A stretch of 64,000 nucleotides of DNA from the NCBI GenBank assembly GCA_036924285.1, contig JAYKYS010000008.1:19577001-19641000 (forward strand). Reading direction: 5' to 3'. This DNA comes from Asterella californica (lineage: Eukaryota; Streptophyta; Marchantiopsida; Marchantiales; Aytoniaceae). Positions 1 to 64,000 of this stretch are shown here, one piece after another. A program made the position numbers and the translations under genes. Under the pieces are notes generated by a model, which was given only the letters and a program-made list of their open reading frames with translations, did no database searches and was not told the origin of the DNA. Numbering within the stretch: the stretch's first letter is position 1; the number at the start of each line of letters is the position of its first letter.

Positions 1-98
1 AGAGAGAGGCAAAGCCTCTCCTATCTCATTCCTATTTCACTTCTTTGTCTACTCGCTCTCTCTTCTTGGAGTGTCCTCGAAGTATCGATCTTTCTACA
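1..98 (+). repeat. 3' end of the copia 5' LTR
   Basis: The stretch ends in TCTACA directly before a sequence matching the copia primer binding site, so it is read as the last part of the 5' LTR. The start lies outside the window, and no second LTR is present for comparison. Confidence 0.65.
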
Positions 99-110
99 TG
101 ATATCAGAGC
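99..110 (+). promoter_or_regulatory. Copia primer binding site (initiator Met tRNA type)
   Basis: TGATATCAGAGC differs at one base from TGGTATCAGAGC, the usual plant copia site complementary to the 3' end of initiator tRNA-Met. It follows the LTR end directly. Confidence 0.8.
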
Positions 111-300
111 TGATGAGAGTGTGTGTCCCTTGCTGATGAGCAAGATGGAGATTGGAGTACAAGAGAGAGCAGCTGGAGGTGTGCATGATGTCGAGCACTA
201 TCCTGCTGATGCGTTCGGGTGAGATGAAACCGTTTGTTTTACCACCAGAAACTTTGGACGCGATTTTGAAGACCTAGATGATTTTTTTTTGTTGAAATTT

Positions 301-363
301 GTCGACTTCGACTTCAACACCTTCGACTTCACACACAACTTCGACTTCGACTTCGACTTCGAC
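301..363 (+). repeat. TTCGAC hexamer microsatellite
   Basis: Repeats of TTCGAC, perfect from about 339 to 363 and interrupted before that, lie in the copia leader between primer site and gag. The low-complexity ORFs over it on both strands (KSKSK or DFDFD runs) are products of the repeat, not genes. Confidence 0.8.
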
Positions 364-1195
364 ACCTTCAGAAGGTGCGAATTGTGTACTCGGTCAAGTT
401 TCAGTCGATTTGGAGATTTCCAGCGGCAGATTTTCAATTGGATCTTTTTTGACCAAAACGAAAGTTTTAGGACTTGAGTCTAAAACAAATCCTGTTCCGA
501 ATATGGGTGTTTGGAAAATTTAGAAAATTTTGAGGGGTCGCACACCCATTTCTGACCTTGTTTGGTCTAGTTTCCACCTTTCTTGGTGTGTTCTTTCGAC
601 GTTTCCGTCGTGTTTTGTACACCTACAGTTCGCGAACATGTTCTTTCTTTGTTGTCGCTGCAGGAGGAGTTTGCGGAGTCGTCTCGTTGTGACTTGTGAC
701 AACTCTTGCTCGCACGGTGTGGAGAGACGAGTTTCGTGAAGGATCTGTTAGTTTTTCCGCGTACAGAATAGAGCAATTTCGACATTGCGGCTATGGCGGA
801 GTCTGTGTCTTTGATCACTGGAGAGAAGCTCGACAAGAACATGTAACTCACTTGACAGCGTATAAGATATCACGTCCACGATTATTTGAGATGTTAGATC
901 GCACGATAATGAGACGTGTCAACTCAGTGATCCATGGATATTCGTGTGAGTGGCTCTTATTGTCAAATCTGTGTATAAGATAGAGGGTCGAGGGTTCGTG
1001 AGAGCATTCTTGGTGTTTCGTGAGCGTGTCTTAATGTCTTATGTGACGGTGAGGAGTTCAAAAGTTATCTTTATGGTTGGAGGACTTATCTGAGTTCTAG
1101 ATCTTTCATTTCTGAATCCGTTTCATATCAATCTTCATTACATCCATCTCGATCATTTTTTACAATGGTTCGTTGCTTACTTTGGTGATGAGTTC

Positions 1196-2258
1196 ATGGG
1201 GAAATGTGGAAGTGTGGAAGTGGATGGAGTGTGGAAGTTTCGGATGAAGACTTTCCTACGGGAACAAGATCTATGGGATCTTATCACTGAGGAGGAGAAA
1301 GAGCCTGAAGTGCCAATTTCTGATCCGAAATTCAAGGAGTGGAAGAAGCGCTCATATCAGGCTATTCACTACATCGCGCTGACAATCTCAGCATCGATGA
1401 TCGATCACATCCAAGATTGCAATACGCCCAAGAAAGCTTGGGATGCACTCGCACGTCTGTTTCAATCCGGAACAGAGACGCGAAAGCTGCAATTGCTGCA
1501 GCAGTTCAATAGTGTGAAGAAGGGGTCGATGTGCATCAACAACTACGTGAACCATGTTAAGCAGCTCACGGATCAGCTATCTTCTATCGAAGTCGAGATT
1601 GATCTCATTGTCTTGATCGGAGTCACATTGCAGAGACTGCCTGCAGAGTACAAACAGTTCATAACATCAATTTCGACCAGAGAACCCCTTCCGTGGTTTG
1701 ATGAGCTTGTTCTTATGATGTTAGGAGAGGAGGTGCGTCTACTGGGGAGTTCTACTCGACGGGTCATCAAGAATTTGTCTATTTTGCAGGTTCTGGATGA
1801 TCTCGAGGTAGGGGTCGTGGCAAAGATGCTGGACGTGGACGGGATCGCGGACAGCAACAGCAATCGCAGCAGCAGGAAAACCAGCAGAACCAGCAACAGT
1901 CTAGTTTCAACAACAATCAGAAAAGAGTGTCTGGTTCTTGCAACTACTGCAAGAAGCAAGGCCACAATGCGAATCAGTGCTACAAGAAGCAGAACGATCA
2001 AAGACAACAACACGACAACAACCCCCAACAAGGTAACAACAACCAGCAAGGCTATGCAGTCGCTGAGCATGTCTATTCGGAGCAGTTGCTGATTACTACG
2101 CATCAGAGTTATGCGGCTTTCGAGCCACAGGCTGACTGGGTGATGGACTCCGGCGCCACCAGTCACATGACTCTCCATCAAGAGTGGTTTAGTTCACTCG
2201 AGCTTGTGGAGACTCCACAGTTTATGATGATAGGAGATGACACCAAGCACAAGATCTA
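1196..2258 (+). pseudogene. Copia gag and protease, broken
   Basis: The first frame (from ATG 1196) gives a copia-type gag with an AWDAL..LFQSGTETRK block and the LPAEYKQF region typical of the UBN2/copia gag families. A frameshift near 1840 moves the reading into another frame. That frame contains the CCHC knuckle CNYCKKQGHNANQC (from about 1945) and the aspartic protease motif DSGATSHM (about 2148). A TAG ends it at 2258. Gag would form the virus-like particle and the protease would cleave the polyprotein. The frameshift and stop make this copy non-functional. Confidence 0.85.
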
Positions 2259-2334
2259 GCACAAGGGTAACATTCCACTTGACATTCCTGCTTCAACGTT
2301 TACTGGTATACGGAATGTCTTACATGTATCCACG

Positions 2335-3611
2335 TTGACTAGAAACCTGCTATCTGTAGGACAGTTGATAAAGCAGGATCTGCAAGTGCACTTCAATAAA
2401 GATGGATGCTTTATTGAAGATTCGAATGACACTCTCATAGCTCGAGGTATCAAGAGTAGTAGGCTGTTTAAACTAGATGCATCTGCACTTAAGTTACAAG
2501 CTGCCATGTATGGACAGAGTGGTCCAATAGTGTCTGACATTGACATCTGGCACAAGCGAATTGAGCACATGAACTTTCAGAGGCTGAAAAGTCTTCCAAG
2601 TTCTGACCTGGTTACAGATCTATCCAAATTCGAATCCAGTGAGCCCACTAGAGTCTGTGCAGCATGTCAATTCGGCAAGCAAGCTAGATAGCCCTTTAAG
2701 GGATCAGGTAGTAGAACGAAAAAGCTTCTGAAGCTTGTTCACACTGATGTATGGACTGCTTCTCAGCCAAGTATGACCGGTTTCCAGTACTTCGTGTCGT
2801 TCATTGATGATCATTCGCGTTATACTTGGATCTATTTGTTGAGAAACAAGTCCTCTGTCGAAATACTGTCAGCATTTCAGACTTTCCGTAAGTTGGTGGA
2901 TAACAGTCTGGAACATCTATCCTCTGTTTGAGATCTGATGGAGGAGGCGAGTTCCTTTCTGGAGAGTTCGATGCATATCTACGTGAGCATGGTATTCGAC
3001 GCCAGAAGACTTGCAGTTATAATCCGCAGCAGAACGGAGTTGCGGAGCGCAAGAATTGATACATAGCAGAAGCTGCTCGTGCGATGTTGAATGAGAAGAC
3101 CATGCCTAGACCTTACTGGACAAAAGTTGTTTCATGTGCGGTGTATCTGATGAACCAGACGCCTACAGCGGCAGTCCACAGCAAGACACCGATGGAGGTC
3201 TTCACAAGCAGTAAGCCTGATTACTCTTTTCTTAAAGTTTTCGGATGTATCTGTTATGTGCACATACCTGATGAAAGACGTAAGAAACTAGGTCCGAAAG
3301 CAGATAGATGTATCTTCCTTGGTTATGCTTCTGATACGAAAGGATATAGATGCTACAATCCTTCGTCCAAGCAGTTATATATCAGTAGAGATATCATTTT
3401 TGATGAGCTACAATCTTGGTTTGCATCTGCACCTGTCGTAGCCATCCTTGTACCTACTGTAGAACCAAGGAGTCAGTTCACTGTAGTACCTCAGAGTAGT
3501 ACGTTGAGTGGAGGATCTGGAGAAGTCATAGATTCTAGATCAGAATCAATTGCACCTAGAGCTGTTGTTAACGCTGGAGTCCACGTAACACAGCCTAGTG
3601 GAACTAGTTAG
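2335..3611 (+). pseudogene. Copia pre-integrase and integrase, broken
   Basis: The GAG-pre-integrase region (DIWHKRIEHMNFQRLKSL) ends in a TAG at 2691. Reading on in that and a shifted frame gives the integrase core: HTDVW (first catalytic Asp), RSDGGGEF (second Asp, near 2935) and NGVAERKN (catalytic Glu, near 3040), followed by a TGA. From 3084 an open stretch encodes the part with LGYASDTKGYRCYNP that links integrase to RT in copia elements. The frame ends at 3611 and no RT follows. At least three disruptions exclude function. Confidence 0.85.
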
Positions 3612-3736
3612 TCTCTACACAGGATGAGCGCGTTGTCGTGATGTGAATCATTTCACATAGTAAATGATTCACTCTCTGTCAGGCGTTAGTCTCTCTGAGT
3701 GAAGTTAAGACCTCAAAGAAGTCTATTTTTGGAAGA

Positions 3737-3888
3737 TGTTATATATTTTGAGTCTTAGTAGGTTGATTACCATGTTGATAGAGCTTAAGCTCATGGGTTG
3801 TATTTGCGTGTCGCCCATGCACGCTTTCTAGCTGATTTAAGTTATTTTTCAGGACTGCGTGTCGATTTAGGTAGTTTAAGTTTTACGC
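3737..3888 (+). repeat. 5' LTR of F, first segment
   Basis: The sequence matches the early part of the A-family LTR (TTTTGAGTCTTAGTAGG onward). It shares with the LTR at 9613-10894 an internal deletion of about 90 bases relative to the A LTRs. It stops at the ACGC duplicated by the solo-LTR insertion. Confidence 0.8.
3885..3888. repeat. Target site duplication ACGC (left copy; right copy 5282-5285)
   Basis: ACGC flanks both ends of the inverted solo LTR. Joining the outer sequences gives an uninterrupted A-family LTR, as seen at 9885-9900. Confidence 0.85.
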
Positions 3889-5281
3889 TGTCGGAGTGTG
3901 ATCCGTCTACCTAGGAAAGCGCCGGGCTTCTGGCTGTGGTTGTTTACTCAAGAGGTTGGCTTTCAGGTCACAATAGGGCTATAAACACTCACACAGATGT
4001 GTAAGATCTAGTAATATGCTCAGAAAGCGAAATTCAGGTCTAGCTGGCAGTAATAAGGTCCGGCGGCGAACTTTGACACTCACGGAGAAGAAAACTATGA
4101 AGGTTTAGACTTCTAACCTTCCCCTACATGCTAATGAGGTACTACTGAACTCACACACGAAGTTTCAGCCTGAGATCAAATTCTTACACGGAGATATGGA
4201 CAGAAAAGTTCTGAGCAAGAAAACTACGGTAATTTCTGGTACCTAGATGGCTATTTTGACCTATAACAGAAGATTGGCTCGATCAATTTCAAATATTCTT
4301 ATAGGATTTGGAGTCTACATGATGCTGAACACCCCTGTGAAGTTGGGACTCCTGACTATACACAGAACTCCAAATCTCCTCCTCTAAAGTCGCTGCTCTA
4401 GATTAAGAGCTTTTCAGACCCCCTCTGTTTCAGCGGCCGCCCTGGATTACTCAGTCACTCAATCGATGCGAAACTTTTTGGGAAATCGTAGCCCTGCTGG
4501 CGAAGAACACAACATCGAAGTTTTGAAGCAATTTCCTCAAATCTGCTGCAAGTGACACTGAAAACCCTAAATCCAACAAAAGTGATTCAATTCTAGCACA
4601 ATTCGAACTTCAATTGGTCATAACTTCATCTTTATTGCCTCAAATCGATCGAAAATTTCACTGGAAGTGCTTGGCATGACGAGCTCTACCCTCCTGTGCG
4701 CTCAGATTTAGAAGTCCTCTCACCAAATGCTCGAACTCTCCTTTAGAGCTCTGTTTCTAAATTTAGAGTTAAACTAAAGACAAAAACAGACCAATGGGAG
4801 TTCATAGCTCCACTTGGTTGTCCTTTAGTGCCCTAATCCACGTGGTAACTCAACTTCACTCAAAGGCTACCACGTCAGCCCCTAAAGTGCCAGCGTAAAT
4901 CTTAAACTTCACGCGAAGGCATGTAAAATAACACGTAATCCTAAAAGATAACTTAACCAATCTAGAAAGCGTGCATGGGCCACAAGTAAGTACAACCCAT
5001 GAGCTTAAACCTCTATCAGCATGGAAACCCTAAGTTATGTACTTTCACAACATAGATAAGCATGACATCATTTGCACAAGCGCAGGAGTGCTTGAACAAG
5101 ATAGATAACATACTATCAACCTACTAAGACTCAAAATATATAACACAATAGTGTCAACACCGTATGCAAAGGTGTCAAACATATGTATAAAGGACTAGGA
5201 GTAATAAGAGCTAACTTCTAGAACTACTAAACTCAAACGTCGGAGTAGAAGTCAAGCATGTAGCTGCCAAGTAGCGCGACA
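3889..5281 (-). repeat. Solo LTR of the A family, reverse orientation, nested in F's LTR
   Basis: The segment starts TGTCGGAGTGTGATCC and ends GTAGCGCGACA, the exact reverse complement of the A-family LTR ends. At 1393 bp it has the family length (A: 1373). It lacks any internal region and has a 4-bp duplication on both sides. It is therefore a solo LTR left by recombination between the two LTRs of a full insertion. It differs at many positions from the A LTRs and retains the stretch deleted in the surrounding LTR. Confidence 0.88.
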
Positions 5282-5285
5282 ACGC

Positions 5286-6294
5286 TGGCACTCTAGGGGG
5301 TTTGACGTGGTAGCCTATGAGTGTAGATAAGTTACCAGGTAGTTTAAGGCACAAAAGGACAGTCAAGTGGAGCTATGAACTCCCATTGGTCCATTTTTGT
5401 CTTTTGTAAAACTCTAAGTTTAGAAACAGAGCTCTAGAGTGGATTTCGAGCAATTGGTGAGAGTACTGCGAAATCTGAGAGCACAGGAAGATAGAGCTCG
5501 TCGTGCCAAGCACTGTCAGCGAAAAGTTTGATCGATTTGGAGCAATAAAGAAGGAGTTATGGCTGATTGAATTTCGATTTGTGTCAAAATTGCAGCACTT
5601 CTGTTGAATTTGGAGTTTTGAGTGTCATTTGCAGCAGAATTGAGGAAATCGCTTCAAACCTTCGTGGTTGCATTCATTGTCAGTCCGGCTACGACTGTCA
5701 AAAAAGTTTCAAGTGATTTGAGTTACTGAGTAATTCAAGGCGGCCGTTGAAACAGAGGGGGTCTGTAAAGCTCGTAATCTAGAGCAGCAACTTCAGAGAA
5801 CGAAATCTGGAGTTCTGTGTACAATCTGGATGTCCAACTTCACAGGAGTGTTCAGCAAGCTGTGTACTGCAAATCTTGTAAGAAACTTCGAAATTGATCG
5901 AGCCAATCTCCTATTATAGGTCGAAATAGCTGGTTGGGTATAAAAAATTATCATAATTTCTCTGATCAAAAAGTTTCTACTCATATCTTGGTGCTCTGAA
6001 TGGATCTAAAGGTGAAACTTCGTATGTGTATCCAGTAGGACCTCATTGACATGTAGGAGAAGTTCTGAAGTCTAAATCTTCACATATTTCTCAATCCTGA
6101 GTGCCAAAGTTCACCGTCAGATCTTATCGTTGCTAGTTAAGCCTGAACTTTACTTCTTCAACATATCAGAAGAGCCAAGAGACTTGTATGAGCGTTTTTC
6201 AGTATCACCTTGTAACTTGACGCCTATCCTTTGAGCAAACCAGCCACAGCCAGGAGTCTAGTGCTTCCCTAAGTAGACTGAACACAGCCTTCAA
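5286..6294 (+). repeat. 5' LTR of F, second segment
   Basis: The sequence continues the LTR from GGCACTCTAGGGGG to a decayed terminus near 6294, where GTAGACTGAACACAG corresponds to GTAGACGGATCACAC of the A LTR. It contains the family landmark around GGCGGCCGTT (NotI-like site in other copies). No clear primer site follows. Confidence 0.72.
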
Positions 6295-6418
6295 GCTCAT
6301 ATCACAGCCAGAAGGTTCCGTCCTTCCTGAGGAAAACTTCAACTCTACATCTGGTGCTTCCACTGAGAGCTCTTGGGGTGATTTATTGAGAAAGTTGAGT
6401 TTACTACAAGGAGAAGAG

Positions 6419-8207
6419 ATGGATCGCAAAGGCGCTGCTGCTGCTACTTCTACAGCTGCTGCATCTACGTCTACTGCAGCACCTTCTATAACACCAACGG
6501 CTACAGCAACATCTACATCTGGTCTGGACACGGCTGAGATCTTGAAGACGCTTGCGGCTCTGGTCCAACAACATCCGATCGTTGGAGGGGGTGAGTTAAA
6601 ATCCACCAAGGCTTTGCAAGCGATAGTGAATAGGTGTGGAAGGTTTGAAGGTAGAGATATTTCTAGATATCTGCGTGAGTATAGAGGAGAGATGGAGCTG
6701 GTTAGGATTACTGATGCTGAGATGATAGCAAGTTTTGAGTTAGCTGTCATTCCTGAGTTGCGGGACCAAGTTAGGGATGTATAGAGAAGAAATTTTGGAA
6801 TCTGGATGAGTTTTGAGCGATCTCTTCGAGAGGAGTTTTTTGAGGAGGATTCAGAGAGAGTTACTAGAAGGACATTTCTAGATTGGGTTGAGCAGCAACC
6901 TGGTCGTATGATGAGCTTGAGTGAGTTGCTGAGAGAGTTTGATCGGAGATAGCGGCAACTTTCAACTCTAGAGCGAATAACCCTAGATGCTAGGAGAACA
7001 GAGCTTTTCTTGCAAGCTACCGATGATGCTACGGCAGATCGGTTATGTTTTATTTGGTCGATCGATCTGCTGAGGGAGGTGTTACTATGGATTGGGGGAG
7101 AGTTGAGGATGCTGTGGCTGTACTGACAAGACAGAGGAGAGGAAGAGTGGCTGTGGGAGGACGTCCGCTTGCGGAAGTGGTCACTCCACCTTATGCTGCT
7201 CCTCAAGTACAGCAGCCTTTGGCCCCTGCTCCCAGACCTGTTGTCTCAACTGCAGTTCCTTTGATGCCAGTTGTGCCAGCTCCGGCACAAAAGGTACTTG
7301 TTCAGAGACCTGCGGAGAACCATGGTCAACAAAACCAGATTGAAGACCTGATTCGGCAGATGCGAGAGCTGAAGGTAGAGCTAGCTGGATTGCAGAGAGC
7401 AGCCACCGGCGCTTGCTGTTGCACGTCCAGGAGGAGCTCCGGTTCTTAGATGTATTTGGTGTGACAGTCTTGATCATTTCCGAAGAGATTGTCAATAGCT
7501 CACAGCTGCTTTGCGAGATGGTGTGGTTCGCTATCAGAGCGGTAGGCTGCACCTTTCTTCTATTGGGGAGCCGTTGAGCACACAGTTTGGGCGAGGAGGC
7601 ATGAGAAGTCTACCTCAGATTGTTGCGGCTGCAACAGCAACTGCGTTAATGACACCGTTGGTAAATTCTGATGTATATGCTAGGCATATTGAGGTCTCTT
7701 CTAGTCCTACATTGCTAGATAAGACTGCTGAGAAGAGTGTGGCTCCAGTTCCTTCTGAGATACTGAAGAGAGCAGCCGAGTCTATTTGTAGGGTCACAGG
7801 ATGGAGAGATCCTGTAGATGTTGCTTCTATCAGAGCATTCTTGGATGTAGATAGACACGTTCACTGGCAGGATGCTTCTGTGGAAGAAAAGAGGCGACGA
7901 GAGGTCTCTAAACTTGATACTGGAGTTCCTGAGGAGACTGGAGATAGACGGAGGGTCACAAGGAGGCGAGCAGCTCTTCCAGAAAGACATCCCATCTACT
8001 TCTCAAGCTCCTCCACTTGCACCAGGTCCGATGGAAGACGTACAGAGATCCCAACATGAGCCAACGACTGCTGATAAGCGGTTTACTGCCCAAGAGAAAG
8101 AGAAAGAACCGGCTTACAAGTTGGCGGTTGATATTGAAACTTCTACTGATCTGAAGAGCATCTTGGAGCAGAGGATACTCGATACACGAAGCGAGTTTTC
8201 TCTCCGA
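6419..8207 (+). pseudogene. F gag and start of protease region, broken
   Basis: ATG 6419 opens a gag related to A's: an Ala/Thr-rich N-terminus, then STKALQAIV..DISRYLREY matching A's ATKALQSVV..DISKYVRYY. Stops at 6782 and later, plus frameshifts, break it. Near 7450 the CCHC knuckle reads CIWCDSLDHFRRDC, followed by TAG. The knuckle is useful because it shows that the TGA inside A's knuckle replaces a Trp codon. The next stretch (7511-8200) matches A's second ORF up to EFSL, where the insertion at 8208 interrupts it. Confidence 0.82.
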
Positions 8208-8211
8208 TGTC

Positions 8212-9564
8212 GGCTGTGTATGATGACGAGTGGTTGGATCTTGGGCGCTATTTGAGTTCACTGGAAAGGCAAGAAGACTGGTCTGATGCAGATTTCAAGA
8301 GGATCCGTAGAATAGCTTATGGTTACTTTTCACATGGAGGACATCTATGGAAGTGCCTTAACCTACAAGGAGGTATACCGCAACGGATGGTATGTGACTT
8401 GGAATTGCAGCAGAAGCTGATCAAGGAGTTCCATGAGAGTTTATGGGTCGGTCATAGAGGAGTTTGGGCTACATTTGCCAAGATGAAAGAAAAGTATTGG
8501 TGGAAGGGTATGTATAAGGATGTAGTACAGTTTGTTTCATCCTGTATACCTTGCCAGATGTATTCCAACGTACGTCATCGTGATGGATTGCATCCTACTT
8601 ATCCTTTAGCCATTCATTACAAATGGGTAGTGGATCTGGTAACTATGCCGTTTGAGCTTGGACAAATGAGGTATCTAGTCTTGGCTAGAGAAGATCTATC
8701 TAACCAAGTTGAAGGTCGTGCCCTGAGGACGAAGACCACTGATAGTGTCTGCCGCTTTCTACTTGAAGATGTTATTTGTAGGTATGGGTGTGTGGGAAAG
8801 ATCACTGCAGATAGAGGTGAGCTGGATTCACAAGAAGCAGTTGAGTTCTTCAAGTGATTGGGAATCAAGTTGGCGTTAATCACTGCTTACAATCCTGAAG
8901 GGAATGGCAAGAGCGAACGAGGTCATCCGCCAATCATCAAAGCTTTGGTAAAAGCTTGCAGGGGTAAGATCCGTGAATGGCCTAGACTACTATCATTTGC
9001 TTTATGGGCAGATCGTACAACTCATAGTACCGTTACAGGTTACATGCCAGCAGAGTTGATACTAGGACAAAAACTTGTGATGTCGATTGAGGAGATTGTG
9101 CCTACTTGGAATGTTTTGCCATGGGAAGATGGTAGAAGTACAGAGGATCTTCTTGCATTAAGGATCCAACAGTTAGAACGAAGACTTGAGGATGTTGCCA
9201 AAGCTGTGGACAGGTTAAAGGCTGTTAGAGAGAGAAACAAAGGCAGATTTGATAGAACGCATAGATTACGACCCAAACCAGTTAAGGAAGGTGATTGGGT
9301 ATTAGTCTATGATAGTATAGCGCTATCAGAAAGTTTTCCAAGAGATGGTTCGGACCTTATGTGGTGTTTGAAGTTTATGATAATGCCACATACTCTTTGA
9401 GAGAGTTAGATGGTGCAGTGCTCAAGATACCAGTCGCAGGGAAGAGAATCAAGCTCTTTAGAAAGAGAGGGAAGGACCAGAACATTGCAGAGCTTACTGA
9501 GGATGAAGCTGAAGACTCAATAGAGGTTGAAGATGAATTTGAAGCTGAAGCTGAAGAGTCTTGA
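8212..9564 (+). pseudogene. Gypsy integrase region of the truncated insertion
   Basis: The reading matches A's pol from DEWLDLGRYLSSLERQ to the C-terminus. It includes the HHCC zinc-binding region (HESLWVGHRG .. CIPCQM), the core Asp in VVDLVTM, TADRGE and KSERGHPP (DDE triad), and the end with repeated E/A residues. A CGA-to-TGA change (stop at 8855-8857, Arg in A) and a small deletion near 9318 relative to A break the frame. Protein and DNA similarity to A is high, so this copy is much younger than the surrounding F. Confidence 0.87.
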
Positions 9565-9612
9565 TCTGGATCTGGCACATATCGGAGGATGTGCAGGTTC
9601 AGAGGGGGTGGA

Positions 9613-10894
9613 TGTCGCGCTACTTGGCGGCTACATGCTTGACTTCTACTCCGACGCTTGAGTTTAGTAGTTCTAGAAGTTAGCTCATATTACTTCTAGT
9701 CCTTTATGTATATGTTTGACACCTTTGCATACGGTGTTAACACTATTTTGAGTCTTAGTAGGTTGATTACCATGTTGATTGGGCTTAAGCTCATGGGTTG
9801 TATTTGCGTGTCGTCCATGCACGCTTTCTAGCTGATTTAAGTTATTTTTCGAGGCTGCGTGTCATGTTAGGTAGTTTAAGTTTTACGCTGGCACTCTAGG
9901 GGGCTTGACGTGGTAGCCTATGAGTGTAGATAAGTTACCAGGTAGTTTAAGGCACAAAAGGACAGTCAAGTGGAGCTATGAACTCCCATTGGTCCATTTT
10001 TGTCTTTTGTAAAACTCTAAGTTTAGAAACAGAGCTCTAGAGTAGATTTCGAGCAATTGGGGAGGGATCTTCAAAATCTGAGAGCGCAGGGAGAGAGAGC
10101 TCGTCATGCCAAGCACTTCCAATGAAATTTTCGATCGATTTGAGGCAATAAAGACGAAGTTATGACCAATTGAAGTTCGAATTGTGTTAGAATTGAATCA
10201 CTTTTGTTGGATTTAGGGTTTTCAGTGTCACTCGCAGCAGATTTGAGGAAATTGCTTCAAAACTTAGAGGTTGTGTTCTCTGCCAGCAGGGCTACGATTT
10301 CCCAAAAAAGTTCATACCGATTGAGCGACTGAGTAATTCAGGGCGGCCGCTGAAGCTGAGGGGGTCTGAAAAGCTCTTAATCTAGAGCAGCGACTTCAGA
10401 GGAGGAGATCTGGAGTTCTGTGTACATTCAGGAGTCCCTACTTCACAGGGATGTTCAGAATCTTGTAGACTTCAAATATTGTGAGAATATTTGAAATTCA
10501 TCGAGCCAATCTTCTGTTCTAGGTTGAAATAGCCATCTGGGTATCAAAAATTACCATAATTTTCTTACTCAGAACTTTTCTGTCAACATCTCGGTGCTAG
10601 AATTTGATCTCAGGGTGAAACTTCGTGTGTGTGTTCAGTAGGACCTTATTTACATGTAGGGGAAGTTTAGAAGTCTAAACCTTCATAGTTTTTCTCTCCT
10701 TGAGGGTCAAAGTTCACCACCTAAACCTATTACTACTAGTTAGACCTAAATTTCACTTTTGAGCATATTAGAGGATCCTACACACCTGTGTGAGTGTTTA
10801 TAGCCCCTGTTGTGACCTGAAAGCCAACCTCTTGAATAAACAACCACAGCCAGAAGTCCGGCGTTTTCCTAGATAGACGGATCACACTCCGACA
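9613..10894 (+). repeat. 3' LTR of the truncated insertion
   Basis: It begins TGTCGCGCTACTTGG and ends CACTCCGACA and is 1282 bp long. The length difference of 91 bases to A's LTR is due to a deletion after TAGTAGGTTGATT. A purine-rich tract (AGAGGGGGTGGA) precedes it. Confidence 0.88.
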
Positions 10895-10898
10895 CCGA

Positions 10899-12060
10899 GA
10901 AGTTCTTGATATTGCAAAGAGGGAGTTTCACGAACTGATCATCGACATCATCAAGCGCAAGAGACAGGTGATGTCTTAACAAGTGGAAAGCCAAATGATA
11001 GATGTGGTAGGAGCTTCTGTGAACGATGCAGAGTTTGGAAAGGTGCATTTTCAAGAAGTTGATGGTCAGGGCTACCAGTAAGAAGCGTTAGTTGCTGGTA
11101 CCAACACTATTGAATTCGAAGATGAAGAAGCTAGCAAGGAGAGTCCAGCTAATGATAGTGATTTCAGAAGGAGATATTGGGCTCGTGCTACAACTGCTAC
11201 ACGAGTTCGTCTTGGAAGTTTAGCTGAACTTGTTGCTGCTTTAGTTGATCACGGATCTGAGATCAACATCATGTTACGGGAGGTGTATGAGAGAGGTTAG
11301 TGGCCTATGGAGCTGAACCATGGTTGGGTGTTACATGCTGCAAACAACCAGAAAGGTGAGATATACGGCGCTTGTCCTAACCTGAAGATGAAGATAGGTG
11401 ATGTGGATGTAGATCAACACTTCTTCGTGCAATCTTCTGTTTCATATCTTGTGGTTCTTGGTCAGCCTTATATCACTGCAGTTCGAATGGAGACAAAGGT
11501 GATGGATGATGGATCTCATTACGCTAGGATCCGTAGTCTAGATGATAGACGTTTTGTGCAGTTTCTGACGGTTCGTACGAACCACGAATGAAACCGTCAA
11601 ACTTTGAGAGATTCTTCTGTCTGTAGGAGTAAGGGTTTTCAGAAACCACTCTCGTAGGACGGGATAGCGAGAGCGAAGGATCTACTGCTACTATGATCCC
11701 GCTTGAGCAGCCTGAGGGATCACCTGCCTGCGCTTCATCCAAGACTTGCAGCCTGCCAACAACATCACGATTCGAAACGTTGGAACAGGACCTGTGGTTG
11801 ATGAAGTAGCTGAGGCGTTTGCTGGAAGGTCAATCTATTCTATTGGAGATCTGTTTTCAGGTTATGATCAGTTTCAACTTGCTTTGGAGAGTATAGACTT
11901 GACTACCATGAGTCCACCTTTGGGATTGATGCGGATGTGTACTCTTCCTCAGGGTGCGACAAACTCAGTAGCCCATATGCAGAATGCGATGCATAAGGTG
12001 TTACGAGAGTTTGTATCTGAGGTCACTGTCCCGTTTCTGGATGATATTCTCATGAAAGGT
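10899..12060 (+). pseudogene. F protease and RT, 3'-truncated
   Basis: The sequence resumes F after the insertion. EVLDIAKREFHELIIDIIKRKRQ is followed by the protease motif LVDHGSEINIM and VVLGQPYITAVRMET. TGA at 11589 breaks the protease frame. At 11633-11639 stands G GGT TTT in register, and the RT continues in the -1 frame, as in A. RT motifs SIGDLFSGYDQ, LPQGATNSVAHM and PFLDD are visible. Similarity to A ends just after LMKG at about 12060. Confidence 0.82.
11633..11673 (+). promoter_or_regulatory. Relic -1 frameshift signal in F
   Basis: The heptamer GGGTTTT (11633-11639) lies in register with the protease frame. Nine bases later CTCTCG (11049-type stem arm at 11649-11654) pairs with CGAGAG (11668-11673). 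The -1 frame is open from here into RT. It mirrors the signal in A at 57604-57647, with different stem bases. Confidence 0.55.
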
Positions 12061-14213
12061 TGTCTTCTTCTAGTCTTATTAGTGTCTAGTGTTCCCTTGG
12101 ATGTTAGAAGTCATTCTAGTTGAAAGAGTCGAGTAAAGAAAAGACAAACTTAAATCTCTTTTTGCTCTTATTGGTCTACTTTTGGATCAATGATGTTCTA
12201 GTTGTTCATCACAATTTTATATGATTTCGAGGTTTCAAGAGATCATTCGAGAGAAGAAGGATATGGTTTGAAAGCTCTCGACCAAGGCTACAATCTAGGC
12301 TGAAGAAACGAGCAATTTCATGGAGGATTGAGGGTGTTAAGTGAAAGGGGGTAAAATTCATATCCATTGTTACGTTTTCAATTGTTTCTTGAGACTCGTG
12401 AGGCATTTTGAGGAGCTATGAGTTGGGTTGGATAGTTGACGACGAGATGGTTGTTTTGATAATAGTTGCATCTGATTTTTGATCATTTTGGGTTATCAAG
12501 TGATCGATTGAAGTTGAAGAGTGTAGAAATGATATGATGAGTATTGTAAATTATGACACTGATGAGAGATTAGCTATTTCTCAAGTTCTAGGTCAAATTC
12601 CTAAGTGAAACTTTCGAAGATCGAGCGATGCTTCATCAATAAGAAATATGAGAAGTTTCATGTTGAAAAGTTGAATAGGTTATTCAAGGTCTTGGATCAA
12701 ACCTACCTAGGTCTGTAAAGCTCTTAAGTTACCACAGATTAGGTTTGATACACATCGGATAGTTGGATTGAGATTTCAATCTGAAAATAGTTTAAGATAA
12801 GAGTGAAGGGTCCAATAAAGCTTCTTTTGATGTTTGATCACTATTGGTCGATCGAGTTGGAAGAACTGGTGTCTCAAATTTTAGAAAAGTTTTTGTTATT
12901 AGCGGGTTTGAGTTTTAAGTTATATCTATTGTCATCTTTTGGTTCTTTTCGAGCAATTGGAGAGGAGTTTGGTGTTGAACCTGCCATGTCAGTATAGAAG
13001 ACAAGATTGTGAAGGTGCAGGGTTGATAAACTCGAATTGACGAGGAAGCAAGGAGTCTTGATGAATCAAAAGTTGTTATTGGAGTATTCAGAGCTGTCAT
13101 ATACCACCATCGTTGGTGTTATGTTCTGAATTAAGTACTGCCTTGAGACATGCATGCTATACCTTGCTGTAATTCTTAGAAGACCAAGGTGTGTAGCAAG
13201 TTTTACTAGAACTCGAATGGTTTGAAAGATATAGATACGAAGTTTGATCGAGTTTTGAAAGTTGTACATGTGAGAATGTCACACTATAGCATCTTTCGTT
13301 TGTAATTGATAGAATTGTGATGGTCAGATTGATGTAAAACAAGCATTGTTTGGAAGTTTATTAAGTAGTTCTTCTAGTCAAATAGAGTTACTTTCAGTTA
13401 GACAATATAGAGCTGAGTGCTATCGATTGAGCACAGTAGAATCTGTTTGTGGCGCAAATTTCTATAATCTATACATATCTTTTGGATCATAACAAGCTTT
13501 ATCTTTGATTGGAAAGAATGCAAGGTCACTTGTGTTAGAAGGGTAAGTAAAGAAACCTTTTGGCTTGAAAGATTGATTTAAGAGCAAACTTGTCAAACTA
13601 CATATCTCTGCACAATCATATATCTAGTGTATTCTCAGACAGGAAATATGTTATACGACAAACATTGAATCACTATCGTCCCATTCACATGACACTCGCT
13701 ATAGAAGACATGTGCAGGTGTCATGTTGGGTCCCTTTGGATACGGAATAAACACCAAGGCTGCAAATTATATCTCGAATCTCCTAACAGATAAGGAGATA
13801 CCTAAAACTTATTGTTGACTGGAACCACAAGAGCTAAAAGAAAATTGTCGTTATGAACTCGTCGGTAAAAGGAAGAGTCATAGTAGTCGTTTGTTGTTCA
13901 CAGATCTAGGAAACCCACAGTTGACATCCAAAAATTAACCCTCAAAGTTGCACACAACTTATAAAGACACACTATGATATATTTTTATGAAGTCTTGGAT
14001 TTTCATTTTGTTAGTAAACTTTTGTTTTTGTTAGTAAAGAAGTAGATTAGTTAGCATAGATCACAGATAGAATAGTTTTAGTTGTAGTATAGAGTTTTTT
14101 CACCGAAGAACTTATCTCTGTTGTACCGATTAAGAATGAAGAATGGTTATCTTAGAGGGAGAAAATTTCCCACCACATTTTCTTAAATAGCTCTCCAAAG
14201 AGTAGTGAACCAT
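12061..14213. other. AT-rich stretch without a recognisable gene
   Basis: It begins TGTCTTCTTCTAG exactly where the F element's RT stops, so it may be the edge of another insertion. I found no terminal repeat, primer site or protein motif. Open frames here are short and lack known domains. Confidence 0.5.
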
Positions 14214-14374
14214 ATAGTGTTATGTGTATTAGAGTTGTATAATTACGAACTTTCTCGTGCCTTCATTAAATCCTAACCAAATAGTGTCGTGTGTACTAGA
14301 GTCGTACAATTATGAACTTTCTCGTGCCTTCACTAAATCCTAACCAGATAGTGTTATGTGTATTAGAGTCGACC
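14214..14374. repeat. 67-bp tandem repeat, about 2.4 copies
   Basis: Units start at 14214, 14281 and 14348 with ATAGTGT. The second differs from the first by a handful of transitions, and the third is cut after about 27 bases. Confidence 0.85.
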
Positions 14375-14722
14375 AAGGACCCTAAGAGAGCGGCCGCACG
14401 AACCAAGAAAAATACTAAAAATTCAAACCGGAGACCTGCCGTTCGAGCAGCCGCTCGAACTGCTATGTTACCCAATGTTGCTGAAGATAGCGTTTCGAGT
14501 ATCTGATTATCTGCATCCAGCATGCTCCCTGCCCTAGATCACATGCCTACCCAGCCCGCACGCTTACTTCGCATAATCAATGTTCCAAAGAGGAGGATTA
14601 TCGTCTAAGCTACCTTAGGCTTGGTGTGCTAGTGACAACCGAACCCCGACTTGAACTTCCCTGATCGTGTAGACTGACAGAAACTCCTTAACTGAGAAAG
14701 AACACGCGATGCAATGAATAGC

Positions 14723-15006
14723 CAACGGATGGAAAGACCCAATCAAGCCTGACAAGGGAAAGAAGGACTTGAAGGGCAAGCAACCAAGGCCCCGAAGGGA
14801 GGAAGAACCCCGCTATTAGTACCTCCTTAATTAACATCCTGAGAACCTGCAAATATCTCGAGCAAATGGTGAGTTAATTCCTTCAACGGATGGAAAGATC
14901 CAATCAAGCCTGACAAGGGAAAGAAGGACCCGAAGGGCAAGCAACCAACGCCCCGAAGGGAGGAAGAACCCCGCTATTAGTACCTCCTTAATTAACATCC
15001 TGAGAC
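14723..15006. repeat. Direct repeat of about 123 bp, spacing 161 bp
   Basis: A segment starting CAACGGATGGAAAGA and ending ATTAACATCCTGAGA occurs at 14723 and again at 14884, with only a few base differences. No coding potential is apparent. Confidence 0.8.
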
Positions 15007-15010
15007 CCAA

Positions 15011-15323
15011 AAATCTACTTAGTCAGCCCCCTCCAGCAACTTCACGACTCTGTCAGCCCTAACAAATCAGAAGTTTCTTTGTCAACCTCCACGTAGGATG
15101 TACCGGGAAAGTTCTTATGATGTTCTTGATACAAAAGTGTTAGAAGAATCTTAGTGCAAAAATCTGATGTGATATGTTCTTCTATTAGTCATATTACCGG
15201 CTACTGGTTGATACATCTTACTCTTACTAGTAATGTCAGGTCCGGGGGTTGACAAAGAAACTTTTGAACTATCGAGGTTGACCGAGTCGTGAAGTTGCTG
15301 GAGGGGGCTGACTAAGTAGATTT
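15011..15323. repeat. 313-bp segment with about 77-bp terminal inverted repeats
   Basis: AAATCTACTTAGTCAGCCCC at 15011 is found as its reverse complement ending at 15323. The arms pair over about 77 bases with a mismatched middle part. The inner 160 bases show no ORF. It could be a MITE or foldback element, or a hairpin-forming small-RNA locus. No clear target duplication was seen. Confidence 0.65.
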
Positions 15324-16346
15324 CTAGCTGAGACCGTTATTGATGTATACATAGGGCCTGAAATTTCTATTCTGTAACCTGTGATGAGTAACAAACACGA
15401 TACTTCTCCTTTCACTTCTTGTTCCTGACTTCAACCTATTTAGGTCTCGAATATTGTGGGAACGATTCACGACATAATTATAATAGTTCCTACTGGATTT
15501 CCTTTTGCTGTTACATGCATTCCGTAAATTCGGCTCCTGTGGATAATCTTCTCTGTTCATGAATGCTTACTCTAGACATCTGTTTTGTTGATGCAGGACT
15601 AGAAAGACCATACCAATCTCTGTAAACGCATGGTGTTTGCTACATATCCCCATGCCATGCATTGTCTCTCCCCTGAACATTCATAACGTTAGTCTACATT
15701 TCACTCTAGAACCTCCTTACTATATATGTACTTCTCCTGGTTCAACAACTTCCGGTTAAATCAAGTACTAGTGTGTGGGTTATATACCTCAAGTATTGCC
15801 TTGCGCTGCTAGAGAGGGTACAAAAAGTTTCTTCAAATTCTCAGAAAGAAAAAATCACAAAAACCATTCAAACATTTAAATTTAGTTTATTAAATGACGT
15901 GGATTAATCAACATAGTACAATGAAATACAAGCAAGTAGACAGCTTCTTTGCACAGTGTCACATGGGACCCTCTAGCATGCTTGGATAGGCAATCCAAAT
16001 GGACTGGCATATATACTCCATCAGAACTTATCACAACAAGAACAGTCGGTTCTTGTTAGTTCATAGAATCTAAAATTGAGGGGAGCAATGACGAAATAAG
16101 TCATTGAGGATTTCAAGCAACTCGAAAATTGCCAACAACTCCAAGAATCGCAAGCCTTCTAGGCAGTGTAGCAACCAGCACATGACATCATGCACATTAC
16201 CAAGATACTGCAATGCTCACACGTAGTTATTAGCAGTTGACGTCTCCGTATACGTATCCATCAGCCCCTTTCGTTTTATACTTTTAGATTTCGTTTCGTA
16301 CCATATCTGTACCCTTATCTGTACTATCCGTGTATTGGGCGTGCAC
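15324..16346. other. Intergenic, 3' flank of the oxidase gene
   Basis: No protein motif was found. GTGGGAACGAT at 15456-15466, followed after about 45 bases by CTGTTACA, resembles the U5 end of the large LTRs in this window (also near 23934 and 29850). A decayed LTR end is possible here. The part next to 16346 should hold the 3' untranslated region of the oxidase. Confidence 0.4.
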
Positions 16347-18011
16347 TCACTCCTTGGGAAGTAACTGGACCCAGATGCCTTCGCTAGGGACCCTTTTATG
16401 GACAACAAATAGCATATAATATCCTGCTGGTGCAATTTTAGCAGAAGAAGGTGCCCTTATGCTTGCATATCGGGAAGTACCGTCACCCATTGTGGTGGCC
16501 TCGAGCACCAGTTGCCTCTGGTTCTGGGAGAAGGCGTGTGTACAAAACGGAGGAGCATTCAGCCTGTATTCGAACCTAGATGAGTATTGTCCAGAGTCGC
16601 CTCCCGATTGCATTTGGAAGGATACTGTAAACTCTTCGTTGTAGTGCACGATCGGTCTTTCTCCACTGCCAGTGACCCTCACTGGTCTCAAGTTGTCCCA
16701 CGAACGGTGCAGGTAAGGAGGACTGAATGCCTCTATACGTACCTCCGTGGGAAACCTAGTTTTCGTGAGCTTGAAGTATCGGTTGGGGTTGCTCCCAGCC
16801 ACGAGCACGCGTCCGTCTGGAATCAGAACAGCTGTGGAGTGGTACATGCGAGGAATGGTGGAGTTGGCCAGAATCTGCCACTGTGGGTCATTTCCTGGTG
16901 TGTAAACGTAAGGGGAGAACACAGGGCTTCGACCGAGTTCCCATCCTGCCGTTCCCCGGCTGCATCCATTGATGAGAAGTACATCCCCCGTGGGAAGGAT
17001 GAGCATATCGGATAGCATTCGGGGACCGGGCATGGTTCCCATTCTCCATCGAGGATTGTGATCTGTAATCACCATTCTTCCGCATGTATCCATTGCTGTT
17101 AGAAATTGCCCCGACTTTGCCTTCTGGTACGCATATGGAGGCGATCCTCCGCACACCATGACTTCCACCTTGTGAAAGTTATCTTCGTACGTCAAGGGAA
17201 GCATTACGGCGCTGCCGCTGGAAGGATAGTTCCGAGATCCTCGGCCGGGTATGCGAGGAAATCTTTTCACTACATCGTTCGTTTCTAGATTCAGCAGAAT
17301 AGAATCTCTGTTTGCGAAGATGAATAAATTTCCATCCGAGTTGAGGAACACGAATGGGTACAGATTGTTCTCAGCACCTTCCTCGTTCGTTTCCACCAGA
17401 AGGTCTAAGTGGAATGTACCCTCATCATGTCTCCTCCTCGGAACGAACTCATACGTAGGCGCGCCTCGACCTCCAACAACTACTTGCCTATCGTCAGGAA
17501 GTATGTGATTTGAGGCATACCAACGCTTCTGCTGCAAAGCGTTTGCAGCCTCAATCCAGTCACAGGTTCTCCCCTTTGGACAAGGATTGAAGTACCGAAC
17601 CGACCTGTAGCCTTCCTCCCATCCTCCTGTTTGTACAAGGGTACCGTTTTCGACAAAGGAACCAGATGAACACCAAGGGTTTGTTTTGACTTCTAAGGGC
17701 CTGATGTCTCTCGTTTCGATTGTGTACTCTGCCGCATGAGCCCAGCAGTCTCTCGGCACTTCTGCGTCGTTTTTTTCTGCACTGCAGTTTCGATCCGGCA
17801 TGCGCATGAGAGATTCTCCTCCGCTAGTCACATCGAAATAGACCACTGTATTCTGGTAGGTCACTGTCATGTGCATCGCAGAGACTCCGCCATTCTCTAC
17901 CATGAGATCCCATCGACCGATATTAGCCGGGGAAGAGGCTACCACCGTAACTATGGGTGCCCAAAAGCGAAGGAGAAACGTGACGCAAAGGAACAGGTGC
18001 ATCATTATCAT
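16347..18011 (-). CDS. Glyoxal-oxidase-like radical copper oxidase
   Basis: A 554-residue protein is predicted from the Met that precedes a hydrophobic stretch (MIMMHLFLCVTFLLRFW), read as a signal peptide for export to the apoplast. The open frame continues about 100 codons upstream without that feature, so the start is inferred. The body has the N-terminal glyoxal-oxidase beta-propeller (from GRWDLMVENGG) and the C-terminal DUF1929/galactose-oxidase domain (from RVRIEAF-like FPTEVRIEAFSPPYL). All radical-copper residues are present: Cys114 in WCSSG and Tyr262 in RNYPSSG (the crosslinked pair), Tyr390 and His391 in MYHST, and His492 in THAFSQ. The family oxidises aldehydes or alcohols to make hydrogen peroxide, and in plants acts in the wall. 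The frame is intronless and ends in TGA. It is the only intact host gene seen, and the exact substrate cannot be told. Confidence 0.9.
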   Translation of the reverse strand: MIMMHLFLCVTFLLRFWAPIVTVVASSPANIGRWDLMVENGGVSAMHMTVTYQNTVVYFDVTSGGESLMRMPDRNCSAEKNDAEVPRDCWAHAAEYTIETRDIRPLEVKTNPWCSSGSFVENGTLVQTGGWEEGYRSVRYFNPCPKGRTCDWIEAANALQQKRWYASNHILPDDRQVVVGGRGAPTYEFVPRRRHDEGTFHLDLLVETNEEGAENNLYPFVFLNSDGNLFIFANRDSILLNLETNDVVKRFPRIPGRGSRNYPSSGSAVMLPLTYEDNFHKVEVMVCGGSPPYAYQKAKSGQFLTAMDTCGRMVITDHNPRWRMGTMPGPRMLSDMLILPTGDVLLINGCSRGTAGWELGRSPVFSPYVYTPGNDPQWQILANSTIPRMYHSTAVLIPDGRVLVAGSNPNRYFKLTKTRFPTEVRIEAFSPPYLHRSWDNLRPVRVTGSGERPIVHYNEEFTVSFQMQSGGDSGQYSSRFEYRLNAPPFCTHAFSQNQRQLVLEATTMGDGTSRYASIRAPSSAKIAPAGYYMLFVVHKRVPSEGIWVQLLPKE

Positions 18012-20880
18012 GCATATCAGATCCCTCGTCTCTGCGGCATGACTGCAGCACGATCGAATATTCTGATCATGCGCTCCTCGAGCTCTCCTCGACGTTTCCT
18101 GCCCAACAATCCGGCCTCCTTGAAATTTAGAGCAATGCAACGTGACAACATTTTTTGCGGCGAATAGATTTCTGGTGAACTCACGTGCACCTCCCCGCTC
18201 TTCCATTTTTGTCGATCGAAAATGAAGATCATTGGCAGACTGAGCCCGCTCTAAGTATACGTCACCGTGAAGTCGAGTGCTGGTGGCCATAGGAAGAGAA
18301 ATTTTGAGTTCCAAGAAGCCTGGAACGAGTTTTACAATCAGTATCTATGGCGCCGCACTCTGATTCGGTGGCACTCAGACATGCTTGCTGGACTGACAGA
18401 GACTTGCTACCGACAGAAAGAGTCTATCGATCGATCCACAAGGTTCATCGTGGAGTACCATGTCCCAACGTAGTGCTGCCATCAGCACGTGCAGCTGGGG
18501 AATTTCATGAGCGATCGCGACGAAGCCTTAGACCTAGGAATCACGCGCACCCAGGATGGCCTGGCGTGTACATGTGAGATCCCATGAGCTTGAGCATCGA
18601 AACAGAAGCACCTCAACAACTCGAGTTACTGGGAGAGAAGCGGCAAGATCCCTCACACTCAGTGACACTTAAAGAGCTAGACGTAATGGCGCCAGCATGG
18701 AGAGCTCTCCAACTGCTGCATGCATGGGATGCACGCAAGCTGCTCAAAGCGAATTCGAACTCGTTGCTCCGCTGCTATACCACCGTTAATTACAGCCTAG
18801 CTAGACTTCAAACGTCTGGATTAAAAGTACAATTTGGAAAACGATCGACTTCAGTTAAACCCCGAGTTTTACTATAAAGGCTACGGGCGGCCCCTAGCCT
18901 AGTTACTAGGGGGTGTCAAAGTTAGTAACCTTTCATAAGGATTCTACACCCGCGGGAAGGAGTTACGATTTCAACTATGGACAAACCTTAGCAGGTGTCT
19001 CTTGTGGCACCTCCGGAGATATCCGTAAAAAATTGCCCGCATGTATTTTTTAATCGATCCATTCATGCTCGCTACGGCGATTATGTACACAAGGGTTCCT
19101 CTGAGTTGCTTGCATGTCCACAGCTTACGAGGTTTACTGAGAAGTCTAGTGAACCGTGAATTCATCAGATGAGGACTGATGTGCGCGTTCTGTTAGTAAT
19201 TACAATGCCCTTCTCCCTTCCAGGCTGCTAGTACTGTACCTTGGGAAATCACATGATTTTCAGTCAGAAGACCAACCATAACGACATAAATACCTCTTTT
19301 TGAACTTGATAACAAATTTCTTCAGCTGAAACGAGCGGAGGAATTTCATGATCTCAAAGTTCGAAATCATCTCATGGATACCGTCCTTCTTTCCCGATGA
19401 GAAAATATTGAATTTGATAAGATGGGTTCAAATCCTACAAATGGTTGTGAGGCTACACTCCTGAAACTAAGTACATACAACGCGATCAGTCAAATATCCT
19501 TCGACGATCGCCTATCATATGCTGGTATATTCGAGCATTGATATCTCAGCGCATCAACGCTCAGGCCGAATATTTCCTCCTTTGATTGGAGTTCTCTGGG
19601 ACAGTTAAAATATCTTATACATATCAGAGGCGCTCAAGGATAACGGAGCCAGAATGGCGAGGTCTCCTGGGGCTCTCAACGTAATTTCCTGACGAATAGA
19701 GAATCAGAGTAAATCCTTGTAGCAAACCTCTGCCTTTGTGCAACTTACCTGTGAGGAGGAAACGTTCAGGCTGCGAGCAAAGATAGGATATTGAGAACAC
19801 AGAGCAAATGCGCGTTATCAGCTCTGCATGAACAGCCGGCCATGATCTTCAACAGTCGTAACTGCCTGGGCCAGGAGCGTCACCAGATGCAAACTGCCAT
19901 CGTAAACCTTTTCCAAAATGAATAAATGCTGGATTTCTATTTCTCGAACTGGCTTGAAGGCCCTGAAGCAGTCCAGTTTTCCACAATCAGAATGAGGCCA
20001 ACAAGTGACACGATGAAAGCAAACGGGGTCAAACTTGACAACAAATTTGAATAACAGGCACGACCCAGACTCAATCGCGCTTCCATACAAAGTTACCTCC
20101 TGCAAAATTATGGTTCTTTCTCAGTTCTCTGTTGAAAAATCTTTACCTCTCATCTTTGACACCTTATTAGTAGCAAGTAGAGGTGACGTAATGCCTTATG
20201 CGCAGCTACATTGTTAGTTGCGCTTGGACAGAACTCATCGCGGCCGGTGATCTCGTTATCAAAATGACCAAGAGGAGATTATTTTTTCAATGACTGCCTA
20301 TGCAGGTATTGAAGGTGAATGTCATGGGAGCAGCAGGTGATGAAAGTCAGTGTCTTCCCAGTTGTCCGAGTTATTGTTGAAATGTTCTCTGCCCGGATTC
20401 ACAAGAATGTTTTCTAGATGGACAGCGGTCATGCTGACTTCTGCTCGCGATTTTGTTTTCGATATGTACATGTCATGAACTAGTTAATGAAATGTTCTTC
20501 TGTATAACGTACTTGTAGAACGCAATAGGACGAATATATTATATCATAAAATATCTCCAGGTAACTTGGAGAAAATGATGTATCTTATATATCGCTTCTT
20601 GTGACATGTAGAATTGAGGGTTTTTTTGCATTTTATAAATTTTGGGATTATCGAATGAGGAGATCTGTCCTTTCATTTCACATCATGGTTTTACCGATGT
20701 TTTGAGTCTTGTCGCTGCTGCCATTGATCAGCCGTTGTGCATCGTCGATTTCACTTTTTGTTTTCTCTCTTTGCTGTGTTGATTGCTTGGATCATGGAAT
20801 TTAGGTCTGACACCAGTTTTCGGCACCTTTCTTCTGTAGCTCTCATGTTGAATTTAAATCTGATTGTCGTGTAGAGCTAA
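18012..20880. other. Upstream region of the oxidase and intergenic DNA
   Basis: The oxidase frame stays open to 18314 but without recognisable domain. Its promoter must lie in this region. A short hairpin (CCCCTAG / CTAGGGG) occurs near 18893-18915. No transposon protein, RNA gene or other conserved ORF was recognised up to about 20.88 kb. Confidence 0.45.
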
Positions 20881-23800
20881 CTTTTTCAATTTTTGATAGA
20901 AGATGCTTGAAATGTAGAAGTTCGTAGAAGAAATAATGAAGTTAGAAGAAGAATAGCTTAGTTTTAGTGAAGAAGATAATTTGTGAAGAGAGGAGAGTTC
21001 TTAAGAAGACCTTCGTCGGAAGACCTCTGTAGAGAAAGAAGACTTCTTAAAGAGTAGTCTTCACGAGCAGTTAGTAGAATTTGCAGAAGGGTACACGGAG
21101 AAAGAATAAGTTAAGACAAGTTATCTTCCCGAAGAGAGACAGGAACCGCAAGAGACGAGGACAAAGAAGGTCTACGCACTCCCTTGTCAGACCTGTAGAG
21201 ATGAACGAGAGGTGAATTCGGCACGTGTGAGACGTTTGAAGCTAACTATATACTCAGAAAATCAGTTCATTATCCAAATCTGTTTTTATCGTGCAGTGGC
21301 TTTCTACTCTCGGAGAGCGTTTAGAAAAAGAGAGTGAATTCGGACGAAGTCTAGCGCATTTGGGCGAAGACTATCTCGGACGAAGTCTAGCGCATTTAGG
21401 CAAAGACTAACCCGCAGAGCGAATACAGTTATCTTCGTAGGGTACGATGTCAGTAACGTCAAAGTTACCGAGGATCAGAGCCTTTGAGTTGGACCAGGAG
21501 GAACTTCGTCACCTTCGGCTGAAGCTGAAGGAGTTAGGTTTAAGCTTCCTAACGTGGGGAGGTTAGACCCGGGTGTCTGACAAGTTCATCAGCAAGATTT
21601 GAATATGTGAAGATCATGCAGCCGAAGACGGATAGACAAGGTCAGAGAACTGGACAGTGGAGAATTGGACAAAGGTCTTGCTGGACGAAGCCGGCAAGAA
21701 AGAGGATATGCTCTTCGACCATTCGTCAATGAAGGCTTACGCGACTGAAGGAACAGACTATGAAAAACTCTTTGTTCAACCGATTCACCCAACGAATGAC
21801 TACAAGTTAGGCGAATATAAGGACCCGGTGAAGAGGAAGATCACCGAAGCGGTGATGCTGAGCCTAAGTCCTAGGAGGACCACCTACTTCTCAATGTGGA
21901 ACGTGTGTTTCTTCGAAAACATGTTCACGTGGAAGCTAGCACATTGCATGAAGATTTTCCATGACGAAGTGCAGCGCATGTGGACCAAGCAAGATTATGT
22001 TTATTTGGGCGGTTTTGTCTCCGTCTTCTACTTCGAAATGAGTTGGCTGAACGAGAGTGAGTAGAAGCAATTGGGATTTGGTCCAGACGAAGACGAAGAC
22101 ATCTAAGGAGAAGATCTTTCACCTGTTCGAGAAGAAGAAGAGAAGACACCGAGCGAAGGTGCACAGCCACAGGAGACTTCGCCAAAGGCTCCAGCGGAAG
22201 TCAGACAGGAGGGTGCTGAACCCGCGGTGGATGTACCAGTAGTCACGGGCGAAGACGAAGAGAAGCGCATGAATAAGAGGAAGAGAAGTCTTCTGACTAC
22301 GTCTCAGAAGAAGCCGAAGGCGAGGAAGAAGACCAAGAGCACGAAGAAGGAGACTATTGAGCTTAGCAGTTCGGAGGTCAAGATAGAGGGGGAGTCACTC
22401 TTCGGCGAAAGGACTTCGGAGGGGTCAGCACTTGACGATGTGGACATGTTTTGAAAGGCGATGCTCTTCGGCGATGAGGTGATAGTACCGGTGCTACGTC
22501 TTTTGGAGGAGAACTGGGCTAAGTATGGAAGAGGAGGCAAGGAAGAAGATGTCTCTAGCGGAGATGATTGTCTTTGTACACTTCACCCAAAGGGAACTGG
22601 CGAGAAGAGAAGAAAAATCTTCGCGAAGCGATCAGGAATGCGACTAAGTTGAGATTGGAAGCCGAGAAGGAGACCAAAGATCTGCGGCGCCAGTGTGACA
22701 AGTTGAAGACGACTGTGAAGACGTGCGAAGAGGAGCTTAAGGTGTCGACGAAGAGCTTCTCTGACCGACTTCAAGACTTAGCGAATCAGAATGCGGACTT
22801 GCAACTAGTCATGAACAATACCTGGTCACCATTGCTGAACTTACAAAGGAAAAGGAGGATTTGAAGATGAAGGTTGAAGAGTCTGAACACCTCCGAAAGA
22901 AGTTGGTGCTCGTGTTGTCTGCGTACACGACTTCAGGGTTGGACTCCGAAGAGCTTGGTCTTCTGCGAGCATTGAAGACGGAGACAGTGCAGGCGGACAC
23001 GAACTCTGACGGTGTGAAAGCGCGCCTTTCTAGACTTTGATAAAAAGTAGATAGGGAGATATGAGAGATACGAGTGAACGCGAAGGTGCAGTTAGAAGAG
23101 TTCATAGCACAGTTAGGCTTAGGATTATAGATTCGGTGAAGATGAAGATAGATCATAGGGTAGTGAAGGTCTTCCGCCTTCTTAAGAAAAAAAGCAGTTA
23201 GCCTTTTGAAGATGGACCTTTTTCCATGTTTTCAGTTCTTTATTAATTAATTTATATTTCTTAAAAGTGCGGAGCAAATCTTGTGAATGATTTGAGCGAA
23301 GACGATTTCTTCCGAATATTCAGACCTTGTTGTCGCAGGAGTAAATCTGAGTGACGAAGACCTTCGTAGGTAGACTTCGGCGAATAGTCTTCAGCGAAGA
23401 GCGGACTTGCGTAGTACGTGAATGAGAGATGAGGACGAAGATCTGAGAACAAATCAGTTACTGCGAAGGTGAAGAGAGTGAGTTAAATTGTAAGGAGAGT
23501 TTGGAAGATCGTTGCTTCTTCTTGAAGACTGGCTTCTTCAAATAAGAGTGGGTCTTTAAGACTTGAGAATTAGTTGGAAAAACACTTCTTAGAAAGAGTA
23601 GGGGCTTATTCTTGAAGCCTTAATGTGAAGTATGTGTTCTTCTGTCTTTTCGGAAGAAGATTAGTAACATTTCAGCAGTATTTTACATTCTTCATTCGTT
23701 CATATCTTTGTCTTCTCGAATCTTTTATCTGTGTTGTTGGAAGGGTCATTGATCAAGAACTATTTCATTGTTGTTTGTATTCAATTTGTCAGGTTGTGCT

Positions 23801-24085
23801 TGGGTTTGGTTTCTTATCAAACTTAAACTCTCATTTGGATATTATTCTATTCCATGAAATAACAGAAAACTTCTAGAATTACCATTGTGACGTTGTTGTG
23901 TTGTGATTTGTGTAATTGTTAACTGTATCTTCGTGGGAACGATCTTTAATTTATTATTTTTGATACATTTGGTTTCTCTGGTTTGTTACATGTCGATGTG
24001 TGTCGAGAGATTTAGAGTAAGCATTGGAGACATAGTTTCTCGGTTTTCTTGATTTGTCCAAGTGTATCTTTGCACGATAGCCTCT
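20880..24085 (+). mobile_element. Relic E: probable large-LTR segment with an internal ORF
   Basis: The segment is rich in GAAGA/TCTTC words like the B/C LTRs. It encodes a broken ORF homologous to the LTR-encoded ORF of C (see next feature) and carries GTGGGAACGAT near 23934, as the C LTR does near its 3' end. The LTR end may be TTTGTTACA at about 23990. No gag or pol was seen. The left boundary is approximate. Confidence 0.5.
21447..23040 (+). pseudogene. Diverged, broken homologue of the LTR-encoded coiled-coil ORF
   Basis: ATG 21447 opens with MSVTSKLP and then LKLKELGLSFLTW, closely matching LKELGLDFFLW of the C and B1 ORF near its Met start. After a TAG the reading continues in other frames: YKDPVKRK (YREPKKRL in C), then YVYLGGFVSVFYFEM (AYLGTPAGGHLTPFFCYLYVAM in C, shortened), a lysine/serine-rich linker with KRSLLTTSQKKPKARKK, and a heptad-like coiled coil around LRLEAEKETKDLRRQCDKL. 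Several stops and shifts exclude function. No known function can be assigned. The shared order (N-domain, charged linker, coiled coil) supports common descent with the C-type ORF. Confidence 0.6.
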
Positions 24086-24861
24086 TGTGGTGCCCACAAA
24101 TTACAGGGTTCACGAATTTTTGAAATTTTTAAGATTAATAACTTGTTTGTATAACTGAAGAAGCGTTGTTACTTAAGATTACGTCTTCCTTAGCAGGAAG
24201 ACGATCTTACGAACTTTTTGTAATAAGAAGTTGACTTCTTCGGAAGACGACCGTCTTCCGGGAAACGTCTTCTCGGCAGTGTCTTCAGAAGACGGAAGAC
24301 GGCGGAAGACACGCATCTTCCAGAAGACGGCAACCACGGAAGCTTAAACCTGGTAAAAGAGTGGGTGTACCTACTAGGTAACACCAAGGAGGTAGGTAGG
24401 TCAGGTAGGTCATCTAGGATCGAAACCCCTAAACTGTGGGGAAGATGCGCAGGAAGCGCATTAGCAGATTTCTGACTTCCTGCAGCAAGAGCGTTTCTTG
24501 ATTGAGAAGTTCGATTCGAGGGTGAGCCTTGAGTGAGGAGACAACGAGGTGAAATCGAGTGAGGATTAAGATCGATTCGAAACTAGCAAGAAGGCGAGAT
24601 CGAATTGCTGAAGCGCAGGAAGCATAGTAGGTGGAAGACGTTTTCTGTGAGCAACCGGAAGCTGACATTGGAGGGTGACTGAAGTGGAATCGAAGGTGGA
24701 ATTGAGGCATAGCCAGAAGCTGACAGCGGAAGCAGTCTTGTGAGGTCGCACTGGAGCTGGAACCCGAACCAGAAGCGCGTGGAAGATCAAAGATAGCTCG
24801 GGAAGTCAACAGAAGACAGTAGAGGTTCTCTCCCTTCCCCATTGCTTCTCGCCTTTGTTGG
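24086..24861 (+). repeat. LTR fragment B2 (first 776 bases of a large LTR)
   Basis: It starts TGTGGTGCCCACAAATTAC, like B1 and the 3' LTR of C. It follows the family sequence as far as a CTTCTCGCCTTT landmark and is then cut by B1 at 24862, so B1 landed inside B2. The sequence differs more from C than B1 does. Confidence 0.8.
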
Positions 24862-27800
24862 TGTGGTGCCCACAAATTACAGGATGCACGAATTTTTGAA
24901 ATTTTTAAGAATAATGACTTGTTTGTATAACTGAAGAAGCGTTGTTACTTAAGGTTACGTCTTCCTTAACAGGAAGATGATCTTAAGAGCTGTTTGTAAT
25001 AAGAAGTTGACTTCTTCAGAAGACGACCGTCTTCGGAAGATCGTCTTCTCAGTTGCGTCTTCAGAAGACGAGAAGACGGCGAAAGATGGGAAGACGGCGG
25101 AAGACACCTATCTTCCAGAAGACAGCGACCGCGAAGGACCAACCACGAGTTTTTGGGTAAGACAGTAGGTGTACCTACTGGAGCGCACCGAATACGTAGG
25201 TAGGTCAGGAAGACACCAAGGACGAGAACCTCTAATCTGCGGGGAAGATGTCTGAGGAAGCACATTAGACACCTTCCAACTTCCCGCAGCATAGCGCGCC
25301 TGAAGAAGATCGATTGAGAGAGTGAGCTTCGCGAGCTAGCATTGAGAGAGAAATCAAGTGAGACATCGAGGTAGGAGAGAGTAAGTTGGCAGCTAGGCGA
25401 AGGGTGAGATTGAATTGCGGGAGCACAAACAGCAGAGAAAGCGAAGGCGTTTCTGTGGAGCTTCCGAGAACCTGACAGTGAAGAGTGGCGAGTAGAAGCA
25501 AAGGTGAAATCAAGGTGTGGACCGAAATTGACAGCAGGCGCAGTCGTGTGGAGTCGCATTGGAAGCTAGGACAAGAGCCAGAAGCGCACGGAGGTCGAAG
25601 GCAACTCGGGGAGCCGTAGAAGACTGTAGAGGTTCTTCCCCCTGTTCTTTTCCCCTCCCACTTCTTCTCGCCTTTTCTTGATACTCCCCGCGCTTCCTTG
25701 ATTGTGTGCAGGCAGCCTGATCGATTACCCCACCCCCATTCTTTCTATTGAGACATTGGGCGCGGAAGCGCTGCCCAATTTCTGTCGAGACATCTCCTTG
25801 CTTCTTCCCGAGCTCAATTTGAGCTTCCCTACTCCTAGCCCTCAAATTGGAGACCCCAACTATCAATTTCCCTACCCCCCTACCTCTCTATCCCCGAAAC
25901 TTGGAACATAAGACGATTCCGAAGATGGGAACATCTTCGGAAGACGCTTCTTGAACTTGATTGTCTTCGGAAGTCGACTGAACACAATTCGTATCAAGAG
26001 TGGATTTGCTTTGCTTTTGTGTTTAGAGAGGCTTGGTACGAATCCTGAGTGGAGTGGTGAGTTGTTGTGTTAATTTGAGAAGTTGGAAGTCGGGAACTAG
26101 GCCTGTGCCTCCCGGTCTTCCAAGCTTCTCAACTCCCCATCTTCCTAGAGAGACTAGAAGACTGGAAGGCTGGCAAAATGAGCGAGAAGACGCGAGGGTC
26201 CATTCGGGTCTCTTCTGTTCGATCCATAGCAGCCGTTCCTTCTTCTTCCCGAACTTAGAAGAGAGTTGTGAGAAGTCTTGCTGGCAGAATCTGGAGGGAA
26301 TGGTTGAGGGTCATGTCTTCCCATCATGCAGCAAGCTTCTTCTGAGTGCGTATGAGAGGTGAGAAGTCAGAAGAACAGAGTGTAGTGTCTTGAGTCTGTT
26401 GTGAGGATAGATTGCGTGTAGGAAGACGAAGACAGGTGAGACCAGTGAAGGGAAGTCTGACTTCGAGAAGTCTTCCGAGAACGACATTGAATCGGAAGCT
26501 GTCCCAAGTGTCTTCCCAGAGGCCACTGTCACCGCAGGAGCCCGCAACCATCTTCTGAACCTTTCTCATACTCTACTTCTCGCATATCTTGTATCTTCTG
26601 ATAGGAAGTAGGATGTAATGCAAGGTGGGTTGTCTTCTTGGTAATCCATGCGAGGCCTTGCTTAGATAGGATTGTTTAGATATAGCTCGGAAGACGAGAG
26701 CTATCTAGGAAGTACTGTTAGAATCCCGGAAGACGGAGTAGCTGTCTTCTGGAAGACTAGTTTCGTCTTCTGAGAAGTATAAGCTAGACTGTGGGCACTC
26801 GGGAAGAACTGAGCCTTCAGCTCATAGTAGGTGCTTGTGGTTTAGTGCAACAGATCTTCCAGGTATGTCGATGCATCCGCGAGGCTTGGTGTTACCCACG
26901 GCAGAATTGGCCGAGGCCACTCCTTTCCTCAAGGACTTGGGTCTCGACTTCTTCCTGTGGGATTGGAACCTCGCAGATCAAGGGCTTCTGGAGGAGGTGT
27001 GGGCCGCGTTACCACCGCGTAACCGTGTACCTGCGAAGGCAGGAGTAGCTCGGGGAAGACCGTCTTCCTGGACTGAAGACTGATGACGTAAGGCGTTTCA
27101 CAGGCTTGAGACCGAGAACCGAGGATATTGGTACGAGAAGAAGATCTTGCCTAGGATTGTGAGTTCATGGCATGTGCCTGGGAGTACCACCTGCCTTTTC
27201 GTGGAAGACAGGCAGGGGAGGAACGGTTGGAAGATAGAGTCTTACCGGGAGCCGAAGAAGCGATTTCTGGCGAAGTTGTTTCTGCATCTTTTCCCCAAGG
27301 GAAAAGCGCAGAAGACAAGGTACTTAGGAGATCAGGACGTGGAGTTCCTGGAATCAGTGTGGGATGACAGAGTGTCAATCTACTAGGGCGCGTACATCCA
27401 CACTATGTACAGACGGAGCTAGCATACTTGGGTACCCCGGCGGGAGGACATCTGACGCCCTTCTTCTGCTACTTGTATGTAGCCATGGGGGATCTTAGGG
27501 AAGATCAGCTGGCAGTATATGGGCCAACGGAACGACAGGAGGTGAAGGAGGAGACCTCGGAAGACGATGACCGAGAGGCAGCAGCAACGCCCCCTCCCAC
27601 TCTGATGCCACAGCTGAGGCCCGGCTCTCACCAGAAGACGCTTCTGGTGAGAGAAGATGAGTCTAGTGGGTAGGAAGACGCCACGCCAGTGAGGAAGATG
27701 AGTCACAGAAGTGTACCGAGGACACTCATCTCCCTCATTCATTCAAGATCGGAGTCGGACTCGGAGGAAGACTGGCTGAGTACCCGATCGGAGCAGAAGA

Positions 27801-29801
27801 CAGCTTCTGTAACACCTGGGAGTCTTCCGAAGACTCCAGAAGACGAAGGATGGATGGGCGCTCCTACTGCGATGCGAGGAAGCGCAAAGAGGAGAGCCGC
27901 TCCTGCCACGAGGAGTCTTCCATCCCGGAAGATGAGAAGAATAGCTTCTTCTCGTGCGCAGAAGATGAAGATCGTAGTGGTGGAAGAGGCTTCCTTGCCT
28001 CTGGAAGACGAAGTCGACACCATGGAGCGAGTGGTGGAAATGAACTTGTCTTCCGCAGGAAGACAACTGGAGGAGTTCAGTGCCTACTTCCAGAAGGAGA
28101 TCCAGCCCGCTATGGAGTTGCTGGAAAGGAGAGCGAGGGCACAGGAGAAGCCCTTACAGCCTAGATTCGGCCTGCGTACCTTGCTGCGACAGGAAGACAG
28201 CCAGCAGAAGACGGAGTCGCTGGAAGCTAGTCTCCGCACCACGGAGAAGCTTGCAGCCAGGTACAAGGCGGAAGCAGCTGCTTCTGCCAAGGAATCAATG
28301 CAACTTCGGAAGAGCAACCAGGAGTTGTAGGCGCGAGTACAGCAGCGCGATCAAGAAGTTCTCCGAGTGCGGGAGAAGATCACTGCCCTCGCAGAAGAGC
28401 AGACCACTTGGAAGATGCAGCGAGAAGCCGCAGAAGCACGAGCTGCAATGGAGAAGACGCAGAGGGAAGCAGCGGAGGCCCGTGCGCAGAAGATGCTAGC
28501 TCAGTCGGTAGAAGCGCTTCGGAAGAAGTTCAACTTCACCGCGGGTAAGAAGTTACTTACCTTAGCTAGGGAATGGGACAGCGGGTCCAAGACGAGGTTG
28601 GTGGAATGCAAAGATAGCATGTTCAGGTACCTGGATAGACAGATAGAAGGAGTGAAGACACTTTATGGTCTTCCCTCACTTCCGACACCTGCAACTGCAT
28701 CTTCCCAAGCCCCAGCACCCTCGACTGGATCCGGAATGGAGAAGGAGGAGTTTGATCTCGCTGTACACTTGGTGGTGACAGCGTTGGAAGACGAGAAGAC
28801 TCCAAAAGACGCCCCGGAAGACATGATGTCTTCTGGAAGACAGGAAGACGAGCCGTCTTCCCAGGTATTCCGCGTGGAGGAAGCGACTTCCCCGGACCCC
28901 TATGAGGTCGCCATGGTCCCTAGTACTGCACCGGTGCCTCAGAAGACCGAAGACGCACCATTCGACTCGTCTTCCCAGAAGACCATTCCGTCTTCCGAAG
29001 TCGAAGCCGAGGAAGACGCAGTCGCAGAAACAGCAGGGCCAGCGAAGAGCGAGGAGAGGGAAGCTACCTCAGTGGTACCCGAGGTAAGTGCAGGGCTTCC
29101 CAACCCATCAGAAGTCGAGGTAGTAGCTCCGGTAAGAGCAGATCATGAAGAGATTGCCACCGAGCAATCAGAGTAGTTAGCAAACTTAATCGACACTTCC
29201 AGATTTAGTAGGATCGGACATGCTATCTTAAGGGTGGCAGTTTTCCATGTAAAAATAGTTAGGACTCCATGTGGCAGCATAGGTAGCGTAGGAGTAACAC
29301 AGTGGAGGGTTAATTGGGAAGAGGGACCGCATGCATGTGAGGTGACAACCTCTTGTCAGCGCCTCTCTCTCTCTCCCTGGTGGTCGTCTCCCCTGACTCT
29401 CGAGGCAGATGGTTAAGTAGGATCGTAGAGTAGGAAATGGAGCTCTACCAGTTCTGCCAGTTCTGTAGGATTCTGTAGTAACTGAACATACACACCGATT
29501 CTACAGGCAGGCAGGCGAGACACATTAGAGCAGAGACAGTCTTAGCGCACTACACCCGTCGTTGGAAACATACGAATAGTCTTGGAATATACAAGAGGGG
29601 TCTGCATACTCGCACCAGCAGTGGTTCGAAGATGTAGATAGAAGTAGTGGACAGTCTAGGAACAGGGAACGGCATCCTCGTGCAGTCCTGTTAGCTAGGC
29701 TGGTGTGTCGAGGAGTAGACGCAAGAAGTAGCGGGAGTGAGCTTCCCAATGCCATTGTGACTTCTTCTCGAGGAATAGATTGTGGATTTGAGTGCAGCTG
29801 C
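24862..29801 (+). repeat. LTR B1, interrupted by element C
   Basis: The full-length start TGTGGTGCCC is present and the sequence follows the 5850-bp C LTR for 4940 bases in the opposite orientation. It then stops at GAGTGCAGCTGC, where C begins with TGTAGTGACGAAGG. The missing last 1 kb should lie beyond the other end of C, outside the window. The LTR contains the long ORF described next. It has dense GTCTTC/GAAGAC arrays in its first kilobase. Confidence 0.85.
26865..29176 (+). pseudogene. LTR-encoded coiled-coil ORF, B1 copy
   Basis: The ORF spans about 770 codons in the sense direction of the LTR. It begins MSMHPRGLVLP, then an N-terminal region with LKDLGLDFFLW, SSWHVPGSTTCLF, LFLHLFPKG and GGHLTPFFCYLYVAMG. 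An acidic and Ser/Thr-rich linker (SESDSEED) and a basic patch (KRRAAPATRSLPSRKMRR) follow. Then comes a coiled coil of roughly 200 residues rich in E, A, Q, K, R, and an acidic tail ending ATEQSE. Unlike C, no frameshift is present near the GWMGAP segment. Breaks are two adjacent TGA codons where C has two Trp codons (near 27081), TAG at 27382-27384 (shared with C), and TAG at 28328 (Gln in C). No family was recognised, and there is no signal peptide or membrane segment. Confidence 0.7.
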
Positions 29802-32800
29802 TGTAGTGACGAAGGATTTCTCCTTTTGCCCATTTAGTATACAAGATATCATTCCCACAGAGGATTTGCACAAGTAACGCTGCTCTAAGTTCTAAGATCT
29901 GTTCAAACACACAAACACACAGGTTTTGCCTAGAAATCCCGTCTTCTCACAAAACCACACAAAACAACACGTCTTCCAGACACGCCAAATGGTGCTCTGG
30001 ACCCAAACAAACAACTACCAATTACAATATCATACAACTATTCACAGGGAAGCTCGGGAAGACGATCTTCCTGCTTCCAGGTTGCTGCTTCCGGTCTTCT
30101 CGATACCGTCTTCTCGAAGCGATTCTCGTCTTCTGGGGGTTTAGCTCGTCTTCTCACACCTCCAGAAGGCTGTCCGGCTTCGCAGAAGTCGACTAGTAAC
30201 AGTCGTTACACCTTATTCCCACACTCACATTCCAACGGGTTAGATCAATCACAGGGTGTATGCCCCCTGTAGCCTTCCCAGGCTTCTGCCTACGGAAGTT
30301 GTCTTCCTGCAGCACTACAACGACATTCACCTTCACGGAAGCTCAATAGAAGTATCGGAAGCTCACTAGAAGAAGGTAAGAAGATGGGGAAGATGGGAGA
30401 AGATGGGAAGAAGAAGAAATCCAAACAAGAGAAAACAGGATGAAAAAGGGCAATTAAGATTCCGACAGGCTTCTAGTCCGGATCCTGACTAACAAGCCAT
30501 CCCTGCTTGTAATAGTTTGGGGAGGAAGACAACAAACGTGAGTACTGTAGCACCGTCTTCTACTCGAGGATGTCGTCTTCTGTTGCGGGAAGAAGGCTTC
30601 TTTCTTCTTCACTTCGCTGCTCTGACTGCTCTGTCTTCTGGGATCACTTACCCAGAAGACCGTTCGTACGTAGATCCCAAGTGCTCTACTGAACGAGTCA
30701 AGCTACACTCCACAACTGTTGACATTCACCGCCACTCAAGAAGAACACTTCCCATGCACAATTGGGAGCGAATTCAATACATTCCACCACCCAGAAGACA
30801 TGGACAAAGCTGCTGCACTCAAATCCACAATCTATTCCCCGAGAAGAAGTCACAATGGCATTGGGAAGCTCACTCCCTCTACTTCCTGCGTCTACTCCTC
30901 GACACACCAGTCTAATCAGCAGGTCTGCACGAGGACGCCGTTCCCTGTTCCTAGACTGTCCCTGCTCTAATGTGTCTCTCCTGCCTGCCTGTAGAATCGG
31001 TGTGTATGTTCAGTTACTGCCGAATTCTACAGACCTGGCAGAGCTCTCAGAGAGCTTTTCTCCTACCATGCTATCCTACTTAACCATCTGCCTTGGGAGG
31101 CGACCACCAGGGAGAGAGAGAGAGGCGCTGACAAGAGGTTGTCACCTCACATGCATGCGGTCCCTCTTCCCAATTAGCCCTCCACTGTATTACTCCTATG
31201 CTACCTATGCTGCCACATGGGGTCCTAACTATTTTTACAAGGAAAACTGCCACCCTTAAGATAGCATGTCCAATCCTACTAAATCTGGAAGTGTCGATTA
31301 AGTTTGCTAACTACTCTGATTGCTCGGTGGCAATCTCCACATGATCTGCTCCTACCGAAGCTACTACCTCGACTTCTGATGGGTTGGGAAGCCCTGCACT
31401 TACCTCGGGTACCACTGAGGTAGCTTCCCTCTCCTCGCTCTTCGCTGGCCCTGCTATTTCTGCGGCTGCGTCTTCCTCGGCTTCGACTTCGGAAGATGGA
31501 ATGGTCTTCTGGGAAGACGAGTCGAATGGTGCGTCTTCGGTCTTCTGAGACACAGATGCAGTACTAGGGACCATGGCGATCTCATAGGGGTCCGGGGAAG
31601 TCGCTTCCTCCACGCGGAATACCTGGGAAGACGGCTCGTCTTCCTGTCTTCCAGAAGACATCATGTCTTCCGGGGCGTCTTCTAGAGTCTTCTCGTCTTC
31701 CAACGCTGTCACCACCAAGTGTACAGCGAGATCGAACTCCTCCTTCTCCATTCCGGATCCAGTCGAGGGTGCTGGGGCTTGGGAAGATGCGGTTGCAGGT
31801 GTCGGAAGTGAGGGAAGACCATAAAGTGTCTTCACTCCTTCTATCTGTCTATCCAGGTACCTGAACATGCTATCTCTGCATTCCACCAACCTCGTCTTGG
31901 ACTCGCTGTCCCATTCCCTAGCTACGGTAAGTAACTTCTTACCCGCGGTGAAGTTGAACTTCTTCCGAAGCGCTTCTACCGACTGAGCTAGCATCTTCTG
32001 CGCACGGGCCTCCGCTGCTTCCCTCTGCGTCTTCTCTGTTGCAGCTCGCGCTTCTGCGGCTTCTCGCTGCATCTTCCAAGTGGTCTGCTCTTCTGCGAGG
32101 GCAGTGATCTTCTCCCGTACTCGGAGAACTTCCTGATCACGCTGCTGTACTCGCGTCTGCAACTCCTGGTTGCTCTTCCGAAGTTGCATCGACTCCTTGG
32201 CAGAAGCGGCTGCTTCCGCCTTGTACCTGGCTGCAAGCTTCTCCGTGGTGCGGAGACTAGCTTCCAGAGACTCCGTCTTCTGCTGGCTGTCTTCCTGTCG
32301 CAGCAAGGTGCGCAGGCCGAATCCAGGTTGTAAAGACTTCTCCTGTGCCCTCGCTTTTCTTTCCAGCAACTCCATAGCGGGCTGGATCTCCTTCTGGAAG
32401 TAGGCACTGAACTCCTCCAGTCGTCTTCCTGCAGAAGACAAGTTCATCCCCACCACTCGCTCGATGGTGTCGAATTCGTCTTCCAGAGGCAAGGGAGCCT
32501 CTTCCACCACTACGGCCTTCATCTTCTGCGCACGAGAAGAACCTACTCTTCTCATCTTCCGGGGTGGAAGACTCCTCGTGGCAGGAGCGGCTCTCCTCTT
32601 TGCGCTTCCTCGCATCGCAGTAGGAGTGCCCATCCATCCTTCGTCTTTGGAGTCTTCGGAAGACTTCCAGGTGTTACAGAAGCTGTCTTCTGCTCCGATC
32701 GGGTACTCAGCAAGTCTTCCTCCGAGTCCGACTCCGATCCTGAATGGATGAGGGAGATGGGTGTCCTCGGTACACTTCTGTGACCCATCTTCCTCACTGG

Positions 32801-35651
32801 CGTGGCGTCTTCCGACCCACTAGACTCGTCTTCCCTCACCAGAAGCGTCTTTTGGTGAGAGCCGGGCCTCAGCTGTGGCATCAGAGTGGGAGGGGGCGTT
32901 GCTGCTGCCTCTCGGTCATCGTCTTCCGAGGTCTCCTCCTTCACCTCCTGTCGCTCCGTTGGCCCATATACTGCCAGCTGATCTTCCCTAAGATCCCCCA
33001 TGGCTACATACAAGTAGCAGAAGAAGGGCGTCAGATGTCCTCCCGCCGGGGTACCCAAGTATGCTAGCTCCGTCTGTACATAGTTGTGGATGTACGCGCC
33101 CTAGTAGATTGGCACTCTGTCATCCCACACTGATTCCAGGAACTCCACGTCCTGATCTCCTAAGTACCTCGTCTTCTGCGCTTTTCCCTTGGGGAAAAGA
33201 TGCAGAAACAACTTCGCCAGGAGTCGCTTCTTCGGCTCCCGGTAAGATTCTATCTTCCAACCGTTCCTCCCCTGCCTGTCTTCCACGAAAAGGCAGGTGG
33301 TACTCCCAGGCACATGCCATGAACTCACAATCCTAGGCAAGATCTTCTTCTCGTACCAATATCCTCGGTTCTCGGTCTCAGGCCTGTGAAACGCCTTACG
33401 CCACCAGTCTTCTGTCCAGGAAGATGGTCTTCCCCGAGCGACTCCTGCCTTCGCAGGTACACGGTTATGCGGTGGTAACGCGGCCCATACCTCCTCCAGA
33501 AGCCCTTGATCTACGAGGTTCCAGTTCCACAGGAAGAAGTCGAGACCCAACTCCTTGAGGAAAGGAGTGGCCTCGGCCAATTCTATCGCTGGTAATACCA
33601 AGCCTCGCGGATGCATCGACATACCTGGAAGATCTGTTGCACTAAACCACAAGCACCTACTATGAGCTGAAGGCTCAGTCCTTCCCGAGTGCCCACAGTC
33701 TAGCTTCCACTCTCAGAAGACGAAACTAGTCTTCCAGAAGACAGCTACTCCGTCTTCCGGGATTCTAACAGTGCTTCCTAGATAGCTCTCGTCTTCCGAG
33801 CTATATCTAAACAATCCTATCTAAGCAAGGCCTCGCATGGATTACCAAGAAGACAACCCACCTTGCATTACATCCTACTTCCTATCAGAAGATACAAGAT
33901 ATGCGAGAAGTAGAGTATGAGAAAGGTTCAGAAGATGGTTGCGGGCTCCTGCGGTGACAGTGGCCTCTGGGAAGACACTTGGGATAGCTTCCGATTCAAT
34001 GTCTTTCTCGGAAGACTTCTCGAAGTCAGACTTCCCTTCACTGGTCTAACCTGTCTTCGTCTTCCTACGCGCAGTCTATCCTCACAACAGACTCAAAACA
34101 TGTGCACTCTGTTCTTCTGACTTCTCACCTCTCATACGCACTCAGAAGAAGTTTGCTGCATGATGGGAAGACATGACCCTCGACCATTCTCTCCGGATTC
34201 TGCCAGCAATACTTCTCACAACTCTCTTCTAAGTTCGGGAAGAAGAAGGAACGGCTGCTATGGGTCGGACAGAAGAGACCCGAAATGGACCCTCACGTCT
34301 TCTCGCTCATTTTGTCAGCCTTTCAATCTTCTAGTCTCTCTAGGAAGATGTGGAGTTGAGAAGCTTGGAAGACCGGGAGGCACAGGCCTAGTTCCCGAGT
34401 TCCAACTTCTCGAAATAACACAACAACTCACCACACCACTCAGGCTTCGTATCAAGTCTCTCTAAACACAAAAGCAAAGCAAATCCACTCTTGATACGAA
34501 TTGTGTTCAGTCGACTTCCGAAGACAGTCTTCCGAAGATGTCTTCCGAAGACAGTCAAGTTCAAGAAGCGTCTTCCGAGGATGTTCCCATCTTCCGAATC
34601 GTCTTCTATTTCAAGTTTCGGGGGTAGAGAGGTAGTAGAGTAGAGAAATTGATAGTTGGGTTCGCCAATTTGAAGACTAGGGGTAGGGAAGCTCGAATTG
34701 AGCTCGGGAAGAAGCAAGGAGATATCTTGACAGAAATTGGGCAGCGCTTCCGCGCCCAATGTCTCAATAGGAAAGATGGGGGGTGGGGTAATCGATCAGG
34801 CTGCCTGCACACAATCAAGGAAGCGCGGGAGTACCAGGCAATGACGAGAAGAAGTGGGAAGGGGAAAGAACAGGGGAAAGAACCTCTACAGCCTTCTTCG
34901 GCTCCCGAGTTGCCTTCGACCTCCGCGCGCTTCTGGCTCTTGTCCTAGCTTCCAATGCGACTCCTCTCGAATGCGCCTGCTGTCAATTTCGGTCCACACC
35001 TCGATTCTTCTTTCGCTTCTACTCGCCCCTCTCCACTGTCAACTTCTCGGAAGCTCCACAGAAATGCCTTCGTTCTTTTCTGCTGTTCGTGCTCCCGCAA
35101 TCCGATTTCACCCTTCGCCTAGCTGCCAACGTACTCTCTACTACCTCGATGTCTTACTCGATTCCTCTCTCAATGCTAGCTCGAAGTTCACTCTCTCAAT
35201 CGATCTTCTTCAGGCGCACTGTGCTGCGGGAAGTTGGAAGGTGGCTAATGTGCTTCCTCACGCATCTTCCCCGCAGATTAGGGGTTCTCGTCCTTGGTGT
35301 CTTCCTGACCTACCTACCTATTCGGTGCGCTCCAGTAGGTACACCTACTTGTTTACCCGAAAACTCGTGGTCAGGCCTTCGTGATCACTGTCTTCCGGAA
35401 GACAGGTGTCTTCCGCCGTCTTCCCATCTTCCGCCGTCTTCCTATCTTCTGAAGACGCAACTGAGAAGACGGTCTTCCGAAGACGGTCGCCTTCTGAAGA
35501 AGTCAACTTCTTATTACAAACAGCTCTTAAGATCATCTTCCTGTTAAGGAAGACGTAACCTTAAGTAACAACGCTTCTTCAGTTATATAAACAAGTCATT
35601 AATCTCAAAAATTTCAAAAATTCGTGAATACTGTAATTTGTGGGCACCACA
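29802..35651 (-). repeat. 3' LTR of C, 5850 bp
   Basis: Read on the minus strand it begins TGTGGTGCCC at 35651 and ends CCTTCGTCACTACA at 29802. The same sequence runs from 51116 rightward, and this copy is uninterrupted, so it shows the empty site of A (TACGGCC at about 32513). By eye the two LTRs differ by roughly 1-2 percent in the first kilobase. The region 29802-31310 (LTR 3' part) and 33653-35651 (LTR 5' part) hold no convincing ORF. Confidence 0.88.
31311..33622 (-). pseudogene. LTR-encoded coiled-coil ORF, 3' LTR copy of C
   Basis: It is the same protein as in B1 and lies about 2.0 to 4.3 kb into the LTR. Met at 33622 matches the start seen in E and B1. The N-terminal part runs to a TAG at 33101-33103 after DDRVPIY. 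The same frame continues through GAYIHNY and GGHLTPFFCYLYVAMG to a one-base deletion near 32648 (relative to B1). The last 440 codons are open in the next frame and include the coiled coil (KLAARYKAEAAASAKES, EEQTTWKMQREAAEARAA) and the ATEQSE tail. Both the TAG and the deletion occur in both LTRs of C, so they existed before C inserted. Confidence 0.72.
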
Positions 35652-35666
35652 TACGCCCACCCTCAC
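35652..35666 (-). other. Polypurine tract of C
   Basis: On the minus strand GTGAGGGTGGGCGTA lies directly before the 3' LTR start TGTGG, the expected place for plus-strand priming. Confidence 0.6.
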
Positions 35667-35709
35667 ATGTTTGCGTCCCCGCAAACATCAGTGGTTCCTG
35701 CACTTCTGT

Positions 35710-36533
35710 TTACGTCCAGTACTTCTTGACGCGCCACCCATTAACACGAGTGGTCATCAGTGTACCATCCAACTCTTCCAACTGCAAAGAGCCATTGTCG
35801 AAGACCTCTAAGACACGGTAAGGTCCCATCCAGCGAAGATGAAGTTTCCCGGGGAACTTAATATTACGGTTGTCGTAGAGGAGTACCAAGTCCCCGTCCA
35901 CAACAGTCACCTTCCTCAACTTGCTATCGTAGTTTACCTTACGTTGCGCTTGCACCTCGTATGTCTTCTCCAAAGCTGCATTCTTGTCTTCTTCAAACTC
36001 TACGAAGTTCAGAAGACGCTGCTCCTGGCTCTCTTCTTCTCCCATGAGTTCGGATACGGCTAACCGGTATGTTGGGACCTCTAACTCAATGGGCACAATG
36101 GGCGTCATGCCGTAAGTTAGGTAGAAAGGCGTCTTCTGGGTAGTGACCTTAGGTGAAATTCTGAAAGCCCACAACACAGATGGTAATTTCGTGTCCCAGT
36201 CATACGCATGGTTAACAGTTACCTTGTTCAGGATGTTACACAGAAGACCGTTTGACTTCTCCGTCAGCCCATTAGCTTTCGGGTTGTATGGCGTCGTCTT
36301 CCGATGCTTAATCCTGAAGTATTGGGTCAGGAGGGAGATAGTCTCATTTAAGAAATGAGTGCCCCTATCTGACACCAATTCCAGCGGACATCCATACCTA
36401 GTGATGATGTTATGCCATAGGAACCTTGCTACTACTGCGGCATCGTTCTTTCTCGTGGCCTCGCCCTCCACCATCTTGGTGGCATAGTCGGTACCTATTA
36501 AGATGTACCTTGCTCGTGTTCTTCTCGCCACGG
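35710..36533 (-). pseudogene. C integrase, C-terminal two thirds
   Basis: After a one-base shift near 36533 the integrase core continues with ARYILIGTDYATKMVE, LVSDRGTHF (second catalytic Asp) and NGLTEKSNG (catalytic Glu). The C-terminal GPY/F-like module (RWMGPYRVLEVFDNGSLQL) follows, ending KKYW and stop. Integrase inserts the cDNA into the host chromosome. All three catalytic residues are present if the shift is ignored. No chromodomain is seen at the C-terminus. Confidence 0.85.
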
Positions 36534-38558
36534 GGCGATAGGTCCTACAAAGTCGATCCTCCACTTTTCGAACGGGGCAAGCGGAAGAATGGCAGTAAGA
36601 GGCCACCTTGTTGTAGCGGTCGGTCTTCCCACCCTCTGGCATGCATCGCACTTCCTGATCTCCTGGAAAGTGTCTCGGTACATAGTTGGCCACCAGTATC
36701 CGGCGTCTAGCATCTTCTTCACTGTGGTCGTCAATCCGTAGTGACCCCCAGCATCTTTGTAGTGAAGACTTGTGATCACTGCTTTTATCTCTGACGGCTC
36801 GAGACATCTTCTCAGCTTCTCGTCATGTCCCTTTTGAAACAGGATACCCTGGAAGATAGCATATGGACCTGCCTTGTGTAAGAAGACGGCCTTCTGCTCC
36901 GCATCCATTCCCTCGGGGTACTGTTGGTCTTCCAAGAACCTTCTCAAGTCCTTGAAGATCGACTCTTCTGTGGAAGTCGCGAAGACTAGGTCAGAAGATC
37001 TAGTCTCGTCTTCTGGGAAGCAGGCGGTACGCAACCCCTCAGATGAAAGTGTCTCTGCGAAAACTGAAAACAACTTCTCGTCAGGAAACTCGTCTTCCAC
37101 TTCATCTTCTCGTCGTTCTGTCTCCAACCTGGATAGGTAGTCAGCGTTAACATGCTGTCTTCCGGGCCTGTACTCAACTGTGTAAGTAAATTCCTGGAGT
37201 AGGAGAATCCACCTAGCTATCCTGTCAGACAAATCTGCTTTCTTTACAAGATGTTTCAAAGAGAAGTGATCTACATAGAAGACAAACGGGTTTGCCAGAA
37301 GATAGTGTCTAAACTTCCTACAGGAGTAAATCATGCCAAGACACTCTCTTTCGGTTGTCGAGTACTTCTTCTCTGCATCACTGAGTTGTCTTCCCGCGTA
37401 GTAGATGGGGTAATCCTTCTTCTTCTCATCTTTCTGACTCAACACCACCCCGATGGCAAAAGCAGAAACATCCACATAAATGTGGAAGACCCTTTTCCAA
37501 TCAGGCGGCCGTAGGACAGGGGATTCCGACAGAAGCCTCTTCATTTCTTCGAATGCTTCCTGCTGCTCAGAAGACCAAATGTATGGTTCGTCTTTCTTCA
37601 GCAACTTAGTGAGTCTTCCTGCTACCTCTGCGTACCTGTCAATAAACCTCTTGTAGTATCCTACGTTGCCAAGGAAGCTTCTCAACTGTGTCAGGTTAGC
37701 AGGTGGGTGGAGTTTCATGATGACTTCCACCTTAGCACAGTCGACTTCTATACCTCTTCCGGAAATCCTATGTCCTAGCAAGATCCCCTCTGACATACCA
37801 AAGAAGCATTTCTCAGGGTGAAGTGCCAAACGATGTTCTCTACACTTCAGAAAACACTTCCTCAGAAATATCAAGTGGTCTTCTCTCGATCCAAACACAC
37901 AGAAATCATCCAAGAAAATCTCCATAAAGGTGCGAAGATACTCCTTGAAGATTGTAATCATCAACCTCTGGAACGTGGCTGGTGCGTTGCATAAACCAAA
38001 CGGCATTTGATTATACGCGTACGTGCCCCAATCAGTAGTGAAAGTGGTTTTCGACTTGTCTTCTTCTATGATTGAAACTTGGTTGTACCCAGAATACCCA
38101 TCTAGGAAGCTGTAGAACTCATGTCCTGCTACCTGGTCTAACACAGAGTCGGTGAATGGTAAAGGGTGATGATCCTTTTTCGTGGCCAAGTTCAACTTCC
38201 GGAAGTCCTGACACACTCGGATCTTCCCTGTCTGTTTCTTCGGCACGATGACAATGGGAGCTACCCATTCACTGCTAAGTACTGGGAAGATGACTCCTGC
38301 CTTCAGGTATTGGTCAATCTGGTCCTTCACCAGAAGCGAGTACTTGGGGTTGAGCCGGTACTGCCTCTGCCGTGCAGGAACAACGCCTTCTAGCAAGTCG
38401 CTGCGATGCTCTCCCAATTCTCGAGGTATGCCCTTCATGTCTTCTATGGTCCACGCGAAGACATCCTGGAACTCTGTCAGAAGTTCTCGAAAGTCTTCCA
38501 ACTGCTGGCCCTCGATCACCTTGGAAAGCTTCAGCTTCTTCCCAGGAGCAACCTCCAT
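36498..38558 (-). pseudogene. C reverse transcriptase, RNase H and integrase N-terminus
   Basis: The frame of 686 codons begins MEVAPGKKLKLSK, one codon after a TAA that separates it from the protease part. RT boxes are KIRVCQDFRKLN, SFLDGYSGYNQ, MPFGLCNAPATFQ and FLDDFCVFG (catalytic Asp pair). RNase H has YVDVSAFAIG, ERECLGMIYSCRKFRHYLL and VNADYLSRLE. The integrase HHCC region (HYKDAGGHYG .. CDACQ) and first core Asp (WRIDFVGPI) follow, then the frame is lost. RT copies the genomic RNA and RNase H degrades it. The arrangement is that of Ty3/Gypsy, RT before integrase. Confidence 0.9.
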
Positions 38559-38561
38559 CTC

Positions 38562-39428
38562 TTAGAGATCATCCGGGTTCACCATTCCTTCAGTGTGACT
38601 GTACTCACTAGCACCGAAGTATTCCGGTTTGGGAGCTTCTTCTAGTTCGGATTCGTCTTCTGGAGGACCAACTGTCGGGTCTTCCGAAGGGAAGACGGTA
38701 TTCTCGTCTTCTGGAAGACCAACTATCGGATCTTCCGAAGGGAAGACGATATTCTCGTCTTCTGGAAGCTCTTCTTCCGCAATCTCGTAGCACTCAATGT
38801 ATCCACAGACCACATCGTCCACTTTCTCTGCTACTTCTGTAGCACACACGTTATTCATCATAAACTCATTATACCGTTCATCACTGTCAGAAGACGCAGC
38901 CGAGTCTTCTGAAGTGTACCCCTCTGTTGTAGACGGAGTTTCACCTTGGTGTCCAATCTTGATCCAAGGAAGCGAGACTTTACTCTTCTCACCAGACTTG
39001 GGTGTAGGATTGGGAAATCTCAAACGATGCCTTCTCCAGTCGGTATTCACATTTGCAGCATACAGCCATGGTCTTCCTATCAACACCTGATATCCAACCT
39101 TAGCTACAGGTCGCAAAATGACGTAAGTGAGGTAAAAAGATACTCCACCAATTACCGTCAAGACATCTTTCAGTTGCCCCAAAGGTCGTCTTCTGGTCTG
39201 GTCCGCCATTCTGAGAATTCTCGGAGTAGGCTGGAACTCAGTGAAGCCTAGGGCATGCGCCGTTTCTTCCGTCATGATGTTAACTCCGGGGCCGGAATCA
39301 ATGGATACCTTCTTCAGAAGACAGCCATGGATCTCCATATCAAGTTCTGGGGCTCCCAAGTCCTCATGCTCTATCCTTAGGATCGGGGTGCTCGTGGGAA
39401 GTATAGCTGCCTTCCTCTTCCTCGATCC
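38562..39428 (-). pseudogene. C aspartic protease region
   Basis: The stretch is in the same frame as gag (TGA at 39429-39431 between them) and as RT (TAA at 38562-38564 after it). The protease motif is SIDSGPGVNIM, followed by VLIGRPWLYAANVN (flap and second hydrophobic-Gly region). An acidic linker has two near-identical copies of EDENTVFPSEDP-like text (nt about 38640-38770), a small internal duplication. The enzyme would cut the Gag-Pol precursor. Confidence 0.82.
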
Positions 39429-40331
39429 TCAAAGCACAGATTGTAACAACTTCCTGTAACCAGCGTTGTCATCCAACAGCTGTTGGAAGGTTACATCCGC
39501 CTTCTGATTCCACAAGTCTCGCAAGAAGTCGTAAGGAGATCTTTTTAGAAGAGTGACTGGTGTTTCCAACAGAGAAGATGTAGTGGCTGCTTCCTTGGGT
39601 GGAAGACCAGAAGAGTGTCTTCCCTCGACTGGAGGCTGTTCCCGTGAGACAGGTGTTGCCGTAGTCGGTGTAGGAAGCTGCTGTACTATCTTCCGTCTCT
39701 TCTCCAGCTCTTCTTGCATGATCGCTTCAACCTCTTGTCTTATGTCAGGAGCAAAGTACTTCGGATCTTCTCGGTCGTAAGTAGGAGAAGACGGCCGCTC
39801 GGGAGAAGATGACCTCTCCTTACGCTGCTTCTTCTTCTTGACGTCCTTCAGACGAGATTCTGACTTCCCTTTGCTTCTGGTACTTACCTTGAACACAGCT
39901 TCATCCAAAACTTCCTCCGGAGGCCAACTATCTGAATTCGGGTCAGGATTCCAAACAGTACCATCCGTCAAAGTGAGAGATGACGCTTCTTCAGGTGTCT
40001 TCATCTTCTGAGCTGCAGTCGTCTTCTGCAGCTGAGGTTCCTTTCCTTCGCGCTTCTCGGGGTCTGGTTCGTCTTCCTCGATATGGAGACAATCCGTACA
40101 ATCCCCAGGATCTTCTTCTTCTACCGTGATGTGCTGTACCACTGCTAACTCGAGCTTAGAAGATGATGCAGCTTCTGCAGGAGGTGTGGTATCTGCAAAT
40201 CTCACCATTTGTCGGGGTCGTAAGGTCTGAGGACAATTCCCTGTGAAGTGACCGGCTTCCTTACAGTTCCCACACAAGGGCACTTGCCCCATCTGTCTTC
40301 TCGGGTGAGGACAGGTGGACCACCAGTGTCC
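39429..40331 (-). pseudogene. C gag C-terminal part, left of the D insertion
   Basis: The segment contains the second half of one zinc knuckle (TGHWWSTC) and a complete one (CGNCKEAGHFTGNC), then a long charged linker with KDVKKKKQRKERSSSPERP. It ends SVL and TGA. The first half of the split knuckle (CNNCGE) is on the far side of D near 49090, in the same frame. Two to three CCHC knuckles in one Gag fit nucleic-acid packaging. Confidence 0.82.
40328..40331. repeat. Target site duplication GTCC of D (right copy 49084-49087)
   Basis: GTCC flanks both LTRs of D. Removing D and one copy restores a continuous CCHC knuckle of C's gag. Confidence 0.87.
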
Positions 40332-41244
40332 TGTAACGACCTATGTTACACATAGGAAGTTTGTCTATTAGTAAGGTGTTTAGTTATAACTAAGTGTTGA
40401 GAATGTTTATTGGCTGCCAAAGTACTTTAAGGATGTATCAAGTTAGTCATGACTAGCTAAAAGTTAGTTATGGTTAAACTTAGCTGTACTTTTGGCAGAA
40501 TTCAGATATTTGCTAAAGAGTGAGCACTACTATCTTGTCATCTTGTCTAAAAGGTAGAAAGGAGGTGGAAAGTATCCCTTATCTCCTTTTTGACTTGATA
40601 TTAGTGGTTGGATTAAAGTTGTGGACTTTGTGGACATTAAAAACAAGAAGAGATTCCACATGTTTCCTTTTTAGTGGGTCCTAGTGTAGAGGGGGGGTGG
40701 AAATTAGAGATTCCTTGAGAATATTCCAGAATCCTTCTAGAAGTTGTTGACTTTGAAGGAATAAGCCCATGTGAAAAGGTAAAAAGCCCATGTGATCAAT
40801 GCTTTTACCTTAAGTAATATCTTAGTAAAACCCGGTAAAAATAGTTACGGCTGAGTTACCGGGGGTACCAAAGTAAAAACCTAGAATGTATAAATAGAGG
40901 AGTAGAGAAGAGCTCCTCATCCTTGTTTTCACATTGTCGTAATGACAACTTGAGTAATATAGAGAGTGTGGGATATTTTTAGCATGTGAGAACTTGAGAG
41001 ACGTCGTTAGAATGGAGGATTTTAGTTAAGGTGTTTAAGGAGATTTTTAGTTGATAAGTTTGTGGGTGTATGAATGAGTGAACTCAGCATTTTCCTTTCA
41101 AGTTCATGGTGTGCTTCCATCAAAGCCATCAGAGGTGACCCCTGAGTGAGAGACAGGCCCGACATGTTGCAGATTCGTGGATGACGATCGTGGAGGTTGA
41201 GAGATCGGGGGGTAGTTGATCGATAGGACCGCGGAGGGTTTACA
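40332..41244 (+). repeat. 5' LTR of D, 913 bp
   Basis: It matches 48170-49083 along its whole length. It contains a clear TATA box and, downstream, GAGCTCCTCATCC before the probable transcription start. Confidence 0.92.
40889..40897 (+). promoter_or_regulatory. TATA box of the D LTR (second copy 48727-48735)
   Basis: TATAAATAG is present in both LTRs about 560 bases from the LTR start. It is a canonical plant TATA element, and transcription would start some 30 bases downstream. Confidence 0.7.
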
Positions 41245-41248
41245 TTTT

Positions 41249-41265
41249 TGGTTCCGTTGCCGGGA
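41249..41265 (+). promoter_or_regulatory. Primer binding site of D
   Basis: TGGTTCCGTTGCCGGGA, 4 bases after the LTR, resembles the tRNA-Asp-type site TGGCGCCGTTGCCGGGG of plant Gypsy elements with two differing bases near its start. Confidence 0.75.
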
Positions 41266-41547
41266 CCTCACTTGAAGGGATCGTTGAACGATGTTTAGAG
41301 TTCAGTTCTATATTCGACAAAAGGAGATTATGAGAGAGCACATGGAGAGAACGTTGGGAGGAGAGAGAGCTAACGCGATGTTAGCAACGTTAGAACCTTT
41401 CGTGTATCCCGTAGTGATATATGACGCGTTCGAAGTCATTCTTTACATCTTGTTCACTTAGAAAGGGTTTGAGGAGAGTTGAAAGAGGGTGCAACAAGAG
41501 TTGTAGAGAAAGGAGGAGAGAAAAGTTATTAGAGGAGATAAATTTGT

Positions 41548-42030
41548 GAGTATAGAAATTCTGCTCTCTGGAAAATTTGTACAGTCGCTGTCAACTTTTC
41601 TGTGAATTTTATTTTCCTGTGAAACTTTACAGTGTTTTAGATTGGCTGATAACCTATCTAAGACAAAAGAAATCATAGGAAAAGGTGGTCTAGAGAGGAA
41701 GCAATGAATTTTCAAAGTTGAGGGGGTCTATTCATGAGAGTTGAGGAATTCTGTTATCTGAAAAAAATTTACAGTCATTGTCAGATTTTCTGTGAATTTT
41801 ATTTTCCTGAGAAACTTTCCAGTGTTTTAGAGTGGCCAATAAGCTATCCAGGACAAAAGAAATCATGAGAAGATGAGGTCTGAAGAGAGAGAAAGAATTT
41901 TTCAAAGTGGAGGGGGTTGACAACCATGAGGGAAGTGAAAATATACAAATTTCAGTTCTCTGAAAATTTGTACAGTCATCACCATCTCTTCTGATTAGGG
42001 AAGTTTCTGTTGAAACTTCATGATTTAGTA
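41548..42030 (+). repeat. Tandem repeat of about 190 bp in the D leader
   Basis: Two full units (starting near 41555 and 41746) and a partial third (near 41946) share GAATTCTG..CTCTGAAAATTTGTACAGTC and GTGAATTTTATTTTCCTG. Units differ by about 10-15 percent. They lie between primer site and first ORF, where packaging signals are expected. Confidence 0.8.
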
Positions 42031-42132
42031 GCTTGGAGGTTGAGCTACTGGAGACCACAAAAATCTTGGAGAGATCTCTTACCAATTAAGAGATATACGT
42101 TTCGGCATACAAGGAGGTCTTGAAGATACTTC

Positions 42133-42450
42133 ATGGGGAATCCAGTTCGAATGACGAGGTGGAAGAAGAGACGTTTAGGAGTTCGAACTGAGACGGAGAA
42201 GCCGAAGTTAAGTATAGATGAGTTACGAACCCGCATCTATAGCACTTGGGGTGCCCTCTTTACCCTATACGAAGAAGCTTCCGCGACCATTGGCACAGAT
42301 TTGAAGAAAGCCGAGTTTAAAGCATCATTCACGGTGGAGGCCACGAATGCTCCTGGTGAAGTAGAGTTGGATCCTTACAAGAGTGAGTTCAAGATGTCTG
42401 TTGTGATTAGTACAAACGATGGTGAGGAGGATCATATCTTCGATAGTTAA
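42133..42450 (+). CDS. Small ORF upstream of D gag, unknown
   Basis: The 105 codons start with ATG after the leader repeats. The product begins with a basic stretch (RMTRWKKRRLGVR) and has an otherwise mixed, acidic body ending DGEEDHIFDS. I recognise no family. It may be an independent accessory ORF or the remnant of a longer N-terminal Gag part that was shifted out of frame. Confidence 0.4.
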   Translation: MGNPVRMTRWKKRRLGVRTETEKPKLSIDELRTRIYSTWGALFTLYEEASATIGTDLKKAEFKASFTVEATNAPGEVELDPYKSEFKMSVVISTNDGEEDHIFDS

Positions 42451-42581
42451 TTAGATTTTATTTCGTGTATAGCATGTGTAATACACGATTTCCAGTATAA
42501 AGCTCGGAAGAGTTAAGAAAGTGATGTAGAATTATTTTCCTCTATGATATTTTGTCCACTTAATGGTTGAGAAGGTGCAAC

Positions 42582-43058
42582 ATGAGTGGAAATTCAAAAG
42601 ATTGGAAAGTTAGACTTAGAAACCTTCCTCAAGGTTTAGATGTCATAGTAAGTGTCGAAGAAAGTTCGAGAGAGATTATCGTCGAGTTTGAAAACCCTAG
42701 TACTAAACCTCACGTAGAATCTCCGAGGAGAAGAGTAGAAACCGACTTGTGGTGTTATTTCTGTAGAGGGTTGGGACACAAAGTCGTGAATTGTCCAACT
42801 AGAATCAGAACCGAGAGAGCTAAAGGGAAGCGGGAGTTTACTGATTTAAGTCTTCGAGTGGGTCCATCGTCACCAGCGCCAATTCATCTTCTAGGCGAAG
42901 ATCCTTGTCCAAGTTGTGGAGTGGGTGATCTATCAAGAGGACACAAGTGCGTCGATGTGGCCGCTCTACTTACGTCAGTAGTCGATAAGTTGGACGAGAC
43001 TCAAAGAGCTGAGACGGAGAAGTTGTCGACTTCAAAAGAGAACTCGGCTGAGTTGTGA
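42582..43058 (+). CDS. Zinc-knuckle ORF upstream of D gag
   Basis: From ATG 42582 the 158-residue product carries a CCHC knuckle, CYFCRGLGHKVVNC, at about residue 57-70. A second Cys/His cluster, CPSCGVGDLSRGHKC, lies near residue 109-123. It lies in a frame different from both the preceding ORF and gag. Gag itself has its own knuckle near the C-terminus, so this is an extra nucleic-acid-binding module. It may be an accessory protein of the element, or a shuffled gag piece. Confidence 0.5.
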   Translation: MSGNSKDWKVRLRNLPQGLDVIVSVEESSREIIVEFENPSTKPHVESPRRRVETDLWCYFCRGLGHKVVNCPTRIRTERAKGKREFTDLSLRVGPSSPAPIHLLGEDPCPSCGVGDLSRGHKCVDVAALLTSVVDKLDETQRAETEKLSTSKENSAEL

Positions 43059-43270
43059 TGGAGATCGTCATTCGGATGGTGGAGAAGGCGGTGATGCGAC
43101 TCAGGCTCATGATTACCTTGGGAGAAGAGATGGCACAAGAGGTGTTGTTACAACCGTTTCCTTTTATTTTACCTATGGTAGATTATTCGCGAATGGAATT
43201 GGTGATGTTCGTGCTCTTTTAGCGAGTAGTTATTGCACGAAAATTGGAAGTGTAGAAGAGTAGTTACAAG

Positions 43271-44608
43271 ATGGGGAAGTTACCAGTGTTTCATGGGAAG
43301 GACAATGAAGATGTAAAACCATTTGTACGAGACTTCAAAAGGGGTTGCATCGGAAACAACGTGAGAAGGAAGGAAGAATGGGTGTTGTTACTGCCAGAGT
43401 TTTTAGAAGATTTTGCTCTTACGTGGTATGACGACCGAGTGAAGAGCAAGACACCTTGTGCAGTTGAGGACACATGAGAGACGTTGAGTAATGCACTCAT
43501 CGAAGAATTTCTTCCAGAAGAGAGTTATGAGAAGCTCATGGTGGAGCTTACTCATTTGAAGCAACGGGACGACGAGAAAGTTCGGCAATATGCCGAAAGG
43601 GTAGATAAGTTGGAGCAACGGTTTCGGACGGTCCTACGGAAGAGTGGAGACAATGTGGAGCTAACGATGGCGGGGATTGGAGCAGTGTTGACCAAGAACT
43701 TGGTGGGAGGGTTGAGACCTTCAATTCGAACCCAAGTGAGGTACGAGAAGTCAACAACCAAAGCGGAGGCCATCAAGATTACGACAAACATGGAAGAGAG
43801 TTTGGATGAAGGAGATATCATCCAACCTCATCATGCTGCTCTGGTGTCGACTCCGACTCCTGGTGTAGCCACAATGATCGCACCTGCACCATCACAATTG
43901 GTGATTGCTTCAACGTCAGCTCCTACTCCAACGGTGGTGCCAAGACCGTTTGTCCCAACAACGATGTCTACTGCCACCTCTGATTTTCATGCCAAGCTTA
44001 AGAGCATCACCGATACTCTTGCGGATCTCAAGATAAACGTGGTGCAGTTACGAGAATGGAGGAACAAAGGTGGAGGAGGAGGTCAAAGAGGTTACGACAA
44101 CAATCCCAACCGAGGAAATCAAGGTAACTTTGGAGGCAACCAAGGTAACTTTGGAGGAATCACTTGTTGGACGTGTGGAGGTTCTCATTTCCAGCGAAAT
44201 TGTCCTAACAACGGAGCAAGAGGTGCCGAAGCTGTCAGAATGAATGCGGGTGGAGGAAATCCATCACAAGGACGAGACAAGGGGGTGGCTACTATCGATG
44301 TTGTGCGAGATCTCATCTACGAGAAAGGAGAGAGTTCAAACTCTTCTCATGCACCGGTGGAGCTTTTAGCTCAAGAAAGGAAAAGAACTCGATTTTCTGA
44401 TGAACCGGTTTTCATGGAGGAGTCAGCAAGTAGAAGTACTCGTTCGAGTAATGTTTCGAGTACACCAAGGGAGCCAAGAAGGAAGCTGGGGATGACGGAT
44501 TTCACCATTTCATCTTCCCAAGCGGGATATGATGTGGTTGAAGATGTGGGTGCTCAGAAAGCCAACATCACTATTGGACAACTGATCGCACTTAATCCCA
44601 GCTTATGA
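43271..44608 (+). pseudogene. D gag, interrupted by one TGA
   Basis: Met 43271 opens MGKLPVFHGKDNEDVKPF, a retrotransposon Gag capsid start. The same frame runs to 44606, broken only by TGA at 43475-43477 in the position of a conserved Trp (DT-stop-ETLSNALIEEF). Capsid helices with YEKLMVELTHLKQRDDEKV follow. A Gly/Asn-rich segment (NRGNQGNFGGNQGNFGG) precedes the knuckle CWTCGGSHFQRNC. Another TGA (44606-44608) separates it from protease in the same frame. Confidence 0.82.
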
Positions 44609-46534
44609 AGGGAACTCAGGGGAGGACTGAGTTCTAAGAGAAGCAAGAAGAAGAAACCCAAGAGCAAGACATCAAAGTCAGTGGGAGTTGGTGTGGTGGA
44701 TGTGCATGCTTCAGAGGTATGCACTAGGGCTTCAAAGATTGAAGTCCGGTTGAATGGTCACTACGTCTCTGACGTATTGGTGGATGGAGGATCGACTGTC
44801 AACGCCATATCGGAGAGGTTGATGAAGAAGTTGGGGATGGAACCAACTCGCCTGGCTAGCATTATCGTGGGGATGGCTAACAAGCAACGGGTAAGACCTC
44901 TTGGTGTGTTAGAGAAGGTGGTCGTGTCTGTGATGGGAGTTCAAACGTTGATGTCCTTTCAAGTGTTAAAGGACTCTAGTTATGATTTGCTCCTAGGTAG
45001 GCCTTGGTTGAGAGCTGTGCGCACCACTGATAGGTGGCACAAGGGATATTTACGGATTGGGTCTAGAGATCATAGAGTGATAGTTCCTCTCTCGGGTGTT
45101 GGAGTTGTGACTTCTGACTCTGATAGACCCACTAATGACTACTGGGAATCTGATACGGAGGATGATCAGAGTGTCTCAGAAGTAGATACCGGAGATTCTT
45201 ACGATCAAGAATCCTCGTCTGAGGACGAAGGATTTGGTCGAGATGAATCATTACATCAACTTAGTGCTATTGACTTGTTGCCTCGACCAGCAGTGGAGAA
45301 AGATCCTGACAAAGAAGAGTTGAGTGAGGCAGAGATTGTGAGAAGACTCTCTACCTTGAAGTTTGGTATCAATGTCACTCAAGAAGACAAAAGTAGATTC
45401 CTAGATATATTTCGAAAATATATCCATGTGTTTGCTTTCAGCTACAAGGATTTGAAGGAGGTGACTCTCGAGACTCATCGAATCGAATTGGAGGAGCACG
45501 CAAGACCAGTTCAACAGAAGCAAAGAAGGGTCAATCCCACAACGGCAATGATGGTCAAGGAGGAGATAGACAAGTTGAAGGAGGCGAGTTTCATCTATGA
45601 GGTGGAGAACTCAGAATGGGTTTCACCCATTGTGATTGTCAAGAAGAAGAATGGTAAGCTGCGAGTGTGCATAGACTATAAGAAGCTGAATGCAGTTACC
45701 AAGAAGGATTATTATCCTCTACCATTTATAGATGAGATTTTGGAGGAAGTTGCTGGTCATGAGTGGTACAGCTTTGGTGATGGTTATAGTGGATATAACC
45801 AGATCAAGATAGCACAGGAGTACCAACAGTTGACTACTTTCACTACTCCTTGGAGAACATTTGCATTTCGGGTGATGCCATTCGGATTGTGTAATGCTCC
45901 GGCCACGTTTCAAAGGTTCATGAACAAGGTGTTTGAACCATTCATAGGGAAGTTTGTTCGAGATTTCATTGACGATTTTTGTGTGTACGGACGAAAGGAG
46001 GACCACTTTGATCATGTGATCAAAGTTTTGCAGCGGTTGGAGCAAGCCAACGCTTCTCTAAATCCAGAGAAGTGCATCTTTGGCTGCGAAGAAGGTCTGC
46101 TGTTAGGGCACATCATTTCCAAGAATGGGATTGCGGTAGATCCTGAGAAGGTGAAGAAGATTGTGGATCTTCCATTTCCGATCAACTTGACAAAGTTGAG
46201 GCAGTTTCTTGGCATGGTTGGATATTATCGTAGGTTTGTCTTTTCCTTCTCAAACAAAGCAATAGCTTTGACTATGTACATGAAGAAGGGAGTTGATTTC
46301 GACTTAATAGTGCATGATCAGAAGGCAAAGGAAGCATTTGAGGAGCTGAAAAAGGCATTAGTGACAGCTCCTATACTTGCTAAACCTGAGTGGAGTAAAG
46401 CATTTATTCTGTATACGGATGTCTCCAATGTAGCAATCGGATGTACATTAAGTCAGCTAGATGGAGATGGGCATGATCATCCTATAGTTATGCTAGTAGG
46501 CAGATGGTTCCAGCGGAGAAGAATTACTCCGTGA
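44609..46534 (+). pseudogene. D protease, RT and part of RNase H
   Basis: The region is in frame with gag after TGA 44606. The protease motif is VLVDGGSTVNAI (D-G-G form) with LLGRPWLRAVR. RT boxes are KLRVCIDYKKLN, SFGDGYSGYNQ, MPFGLCNAPATFQRF and FIDDFCVYG. RNase H begins with ILYTDVSNVAIG. Near 46488 one T seems missing compared with the usual VYAxRQ, after which the frame ends at 46534. The layout matches Tat/Athila-like Gypsy elements and resembles C's pol, though the two are distinct families. Confidence 0.87.
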
Positions 46535-48156
46535 CTGAACGAGAAGGATTAGCGGTGATCTTTGGATTGAAGAAATTTCGACACTACTTGCTAGGAGGGA
46601 AATTTTCCATAGTCACAGATCACAAGGCTTTAAAGTATATCTTTAATAAGCCTAATGCCGAAGGTCGTATTGCTCGTTGGAAGATCCTTCTAACAGAATA
46701 TGATTATGTGATCGAAGATAGACCAGAGAAGAAGCATGCGAATGCTGATCTTTTGTCAAGGGCTTATGATGATGAGGGAGAAGAACCGTTTGATGATTCA
46801 TTTCCAGACGAGCATCTGATGACCATCACAAGCATCGAGGAGATACCGGACGAGTACAAGGAAATCTGGAGTTTCCTTGCAGATGGCTCTTTTCCAGAAG
46901 GTATGCATACCCGAGAACGTAACGCGTTGATCAAGAGATGCAAACCTTACACCATGGTGGAGAGAATTCTGTTTCATCAAGGAGCAGATGGCTTACTAAG
47001 GAGAGCAGTTGGTCAGAAAGAGGCATTCAAGCTAATGCACGAGTTTCACGACGGAACTGTTTGCGGAGGTCACTTTGCTGGTAAGATAACAGCCTTCAAG
47101 ATTTTGGATGCGGGTTATCACTGGAGAGGGATTTTCAAAGAGTGTTTAGACTATTACAAAACTTGTGACGTATGTCAAGCATTTGCTCTAAAGTCTACTA
47201 GAACACCTCCGTTAAGATCAATTCCAGTATTAGGGCCGTTTGAGAAATGGGGTATTGACTTTGTAGGTCCTCTTAATAAGACACCTCGAGGCAATAGATA
47301 CATTGTAGTCGCCACTGACTATTGTACCAAGTGGGTAGAGGCTAGACCTTTGAGAGAGACCAATGAAATAGAAGTCGGTAGATTCCTAGGGGAGAGGATC
47401 ATCACAAGATTTGGATGTCCGTTAGAGTTGGTCTTAGATAGAGGAGGAGAGTTTGTAGGGAGCATGACTACTGCTATGCTACAACACTTTTCTATCAAGC
47501 CACGAGTAACGACCTCATACAAACCAAATGCTAATGGTCTTGCGAAGAAGATCAATCTTACACTTTGTATGATGCTCGCCAAAGACGCTGGTGTTGAAAC
47601 TGCGAAACATATTTGGGATAAGAGGCTACATGCCATCTTATGGGAGTACCGAACGACAACAAAGACTTCTACTGGATACTCCCCATTTCGACTGGTTTAT
47701 GGAGTGGAGTCCAAGTTGCCGATCCAATTCGAATTGGATACTTTTCAAACTATTCAACGAAAGTTGAAGAGGTCGAGAGGAGAAGACGTGGTCAGATCAA
47801 GAAGGGAGCAACTCATGGAGTTGGAAGAGACCCGAGCGGTAGCAATGATCCGGATGGAACGAGCTCAGGCGTATCAAAAGAAGAGTTACGACAAACGGTT
47901 GGACAAGAGGGAGGTAAAATCTTTTCAAGTCGGAGATTGGGTTATGTTGTATGATGCTATCATATTCAAGAGGGCTAGGAAGAAGTTTCTTCCAAGATAT
48001 TTTGGTCCTTTTGTTGTAGATAAGGTGTGGAACAACTTCACATATGACCTTCAGGAGCTGGGAGGAAGGAGATTTGATCGAGTAAATCATGACAAGTTGA
48101 AGTTGTTTCATCGACGAAAGTTCTCTCTTCACTCCGAGGACGGAGCGAAAATTTAG
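46490..48156 (+). pseudogene. D RNase H end and integrase
   Basis: The frame continues with MVPAEKNYSVTEREGLAV and FSIVTDHKAL (RNase H), then HANADLLSRAY. Integrase follows with the HHCC region (HEFHDGTVCGGH .. CDVCQ), WGIDFVGPL and VLDRGGEF, both holding core Asp residues. Where C has NGLTEKSNG with the catalytic Glu, D has NGLAKKINL, so the Glu is Lys. The C-terminus has RYFGPFVVDKVW (GPY/F module) and ends KI, TAG. The Glu loss should abolish integration. Confidence 0.87.
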
Positions 48157-48157
48157 T

Positions 48158-48169
48158 CCGGGGGTAAAA
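48158..48169 (+). other. Polypurine tract of D
   Basis: CCGGGGGTAAAA lies directly before the 3' LTR start. Confidence 0.65.
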
Positions 48170-49083
48170 TGTAACGACCTATGTTACACATAGGAAGTTT
48201 GTCTATTAGTAAGGTGTTTAGTTATAACTAAGTGTTGAGAATGTTTATTGGCTGCCAAAGTACTTTAAGGATGTATCAAGTTAGTCATGACTAGCTAAAA
48301 GTTAGTTATGGTTAAACTTAGCTGTACTTTTGGCAGAATTCAGATATTTGCTAAAGAGTGAGCACTACTATCTTGTCATCTTGTCTAAAAGGTAGAAAGG
48401 AGGTGGAAAGTATCCCTTATCTCCTTTTTGACTTGATATTAGTGGTTGGATTAAAGTTGTGGACTTTGTGGGCATTAAAAACAAGAAGAGATTCCACATG
48501 TTTCCTTTTTAGTGGGTCCTAGTGTAGAGGGGGGGTGGAAATTCGAGATTCCTTGAGAATATTCCAGAATCCTTCTAGAAGTTGTTGACTTTGAAGGAAT
48601 AAGCCCATGTGAAAAGGTAAAAAGCCCATGTGATCAATGCTTTTACCTTAAGTAATATCTTAGTAAAACCCGGTAAAAGTAGTTACGACTGAGTTACCGG
48701 GGGTACCAAAGTAAAAACCTAGAATGTATAAATAGCGGAGTAGAGAAGAGCTCCTCATCCTTGTTTTCACATTGTCGTAATGACAACTTGAGTAATATAG
48801 AGAGTGTGGGATATTTTTAGCATGTGAGAACTTGAGAGACGTCGTTAGAATGGAGGATTTTAGTTAAGGTGTTTAAGGAGATTTTTAGTTGATAAGTTTG
48901 TGGGTGTATGAATGAGTGAACTCAGCATTTTCCCTTCAAGTTCATGGTGTGCTTCCATCAAAGCCATCAGAGGTGACCCTTGAGTGAGAGACATGCCCGA
49001 CATGTTGCAGATTCGTGGATAACGATCGTGGAGGTTGAGAGATCGGGAGGGTAGTTGATCGATAGGACCGCGGAGGGTTTACA
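48170..49083 (+). repeat. 3' LTR of D, 914 bp
   Basis: It is nearly identical to 40332-41244, ends GGGTTTACA, and is followed by the second GTCC. Confidence 0.92.
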
Positions 49084-50734
49084 GTCCTGTCTCTCCACAA
49101 TTATTGCACGCTCCAGGAAGAGGGTTGAGAGGTTGTTGTGATGAAGAAGGCTGCCAGGGTGTCCTGGTCTGTACATTGCTAGCTCTATCCCTCGGTACAT
49201 AACGATTATATTGGGCGGGAGGCGTAGGAGTGAAGGGTTGGATCGTCTCGATCCTATAGCAGGTTTCCCCACTGGGATCGTGTAGATATCCCTCATCACC
49301 TTCTTCACATCATGTCCAGTTGACAGCTTGGTCCTGCGTACACTGATCTCTGGTGTGTCCAGAAGAGTTACAGAGGTTGCACCAAAGGTTTGGCCGGGAA
49401 GCCGTAGGCTGCTTCCGCTTGTCCTTCTGGTTCAGAAGATGAACTTTCATGTCGGGAAACTGCTTCAGAACTTCATCGATGCGGGGATCAGGTGCAGACT
49501 GAATGATCTGAGTTTGAGGCATCTTCTGCACAACTTCCTCCCTTGCTCGCGTCTTCTCCTTCTTCTTCCTCCGCGTCTTATTCTCTTGTTCAGATTCGGA
49601 TTCTGAACTTTCGACAGTAGACTCTTTAGAAGTAGAGGCTGCTTCCGAATCACTGTTATCAGTTTCAGTGGACTTGGACTTCTTCTTGGACTTCCGGGAA
49701 GACTTCTTCGACTTCTTGGACTTCTTCGAGGTCTTCCCTTTGTCTTTCGTCATATTCCGAGTGATGCTCGAGGTTTCATACTGCTCGGCATGCTTCTGTA
49801 CCTCCGCTAAATCATCACCTCCTCCTCTTCTGCAGTACAATTCCATATCCTGAGACAATCCTCCCAAGTACCAGTCCACAGCTTGCTGAGCACAGTAGCC
49901 GGGTCTTCCTTGGTTCTGAGGGATGTGATCCAAGAGATCTTCAAACCTCTCGGTGTAATCCCGCAGTGTCTCTTTCTTCTTCCGTTCGAGCCTCTGAAGC
50001 TCTATGAGGGTCATACGATCGTAGCCCACTCCTCTGAACCTCTTCAGAAAAGCTGCCTTCAGAGTAGCCCAAGCGGCCATTACTACAACATCATCCAACG
50101 TTTTACTCATCCACTTCCTTCCTTTCCCTTTGATCAAACTGGGAAATACACGGAGTCTGTCAACATCAGCGTCTTCCTTGTTGGATCTAGAGATGGTCTC
50201 GAACATCGTGATGAAGTCGTCCGCATCATCATCATCGTCGTACGGATGGTACTTCTGCCGAGTGTGGGAAGCCATGTTGACTGCCGGCTGGTGCGACTGC
50301 CAACTTCTTTCTTCCTCAGGTCCAGGTGGTGGAGATGGTCTTCTCGAAGGTCCAGACCTGTCTGAATCAGGAAGATCGTCTTCTGAGTCAGAGCTACTAT
50401 CACTGCTACCTCCCGAGACGTCTGGAACAATCTCCTCCAGTCTTCCCTCACCTTGAGAAGCTTCTCCCGCACTTGGGAAGACGTCTTCCGAGTAACCAGT
50501 ACCGAAATCTACTTTATACACGTGATCACCCGATTGGCTTCTGTCTTCGCCAAAGATTATGCCCGAGATGGAAGGTTCTTCCAACTCTACCGATCGGATC
50601 TTCCTGAGCTCTTCTTCTTTCCGTTGGTGTCTCAGGGATATCCGCTGCTCTCTAGAAGCGGTTCGCTGGGGTGAGTTTACCCACTCAGGATCTTTACCCG
50701 TGCGTCTTCTGCTTCTTCCTCCGGTCGGAGGCAT
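49084..50734 (-). pseudogene. C gag, N-terminal and capsid part
   Basis: Starting at 50734, MPPTGGRSRRRTGKD is followed by an acidic Ser-rich stretch. The retrotransposon Gag capsid domain comes next (about residues 175-310: ITMFETISRSNKEDADVDRL, WATLKAAFLKRFRG, LRDYTERFEDLL). A Lys/Ser-rich linker (KKSKKSKKSSRKSKKKSK) and the knuckle CNLCNSSGHTRDQC follow. TGA at 49310-49312 interrupts, then the same frame runs on through a Pro/Gln-rich segment to CNNCGE, where D is inserted. Gag packages the RNA. Confidence 0.85.
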
Positions 50735-51078
50735 CCACCAGAGTATCGAGAACAGATGTCTCTATCCTTCTACCACTAGATCCGGTAGACCAAATGACCG
50801 AACAACCGATCACAGGTTCAGAACGTCTTCTTCTCCTGCTTCTGGTTGCACTCACTGCAATCTTCCAAGATCGAGTCTTCCAAGAAGCTTTTGGAAGCAG
50901 GGAAGCGGTTTCTTCCAACTCTCCCTGAGGTATCTTATCAGCTTCTGGTTGCGGTTCCCGTCTTCTAGCAAGATAGAGTCCCACAACACATTCAACTACA
51001 ATCGAAGTTAGTTCGAAACGAACCTAACTAATGACACACAGATCCATGAAGCTTAGAACAGAAGTTACTAAGATGAAA

Positions 51079-51096
51079 TCCTCGGCAGCGGCGCCA
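51079..51096 (-). promoter_or_regulatory. Primer binding site of C
   Basis: On the minus strand TGGCGCCGCTGCCGAGGA differs at two bases from the tRNA-Asp-type site TGGCGCCGTTGCCGGGGA. It is 19 bases from the LTR end at 51116 and fixes the orientation and the LTR boundary of C. Confidence 0.82.
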
Positions 51097-52624
51097 AAAA
51101 TGGTTCCTCACTATATGTAGTGACGAAGGATTTCTCCTTTTGCCCATTTAGTATACAAGATATCGTTCCCACAGAGGATTTGCACAAGTAACACTGCTCT
51201 AAGTTCTAAGATCTGTTCAAACACACAAACACACGGGTTTTGCCTAGAAATCCCATCTTCTCACAAAACCACACAAAACAACACGTCTTCCAGACACGCC
51301 AAATGGTGCTCTGGACCCAAACAAACAACTACCAATTACAATATCATACAACTATTCACAGGGAAGCTCGGGAAGACGATCTTCCTGCTTCCAGGTTGCT
51401 GCTTCCGATCTTCTCGATACCGTCTTCCCGAAACGATTCTCGTCTTCTGGGGGTTTAGCTCGTCTTCTCACACCTCCAGAAGGCTGTCCGGCTTCGCAGA
51501 AGTCGACTAGTAACAGTCGTTACACCTTATTCTCACACTCACATTCCAACGGGTTAGATCAATTACAGGGTGTATGCCCCCTGTAGCCTTCCCAGGCTTC
51601 TGCCTACGGAAGTTGTCTTCCTGCAGCACTACAACGACATTCACCTTCACGGAAGCTCAATAGAAGTATCGGAAGCTCACTAGAAGAAGGTAAGAAGATG
51701 GGGAAGATGGGAGAAGATGGGAAGAAGAAGAAATCCAAACAAGAGAAAACAGGATGAAAAAGGGCAATTAAGATTCCGACTGGCTTCTAGTCCGGATCCT
51801 GACTAACAAGCCATCCCTGCTTGTAATAGTTTGGGGAGGAAGACAACAAACGTGAGTACTGTAGCACCGTCTTCTACTCGAGGATGTCGACTTCTGTTGC
51901 GGGAAGAAGGCTTCTTTCTTCTTTACTTCGCTGCTTTGACTGCTCTGTCTTCTGGGATCACTTACCCAGAAGACCGTTCGTACGTAGATCCCAAGTGCTC
52001 TACTGAACGAGTCAAGCTACACTCCACAACTGTTGACATTCACCGCCACTCAAGAAGAACACTTCCCATGCACAATTGGGAGCGAATTCAATACATTCCA
52101 CCACCCAGAAGACATGGACAAAGCTGCTGCACTCAAATCCACAATCTATTCCCCGAGAAGAAGTCACAATGGCATTGGGAAGCTCACTCCCTCTACTTCC
52201 TGCGTCTACTCCTCGACACACTAGTCTAATCAGCAGGTCTGCACGAGGATGCCGTTCCCTGTTCCTAGACTGTCCCTGCTCTAATGTGTCTCTCCTGCCT
52301 GCCTGTAGAATCGGTGTGTATGTTCAGTTACTGCCGAATTCTACAGACCTGGCAGAGCTCTCAGAGAGCTTTTCTCCTACCATGCTATCCTACTTAACCA
52401 TCTGCCTTGGGAGGCGACCACCAGGGAGAGAGAGAGAGGCGCTGACAAGAGGTTGTCACCTCACATGCATGCGGTCCCTCTTCCCAATTAGCCCTCCACT
52501 GTATTACTCCTACGCTACCTATGCTGCCACATGGGGTCCTAACTATTTTTACATGGAAAACTGCCACCCTTAAGATAGCATGTCCAATCCTACTAAATCT
52601 GGAAGTGTCGATTAAGTTTGCTAA

Positions 52625-53829
52625 CTACTCTGATTGCTCGGTGGCAATCTCCACATGATCTGCTCCTACCGGAGCTACTACCTCGACTTCTGATGGGCTG
52701 GGAAGCCCTGCACTTACCTCGGGTACCACTGAGGTAGCTTCCCTCTCCTCGCTCTTCGCTGGCCCTGCTATTTCTGCGGCTGCGTCTTCCTCAGCTTCGA
52801 CTTCGGAAGATGGAATGGTCTTCTGGGAAGACGAGTCGAATGGTGCGTCTTCGGTCTTCTGAGGCACAGATGCAGTACTAGGGACCATGGCGATCTCATA
52901 AGGGTCCGGGGAAGTCGCTTCCTCCACGCGGAATACCTGGGAAGACGGCTCGTCTTCCTGTCTTCCAGAAGACATCATGTCTTCCGGGGCGTCTTCTGGA
53001 GTCTTCTCGTCTTCCAACGCTGTCACCACCAAGTGTACAGCGAGATCGAACTCCTCCTTCTCCATTCCGGATCCAGTCGAGGGTGCTGGGGCTTGGGAAG
53101 ATGCGGTTGCAGGTGTCGGAAGTGAGGGAAGACCATAAAGTGTCTTCACTCCTTCTATCTGTCTATCCAGGTACCTGAACATGCTATCTCTGCATTCCAC
53201 CAACCTCGTCTTGGACTCGCTGTCCCATTCCCTAGCTACGGTAAGTAACTTCTTACCCGCGGTGAAGTTGAACTTCTTCCGAAGCGCTTCTACCGACTGA
53301 GCTAGCATCTTCTGCGCACGGGCCTCCGCTGCTTCCCTCTGCGTCTTCTCTGTTGCAGCTCGCGCTTCTGCGGCTTCTCGCTGCATCTTCCAAGTGGTCT
53401 GCTCTTCTGCGAGGGCAGTGATCTTCTCCCGTACTCGGAGAACTTCCTGATCACGCTGCTGTACTCGCGTCTGCAACTCCTGGTTGCTCTTCCGAAGTTG
53501 CATCGACTCCTTGGCAGAAGCGGCTGCTTCCGCCTTGTACCTGGCTGCAAGCTTCTCCGTGGTGCGGAGACTAGCTTCCAGAGACTCCGTCTTCTGCTGG
53601 CTGTCTTCCTGTCGCAGCAAGGTGCGCAGGCCGAATCCAGGTTGTAAAGGCTTCTCCTGTGCCCTCGCTTTTCTTTCCAACAACTCCATAGCGGGCTGGA
53701 TCTCCTTCTGGAAGTAGGCACTGAACTCCTCCAGTCGTCTTCCTGCAGAAGACAAGTTCATCCCCACCACTCGCTCGATGGTGTCGAATTCGTCTTCCAG
53801 AGGCAAGGGAGCCTCTTCCACCACTACGG
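52625..53829 (-). pseudogene. LTR-encoded ORF, 5' LTR copy: coiled coil and tail
   Basis: The 399 codons are open from the A insertion point (VEEAPLPLEDEFDT) through the coiled coil to ATEQSE. They are almost identical to 31311-32515. The N-terminal part lies on the other side of A. Confidence 0.72.
53826..53829. repeat. Target site duplication ACGG of A (right copy 62539-62542)
   Basis: ACGG flanks both LTRs. The uninterrupted version, CCACTACGGCCTTCATC, can be read in C's other LTR near 32507-32523 with a single ACGG. Confidence 0.95.
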
Positions 53830-55202
53830 TGTCGCGCTACTTGACGGCTACATGCTTGACTTCTACTCCGACGCTTAGGTTTGGTAGTTCTAGAAGTTAG
53901 CTCATATTACTTCTAGTCCTTTATATATATGTTTGACACCTTTGCATATGGTGTTAACACTATTTTGAGTCCTAGTAGGCTGATAGTATGTTAGTTATCT
54001 TGTTCAAGCATTTGTGCGCTTGTGCAAGTGACTTCTTACTTGTCTATGAGGTTCAATGTACATAACTTAGGGTTTCCATGCTGATAGGGGTTTGAGCTCA
54101 TGGGTTGTACTTACTTGTCGCCCATGTACGCTTTCTAGCTAATTTAAGTTATTTTTCGGGGCTACGTGTCGTTTTAGGTAGTTTAAGTTTTACGCGGGTA
54201 CTCTAGGGGGCTTGACGTGATAGCCTATGAGTGTAGATAAGTTACCAGGTAGTTTAAGGCACAAAAGGACAGTCAAGTGGAGCTATGAACTCCCATTGGT
54301 CCATTTTTGTCTTTTGTAAAACTCTAAGTTTAGAAACAGAGCTCTAGAGGAGAGTTCGAGCAATTGATGAGGTATCTTCGAAATCTGAGAACACAGGAAG
54401 AGAGAGCTCGTCGTGCCAAGCACTGTCAGTGAAATTTTTGCTCGATTTGGATCAATAAACAAGGAGTTATGCCCAATTGAAGTTCGGATTGTGCCAAAAC
54501 TGCGTCACTTTTGTTGATTTTGGGGTTTTCGGTGCCAATTGCAGCAGAATTGAGGAAATCACTTCAAAACTTCGTGGTTGCGTTCACTGTCAGGAGGGCT
54601 ACGACTGTCCAAAAAGTTTCGAATCGTTTGAGTAATTGAGTAATTCAGGGCGGCCGCTGAAGCAGAGGGGATCTGAAAAGCTCTTAATCTAGAGCAGCGA
54701 CTTTAGAGAAGGAGATCTGGAGTTCTACAAACAATCAGGAGTCCCAACTTCACAGGGATGTTCAGCATCCTGTAGACTTCAAATAATGTGAGAAGATTTG
54801 AAATTCATCGAGCTAATTCTCTGTTCTATGTCTGAATAGCTGTTTAGGTACCAGAAATTGCCATAATTCTCTTATTCAGAACTTTTCTGTCAACATCTCG
54901 GTGCTAGAATTTAGTCTCAGCCTGAAACTTCGTGAGTGTGTTCAGTAGGACCTTATTTACATGTAGGGGAAGTTTAGAAGTCTAAACCTTCATAGTTTTC
55001 CTCTCCTTGTGTGTCAAAGTTCACCGCCTAAGCCTATTACTACCAGTGAGACCTAAATTTCGCTTTTTGAGCATATCAGAGGATCCTACACTCCTGTGTG
55101 AGTGTTTATAGCTCCTGTTGTGACCTGAAAGCCAACCTCTTGAGTAAACAACCACAGCCAGAAGCCCGACGCTTTCCTAGGTAGACGGATCACACTCCGA
55201 CA
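53830..55202 (+). repeat. 5' LTR of A, 1373 bp
   Basis: It runs from TGTCGCGCTACTTGACGG to GATCACACTCCGACA. The ends form the short inverted repeat TGTCG/CGACA. TTATATATAT near 53921 is a possible TATA element, but its position close to the LTR start makes this uncertain. Confidence 0.95.
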
Positions 55203-55214
55203 TACTCTCTTTTT

Positions 55215-55230
55215 TGGTGAACTCGACGTG
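55215..55230 (+). promoter_or_regulatory. Possible primer binding site of A
   Basis: TGGTGAACTCGACGTG starts 12 bases after the LTR, the right distance and with the TGG start common to tRNA-complementary sites. I cannot assign a tRNA. Confidence 0.35.
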
Positions 55231-55279
55231 AAACACCTAGGGTGGGAGTTTTCTTGAGAGTGTTACAGGATCAGATATC

Positions 55280-56194
55280 ATGGCCAACCAAGGATCATCA
55301 AGTGGAGGTGCTGCTGCTGCTCAACAACCTATTCAGTTTGATGCTGCTACGATGAAGATGTTCCAAGCTTTTTCCATGTTTATGCAGCAGCAGCAGAGCA
55401 CAGAGAGGAAAGAGGTATTAGCAACCAAGGCGTTGCAATCTGTGGTGCATCAGATGGACCAGTTCAAGGGGACAGATATTTCCAAGTATGTGCGATACTA
55501 TGCTAGGGAGATGGAGGTGAACAAGGTACCTGAGAAGGAGATGGTGGAGAACTTTGAACTTGCTGTTGTACCTGAGATTCGTGGGCGTGTGAAGGAGCTC
55601 AAGCAGCAGCAAGGACAAAGTTGGGAGAGCTTTATGCGAGCTTTGAAGGAGGAGTACTACACTGAAGATTCAGAGAGGGTGACCAAGAGAACGTTCTTGG
55701 AGTGGGTGGTTAAACCTAACAAAGGTTTGTCTGTAAATGAGTTGTTAAGGGAGTTTGATCGTCAGTATGCTCAGCTTTCTAGGACAGAAAAGCTTACACT
55801 AGAGGTGGAGAAGACAGAGCTTTTCCTACAAGCAGCGGACGTGACTATTCAGGAGAAGCTTGAGCTGTTGCTGGAAGACAAGAGTGAGGAGAGAGGATTG
55901 AAGACTGACTGGAAGGAGGTTGAAGAGGCTGTTTCTTTGCTGGCCAAGAGACAGAGAAGAAGGGACAAGGTGGTGGTAAGTGAAGCAGCACCTCTGATAA
56001 TTCCTGTCAAGCAGTTGCCTACTAAGCCTGCTTTGGTAATTGCTAGAGAGGAAGACTCACCACTTGATGAGTTGATTAAGGGTATGAAGGAGCTTAAGCT
56101 TAAGCTCACTAGGTTAGAAGAGAAGGAGCAGAATGTACAGCCTGCTATGCAGAGACCTCAGATGAGAGAAGGCTTTGTTCATCGTTGTATATGA
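55280..56194 (+). pseudogene. A gag, ends at TGA inside the zinc knuckle
   Basis: ATG 55280 lies 78 bases after the LTR. MANQGSSSGGAAAAQQ leads into capsid-like sequence (ATKALQSVVHQMDQFKG, ISKYVRYYAREMEVNK, WESFMRALKEEYY), then a Lys/Glu-rich stretch. TGA at 56192-56194 falls between the two Cys of the knuckle (CI-stop-CDSLDHVRRDC). The relatives at about 7450 show Trp there. The same frame stays open beyond it to 57652, so one base change separates this copy from an uninterrupted gag-protease frame. Confidence 0.85.
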
Positions 56195-57652
56195 TGTGAT
56201 AGCCTAGACCATGTAAGGAGAGATTGTGGGGAGTTTTCAGATGCATTGAGGAAGGATTTGATCTTCTTCAAAGATGGTAAGATCCATTTGAGAGAGACTG
56301 GGATGATGTTGGGAACCAACTTTGGCAAGGGTGGTATGAAGAGACTTGTGAATGAGATATCAGCATCACATGCTGTTTCTCTTGTGAATGCTGCTACCTG
56401 TGGAGTGAAAGTGGAGATGGAGAGAGAGAAAGGGACTACTGGGTTGTGGTCAGATGTAGTGCGGTCCGTAGCTAGAACAGAGCTAGACAAGGATGTGCTA
56501 CGAAGGGTTGGCAACTCAATTAGAGAAACTACAGGATGGAATGACCCTGTAGACACTATGTCAGTGCATGCTTATGTTGCAAGAAGTCAGCATGAAGCTG
56601 TACTAGAAGAAAAACGCAGGAGGGAGGATGCAGGTGAGGCTTCTACAGCCAAACGACCTGCTACAAGGAGTGAAAGGACTAGACCAGAGGCGAGGCAGGA
56701 GACAACACCTACTCGGGAGGAAACTATGGAGGATCTACCACCTACAACACCAAAGGAGAAGGAGAGAAGCAAGGAGAAGGGTAAGATGCCTGCATATAAA
56801 CTTCAGTCTGACATTGAGATTGCTACAGACTTGAAGCAGGTGTTAGAGAATCGTATCTTGAATGGGAAGGTTGAGTTTACCTTGGGTGAGATTCTTGGGA
56901 TTGCAAAGCGTGAGTTCCATGAGGTTATCATAGATATCATCAAGAGGAAACGTCAGATCTTGGGTGAAGCAGCTACGCTTAACGCTCTAGGGACCAAACT
57001 GTCGGAGGATGAGGAAGATGAGATTGCTGGTTACTGCTCTCAAGTATCAGAGGGGAGATCAGATCAGCACGTGAGGTTTGAAGATGAGGAGGAAGCATTG
57101 CAGAAGAGCCATTACTCTCACAACCATTGGGCAAGAGCAACCACTGAGACCTTGGTGAAGTTGGGAGATCTAGAGGAACCTGTGGTGGCATTGATTGATC
57201 ACGGCTCAGAGATTAATCTGATGTCTAAGGAGCTGTACAAGCGTGGGAGGTGGCCTATTGACACCGACCATGGATGGCTTATCCGTGCTGCCAACAACCA
57301 GAGGGGAGAACTCTATGGTGCTTGTCCCAACATCAAGGTAACTGTGGGTGACATCAGTGATGTTCAGAATTTCTTTGTGCAAGACATGTCAACCTATCCT
57401 ATCATTCTAGGGCAGCCTTACATTACTGCTGTTAGAATGGAGACACGAGTTATGGATGATGGTTCAGCTTATGCTAGGATACGTAGTAGAGATGGCAAAA
57501 GAGCTGTTCAGTTTTTGACCGTTGCTGCAGAACATGAGAGGAATCGTGACAGCTTGAGAGACCGTCCACTACCTAAGATTACTCAGGAGTTTAGAGAGTC
57601 TAGGGGTTTTGGCAGAGTACCATTGAAGAGCGAGACTTCAACGGTACAGTAG
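56195..57652 (+). CDS. A gag C-terminal region and aspartic protease
   Basis: This continues the gag frame after the TGA. It holds the second half of the knuckle, a region with YKLQSDIEIATDLKQVLENR and GEILGIAKREFHEVI that is the best conserved part among family copies, and a protease with ALIDHGSEINLM and IILGQPYITAVRMET. The active-site triplet is D-H-G, not D-S/T-G, and F has the same. The frame ends at TAG 57650. Near its end (57604) lies the frameshift signal that would pass ribosomes into the RT frame. Confidence 0.82.
   Translation, partial: CDSLDHVRRDCGEFSDALRKDLIFFKDGKIHLRETGMMLGTNFGKGGMKRLVNEISASHAVSLVNAATCGVKVEMEREKGTTGLWSDVVRSVARTELDKDVLRRVGNSIRETTGWNDPVDTMSVHAYVARSQHEAVLEEKRRREDAGEASTAKRPATRSERTRPEARQETTPTREETMEDLPPTTPKEKERSKEKGKMPAYKLQSDIEIATDLKQVLENRILNGKVEFTLGEILGIAKREFHEVIIDIIKRKRQILGEAATLNALGTKLSEDEEDEIAGYCSQVSEGRSDQHVRFEDEEEALQKSHYSHNHWARATTETLVKLGDLEEPVVALIDHGSEINLMSKELYKRGRWPIDTDHGWLIRAANNQRGELYGACPNIKVTVGDISDVQNFFVQDMSTYPIILGQPYITAVRMETRVMDDGSAYARIRSRDGKRAVQFLTVAAEHERNRDSLRDRPLPKITQEFRESRGFGRVPLKSETSTVQ
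57604..57647 (+). promoter_or_regulatory. Putative -1 programmed ribosomal frameshift signal
   Basis: Codons agG GGT TTT give the heptamer G GGT TTT in register (57604-57610), an X XXY YYZ site. After a 6-base spacer, GTACCATTGAAG (57617-57628) pairs with CTTCAACGGTAC (57636-57647), 11 of 12 positions, with a 7-base loop. The -1 frame entered here is open through the whole N-terminal RT part. Without slippage translation stops at TAG 57650. F conserves the heptamer. Confidence 0.7.
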
Positions 57653-58764
57653 AGATAGGATTCTCGTCTGATCCAGTAGAGCATGAAGCTTTATCCACTA
57701 GCTTCTTAGGGTTGACTTCATGTGGATCAGTGTGTTATAGGAAGGTTGAGAATCTGAAGAGGTTTGAGAGGCAACATGTGAAGTGTGTACAGCAGTCTTT
57801 GTGGGACAGTGGAGAGTTAGCAGGAGATGAATACATATCTGGAGTGTTTGAAGAGCAGTATTTGGTAGATACTATAGGGGAGTTGAAATCTATAGTAGAA
57901 AGTTCTATAGATGATGTAGATAGAGTGGTGAGAGTGAGCTCCAAGGAGCTTTATGATGTAATTGATAAGTTTATAGATCGGCAAGAGGTATATGTGGAGA
58001 CCAAGTACAAGTCAGTGGTAAAGAAAGTCAAACCAGTGGCTTTGCCTTTACCACTAGATTACAATCAGAAGATGGAGCAAGCTGCACGAGAGCCGACGCT
58101 CAGAGGACCGAGAAGAATCGGGCACCAGTTCACAGAAACAACATTGAAGGAGCTGAGGATTGGAGGTGATGGATTTCTTACTGAGCAAGAGAAGAAGAGC
58201 TTCAGGGAGATGCTATCTAGGCATGGTAAAGCGTTTGCGTTTGAGTCACATGAAGTAAGATGTGTAGATCCAAGTGTAGTTGCACCTATGGTAATCTTTA
58301 CTATACCGCATGTGCCTTGGAATCTACGTCCTATCCCTGTGCCTAGAGCTCATCTACCAAAGCTTATAGACTTGCTCAATGAGAGGATTAGGATGGGTAT
58401 CTTGGAACCATCTATAGCTCCCTATTCTAGCAGATGGTTTACTGTTCCGAAGAAAAGTGGAGCTTTGAGATTCATTCAAGATATGCAGCCAGTTAACAAG
58501 GTGACTATCAGGAATATGGGTATAGGACCTATTGTAGACGAGTTTGCAGAGGCTTTTGCTGGTCGTGCTATCTATTCGATGGGAGACTTATATTCAGGTT
58601 ATGATCAGTTTCAACTATCCTCTGAGAGTAGAGACTTGACTACAATGAGGACACCTTTGGGGTTACTAAGGATGTGCACCTTGCCACAAGGTGCTACCAA
58701 TTCTGTAGCACATATGATGAATGGCATGAATAAAGTTTTGAGGGATTTCATTCCTGAAAAAAAC
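57610..58764 (+). pseudogene. A reverse transcriptase, N-terminal and palm part
   Basis: The frame has no own ATG near its start and overlaps the protease frame by about 40 bases, as expected for a frameshift product. RT boxes visible are APYSSRWFTVPKKSG, RFIQDMQPVNK, SMGDLYSGYDQ (first catalytic Asp) and LPQGATNSVAHM. At 58757-58763 there are seven A. With six, the frame would run straight into MPFLDDVPIKG. The extra A leads to a stop at 58777. This is a mutation or an assembly error in a homopolymer. Confidence 0.85.
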
Positions 58765-58765
58765 T

Positions 58766-61117
58766 ATGCCATTCCTTGATGATGTGCCGATCAAAGGATG
58801 TGCTGAGGAGGAGAAGAATGAGGTAAAAGATCAGAGGGGGTGCCGTAAGTTTGTAGCAGATCACATAGCTGATTGTGATAAGATACTGAGTCGACTGGAA
58901 GAGGTTCATTTGACTTTATCAGGAGCCAAGTCTGTGTTTGGAGTACAAGAGGTGTTAATAGTGGGACATCTGTGTGGATCTTATGGTCGGAAACCTTGTC
59001 CAAACAAGGTTGATGCCATCCGAAGGATGAAGGAGACATGTGGATCGGTTACTGAGGTGAGAAGGTTTCTAGGAGCATGTGTGTTTTATCATATATGGAT
59101 TCCACACTTTGCACATGTAGCAGATCCGTTGTACAAGCTGCTGAGGAAGGGGCAAAGATTTCAGTGGCAAGAGGAGCAAAGCGAGTCTATGAGGAAGTTG
59201 AAGGATCTTTTGGCTTCACCGTCAACTCTCCGGAAGGAAACATATGAGTTGGGCAGATCTGTTATCATTACTGTTGATACTAGTCCTATTGGCATTGGAT
59301 GGGCTGTAGGACAGGATGATGAGGATGGAAATAGATATGTGGTGCGTTTTGGAGCTAAGGTGTTAAGTTCACGGCAGAGAGACTACCCTCAGGTAAAAAG
59401 AGAACTATGGGGAGTAGTTACTGCGATGAAGAGTGACAAGGAATACTTGATAGGAGCACCTGTGGTTGTGGAGACAGATTGTTTACCTCTCTTGGGAATG
59501 ATCACTAGTTGTACAACTCCAGATATTGCTATGTTGAGGTGGATAGCATATATCAAGTCCTTGAACCCAGAGTTTAGACATATTGCAGGGAAGGATAATC
59601 CTGTGGCAGATATGTTATCAAGGGCTAGGTATTACGATGAGAAAGAAATGATAGATGATCAGGAGGATGTGGGAACAGAGTTCTATTCTAGTGCTCTTGC
59701 TAGAAGAGATAGAAGCTGTTTTGCAGCCTCGTTGGAGTTTTTTGAGGAAACTATGTATGATGGCGAGTGGTTGGATCTTGGGCGCTATTTGAGTTCACTG
59801 GAAAGGCAAGAAGGCTGGTCTGATGCAGATTTCAAGAGGATCCGTAGAATAGCTTATGGTTACTTTTTACATGGAGGACATCTATGGAAGCGCCCTAAGC
59901 TACAAGGAGGTATACCGCAGCGGGTGGTATGTGACTTGGAATTGCAGCAGAAGCTGATCAAGGAGTTCCATGAGAGTTTATGGGCCGGTCATAGAGGAGT
60001 TTGGGCTACATTTGCCAAGATGAAGGAAAAGTATTGGTGGAAGGGTATGTATAAGGATGTAGTACAGTTTGTTTCATCTTGTATATCCTGCCAGATGTAT
60101 TCCAACGTACGTCATCGTGATGGATTACATCCTACTTATCCTTTAGCTATCCATTACAAATGGGTAGTTGATCTGGTAACTATGCCATTTGGACTTGGAC
60201 AAATGAGGTATCTAGTCTTGGCTAGAGAAGATCTATCTAACCAAGTCGAAGGCCGTGCTCTGAGGACGAAGACCACTACTAGTGTCTGCCGCTTTCTACT
60301 TGAAGATGTTATTTGTAGGTATGGGTGTGTGGGAAAGATCACTGCAGATAGGGGTGAGCTGGATGCACAAGAAGCAGTTGAGTTCTTCAAGCGATTGGGA
60401 ATCAAGTTGGCGTTAACCACTGCTTACAATCCTGAAGGGAATGGCAAGAGCGAACGAGGTCATCCGCCAATCATCAAAGCTTTGGTAAAAGCTTGCAAGG
60501 GTAAGATCCGTGAATGGCCTAGACTGCTACCATTTGCTTTGTGGGCAGATCGTACAACTCATAGTACCGTTACAGGTTACATGCCAGCAGAGTTGATACT
60601 AGGGCAAAAACCTGTGATGCCGATTGAGGAGGTTGTGCCTACTTGGAATGTTTTGCCATGGGAAGATGGTAGAAGTACGGAGGATCTTCTTGCATTAAGG
60701 ATCCAGCAGTTAGAACGAAGACCTGAGGATGTTGCCAAAGCTGTGGAAAGGTTAAAGACTGCTAGAGAGAGAAACAAAGGCAGATTTGATAGAACGCATA
60801 GATTACGACCTAAACCAGTTAAGGAGGGTGATTGGGTGTTAGTCTATGATAGTAGTCTTGATAATCAGCATAGCGCTATCAGAAAGTTTTCCAAGAGATG
60901 GTTCGGACCTTATGTGGTGTTAGAAGTTTATGATAATGCCACATACTCTTTGAGAGAGTTAGATGGTGCACTGCTCAAGATACCAGTCGCAGGGAAGAGA
61001 ATCAAGCTCTTTAGAAGGAGAGGGGACGATCAAAACATTGTAGAGCTTACTAGGGATGAAGCTGAAGACTCAATGGAGGTTGAAGATGAATTTGAAGCTG
61101 AAGCTGAAGAGTCTTGA
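58766..61117 (+). CDS. A RT end, RNase H and integrase
   Basis: The 783 codons begin at MPFLDDVPIKG (catalytic Asp pair of RT). RNase H has VIITVDTSPIGIGW, KRELWGVVTAM, ETDCLPLLGM and VADMLSRARY. Integrase has HHCC (HESLWAGHRG .. CISCQM), the triad in VVDLVTM, TADRGE and KSERGHPP, and the GPY/F module KRWFGPYVVLEVYDNATYSL. The product ends in an acidic EAEAEES tail. All catalytic residues are present. The ATG at 58766 is internal to RT and is probably not a natural start. Confidence 0.9.
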   Translation: MPFLDDVPIKGCAEEEKNEVKDQRGCRKFVADHIADCDKILSRLEEVHLTLSGAKSVFGVQEVLIVGHLCGSYGRKPCPNKVDAIRRMKETCGSVTEVRRFLGACVFYHIWIPHFAHVADPLYKLLRKGQRFQWQEEQSESMRKLKDLLASPSTLRKETYELGRSVIITVDTSPIGIGWAVGQDDEDGNRYVVRFGAKVLSSRQRDYPQVKRELWGVVTAMKSDKEYLIGAPVVVETDCLPLLGMITSCTTPDIAMLRWIAYIKSLNPEFRHIAGKDNPVADMLSRARYYDEKEMIDDQEDVGTEFYSSALARRDRSCFAASLEFFEETMYDGEWLDLGRYLSSLERQEGWSDADFKRIRRIAYGYFLHGGHLWKRPKLQGGIPQRVVCDLELQQKLIKEFHESLWAGHRGVWATFAKMKEKYWWKGMYKDVVQFVSSCISCQMYSNVRHRDGLHPTYPLAIHYKWVVDLVTMPFGLGQMRYLVLAREDLSNQVEGRALRTKTTTSVCRFLLEDVICRYGCVGKITADRGELDAQEAVEFFKRLGIKLALTTAYNPEGNGKSERGHPPIIKALVKACKGKIREWPRLLPFALWADRTTHSTVTGYMPAELILGQKPVMPIEEVVPTWNVLPWEDGRSTEDLLALRIQQLERRPEDVAKAVERLKTARERNKGRFDRTHRLRPKPVKEGDWVLVYDSSLDNQHSAIRKFSKRWFGPYVVLEVYDNATYSLRELDGALLKIPVAGKRIKLFRRRGDDQNIVELTRDEAEDSMEVEDEFEAEAEES

Positions 61118-61153
61118 TCTGGATCTGGCACATACCGGAGGATGTGCAGGTTC

Positions 61154-61165
61154 AGAGGGGATGGA
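61154..61165 (+). other. Polypurine tract of A
   Basis: AGAGGGGATGGA lies directly before the 3' LTR start TGTCG. The relative at 9601-9612 has AGAGGGGGTGGA. Confidence 0.75.
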
Positions 61166-62538
61166 TGTCGCGCTACTTGACGGCTACATGCTTGACTTCT
61201 ACTCCGACGCTTAGGTTTGGTAGTTCTAGAAGTTAGCTCATATTACTTCTAGTCCTTTATATATATGTTTGACACCTTTGCATATGGTGTTAACACTATT
61301 TTGAGTCCTAGTAGGCTGATAGTATGTTAGTTATCTTGTTCAAGCATTTGTGCGCTTGTGCAAGTGACTTCTTACTTGTCTATGAGGTTCAATGTACATA
61401 ACTTAGGGTTTCCATGCTGATAGGGGTTTGAGCTCATGGGTTGTACTTACTTGTCGCCCATGTACGCTTTCTAGCTAATTTAAGTTATTTTTCGGGGCTA
61501 CGTGTCGTTTTAGGTAGTTTAAGTTTTACGCGGGTACTCTAGGGGGCTTGACGTGATAGCCTATGAGTGTAGATAAGTTACCAGGTAGTTTAAGGCACAA
61601 AAGGACAGTCAAGTGGAGCTATGAACTCCCATTGGTCCATTTTTGTCTTTTGTAAAACTCTAAGTTTAGAAACAGAGCTCTAGAGGAGAGTTCGAGCAAT
61701 TGATGAGGTATCTTCGAAATCTGAGAACACAGGAAGAGAGAGCTCGTCGTGCCAAGCACTGTCAGTGAAATTTTTGCTCGATTTGGATCAATAAACAAGG
61801 AGTTATGCCCAATTGAAGTTCGGATTGTGCCAAAACTGCGTCACTTTTGTTGATTTTGGGGTTTTCGGTGCCAATTGCAGCAGAATTGAGGAAATCACTT
61901 CAAAACTTCGTGGTTGCGTTCACTGTCAGGAGGGCTACGACTGTCCAAAAAGTTTCGAATCGTTTGAGTAATTGAGTAATTCAGGGCGGCCGCTGAAGCA
62001 GAGGGGATCTGAAAAGCTCTTAATCTAGAGCAGCGACTTTAGAGAAGGAGATCTGGAGTTCTACAAACAATCAGGAGTCCCAACTTCACAGGGATGTTCA
62101 GCATCCTGTAGACTTCAAATAATGTGAGAAGATTTGAAATTCATCGAGCCAATTCTCTGTTCTATGTCTGAATAGCTGTTTAGGTACCAGAAATTGCCAT
62201 AATTCTCTTATTCAGAACTTTTCTGTCAACATCTCGGTGCTAGAATTTAGTCTCAGCCTGAACCTTCGTGAGTGTGTTCAGTAGGACCTTATTTACATGT
62301 AGGGGAAGTTTAGAAGTCTAAACCTTCATAGTTTTCCTCTCCTTGTGTGTCAAAGTTCACCGCCTAAGCCTATTACTACCAGTGAGACCTAAATTTCGCT
62401 TTTTGAGCATATCAGAGGATCCTACACTCCTGTGTGAGTGTTTATAGCTCCTGTTGTGACCTGAAAGCCAACCTCTTGAGTAAACAACCACAGCCAGAAG
62501 CCCGGCGCTTTCCTAGGTAGACGGATCACACTCCGACA
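61166..62538 (+). repeat. 3' LTR of A, 1373 bp
   Basis: It has the same length as the 5' LTR. The differences seen are GAGCCAATT versus GAGCTAATT, TGAACCTTC versus TGAAACTTC, and CCCGGCGC versus CCCGACGC. Confidence 0.95.
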
Positions 62539-62542
62539 ACGG

Positions 62543-63648
62543 CCTTCATCTTCTGCGCACGAGAAGAAGCTACTCTTCTCATCTTCCGGGGTGGAAGACT
62601 CCTCGTGGCAGGAGCGGCTCTCCTCTTTGCGCTTCCTCGCATCGCAGTAGGAGTGCCCATCCATCCTTCGTCTTTGGAGTCTTCGGAAGACTTCTAGGTG
62701 TTACAGAAGCTGTCTTCTGCTCCGATCGAGTACTCAACAAGTCTTCCTCCGAGTCCGACTCCGATCCTGAATGGATGAGGGAGATGGGTGTCCTCGGTAC
62801 ACTTCTGTACCCATCTTCCTCACTGGCGTGACGTCTTCCGACCCACTAGACTCGTCTTCCCTCACCAGAAGCGTCTTCTGGTGAGAGCCGGGTCTCAGCT
62901 GTGGCATCAGAGTGGGAGGGGGCGTTGCTGATGTCTCTCGGTCATCGTCTTCCGAGGTCTCCTCCTTCACCTCCTGTCGCTCCGTTGGCCCATACACTGC
63001 CAGCTGATCTTCCCTAAGATCCCCCATGGCTACATACAAGTAGCAGAAGAAGGGCGTCATATGTCCTCCCGCCGGGGTACCCAAGTATGCTAGCTCCGTC
63101 TGTACATAGTTGTGGATGTACGCGCCCTAGTAGATTGGCACTCTGTCATCCCACACTGATTCCAGGAACTCCACGTCCTGATCTCCTAAGTACCTCGTCT
63201 TCTGCGCTTTTCCCTTGGGGAAAAGATGCAGAAACAACTTCGCCAGGAGTCGCTTCTTCGGCTCCCGGTAAGATTCTATCTTCCAACCGTTCCTCCCCTG
63301 CCTGTCTTCCACGAAAAGGCAGGTGGTACTCCCAGGCACATGCCATGAACTCACAATCCTAGGCAAGATCTTCTTCTCGTACCAATATCCTCGGTTTTCG
63401 GTCTCAGGCCTGTGAAACGCCTTACGCCACCAGTCTTCTGTCCAGGAAGATGGTCTTCCCCGAGCAACTCCTGCCTTCGCAGGTACACGGTTACGCGGTG
63501 GTAACGCGGCCCATACCTCCTCCAGAAGCCCTTGATCTGCGAGGTTCCAGTTCCACAGGAAGAAGTCGAGACCCAACTCCTTGAGGAAAGGAGTGGCCTC
63601 GGCCAATTCTGTCGCTGGTAATACCAAGCCTCGCGGATGCATCGACAT
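62543..63648 (-). pseudogene. LTR-encoded ORF, 5' LTR copy: N-terminal part
   Basis: Met 63648 (MSMHPRGLVLP) opens the N-terminal region, almost identical to the 3' LTR copy, up to the shared TAG at 63127-63129. The frame continues through GGHLTPFFCYLYVAMG and the Ser/Glu-rich linker. The one-base deletion relative to B1 (near 62675) is also shared, and a further one-base loss occurs near 62808. The A insertion separates it from its coiled coil. Confidence 0.7.
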
Positions 63649-64000
63649 ACCTGGAAGATCTGTTGCACTAAACCACAAGCACCTACTATGAGCTGAAGGC
63701 TCAGTCCTTCCCGAGTGCCCACAGTCTAGCTTCCACTCTCAGAAGACGAAACTAGTCTTCCAGAAGACAGCTACTCCGTCTTCCGGGATTCTAACAGTGC
63801 TTCCTAGATAGCTCTCGTCTTCCGAGCTATATCTAAACAATCCTATCTAAGCAAGGCCTCGCATGGATTACCAAGAAGACAACCCACCTTGCATTACATC
63901 CTACTTCCTATCAGAAGATACAAGATATGCGAGAAGTAGAGTATGAGAAAGGTTCAGAAGATGGTTGCGGGCTCCTGCGGTGACAGTGACCTCTGGGAAG
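62543..64000 (-). repeat. 5' LTR of C, middle portion (continues beyond the window)
   Basis: It matches 32517-33974 of the 3' LTR. About 1.68 kb of LTR should follow outside the window. Confidence 0.87.

What the first reader, a model, noticed from the sequence alone, without database searches (positions are those of the whole stretch)
29802..35651. Giant LTRs (5.85 kb) that encode a long sense-strand protein
The sequence from 35651 down to 29802 recurs from 51116 rightward. It is bounded on one side by a purine tract and on the other by a tRNA-Asp-type primer site, so it is the LTR of C. Inside, about 2.0 to 4.3 kb from the LTR start, lies a sense ORF of roughly 770 codons with a compact N-terminal region, a charged linker and a 200-residue coiled coil. 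B1 and E carry homologues. A Gypsy LTR normally has no protein gene. The nearest known parallel is the superantigen gene in the LTR of mouse mammary tumour virus, which is unrelated. Placing a gene in an LTR doubles it at every insertion and leaves it in every solo LTR, so the protein could be supplied by solo LTRs. Function is unknown.
Basis: partly seen in the sequence, partly recalled or inferred. Interest (0 to 1): 0.87.

Follow-up and report, generated by a model that had tools for sequence, protein, structure and literature searches.

The report
Protein gene inside retrotransposon end repeats
In this plant genome, families of Gypsy-type jumping genes carry a conserved protein gene inside their long end repeats, and their DNA is crowded with a short motif that varies between families, which suggests that the protein may recognise its own element.

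Summary
A sense ORF of 770 codons lies 2.03-4.34 kb into the LTR. C's and B1's own copies are broken, but 22 of 96 scored family matches lie in a stop-free frame.

A second family (E; 553 aa in a 3,162-bp LTR) and very probably a third (G; 592 aa) carry homologues in the LTR. The ORF is under purifying selection (dN/dS 0.15 in E, 0.26 in C; about 1 or more in shifted frames). B1 and the window's E copy are solo LTRs that still hold the decayed gene.

I infer a nuclear coiled-coil factor that reads its own element's DNA, as VANC does for VANDAL transposons. Binding and expression are untested. Eight literature searches showed no LTR-resident gene in a plant retrotransposon.

The parts
29802..35651 (-). 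3' LTR of element C, 5,850 bp, TGTGGTGCCC...CACTACA
31311..33622 (-). LTR gene in the 3' LTR (770 codons in open family copies; here broken by one stop and one frameshift)
51116..53829 (-). 5' LTR of C, gag-side part
62536..64000 (-). 5' LTR of C, outer part; continues to 65678 outside the window
53830..62538 (+). Unrelated nested LTR element F (1,373-bp LTRs) inserted into the LTR gene of C's 5' LTR; control element without the motif
49310..50734 (-). gag of C (Retrotrans_gag)
36498..38558 (-). reverse transcriptase, RNase H and integrase zinc-binding domain of C
35710..36807 (-). integrase core of C; no chromodomain match
51078..51096 (-). primer-binding site TGGCGCCGCTGCCGAGGAT (tRNA-Asp type by recall)
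35652..35666 (-). purine-rich tract GTGAGGGTGGGCGTA next to the 3' LTR
40332..49083 (+). Unrelated nested LTR element D (LTRs of about 913 bp) in C's internal region; control element without the motif
24862..29801 (+). B1, solo LTR of the C family (TSD GTTGG), interrupted by C; continues beyond the window to 66690
26775..29176 (+). decayed LTR gene in B1
24086..24861 (+). start of an older LTR (about 73% identical to C's LTR start) into which B1 inserted
20870..23990 (+). E-family solo LTR, TSD TGTCG on both sides
21447..22064 (+). 5' part of the decayed LTR gene in the E solo LTR (start codon at 21447; stop-free piece 21636-22064)
21247..21252 (+). TATA box P1 (TATATA) of the E solo LTR, 200 bp before the start codon

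Best explanation
The LTRs of this lineage of Gypsy elements contain a real protein gene. SHOWN: its place in the LTR of families C and E, open frames in many copies, purifying selection, homology C-E and E-G, retention in solo LTRs, two conserved TATA boxes around the gene in E, and a GAAG-core motif, differing between families, dispersed over both strands. INFERRED: the gene lies in U3. TATA box P1 drives a separate mRNA for the LTR protein; P2, just after the gene, drives the gag-pol genomic RNA, in which the gene then lies between pol and the 3' R region, where other elements keep env-like or accessory genes. The protein (N-terminal domain, acidic stretch, basic NLS-like patch, coiled coil) enters the nucleus, oligomerises and binds the motif arrays of its own family to keep that DNA open and transcribed: an anti-silencing or trans-activating self-recognition factor, as VANC is for VANDAL. 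Being in the LTR, the gene is doubled at every insertion and stays in every solo LTR as a potential donor in trans.
For: Gene in LTR. Open frames (best-scoring matches only): 22 of 96 in C, 52 of 150 in E, 17 of 150 in G, hand counts. Selection: dN/dS 0.095-0.180 in 29 of 29 E loci, pooled 0.152; shifted frames 1.19 and 1.54 over 10 loci, C versus L077 0.264 against 1.02 and 1.11. P1 exact in 28 of 29 alignable E loci, P2 in 20 of 20 alignable, of 30 loci; the P2 word also follows the gene in G. Basic patch and coiled coil. Motif: 316 against 57.5 expected; 0 of 500 synonymous shuffles in six ORFs of C, E and G; five control ORFs show no excess of GAAGAC; antisense strand enriched in 4 of 5 ORFs; sites preserved in 71% against 50-56% for permuted 4-mers.
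Against: No binding, expression, localisation or methylation data. No known DNA-binding domain; the models of the N-terminal domain are weak. C has no TATAWA word near or downstream of its gene. The end of E pol is near control density (12-22 GAAG per kb in four loci), so in E the motif may be confined to the LTR and leader. The motif split is not absolute: in L064 GAAGAC is also enriched (18 against 3.6), and in the window's E solo LTR it is as frequent as CGAAGA (23 and 22). Sense copies outnumber antisense ones in coding DNA (26:7 in the C gene) and are unevenly spread over frames in the E gene (11, 5, 1). Control ORFs show a mild GAAG excess (z 1.2-2.2). Only two control elements and one flank were compared. 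dS is above 1 in many E rows, so those ratios are rough.
Confidence: 0.42

Rival explanations
1. The LTR gene is an accessory gene from the env position (RNA export, particle assembly, movement) that became part of U3 when the polypurine tract shifted upstream. It does not read the motif, which is bound by a host factor such as a transcriptional activator.
For: Its place between pol and the 3' end of the inferred genomic RNA is that of sense extra ORFs (PMC7264820, parts 1-2 read). No DNA-binding domain was recognised.
Against: The motif extension differs between the three families, as do their proteins, and two neighbouring elements in the same genome lack it; a single host factor would not need that.
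Confidence: 0.25
2. The motif acts in RNA (a purine-rich splicing, export or packaging signal), read by the LTR protein or by host SR-type proteins.
For: GAAGA is a classical purine-rich splicing-enhancer word (recalled). Sense copies outnumber antisense ones in coding DNA and in C's internal region (40:19).
Against: In C's 5' noncoding LTR the strands are balanced (16:15), in E noncoding 8:6. Antisense copies exceed synonymous shuffles in 4 of 5 ORFs.
Confidence: 0.15
3. The LTR protein does bind its own element's motif, but as a repressor or copy-number control that limits further insertions.
For: Same motif and architecture evidence; supply from solo LTRs would suit dose-dependent control. 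Self-limiting proteins exist in other retrotransposons (recalled).
Against: Families C and E are young and numerous (3,426 C-type LTR starts; 152 E PBS junctions; near-identical E copies), which does not suggest strong self-repression. No direct evidence either way.
Confidence: 0.12
4. The ORF is a chance or fossil frame without function.
For: C's and B1's own copies are broken; many open E copies are near-identical and thus simply recent.
Against: dN/dS well below 1 over diverged loci and about 1 or more in shifted frames; E and G align over 590 residues at 28% identity; conserved start codon and TATA boxes.
Confidence: 0.02

Closest known systems
Extra ORFs (aORF/eORF) of plant LTR retrotransposons: Grande gene23, RIRE2, Retand ORF4 (TRP28), Ogre (plant mobile domain), Athila ORF1 (PMC7264820, PMC6317226, PMC11963269)
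   Same: Conserved non-gag-pol protein of unknown function in Gypsy elements; some are reported nuclear or possibly DNA-binding.
   Different: The papers as read place them in the internal region (mostly between pol and the 3' LTR, often antisense). Here the gene is sense and inside the LTR. No match to PMD, TRP28 or Athila ORF1 at E up to 10 in hmmscan.
Superantigen gene (sag) of mouse mammary tumour virus (PMC3026287, passages)
   Same: A protein gene that lengthens the LTR; present in both LTRs.
   Different: Animal retrovirus with 1.3-kb LTRs; immune function; no detectable relation in hmmscan.
VANC proteins of VANDAL (MULE) DNA transposons of Arabidopsis (PMC5735166 passages, PMC10398659 abstract)
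   Same: Element-encoded factor family whose short target motif is accumulated in the element and differs between related families.
   Different: DNA transposon; motif in noncoding tandem repeats, shown to be bound. Here an LTR retrotransposon, motif dispersed and also within coding sequence, binding unproven, no sequence relation seen.
Retrosat2, RIRE3, RIRE8 and FRetro3 with ORF0 (PMC3485330, passages and outline)
   Same: LTR elements with LTRs of about 3 kb and an extra ORF of unknown function.
   Different: ORF0 is described as upstream of gag-pol and is treated apart from the LTR.

Membership tests
Ty3/Gypsy LTR retrotransposon | TG...CA ends, direct LTRs, 5-bp TSD | tested here: met
   TSD perfect for the E element, E solo and B1, 4 of 5 bases for C
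Ty3/Gypsy LTR retrotransposon | PBS after the 5' LTR and purine tract before the 3' LTR | tested here: met
Ty3/Gypsy LTR retrotransposon | gag and RT-RNase H-integrase order in pol | tested here: met
   the protease match is below Pfam's cut-off
Chromovirus (Gypsy) | chromodomain after integrase | tested here: not met
   no chromodomain hit at E up to 1
Tat branch (Ogre, Retand) | additional RNase H domain | tested here: not met
   no second RNase H hit in the RT-integrase frame at E up to 1; no RT tree was made
Known plant eORF families (plant mobile domain, Transposase_28, Athila ORF-1) | match to PF10536, PF04195 or PF03078 | tested here: not met
   none listed for E, C or G proteins at E up to 10; HMMER filters may hide remote matches
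MMTV-type LTR gene (topology only) | protein gene wholly inside the LTR, in U3 | tested here: inconclusive
   inside the LTR: met; in U3: inferred from the P2 TATA box, transcription start not testable here
VANC-like self-recognition system | short motif accumulated in the element and differing between related families | tested here: met
   the split between families is not absolute
VANC-like self-recognition system | element-encoded protein binds that motif | not testable with these tools
   no binding data
VANC-like self-recognition system | protein removes silencing marks from the element | not testable with these tools
   no methylation or expression data
VANC-like self-recognition system | homology to VANC proteins | not tested
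   no VANC sequence was compared

The most novel reading that the evidence does not exclude
An LTR-retrotransposon counterpart of VANC: a gene carried in U3 with its own promoter encodes a protein that reads a DNA code (GAAG core with family-specific flanks) written over the element, in C also through gag and pol, and solo LTRs act as stand-alone suppliers in trans.
Probability: 0.33. Interest if true: 0.93.

Novelty: new variant of a known kind. Interest (0 to 1): 0.84.

Why it matters
LTRs are treated as noncoding control regions and solo LTRs as inert remains. Here an LTR holds a selected protein gene, in E between two conserved TATA boxes, so a solo LTR can be a protein-coding locus that annotation would misread. 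If the protein reads the GAAG-core motif, this is an LTR-retrotransposon self-recognition or anti-silencing system with a visible code in related families, so that coevolution of protein and target can be tested directly. The motif also points to DNA-level selection acting through coding sequence.

Tried and rejected
Chance or fossil ORF: rejected by dN/dS with shifted-frame controls. LTR ORF as a copy of gag: best match to four gag-region ORFs of the window is E 0.02. Shared stop of C and B1 as programmed read-through: dropped, since the frame is open there in other copies. Known domain: nothing beyond weak matches, mostly in the coiled coil; no protein of the 5.8-billion set at E up to 0.001 in three searches, each of which scored the nearly 8,000 candidates sharing most words; how many plant proteins that set holds I do not know. 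Two-promoter anatomy in C: not found.

Mistakes caught: the pooled dN/dS of eight open C copies printed is wrong (one row mis-registered); redone (0.49). The heading 'pooled over 29 loci' covers 10 loci. An earlier count gave C's TSD as perfect and C's end as 65679; one search shows one mismatch and 65678.

Full report
WHERE. A plant host is inferred from a glyoxal-oxidase-like gene in one frame at 16347-18290 and from the PBS type (recalled); the species was not identified.

THE LTR. Self-comparison gives 29802-32515 = 51116-53829 and 32509-33974 = 62536-64000; a nested element splits the right copy. Sequence beyond the window shows the right copy ending in the terminus at 65678. The 5-bp flanks are GCTGC and GCAGC, one mismatch; C's own LTR shows the uninterrupted form of the site. 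The LTRs differ at 43 of 4,180 compared positions, so C is young. The internal region carries gag, a weak protease match, RT, RNase H and integrase on the minus strand, with no chromodomain hit.

SOLO LTRS. B1 runs from 24862 to 66690 around C's insertion and is flanked by GTTGG. The E copy 20870-23990 is flanked by TGTCG. Both are solo LTRs with a decayed gene. Genome-wide there are 3,426 C-type LTR starts (21 bases, up to 1 mismatch), 1,044 with the C purine tract in front (30 bases, up to 3 mismatches) and 434 C PBS junctions (33 bases, up to 3 mismatches). Two LTRs per purine-tract junction leaves about 1,340 unpaired starts; the thresholds differ and the start word is shared with an older subfamily, so this only indicates many solo or truncated LTRs.

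THE GENE. In open C copies the frame runs 770 codons from the first ATG. Of the 20 loci fetched (of 41 matches), 8 are open throughout. Of 96 scored matches to the C-terminal part, 22 lie in a stop-free 800-codon frame; in E 52 of 150 in a 574-codon frame; in G 17 of 150 in a 636-codon frame. These are hand counts over best-scoring matches out of 11,752, 2,191 and 2,068 first-look candidates, not genome-wide rates.

IN THE LTR IN THREE FAMILIES. One E element, C2:6310171-6323209, was read at its ends: LTRs of 3,162 bp, TSD GGCAC on both sides, PBS after the 5' LTR, LTR ends identical where compared (90 of 90 and 333 of 333 bases), integrase right before the 3' LTR, the gene starting 567 bp into the LTR. 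The 150 E matches hold 27 same-strand pairs 8.5-11.5 kb apart, 25 of them between 9,727 and 9,893 bp, against 0, 0, 1, 0 and 2 in five 3-kb control bins; G holds 10 such pairs, 9 of them between 9,899 and 10,078 bp, against 3, 1, 0, 0 and 0. Using the 100 listed of 152 PBS junctions, 34 E and 19 G match-junction pairs lie 0.5-5 kb apart in the right order. G's LTR ends were not read, so for G the place is strongly indicated, not shown. E and C share 26% identity over the N-terminal domain (E 2e-12); G and E align over 590 residues at 28% (E 5e-67); G against C gave no match at E up to 1, so that link runs through E.

SELECTION. Against L064, dN/dS is 0.095-0.180 in 29 of 29 E loci, pooled 0.152; dS exceeds 1 in many rows, so single ratios are rough. 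Over 10 of these loci the true frame gives 0.144, the shifted frames 1.19 and 1.54. In C, a copy of 88% identity gives 0.264 (shifted frames 1.02 and 1.11), B1 0.286, and two short pieces of a 74-78% identical C-like LTR 0.20 and 0.22 on 31 and 43 codons. Among the 20 close C copies the pooled ratio is 0.48; changes in a single copy give 0.69, those shared by two or more 0.35, as expected if copies decay after insertion while the spreading lineage is constrained.

PROMOTERS. In E, TATATA (P1) is exact in 28 of 29 alignable loci, about 200 bp before the start codon, with no ATG between in L064; GTATATAA (P2) is exact in 20 of 20 alignable loci, about 110 bp after the stop codon; 30 loci were examined, the rest not alignable there. 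G has the same P2 word after its gene. In the six loci compared, divergence is lowest downstream of P2, as expected at a U3/R border. I infer a U3 gene with its own promoter; no transcript was seen, and C lacks such TATA boxes.

PROTEIN. C and E share the order N-terminal domain, acidic stretch, basic patch, coiled-coil-like stretch; G aligns with E throughout. Common to the three are RP..WT, LF.......N..K...Y..P.KR and YWA...H..VQ. No known family was recognised, and the two models are weak.

THE MOTIF. GAAGAC occurs 316 times in the window against 57.5 expected, with 0 of 100 shuffles reaching it. It is concentrated in C-family DNA: 78 in the C LTR (6.5 expected) and 59 in C's internal region (7.5); element D has 4 (7.9), F 7 (6.6), the left 20.9 kb 19 (15.8). 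E (L064) favours CGAAGA, 38 against 4.2, and G CGAAGT, 23 against 2.0. The split is not absolute: GAAGAC is also enriched in L064 (18 against 3.6) and equals CGAAGA in the window's E solo LTR (23 and 22). The GAAG core runs at 43-45 per kb in the C and E LTRs and the G piece, 38 in C's internal region and 14-17 in the controls; four E pol ends have 12-22. Counts exceed synonymous-codon shuffles in C gene (GAAGAC 34 against 12.5), C RT (18 against 4.8), C gag (12 against 2.8), C integrase (9 against 2.8), E gene (CGAAGA 24 against 6.1) and G gene (CGAAG 36 against 13.6), each 0 of 500; five control ORFs show no excess of GAAGAC but a mild one of GAAG, z 1.2-2.2. Strand by strand, sense copies are in excess in 5 of 5 ORFs and antisense copies in 4 of 5, C gag failing. 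In noncoding LTR the strands are nearly balanced (16:15 and 10:4 in C, 8:6 in E), in coding DNA sense copies prevail; sense copies fall in all frames of the C gene (8, 7, 11) but unevenly in the E gene (1, 5, 11). GAAG sites of L064 are kept in 71% of comparisons with 15 E loci, against 50-56% for five permuted 4-mers; in C versus L077 82% against 41-73%. In 2-kb bins the core marks the LTR-gene elements off from their neighbours and nested insertions.

MECHANISM. Gene real: shown. In the LTR: shown for C and E. Own promoter: inferred. Nuclear coiled-coil protein: inferred from sequence. Motif under selection: supported by shuffles and preservation. Protein reads motif: inferred from co-occurrence in three families against two control elements. 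Effect is anti-silencing or activation: by analogy with VANC (PMC5735166, passages; PMC10398659, abstract). Likely origin: a sense gene between pol and the purine tract became part of U3 when a new tract arose upstream of it; inference.

LITERATURE. Seen: PMC7264820 (parts 1 and 2 of 3), passages of PMC6317226, PMC11963269, PMC3026287 and PMC5735166, passages and outline of PMC3485330, abstract and outline of PMC10398659, one irrelevant passage of PMC2774666. Of ten searches, eight aimed at extra or LTR-located ORFs, one at VANC, one at retrotransposon anti-silencing. Their listings gave MMTV and other animal-retrovirus cases but no LTR-resident gene of a plant retrotransposon. Many subscription papers are not held and not every listed paper was opened, so this is no proof of absence.

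Noticed in passing
G000 C1:37553162, 37565703, 37578173 and C43:6772512, 6782388, 6792264: Runs of three LTR genes at even spacing (about 12.5 kb in C, 9,876 bp in E), as if LTR-internal-LTR-internal-LTR arrays share LTRs.
   Followed up: no
L064:742-3423 against L063, L066, L053, L057, L048, L069: Third codon positions of the LTR gene diverge faster than the noncoding LTR (for example 0.23 against about 0.1 upstream), and the stretch downstream of P2 is the most conserved. Unexplained: constraint on the LTR, or exchange between copies.
   Followed up: partly
E and G families: E and G share a near-identical PBS leader although their LTR proteins are only 28% identical, which suggests exchange of LTR modules or fast change of the LTR protein.
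   Followed up: no
L074, L075 (C2:6310020-6323400): The E element is inserted into the gene of a C-like LTR (74-78% identical pieces on both sides).
   Followed up: partly
window 16347-18290, minus strand: Glyoxal-oxidase-like gene in a single 647-codon frame, next to the retrotransposon nest.
   Followed up: no
window 39432-40292, minus strand: 287-codon frame between gag and protease of C without Pfam match.
   Followed up: no
window 53826-53829 and 62539-62542: Nested element F is flanked by ACGG on both sides, a 4-bp duplication, unlike the 5-bp ones of the LTR-gene elements.
   Followed up: no
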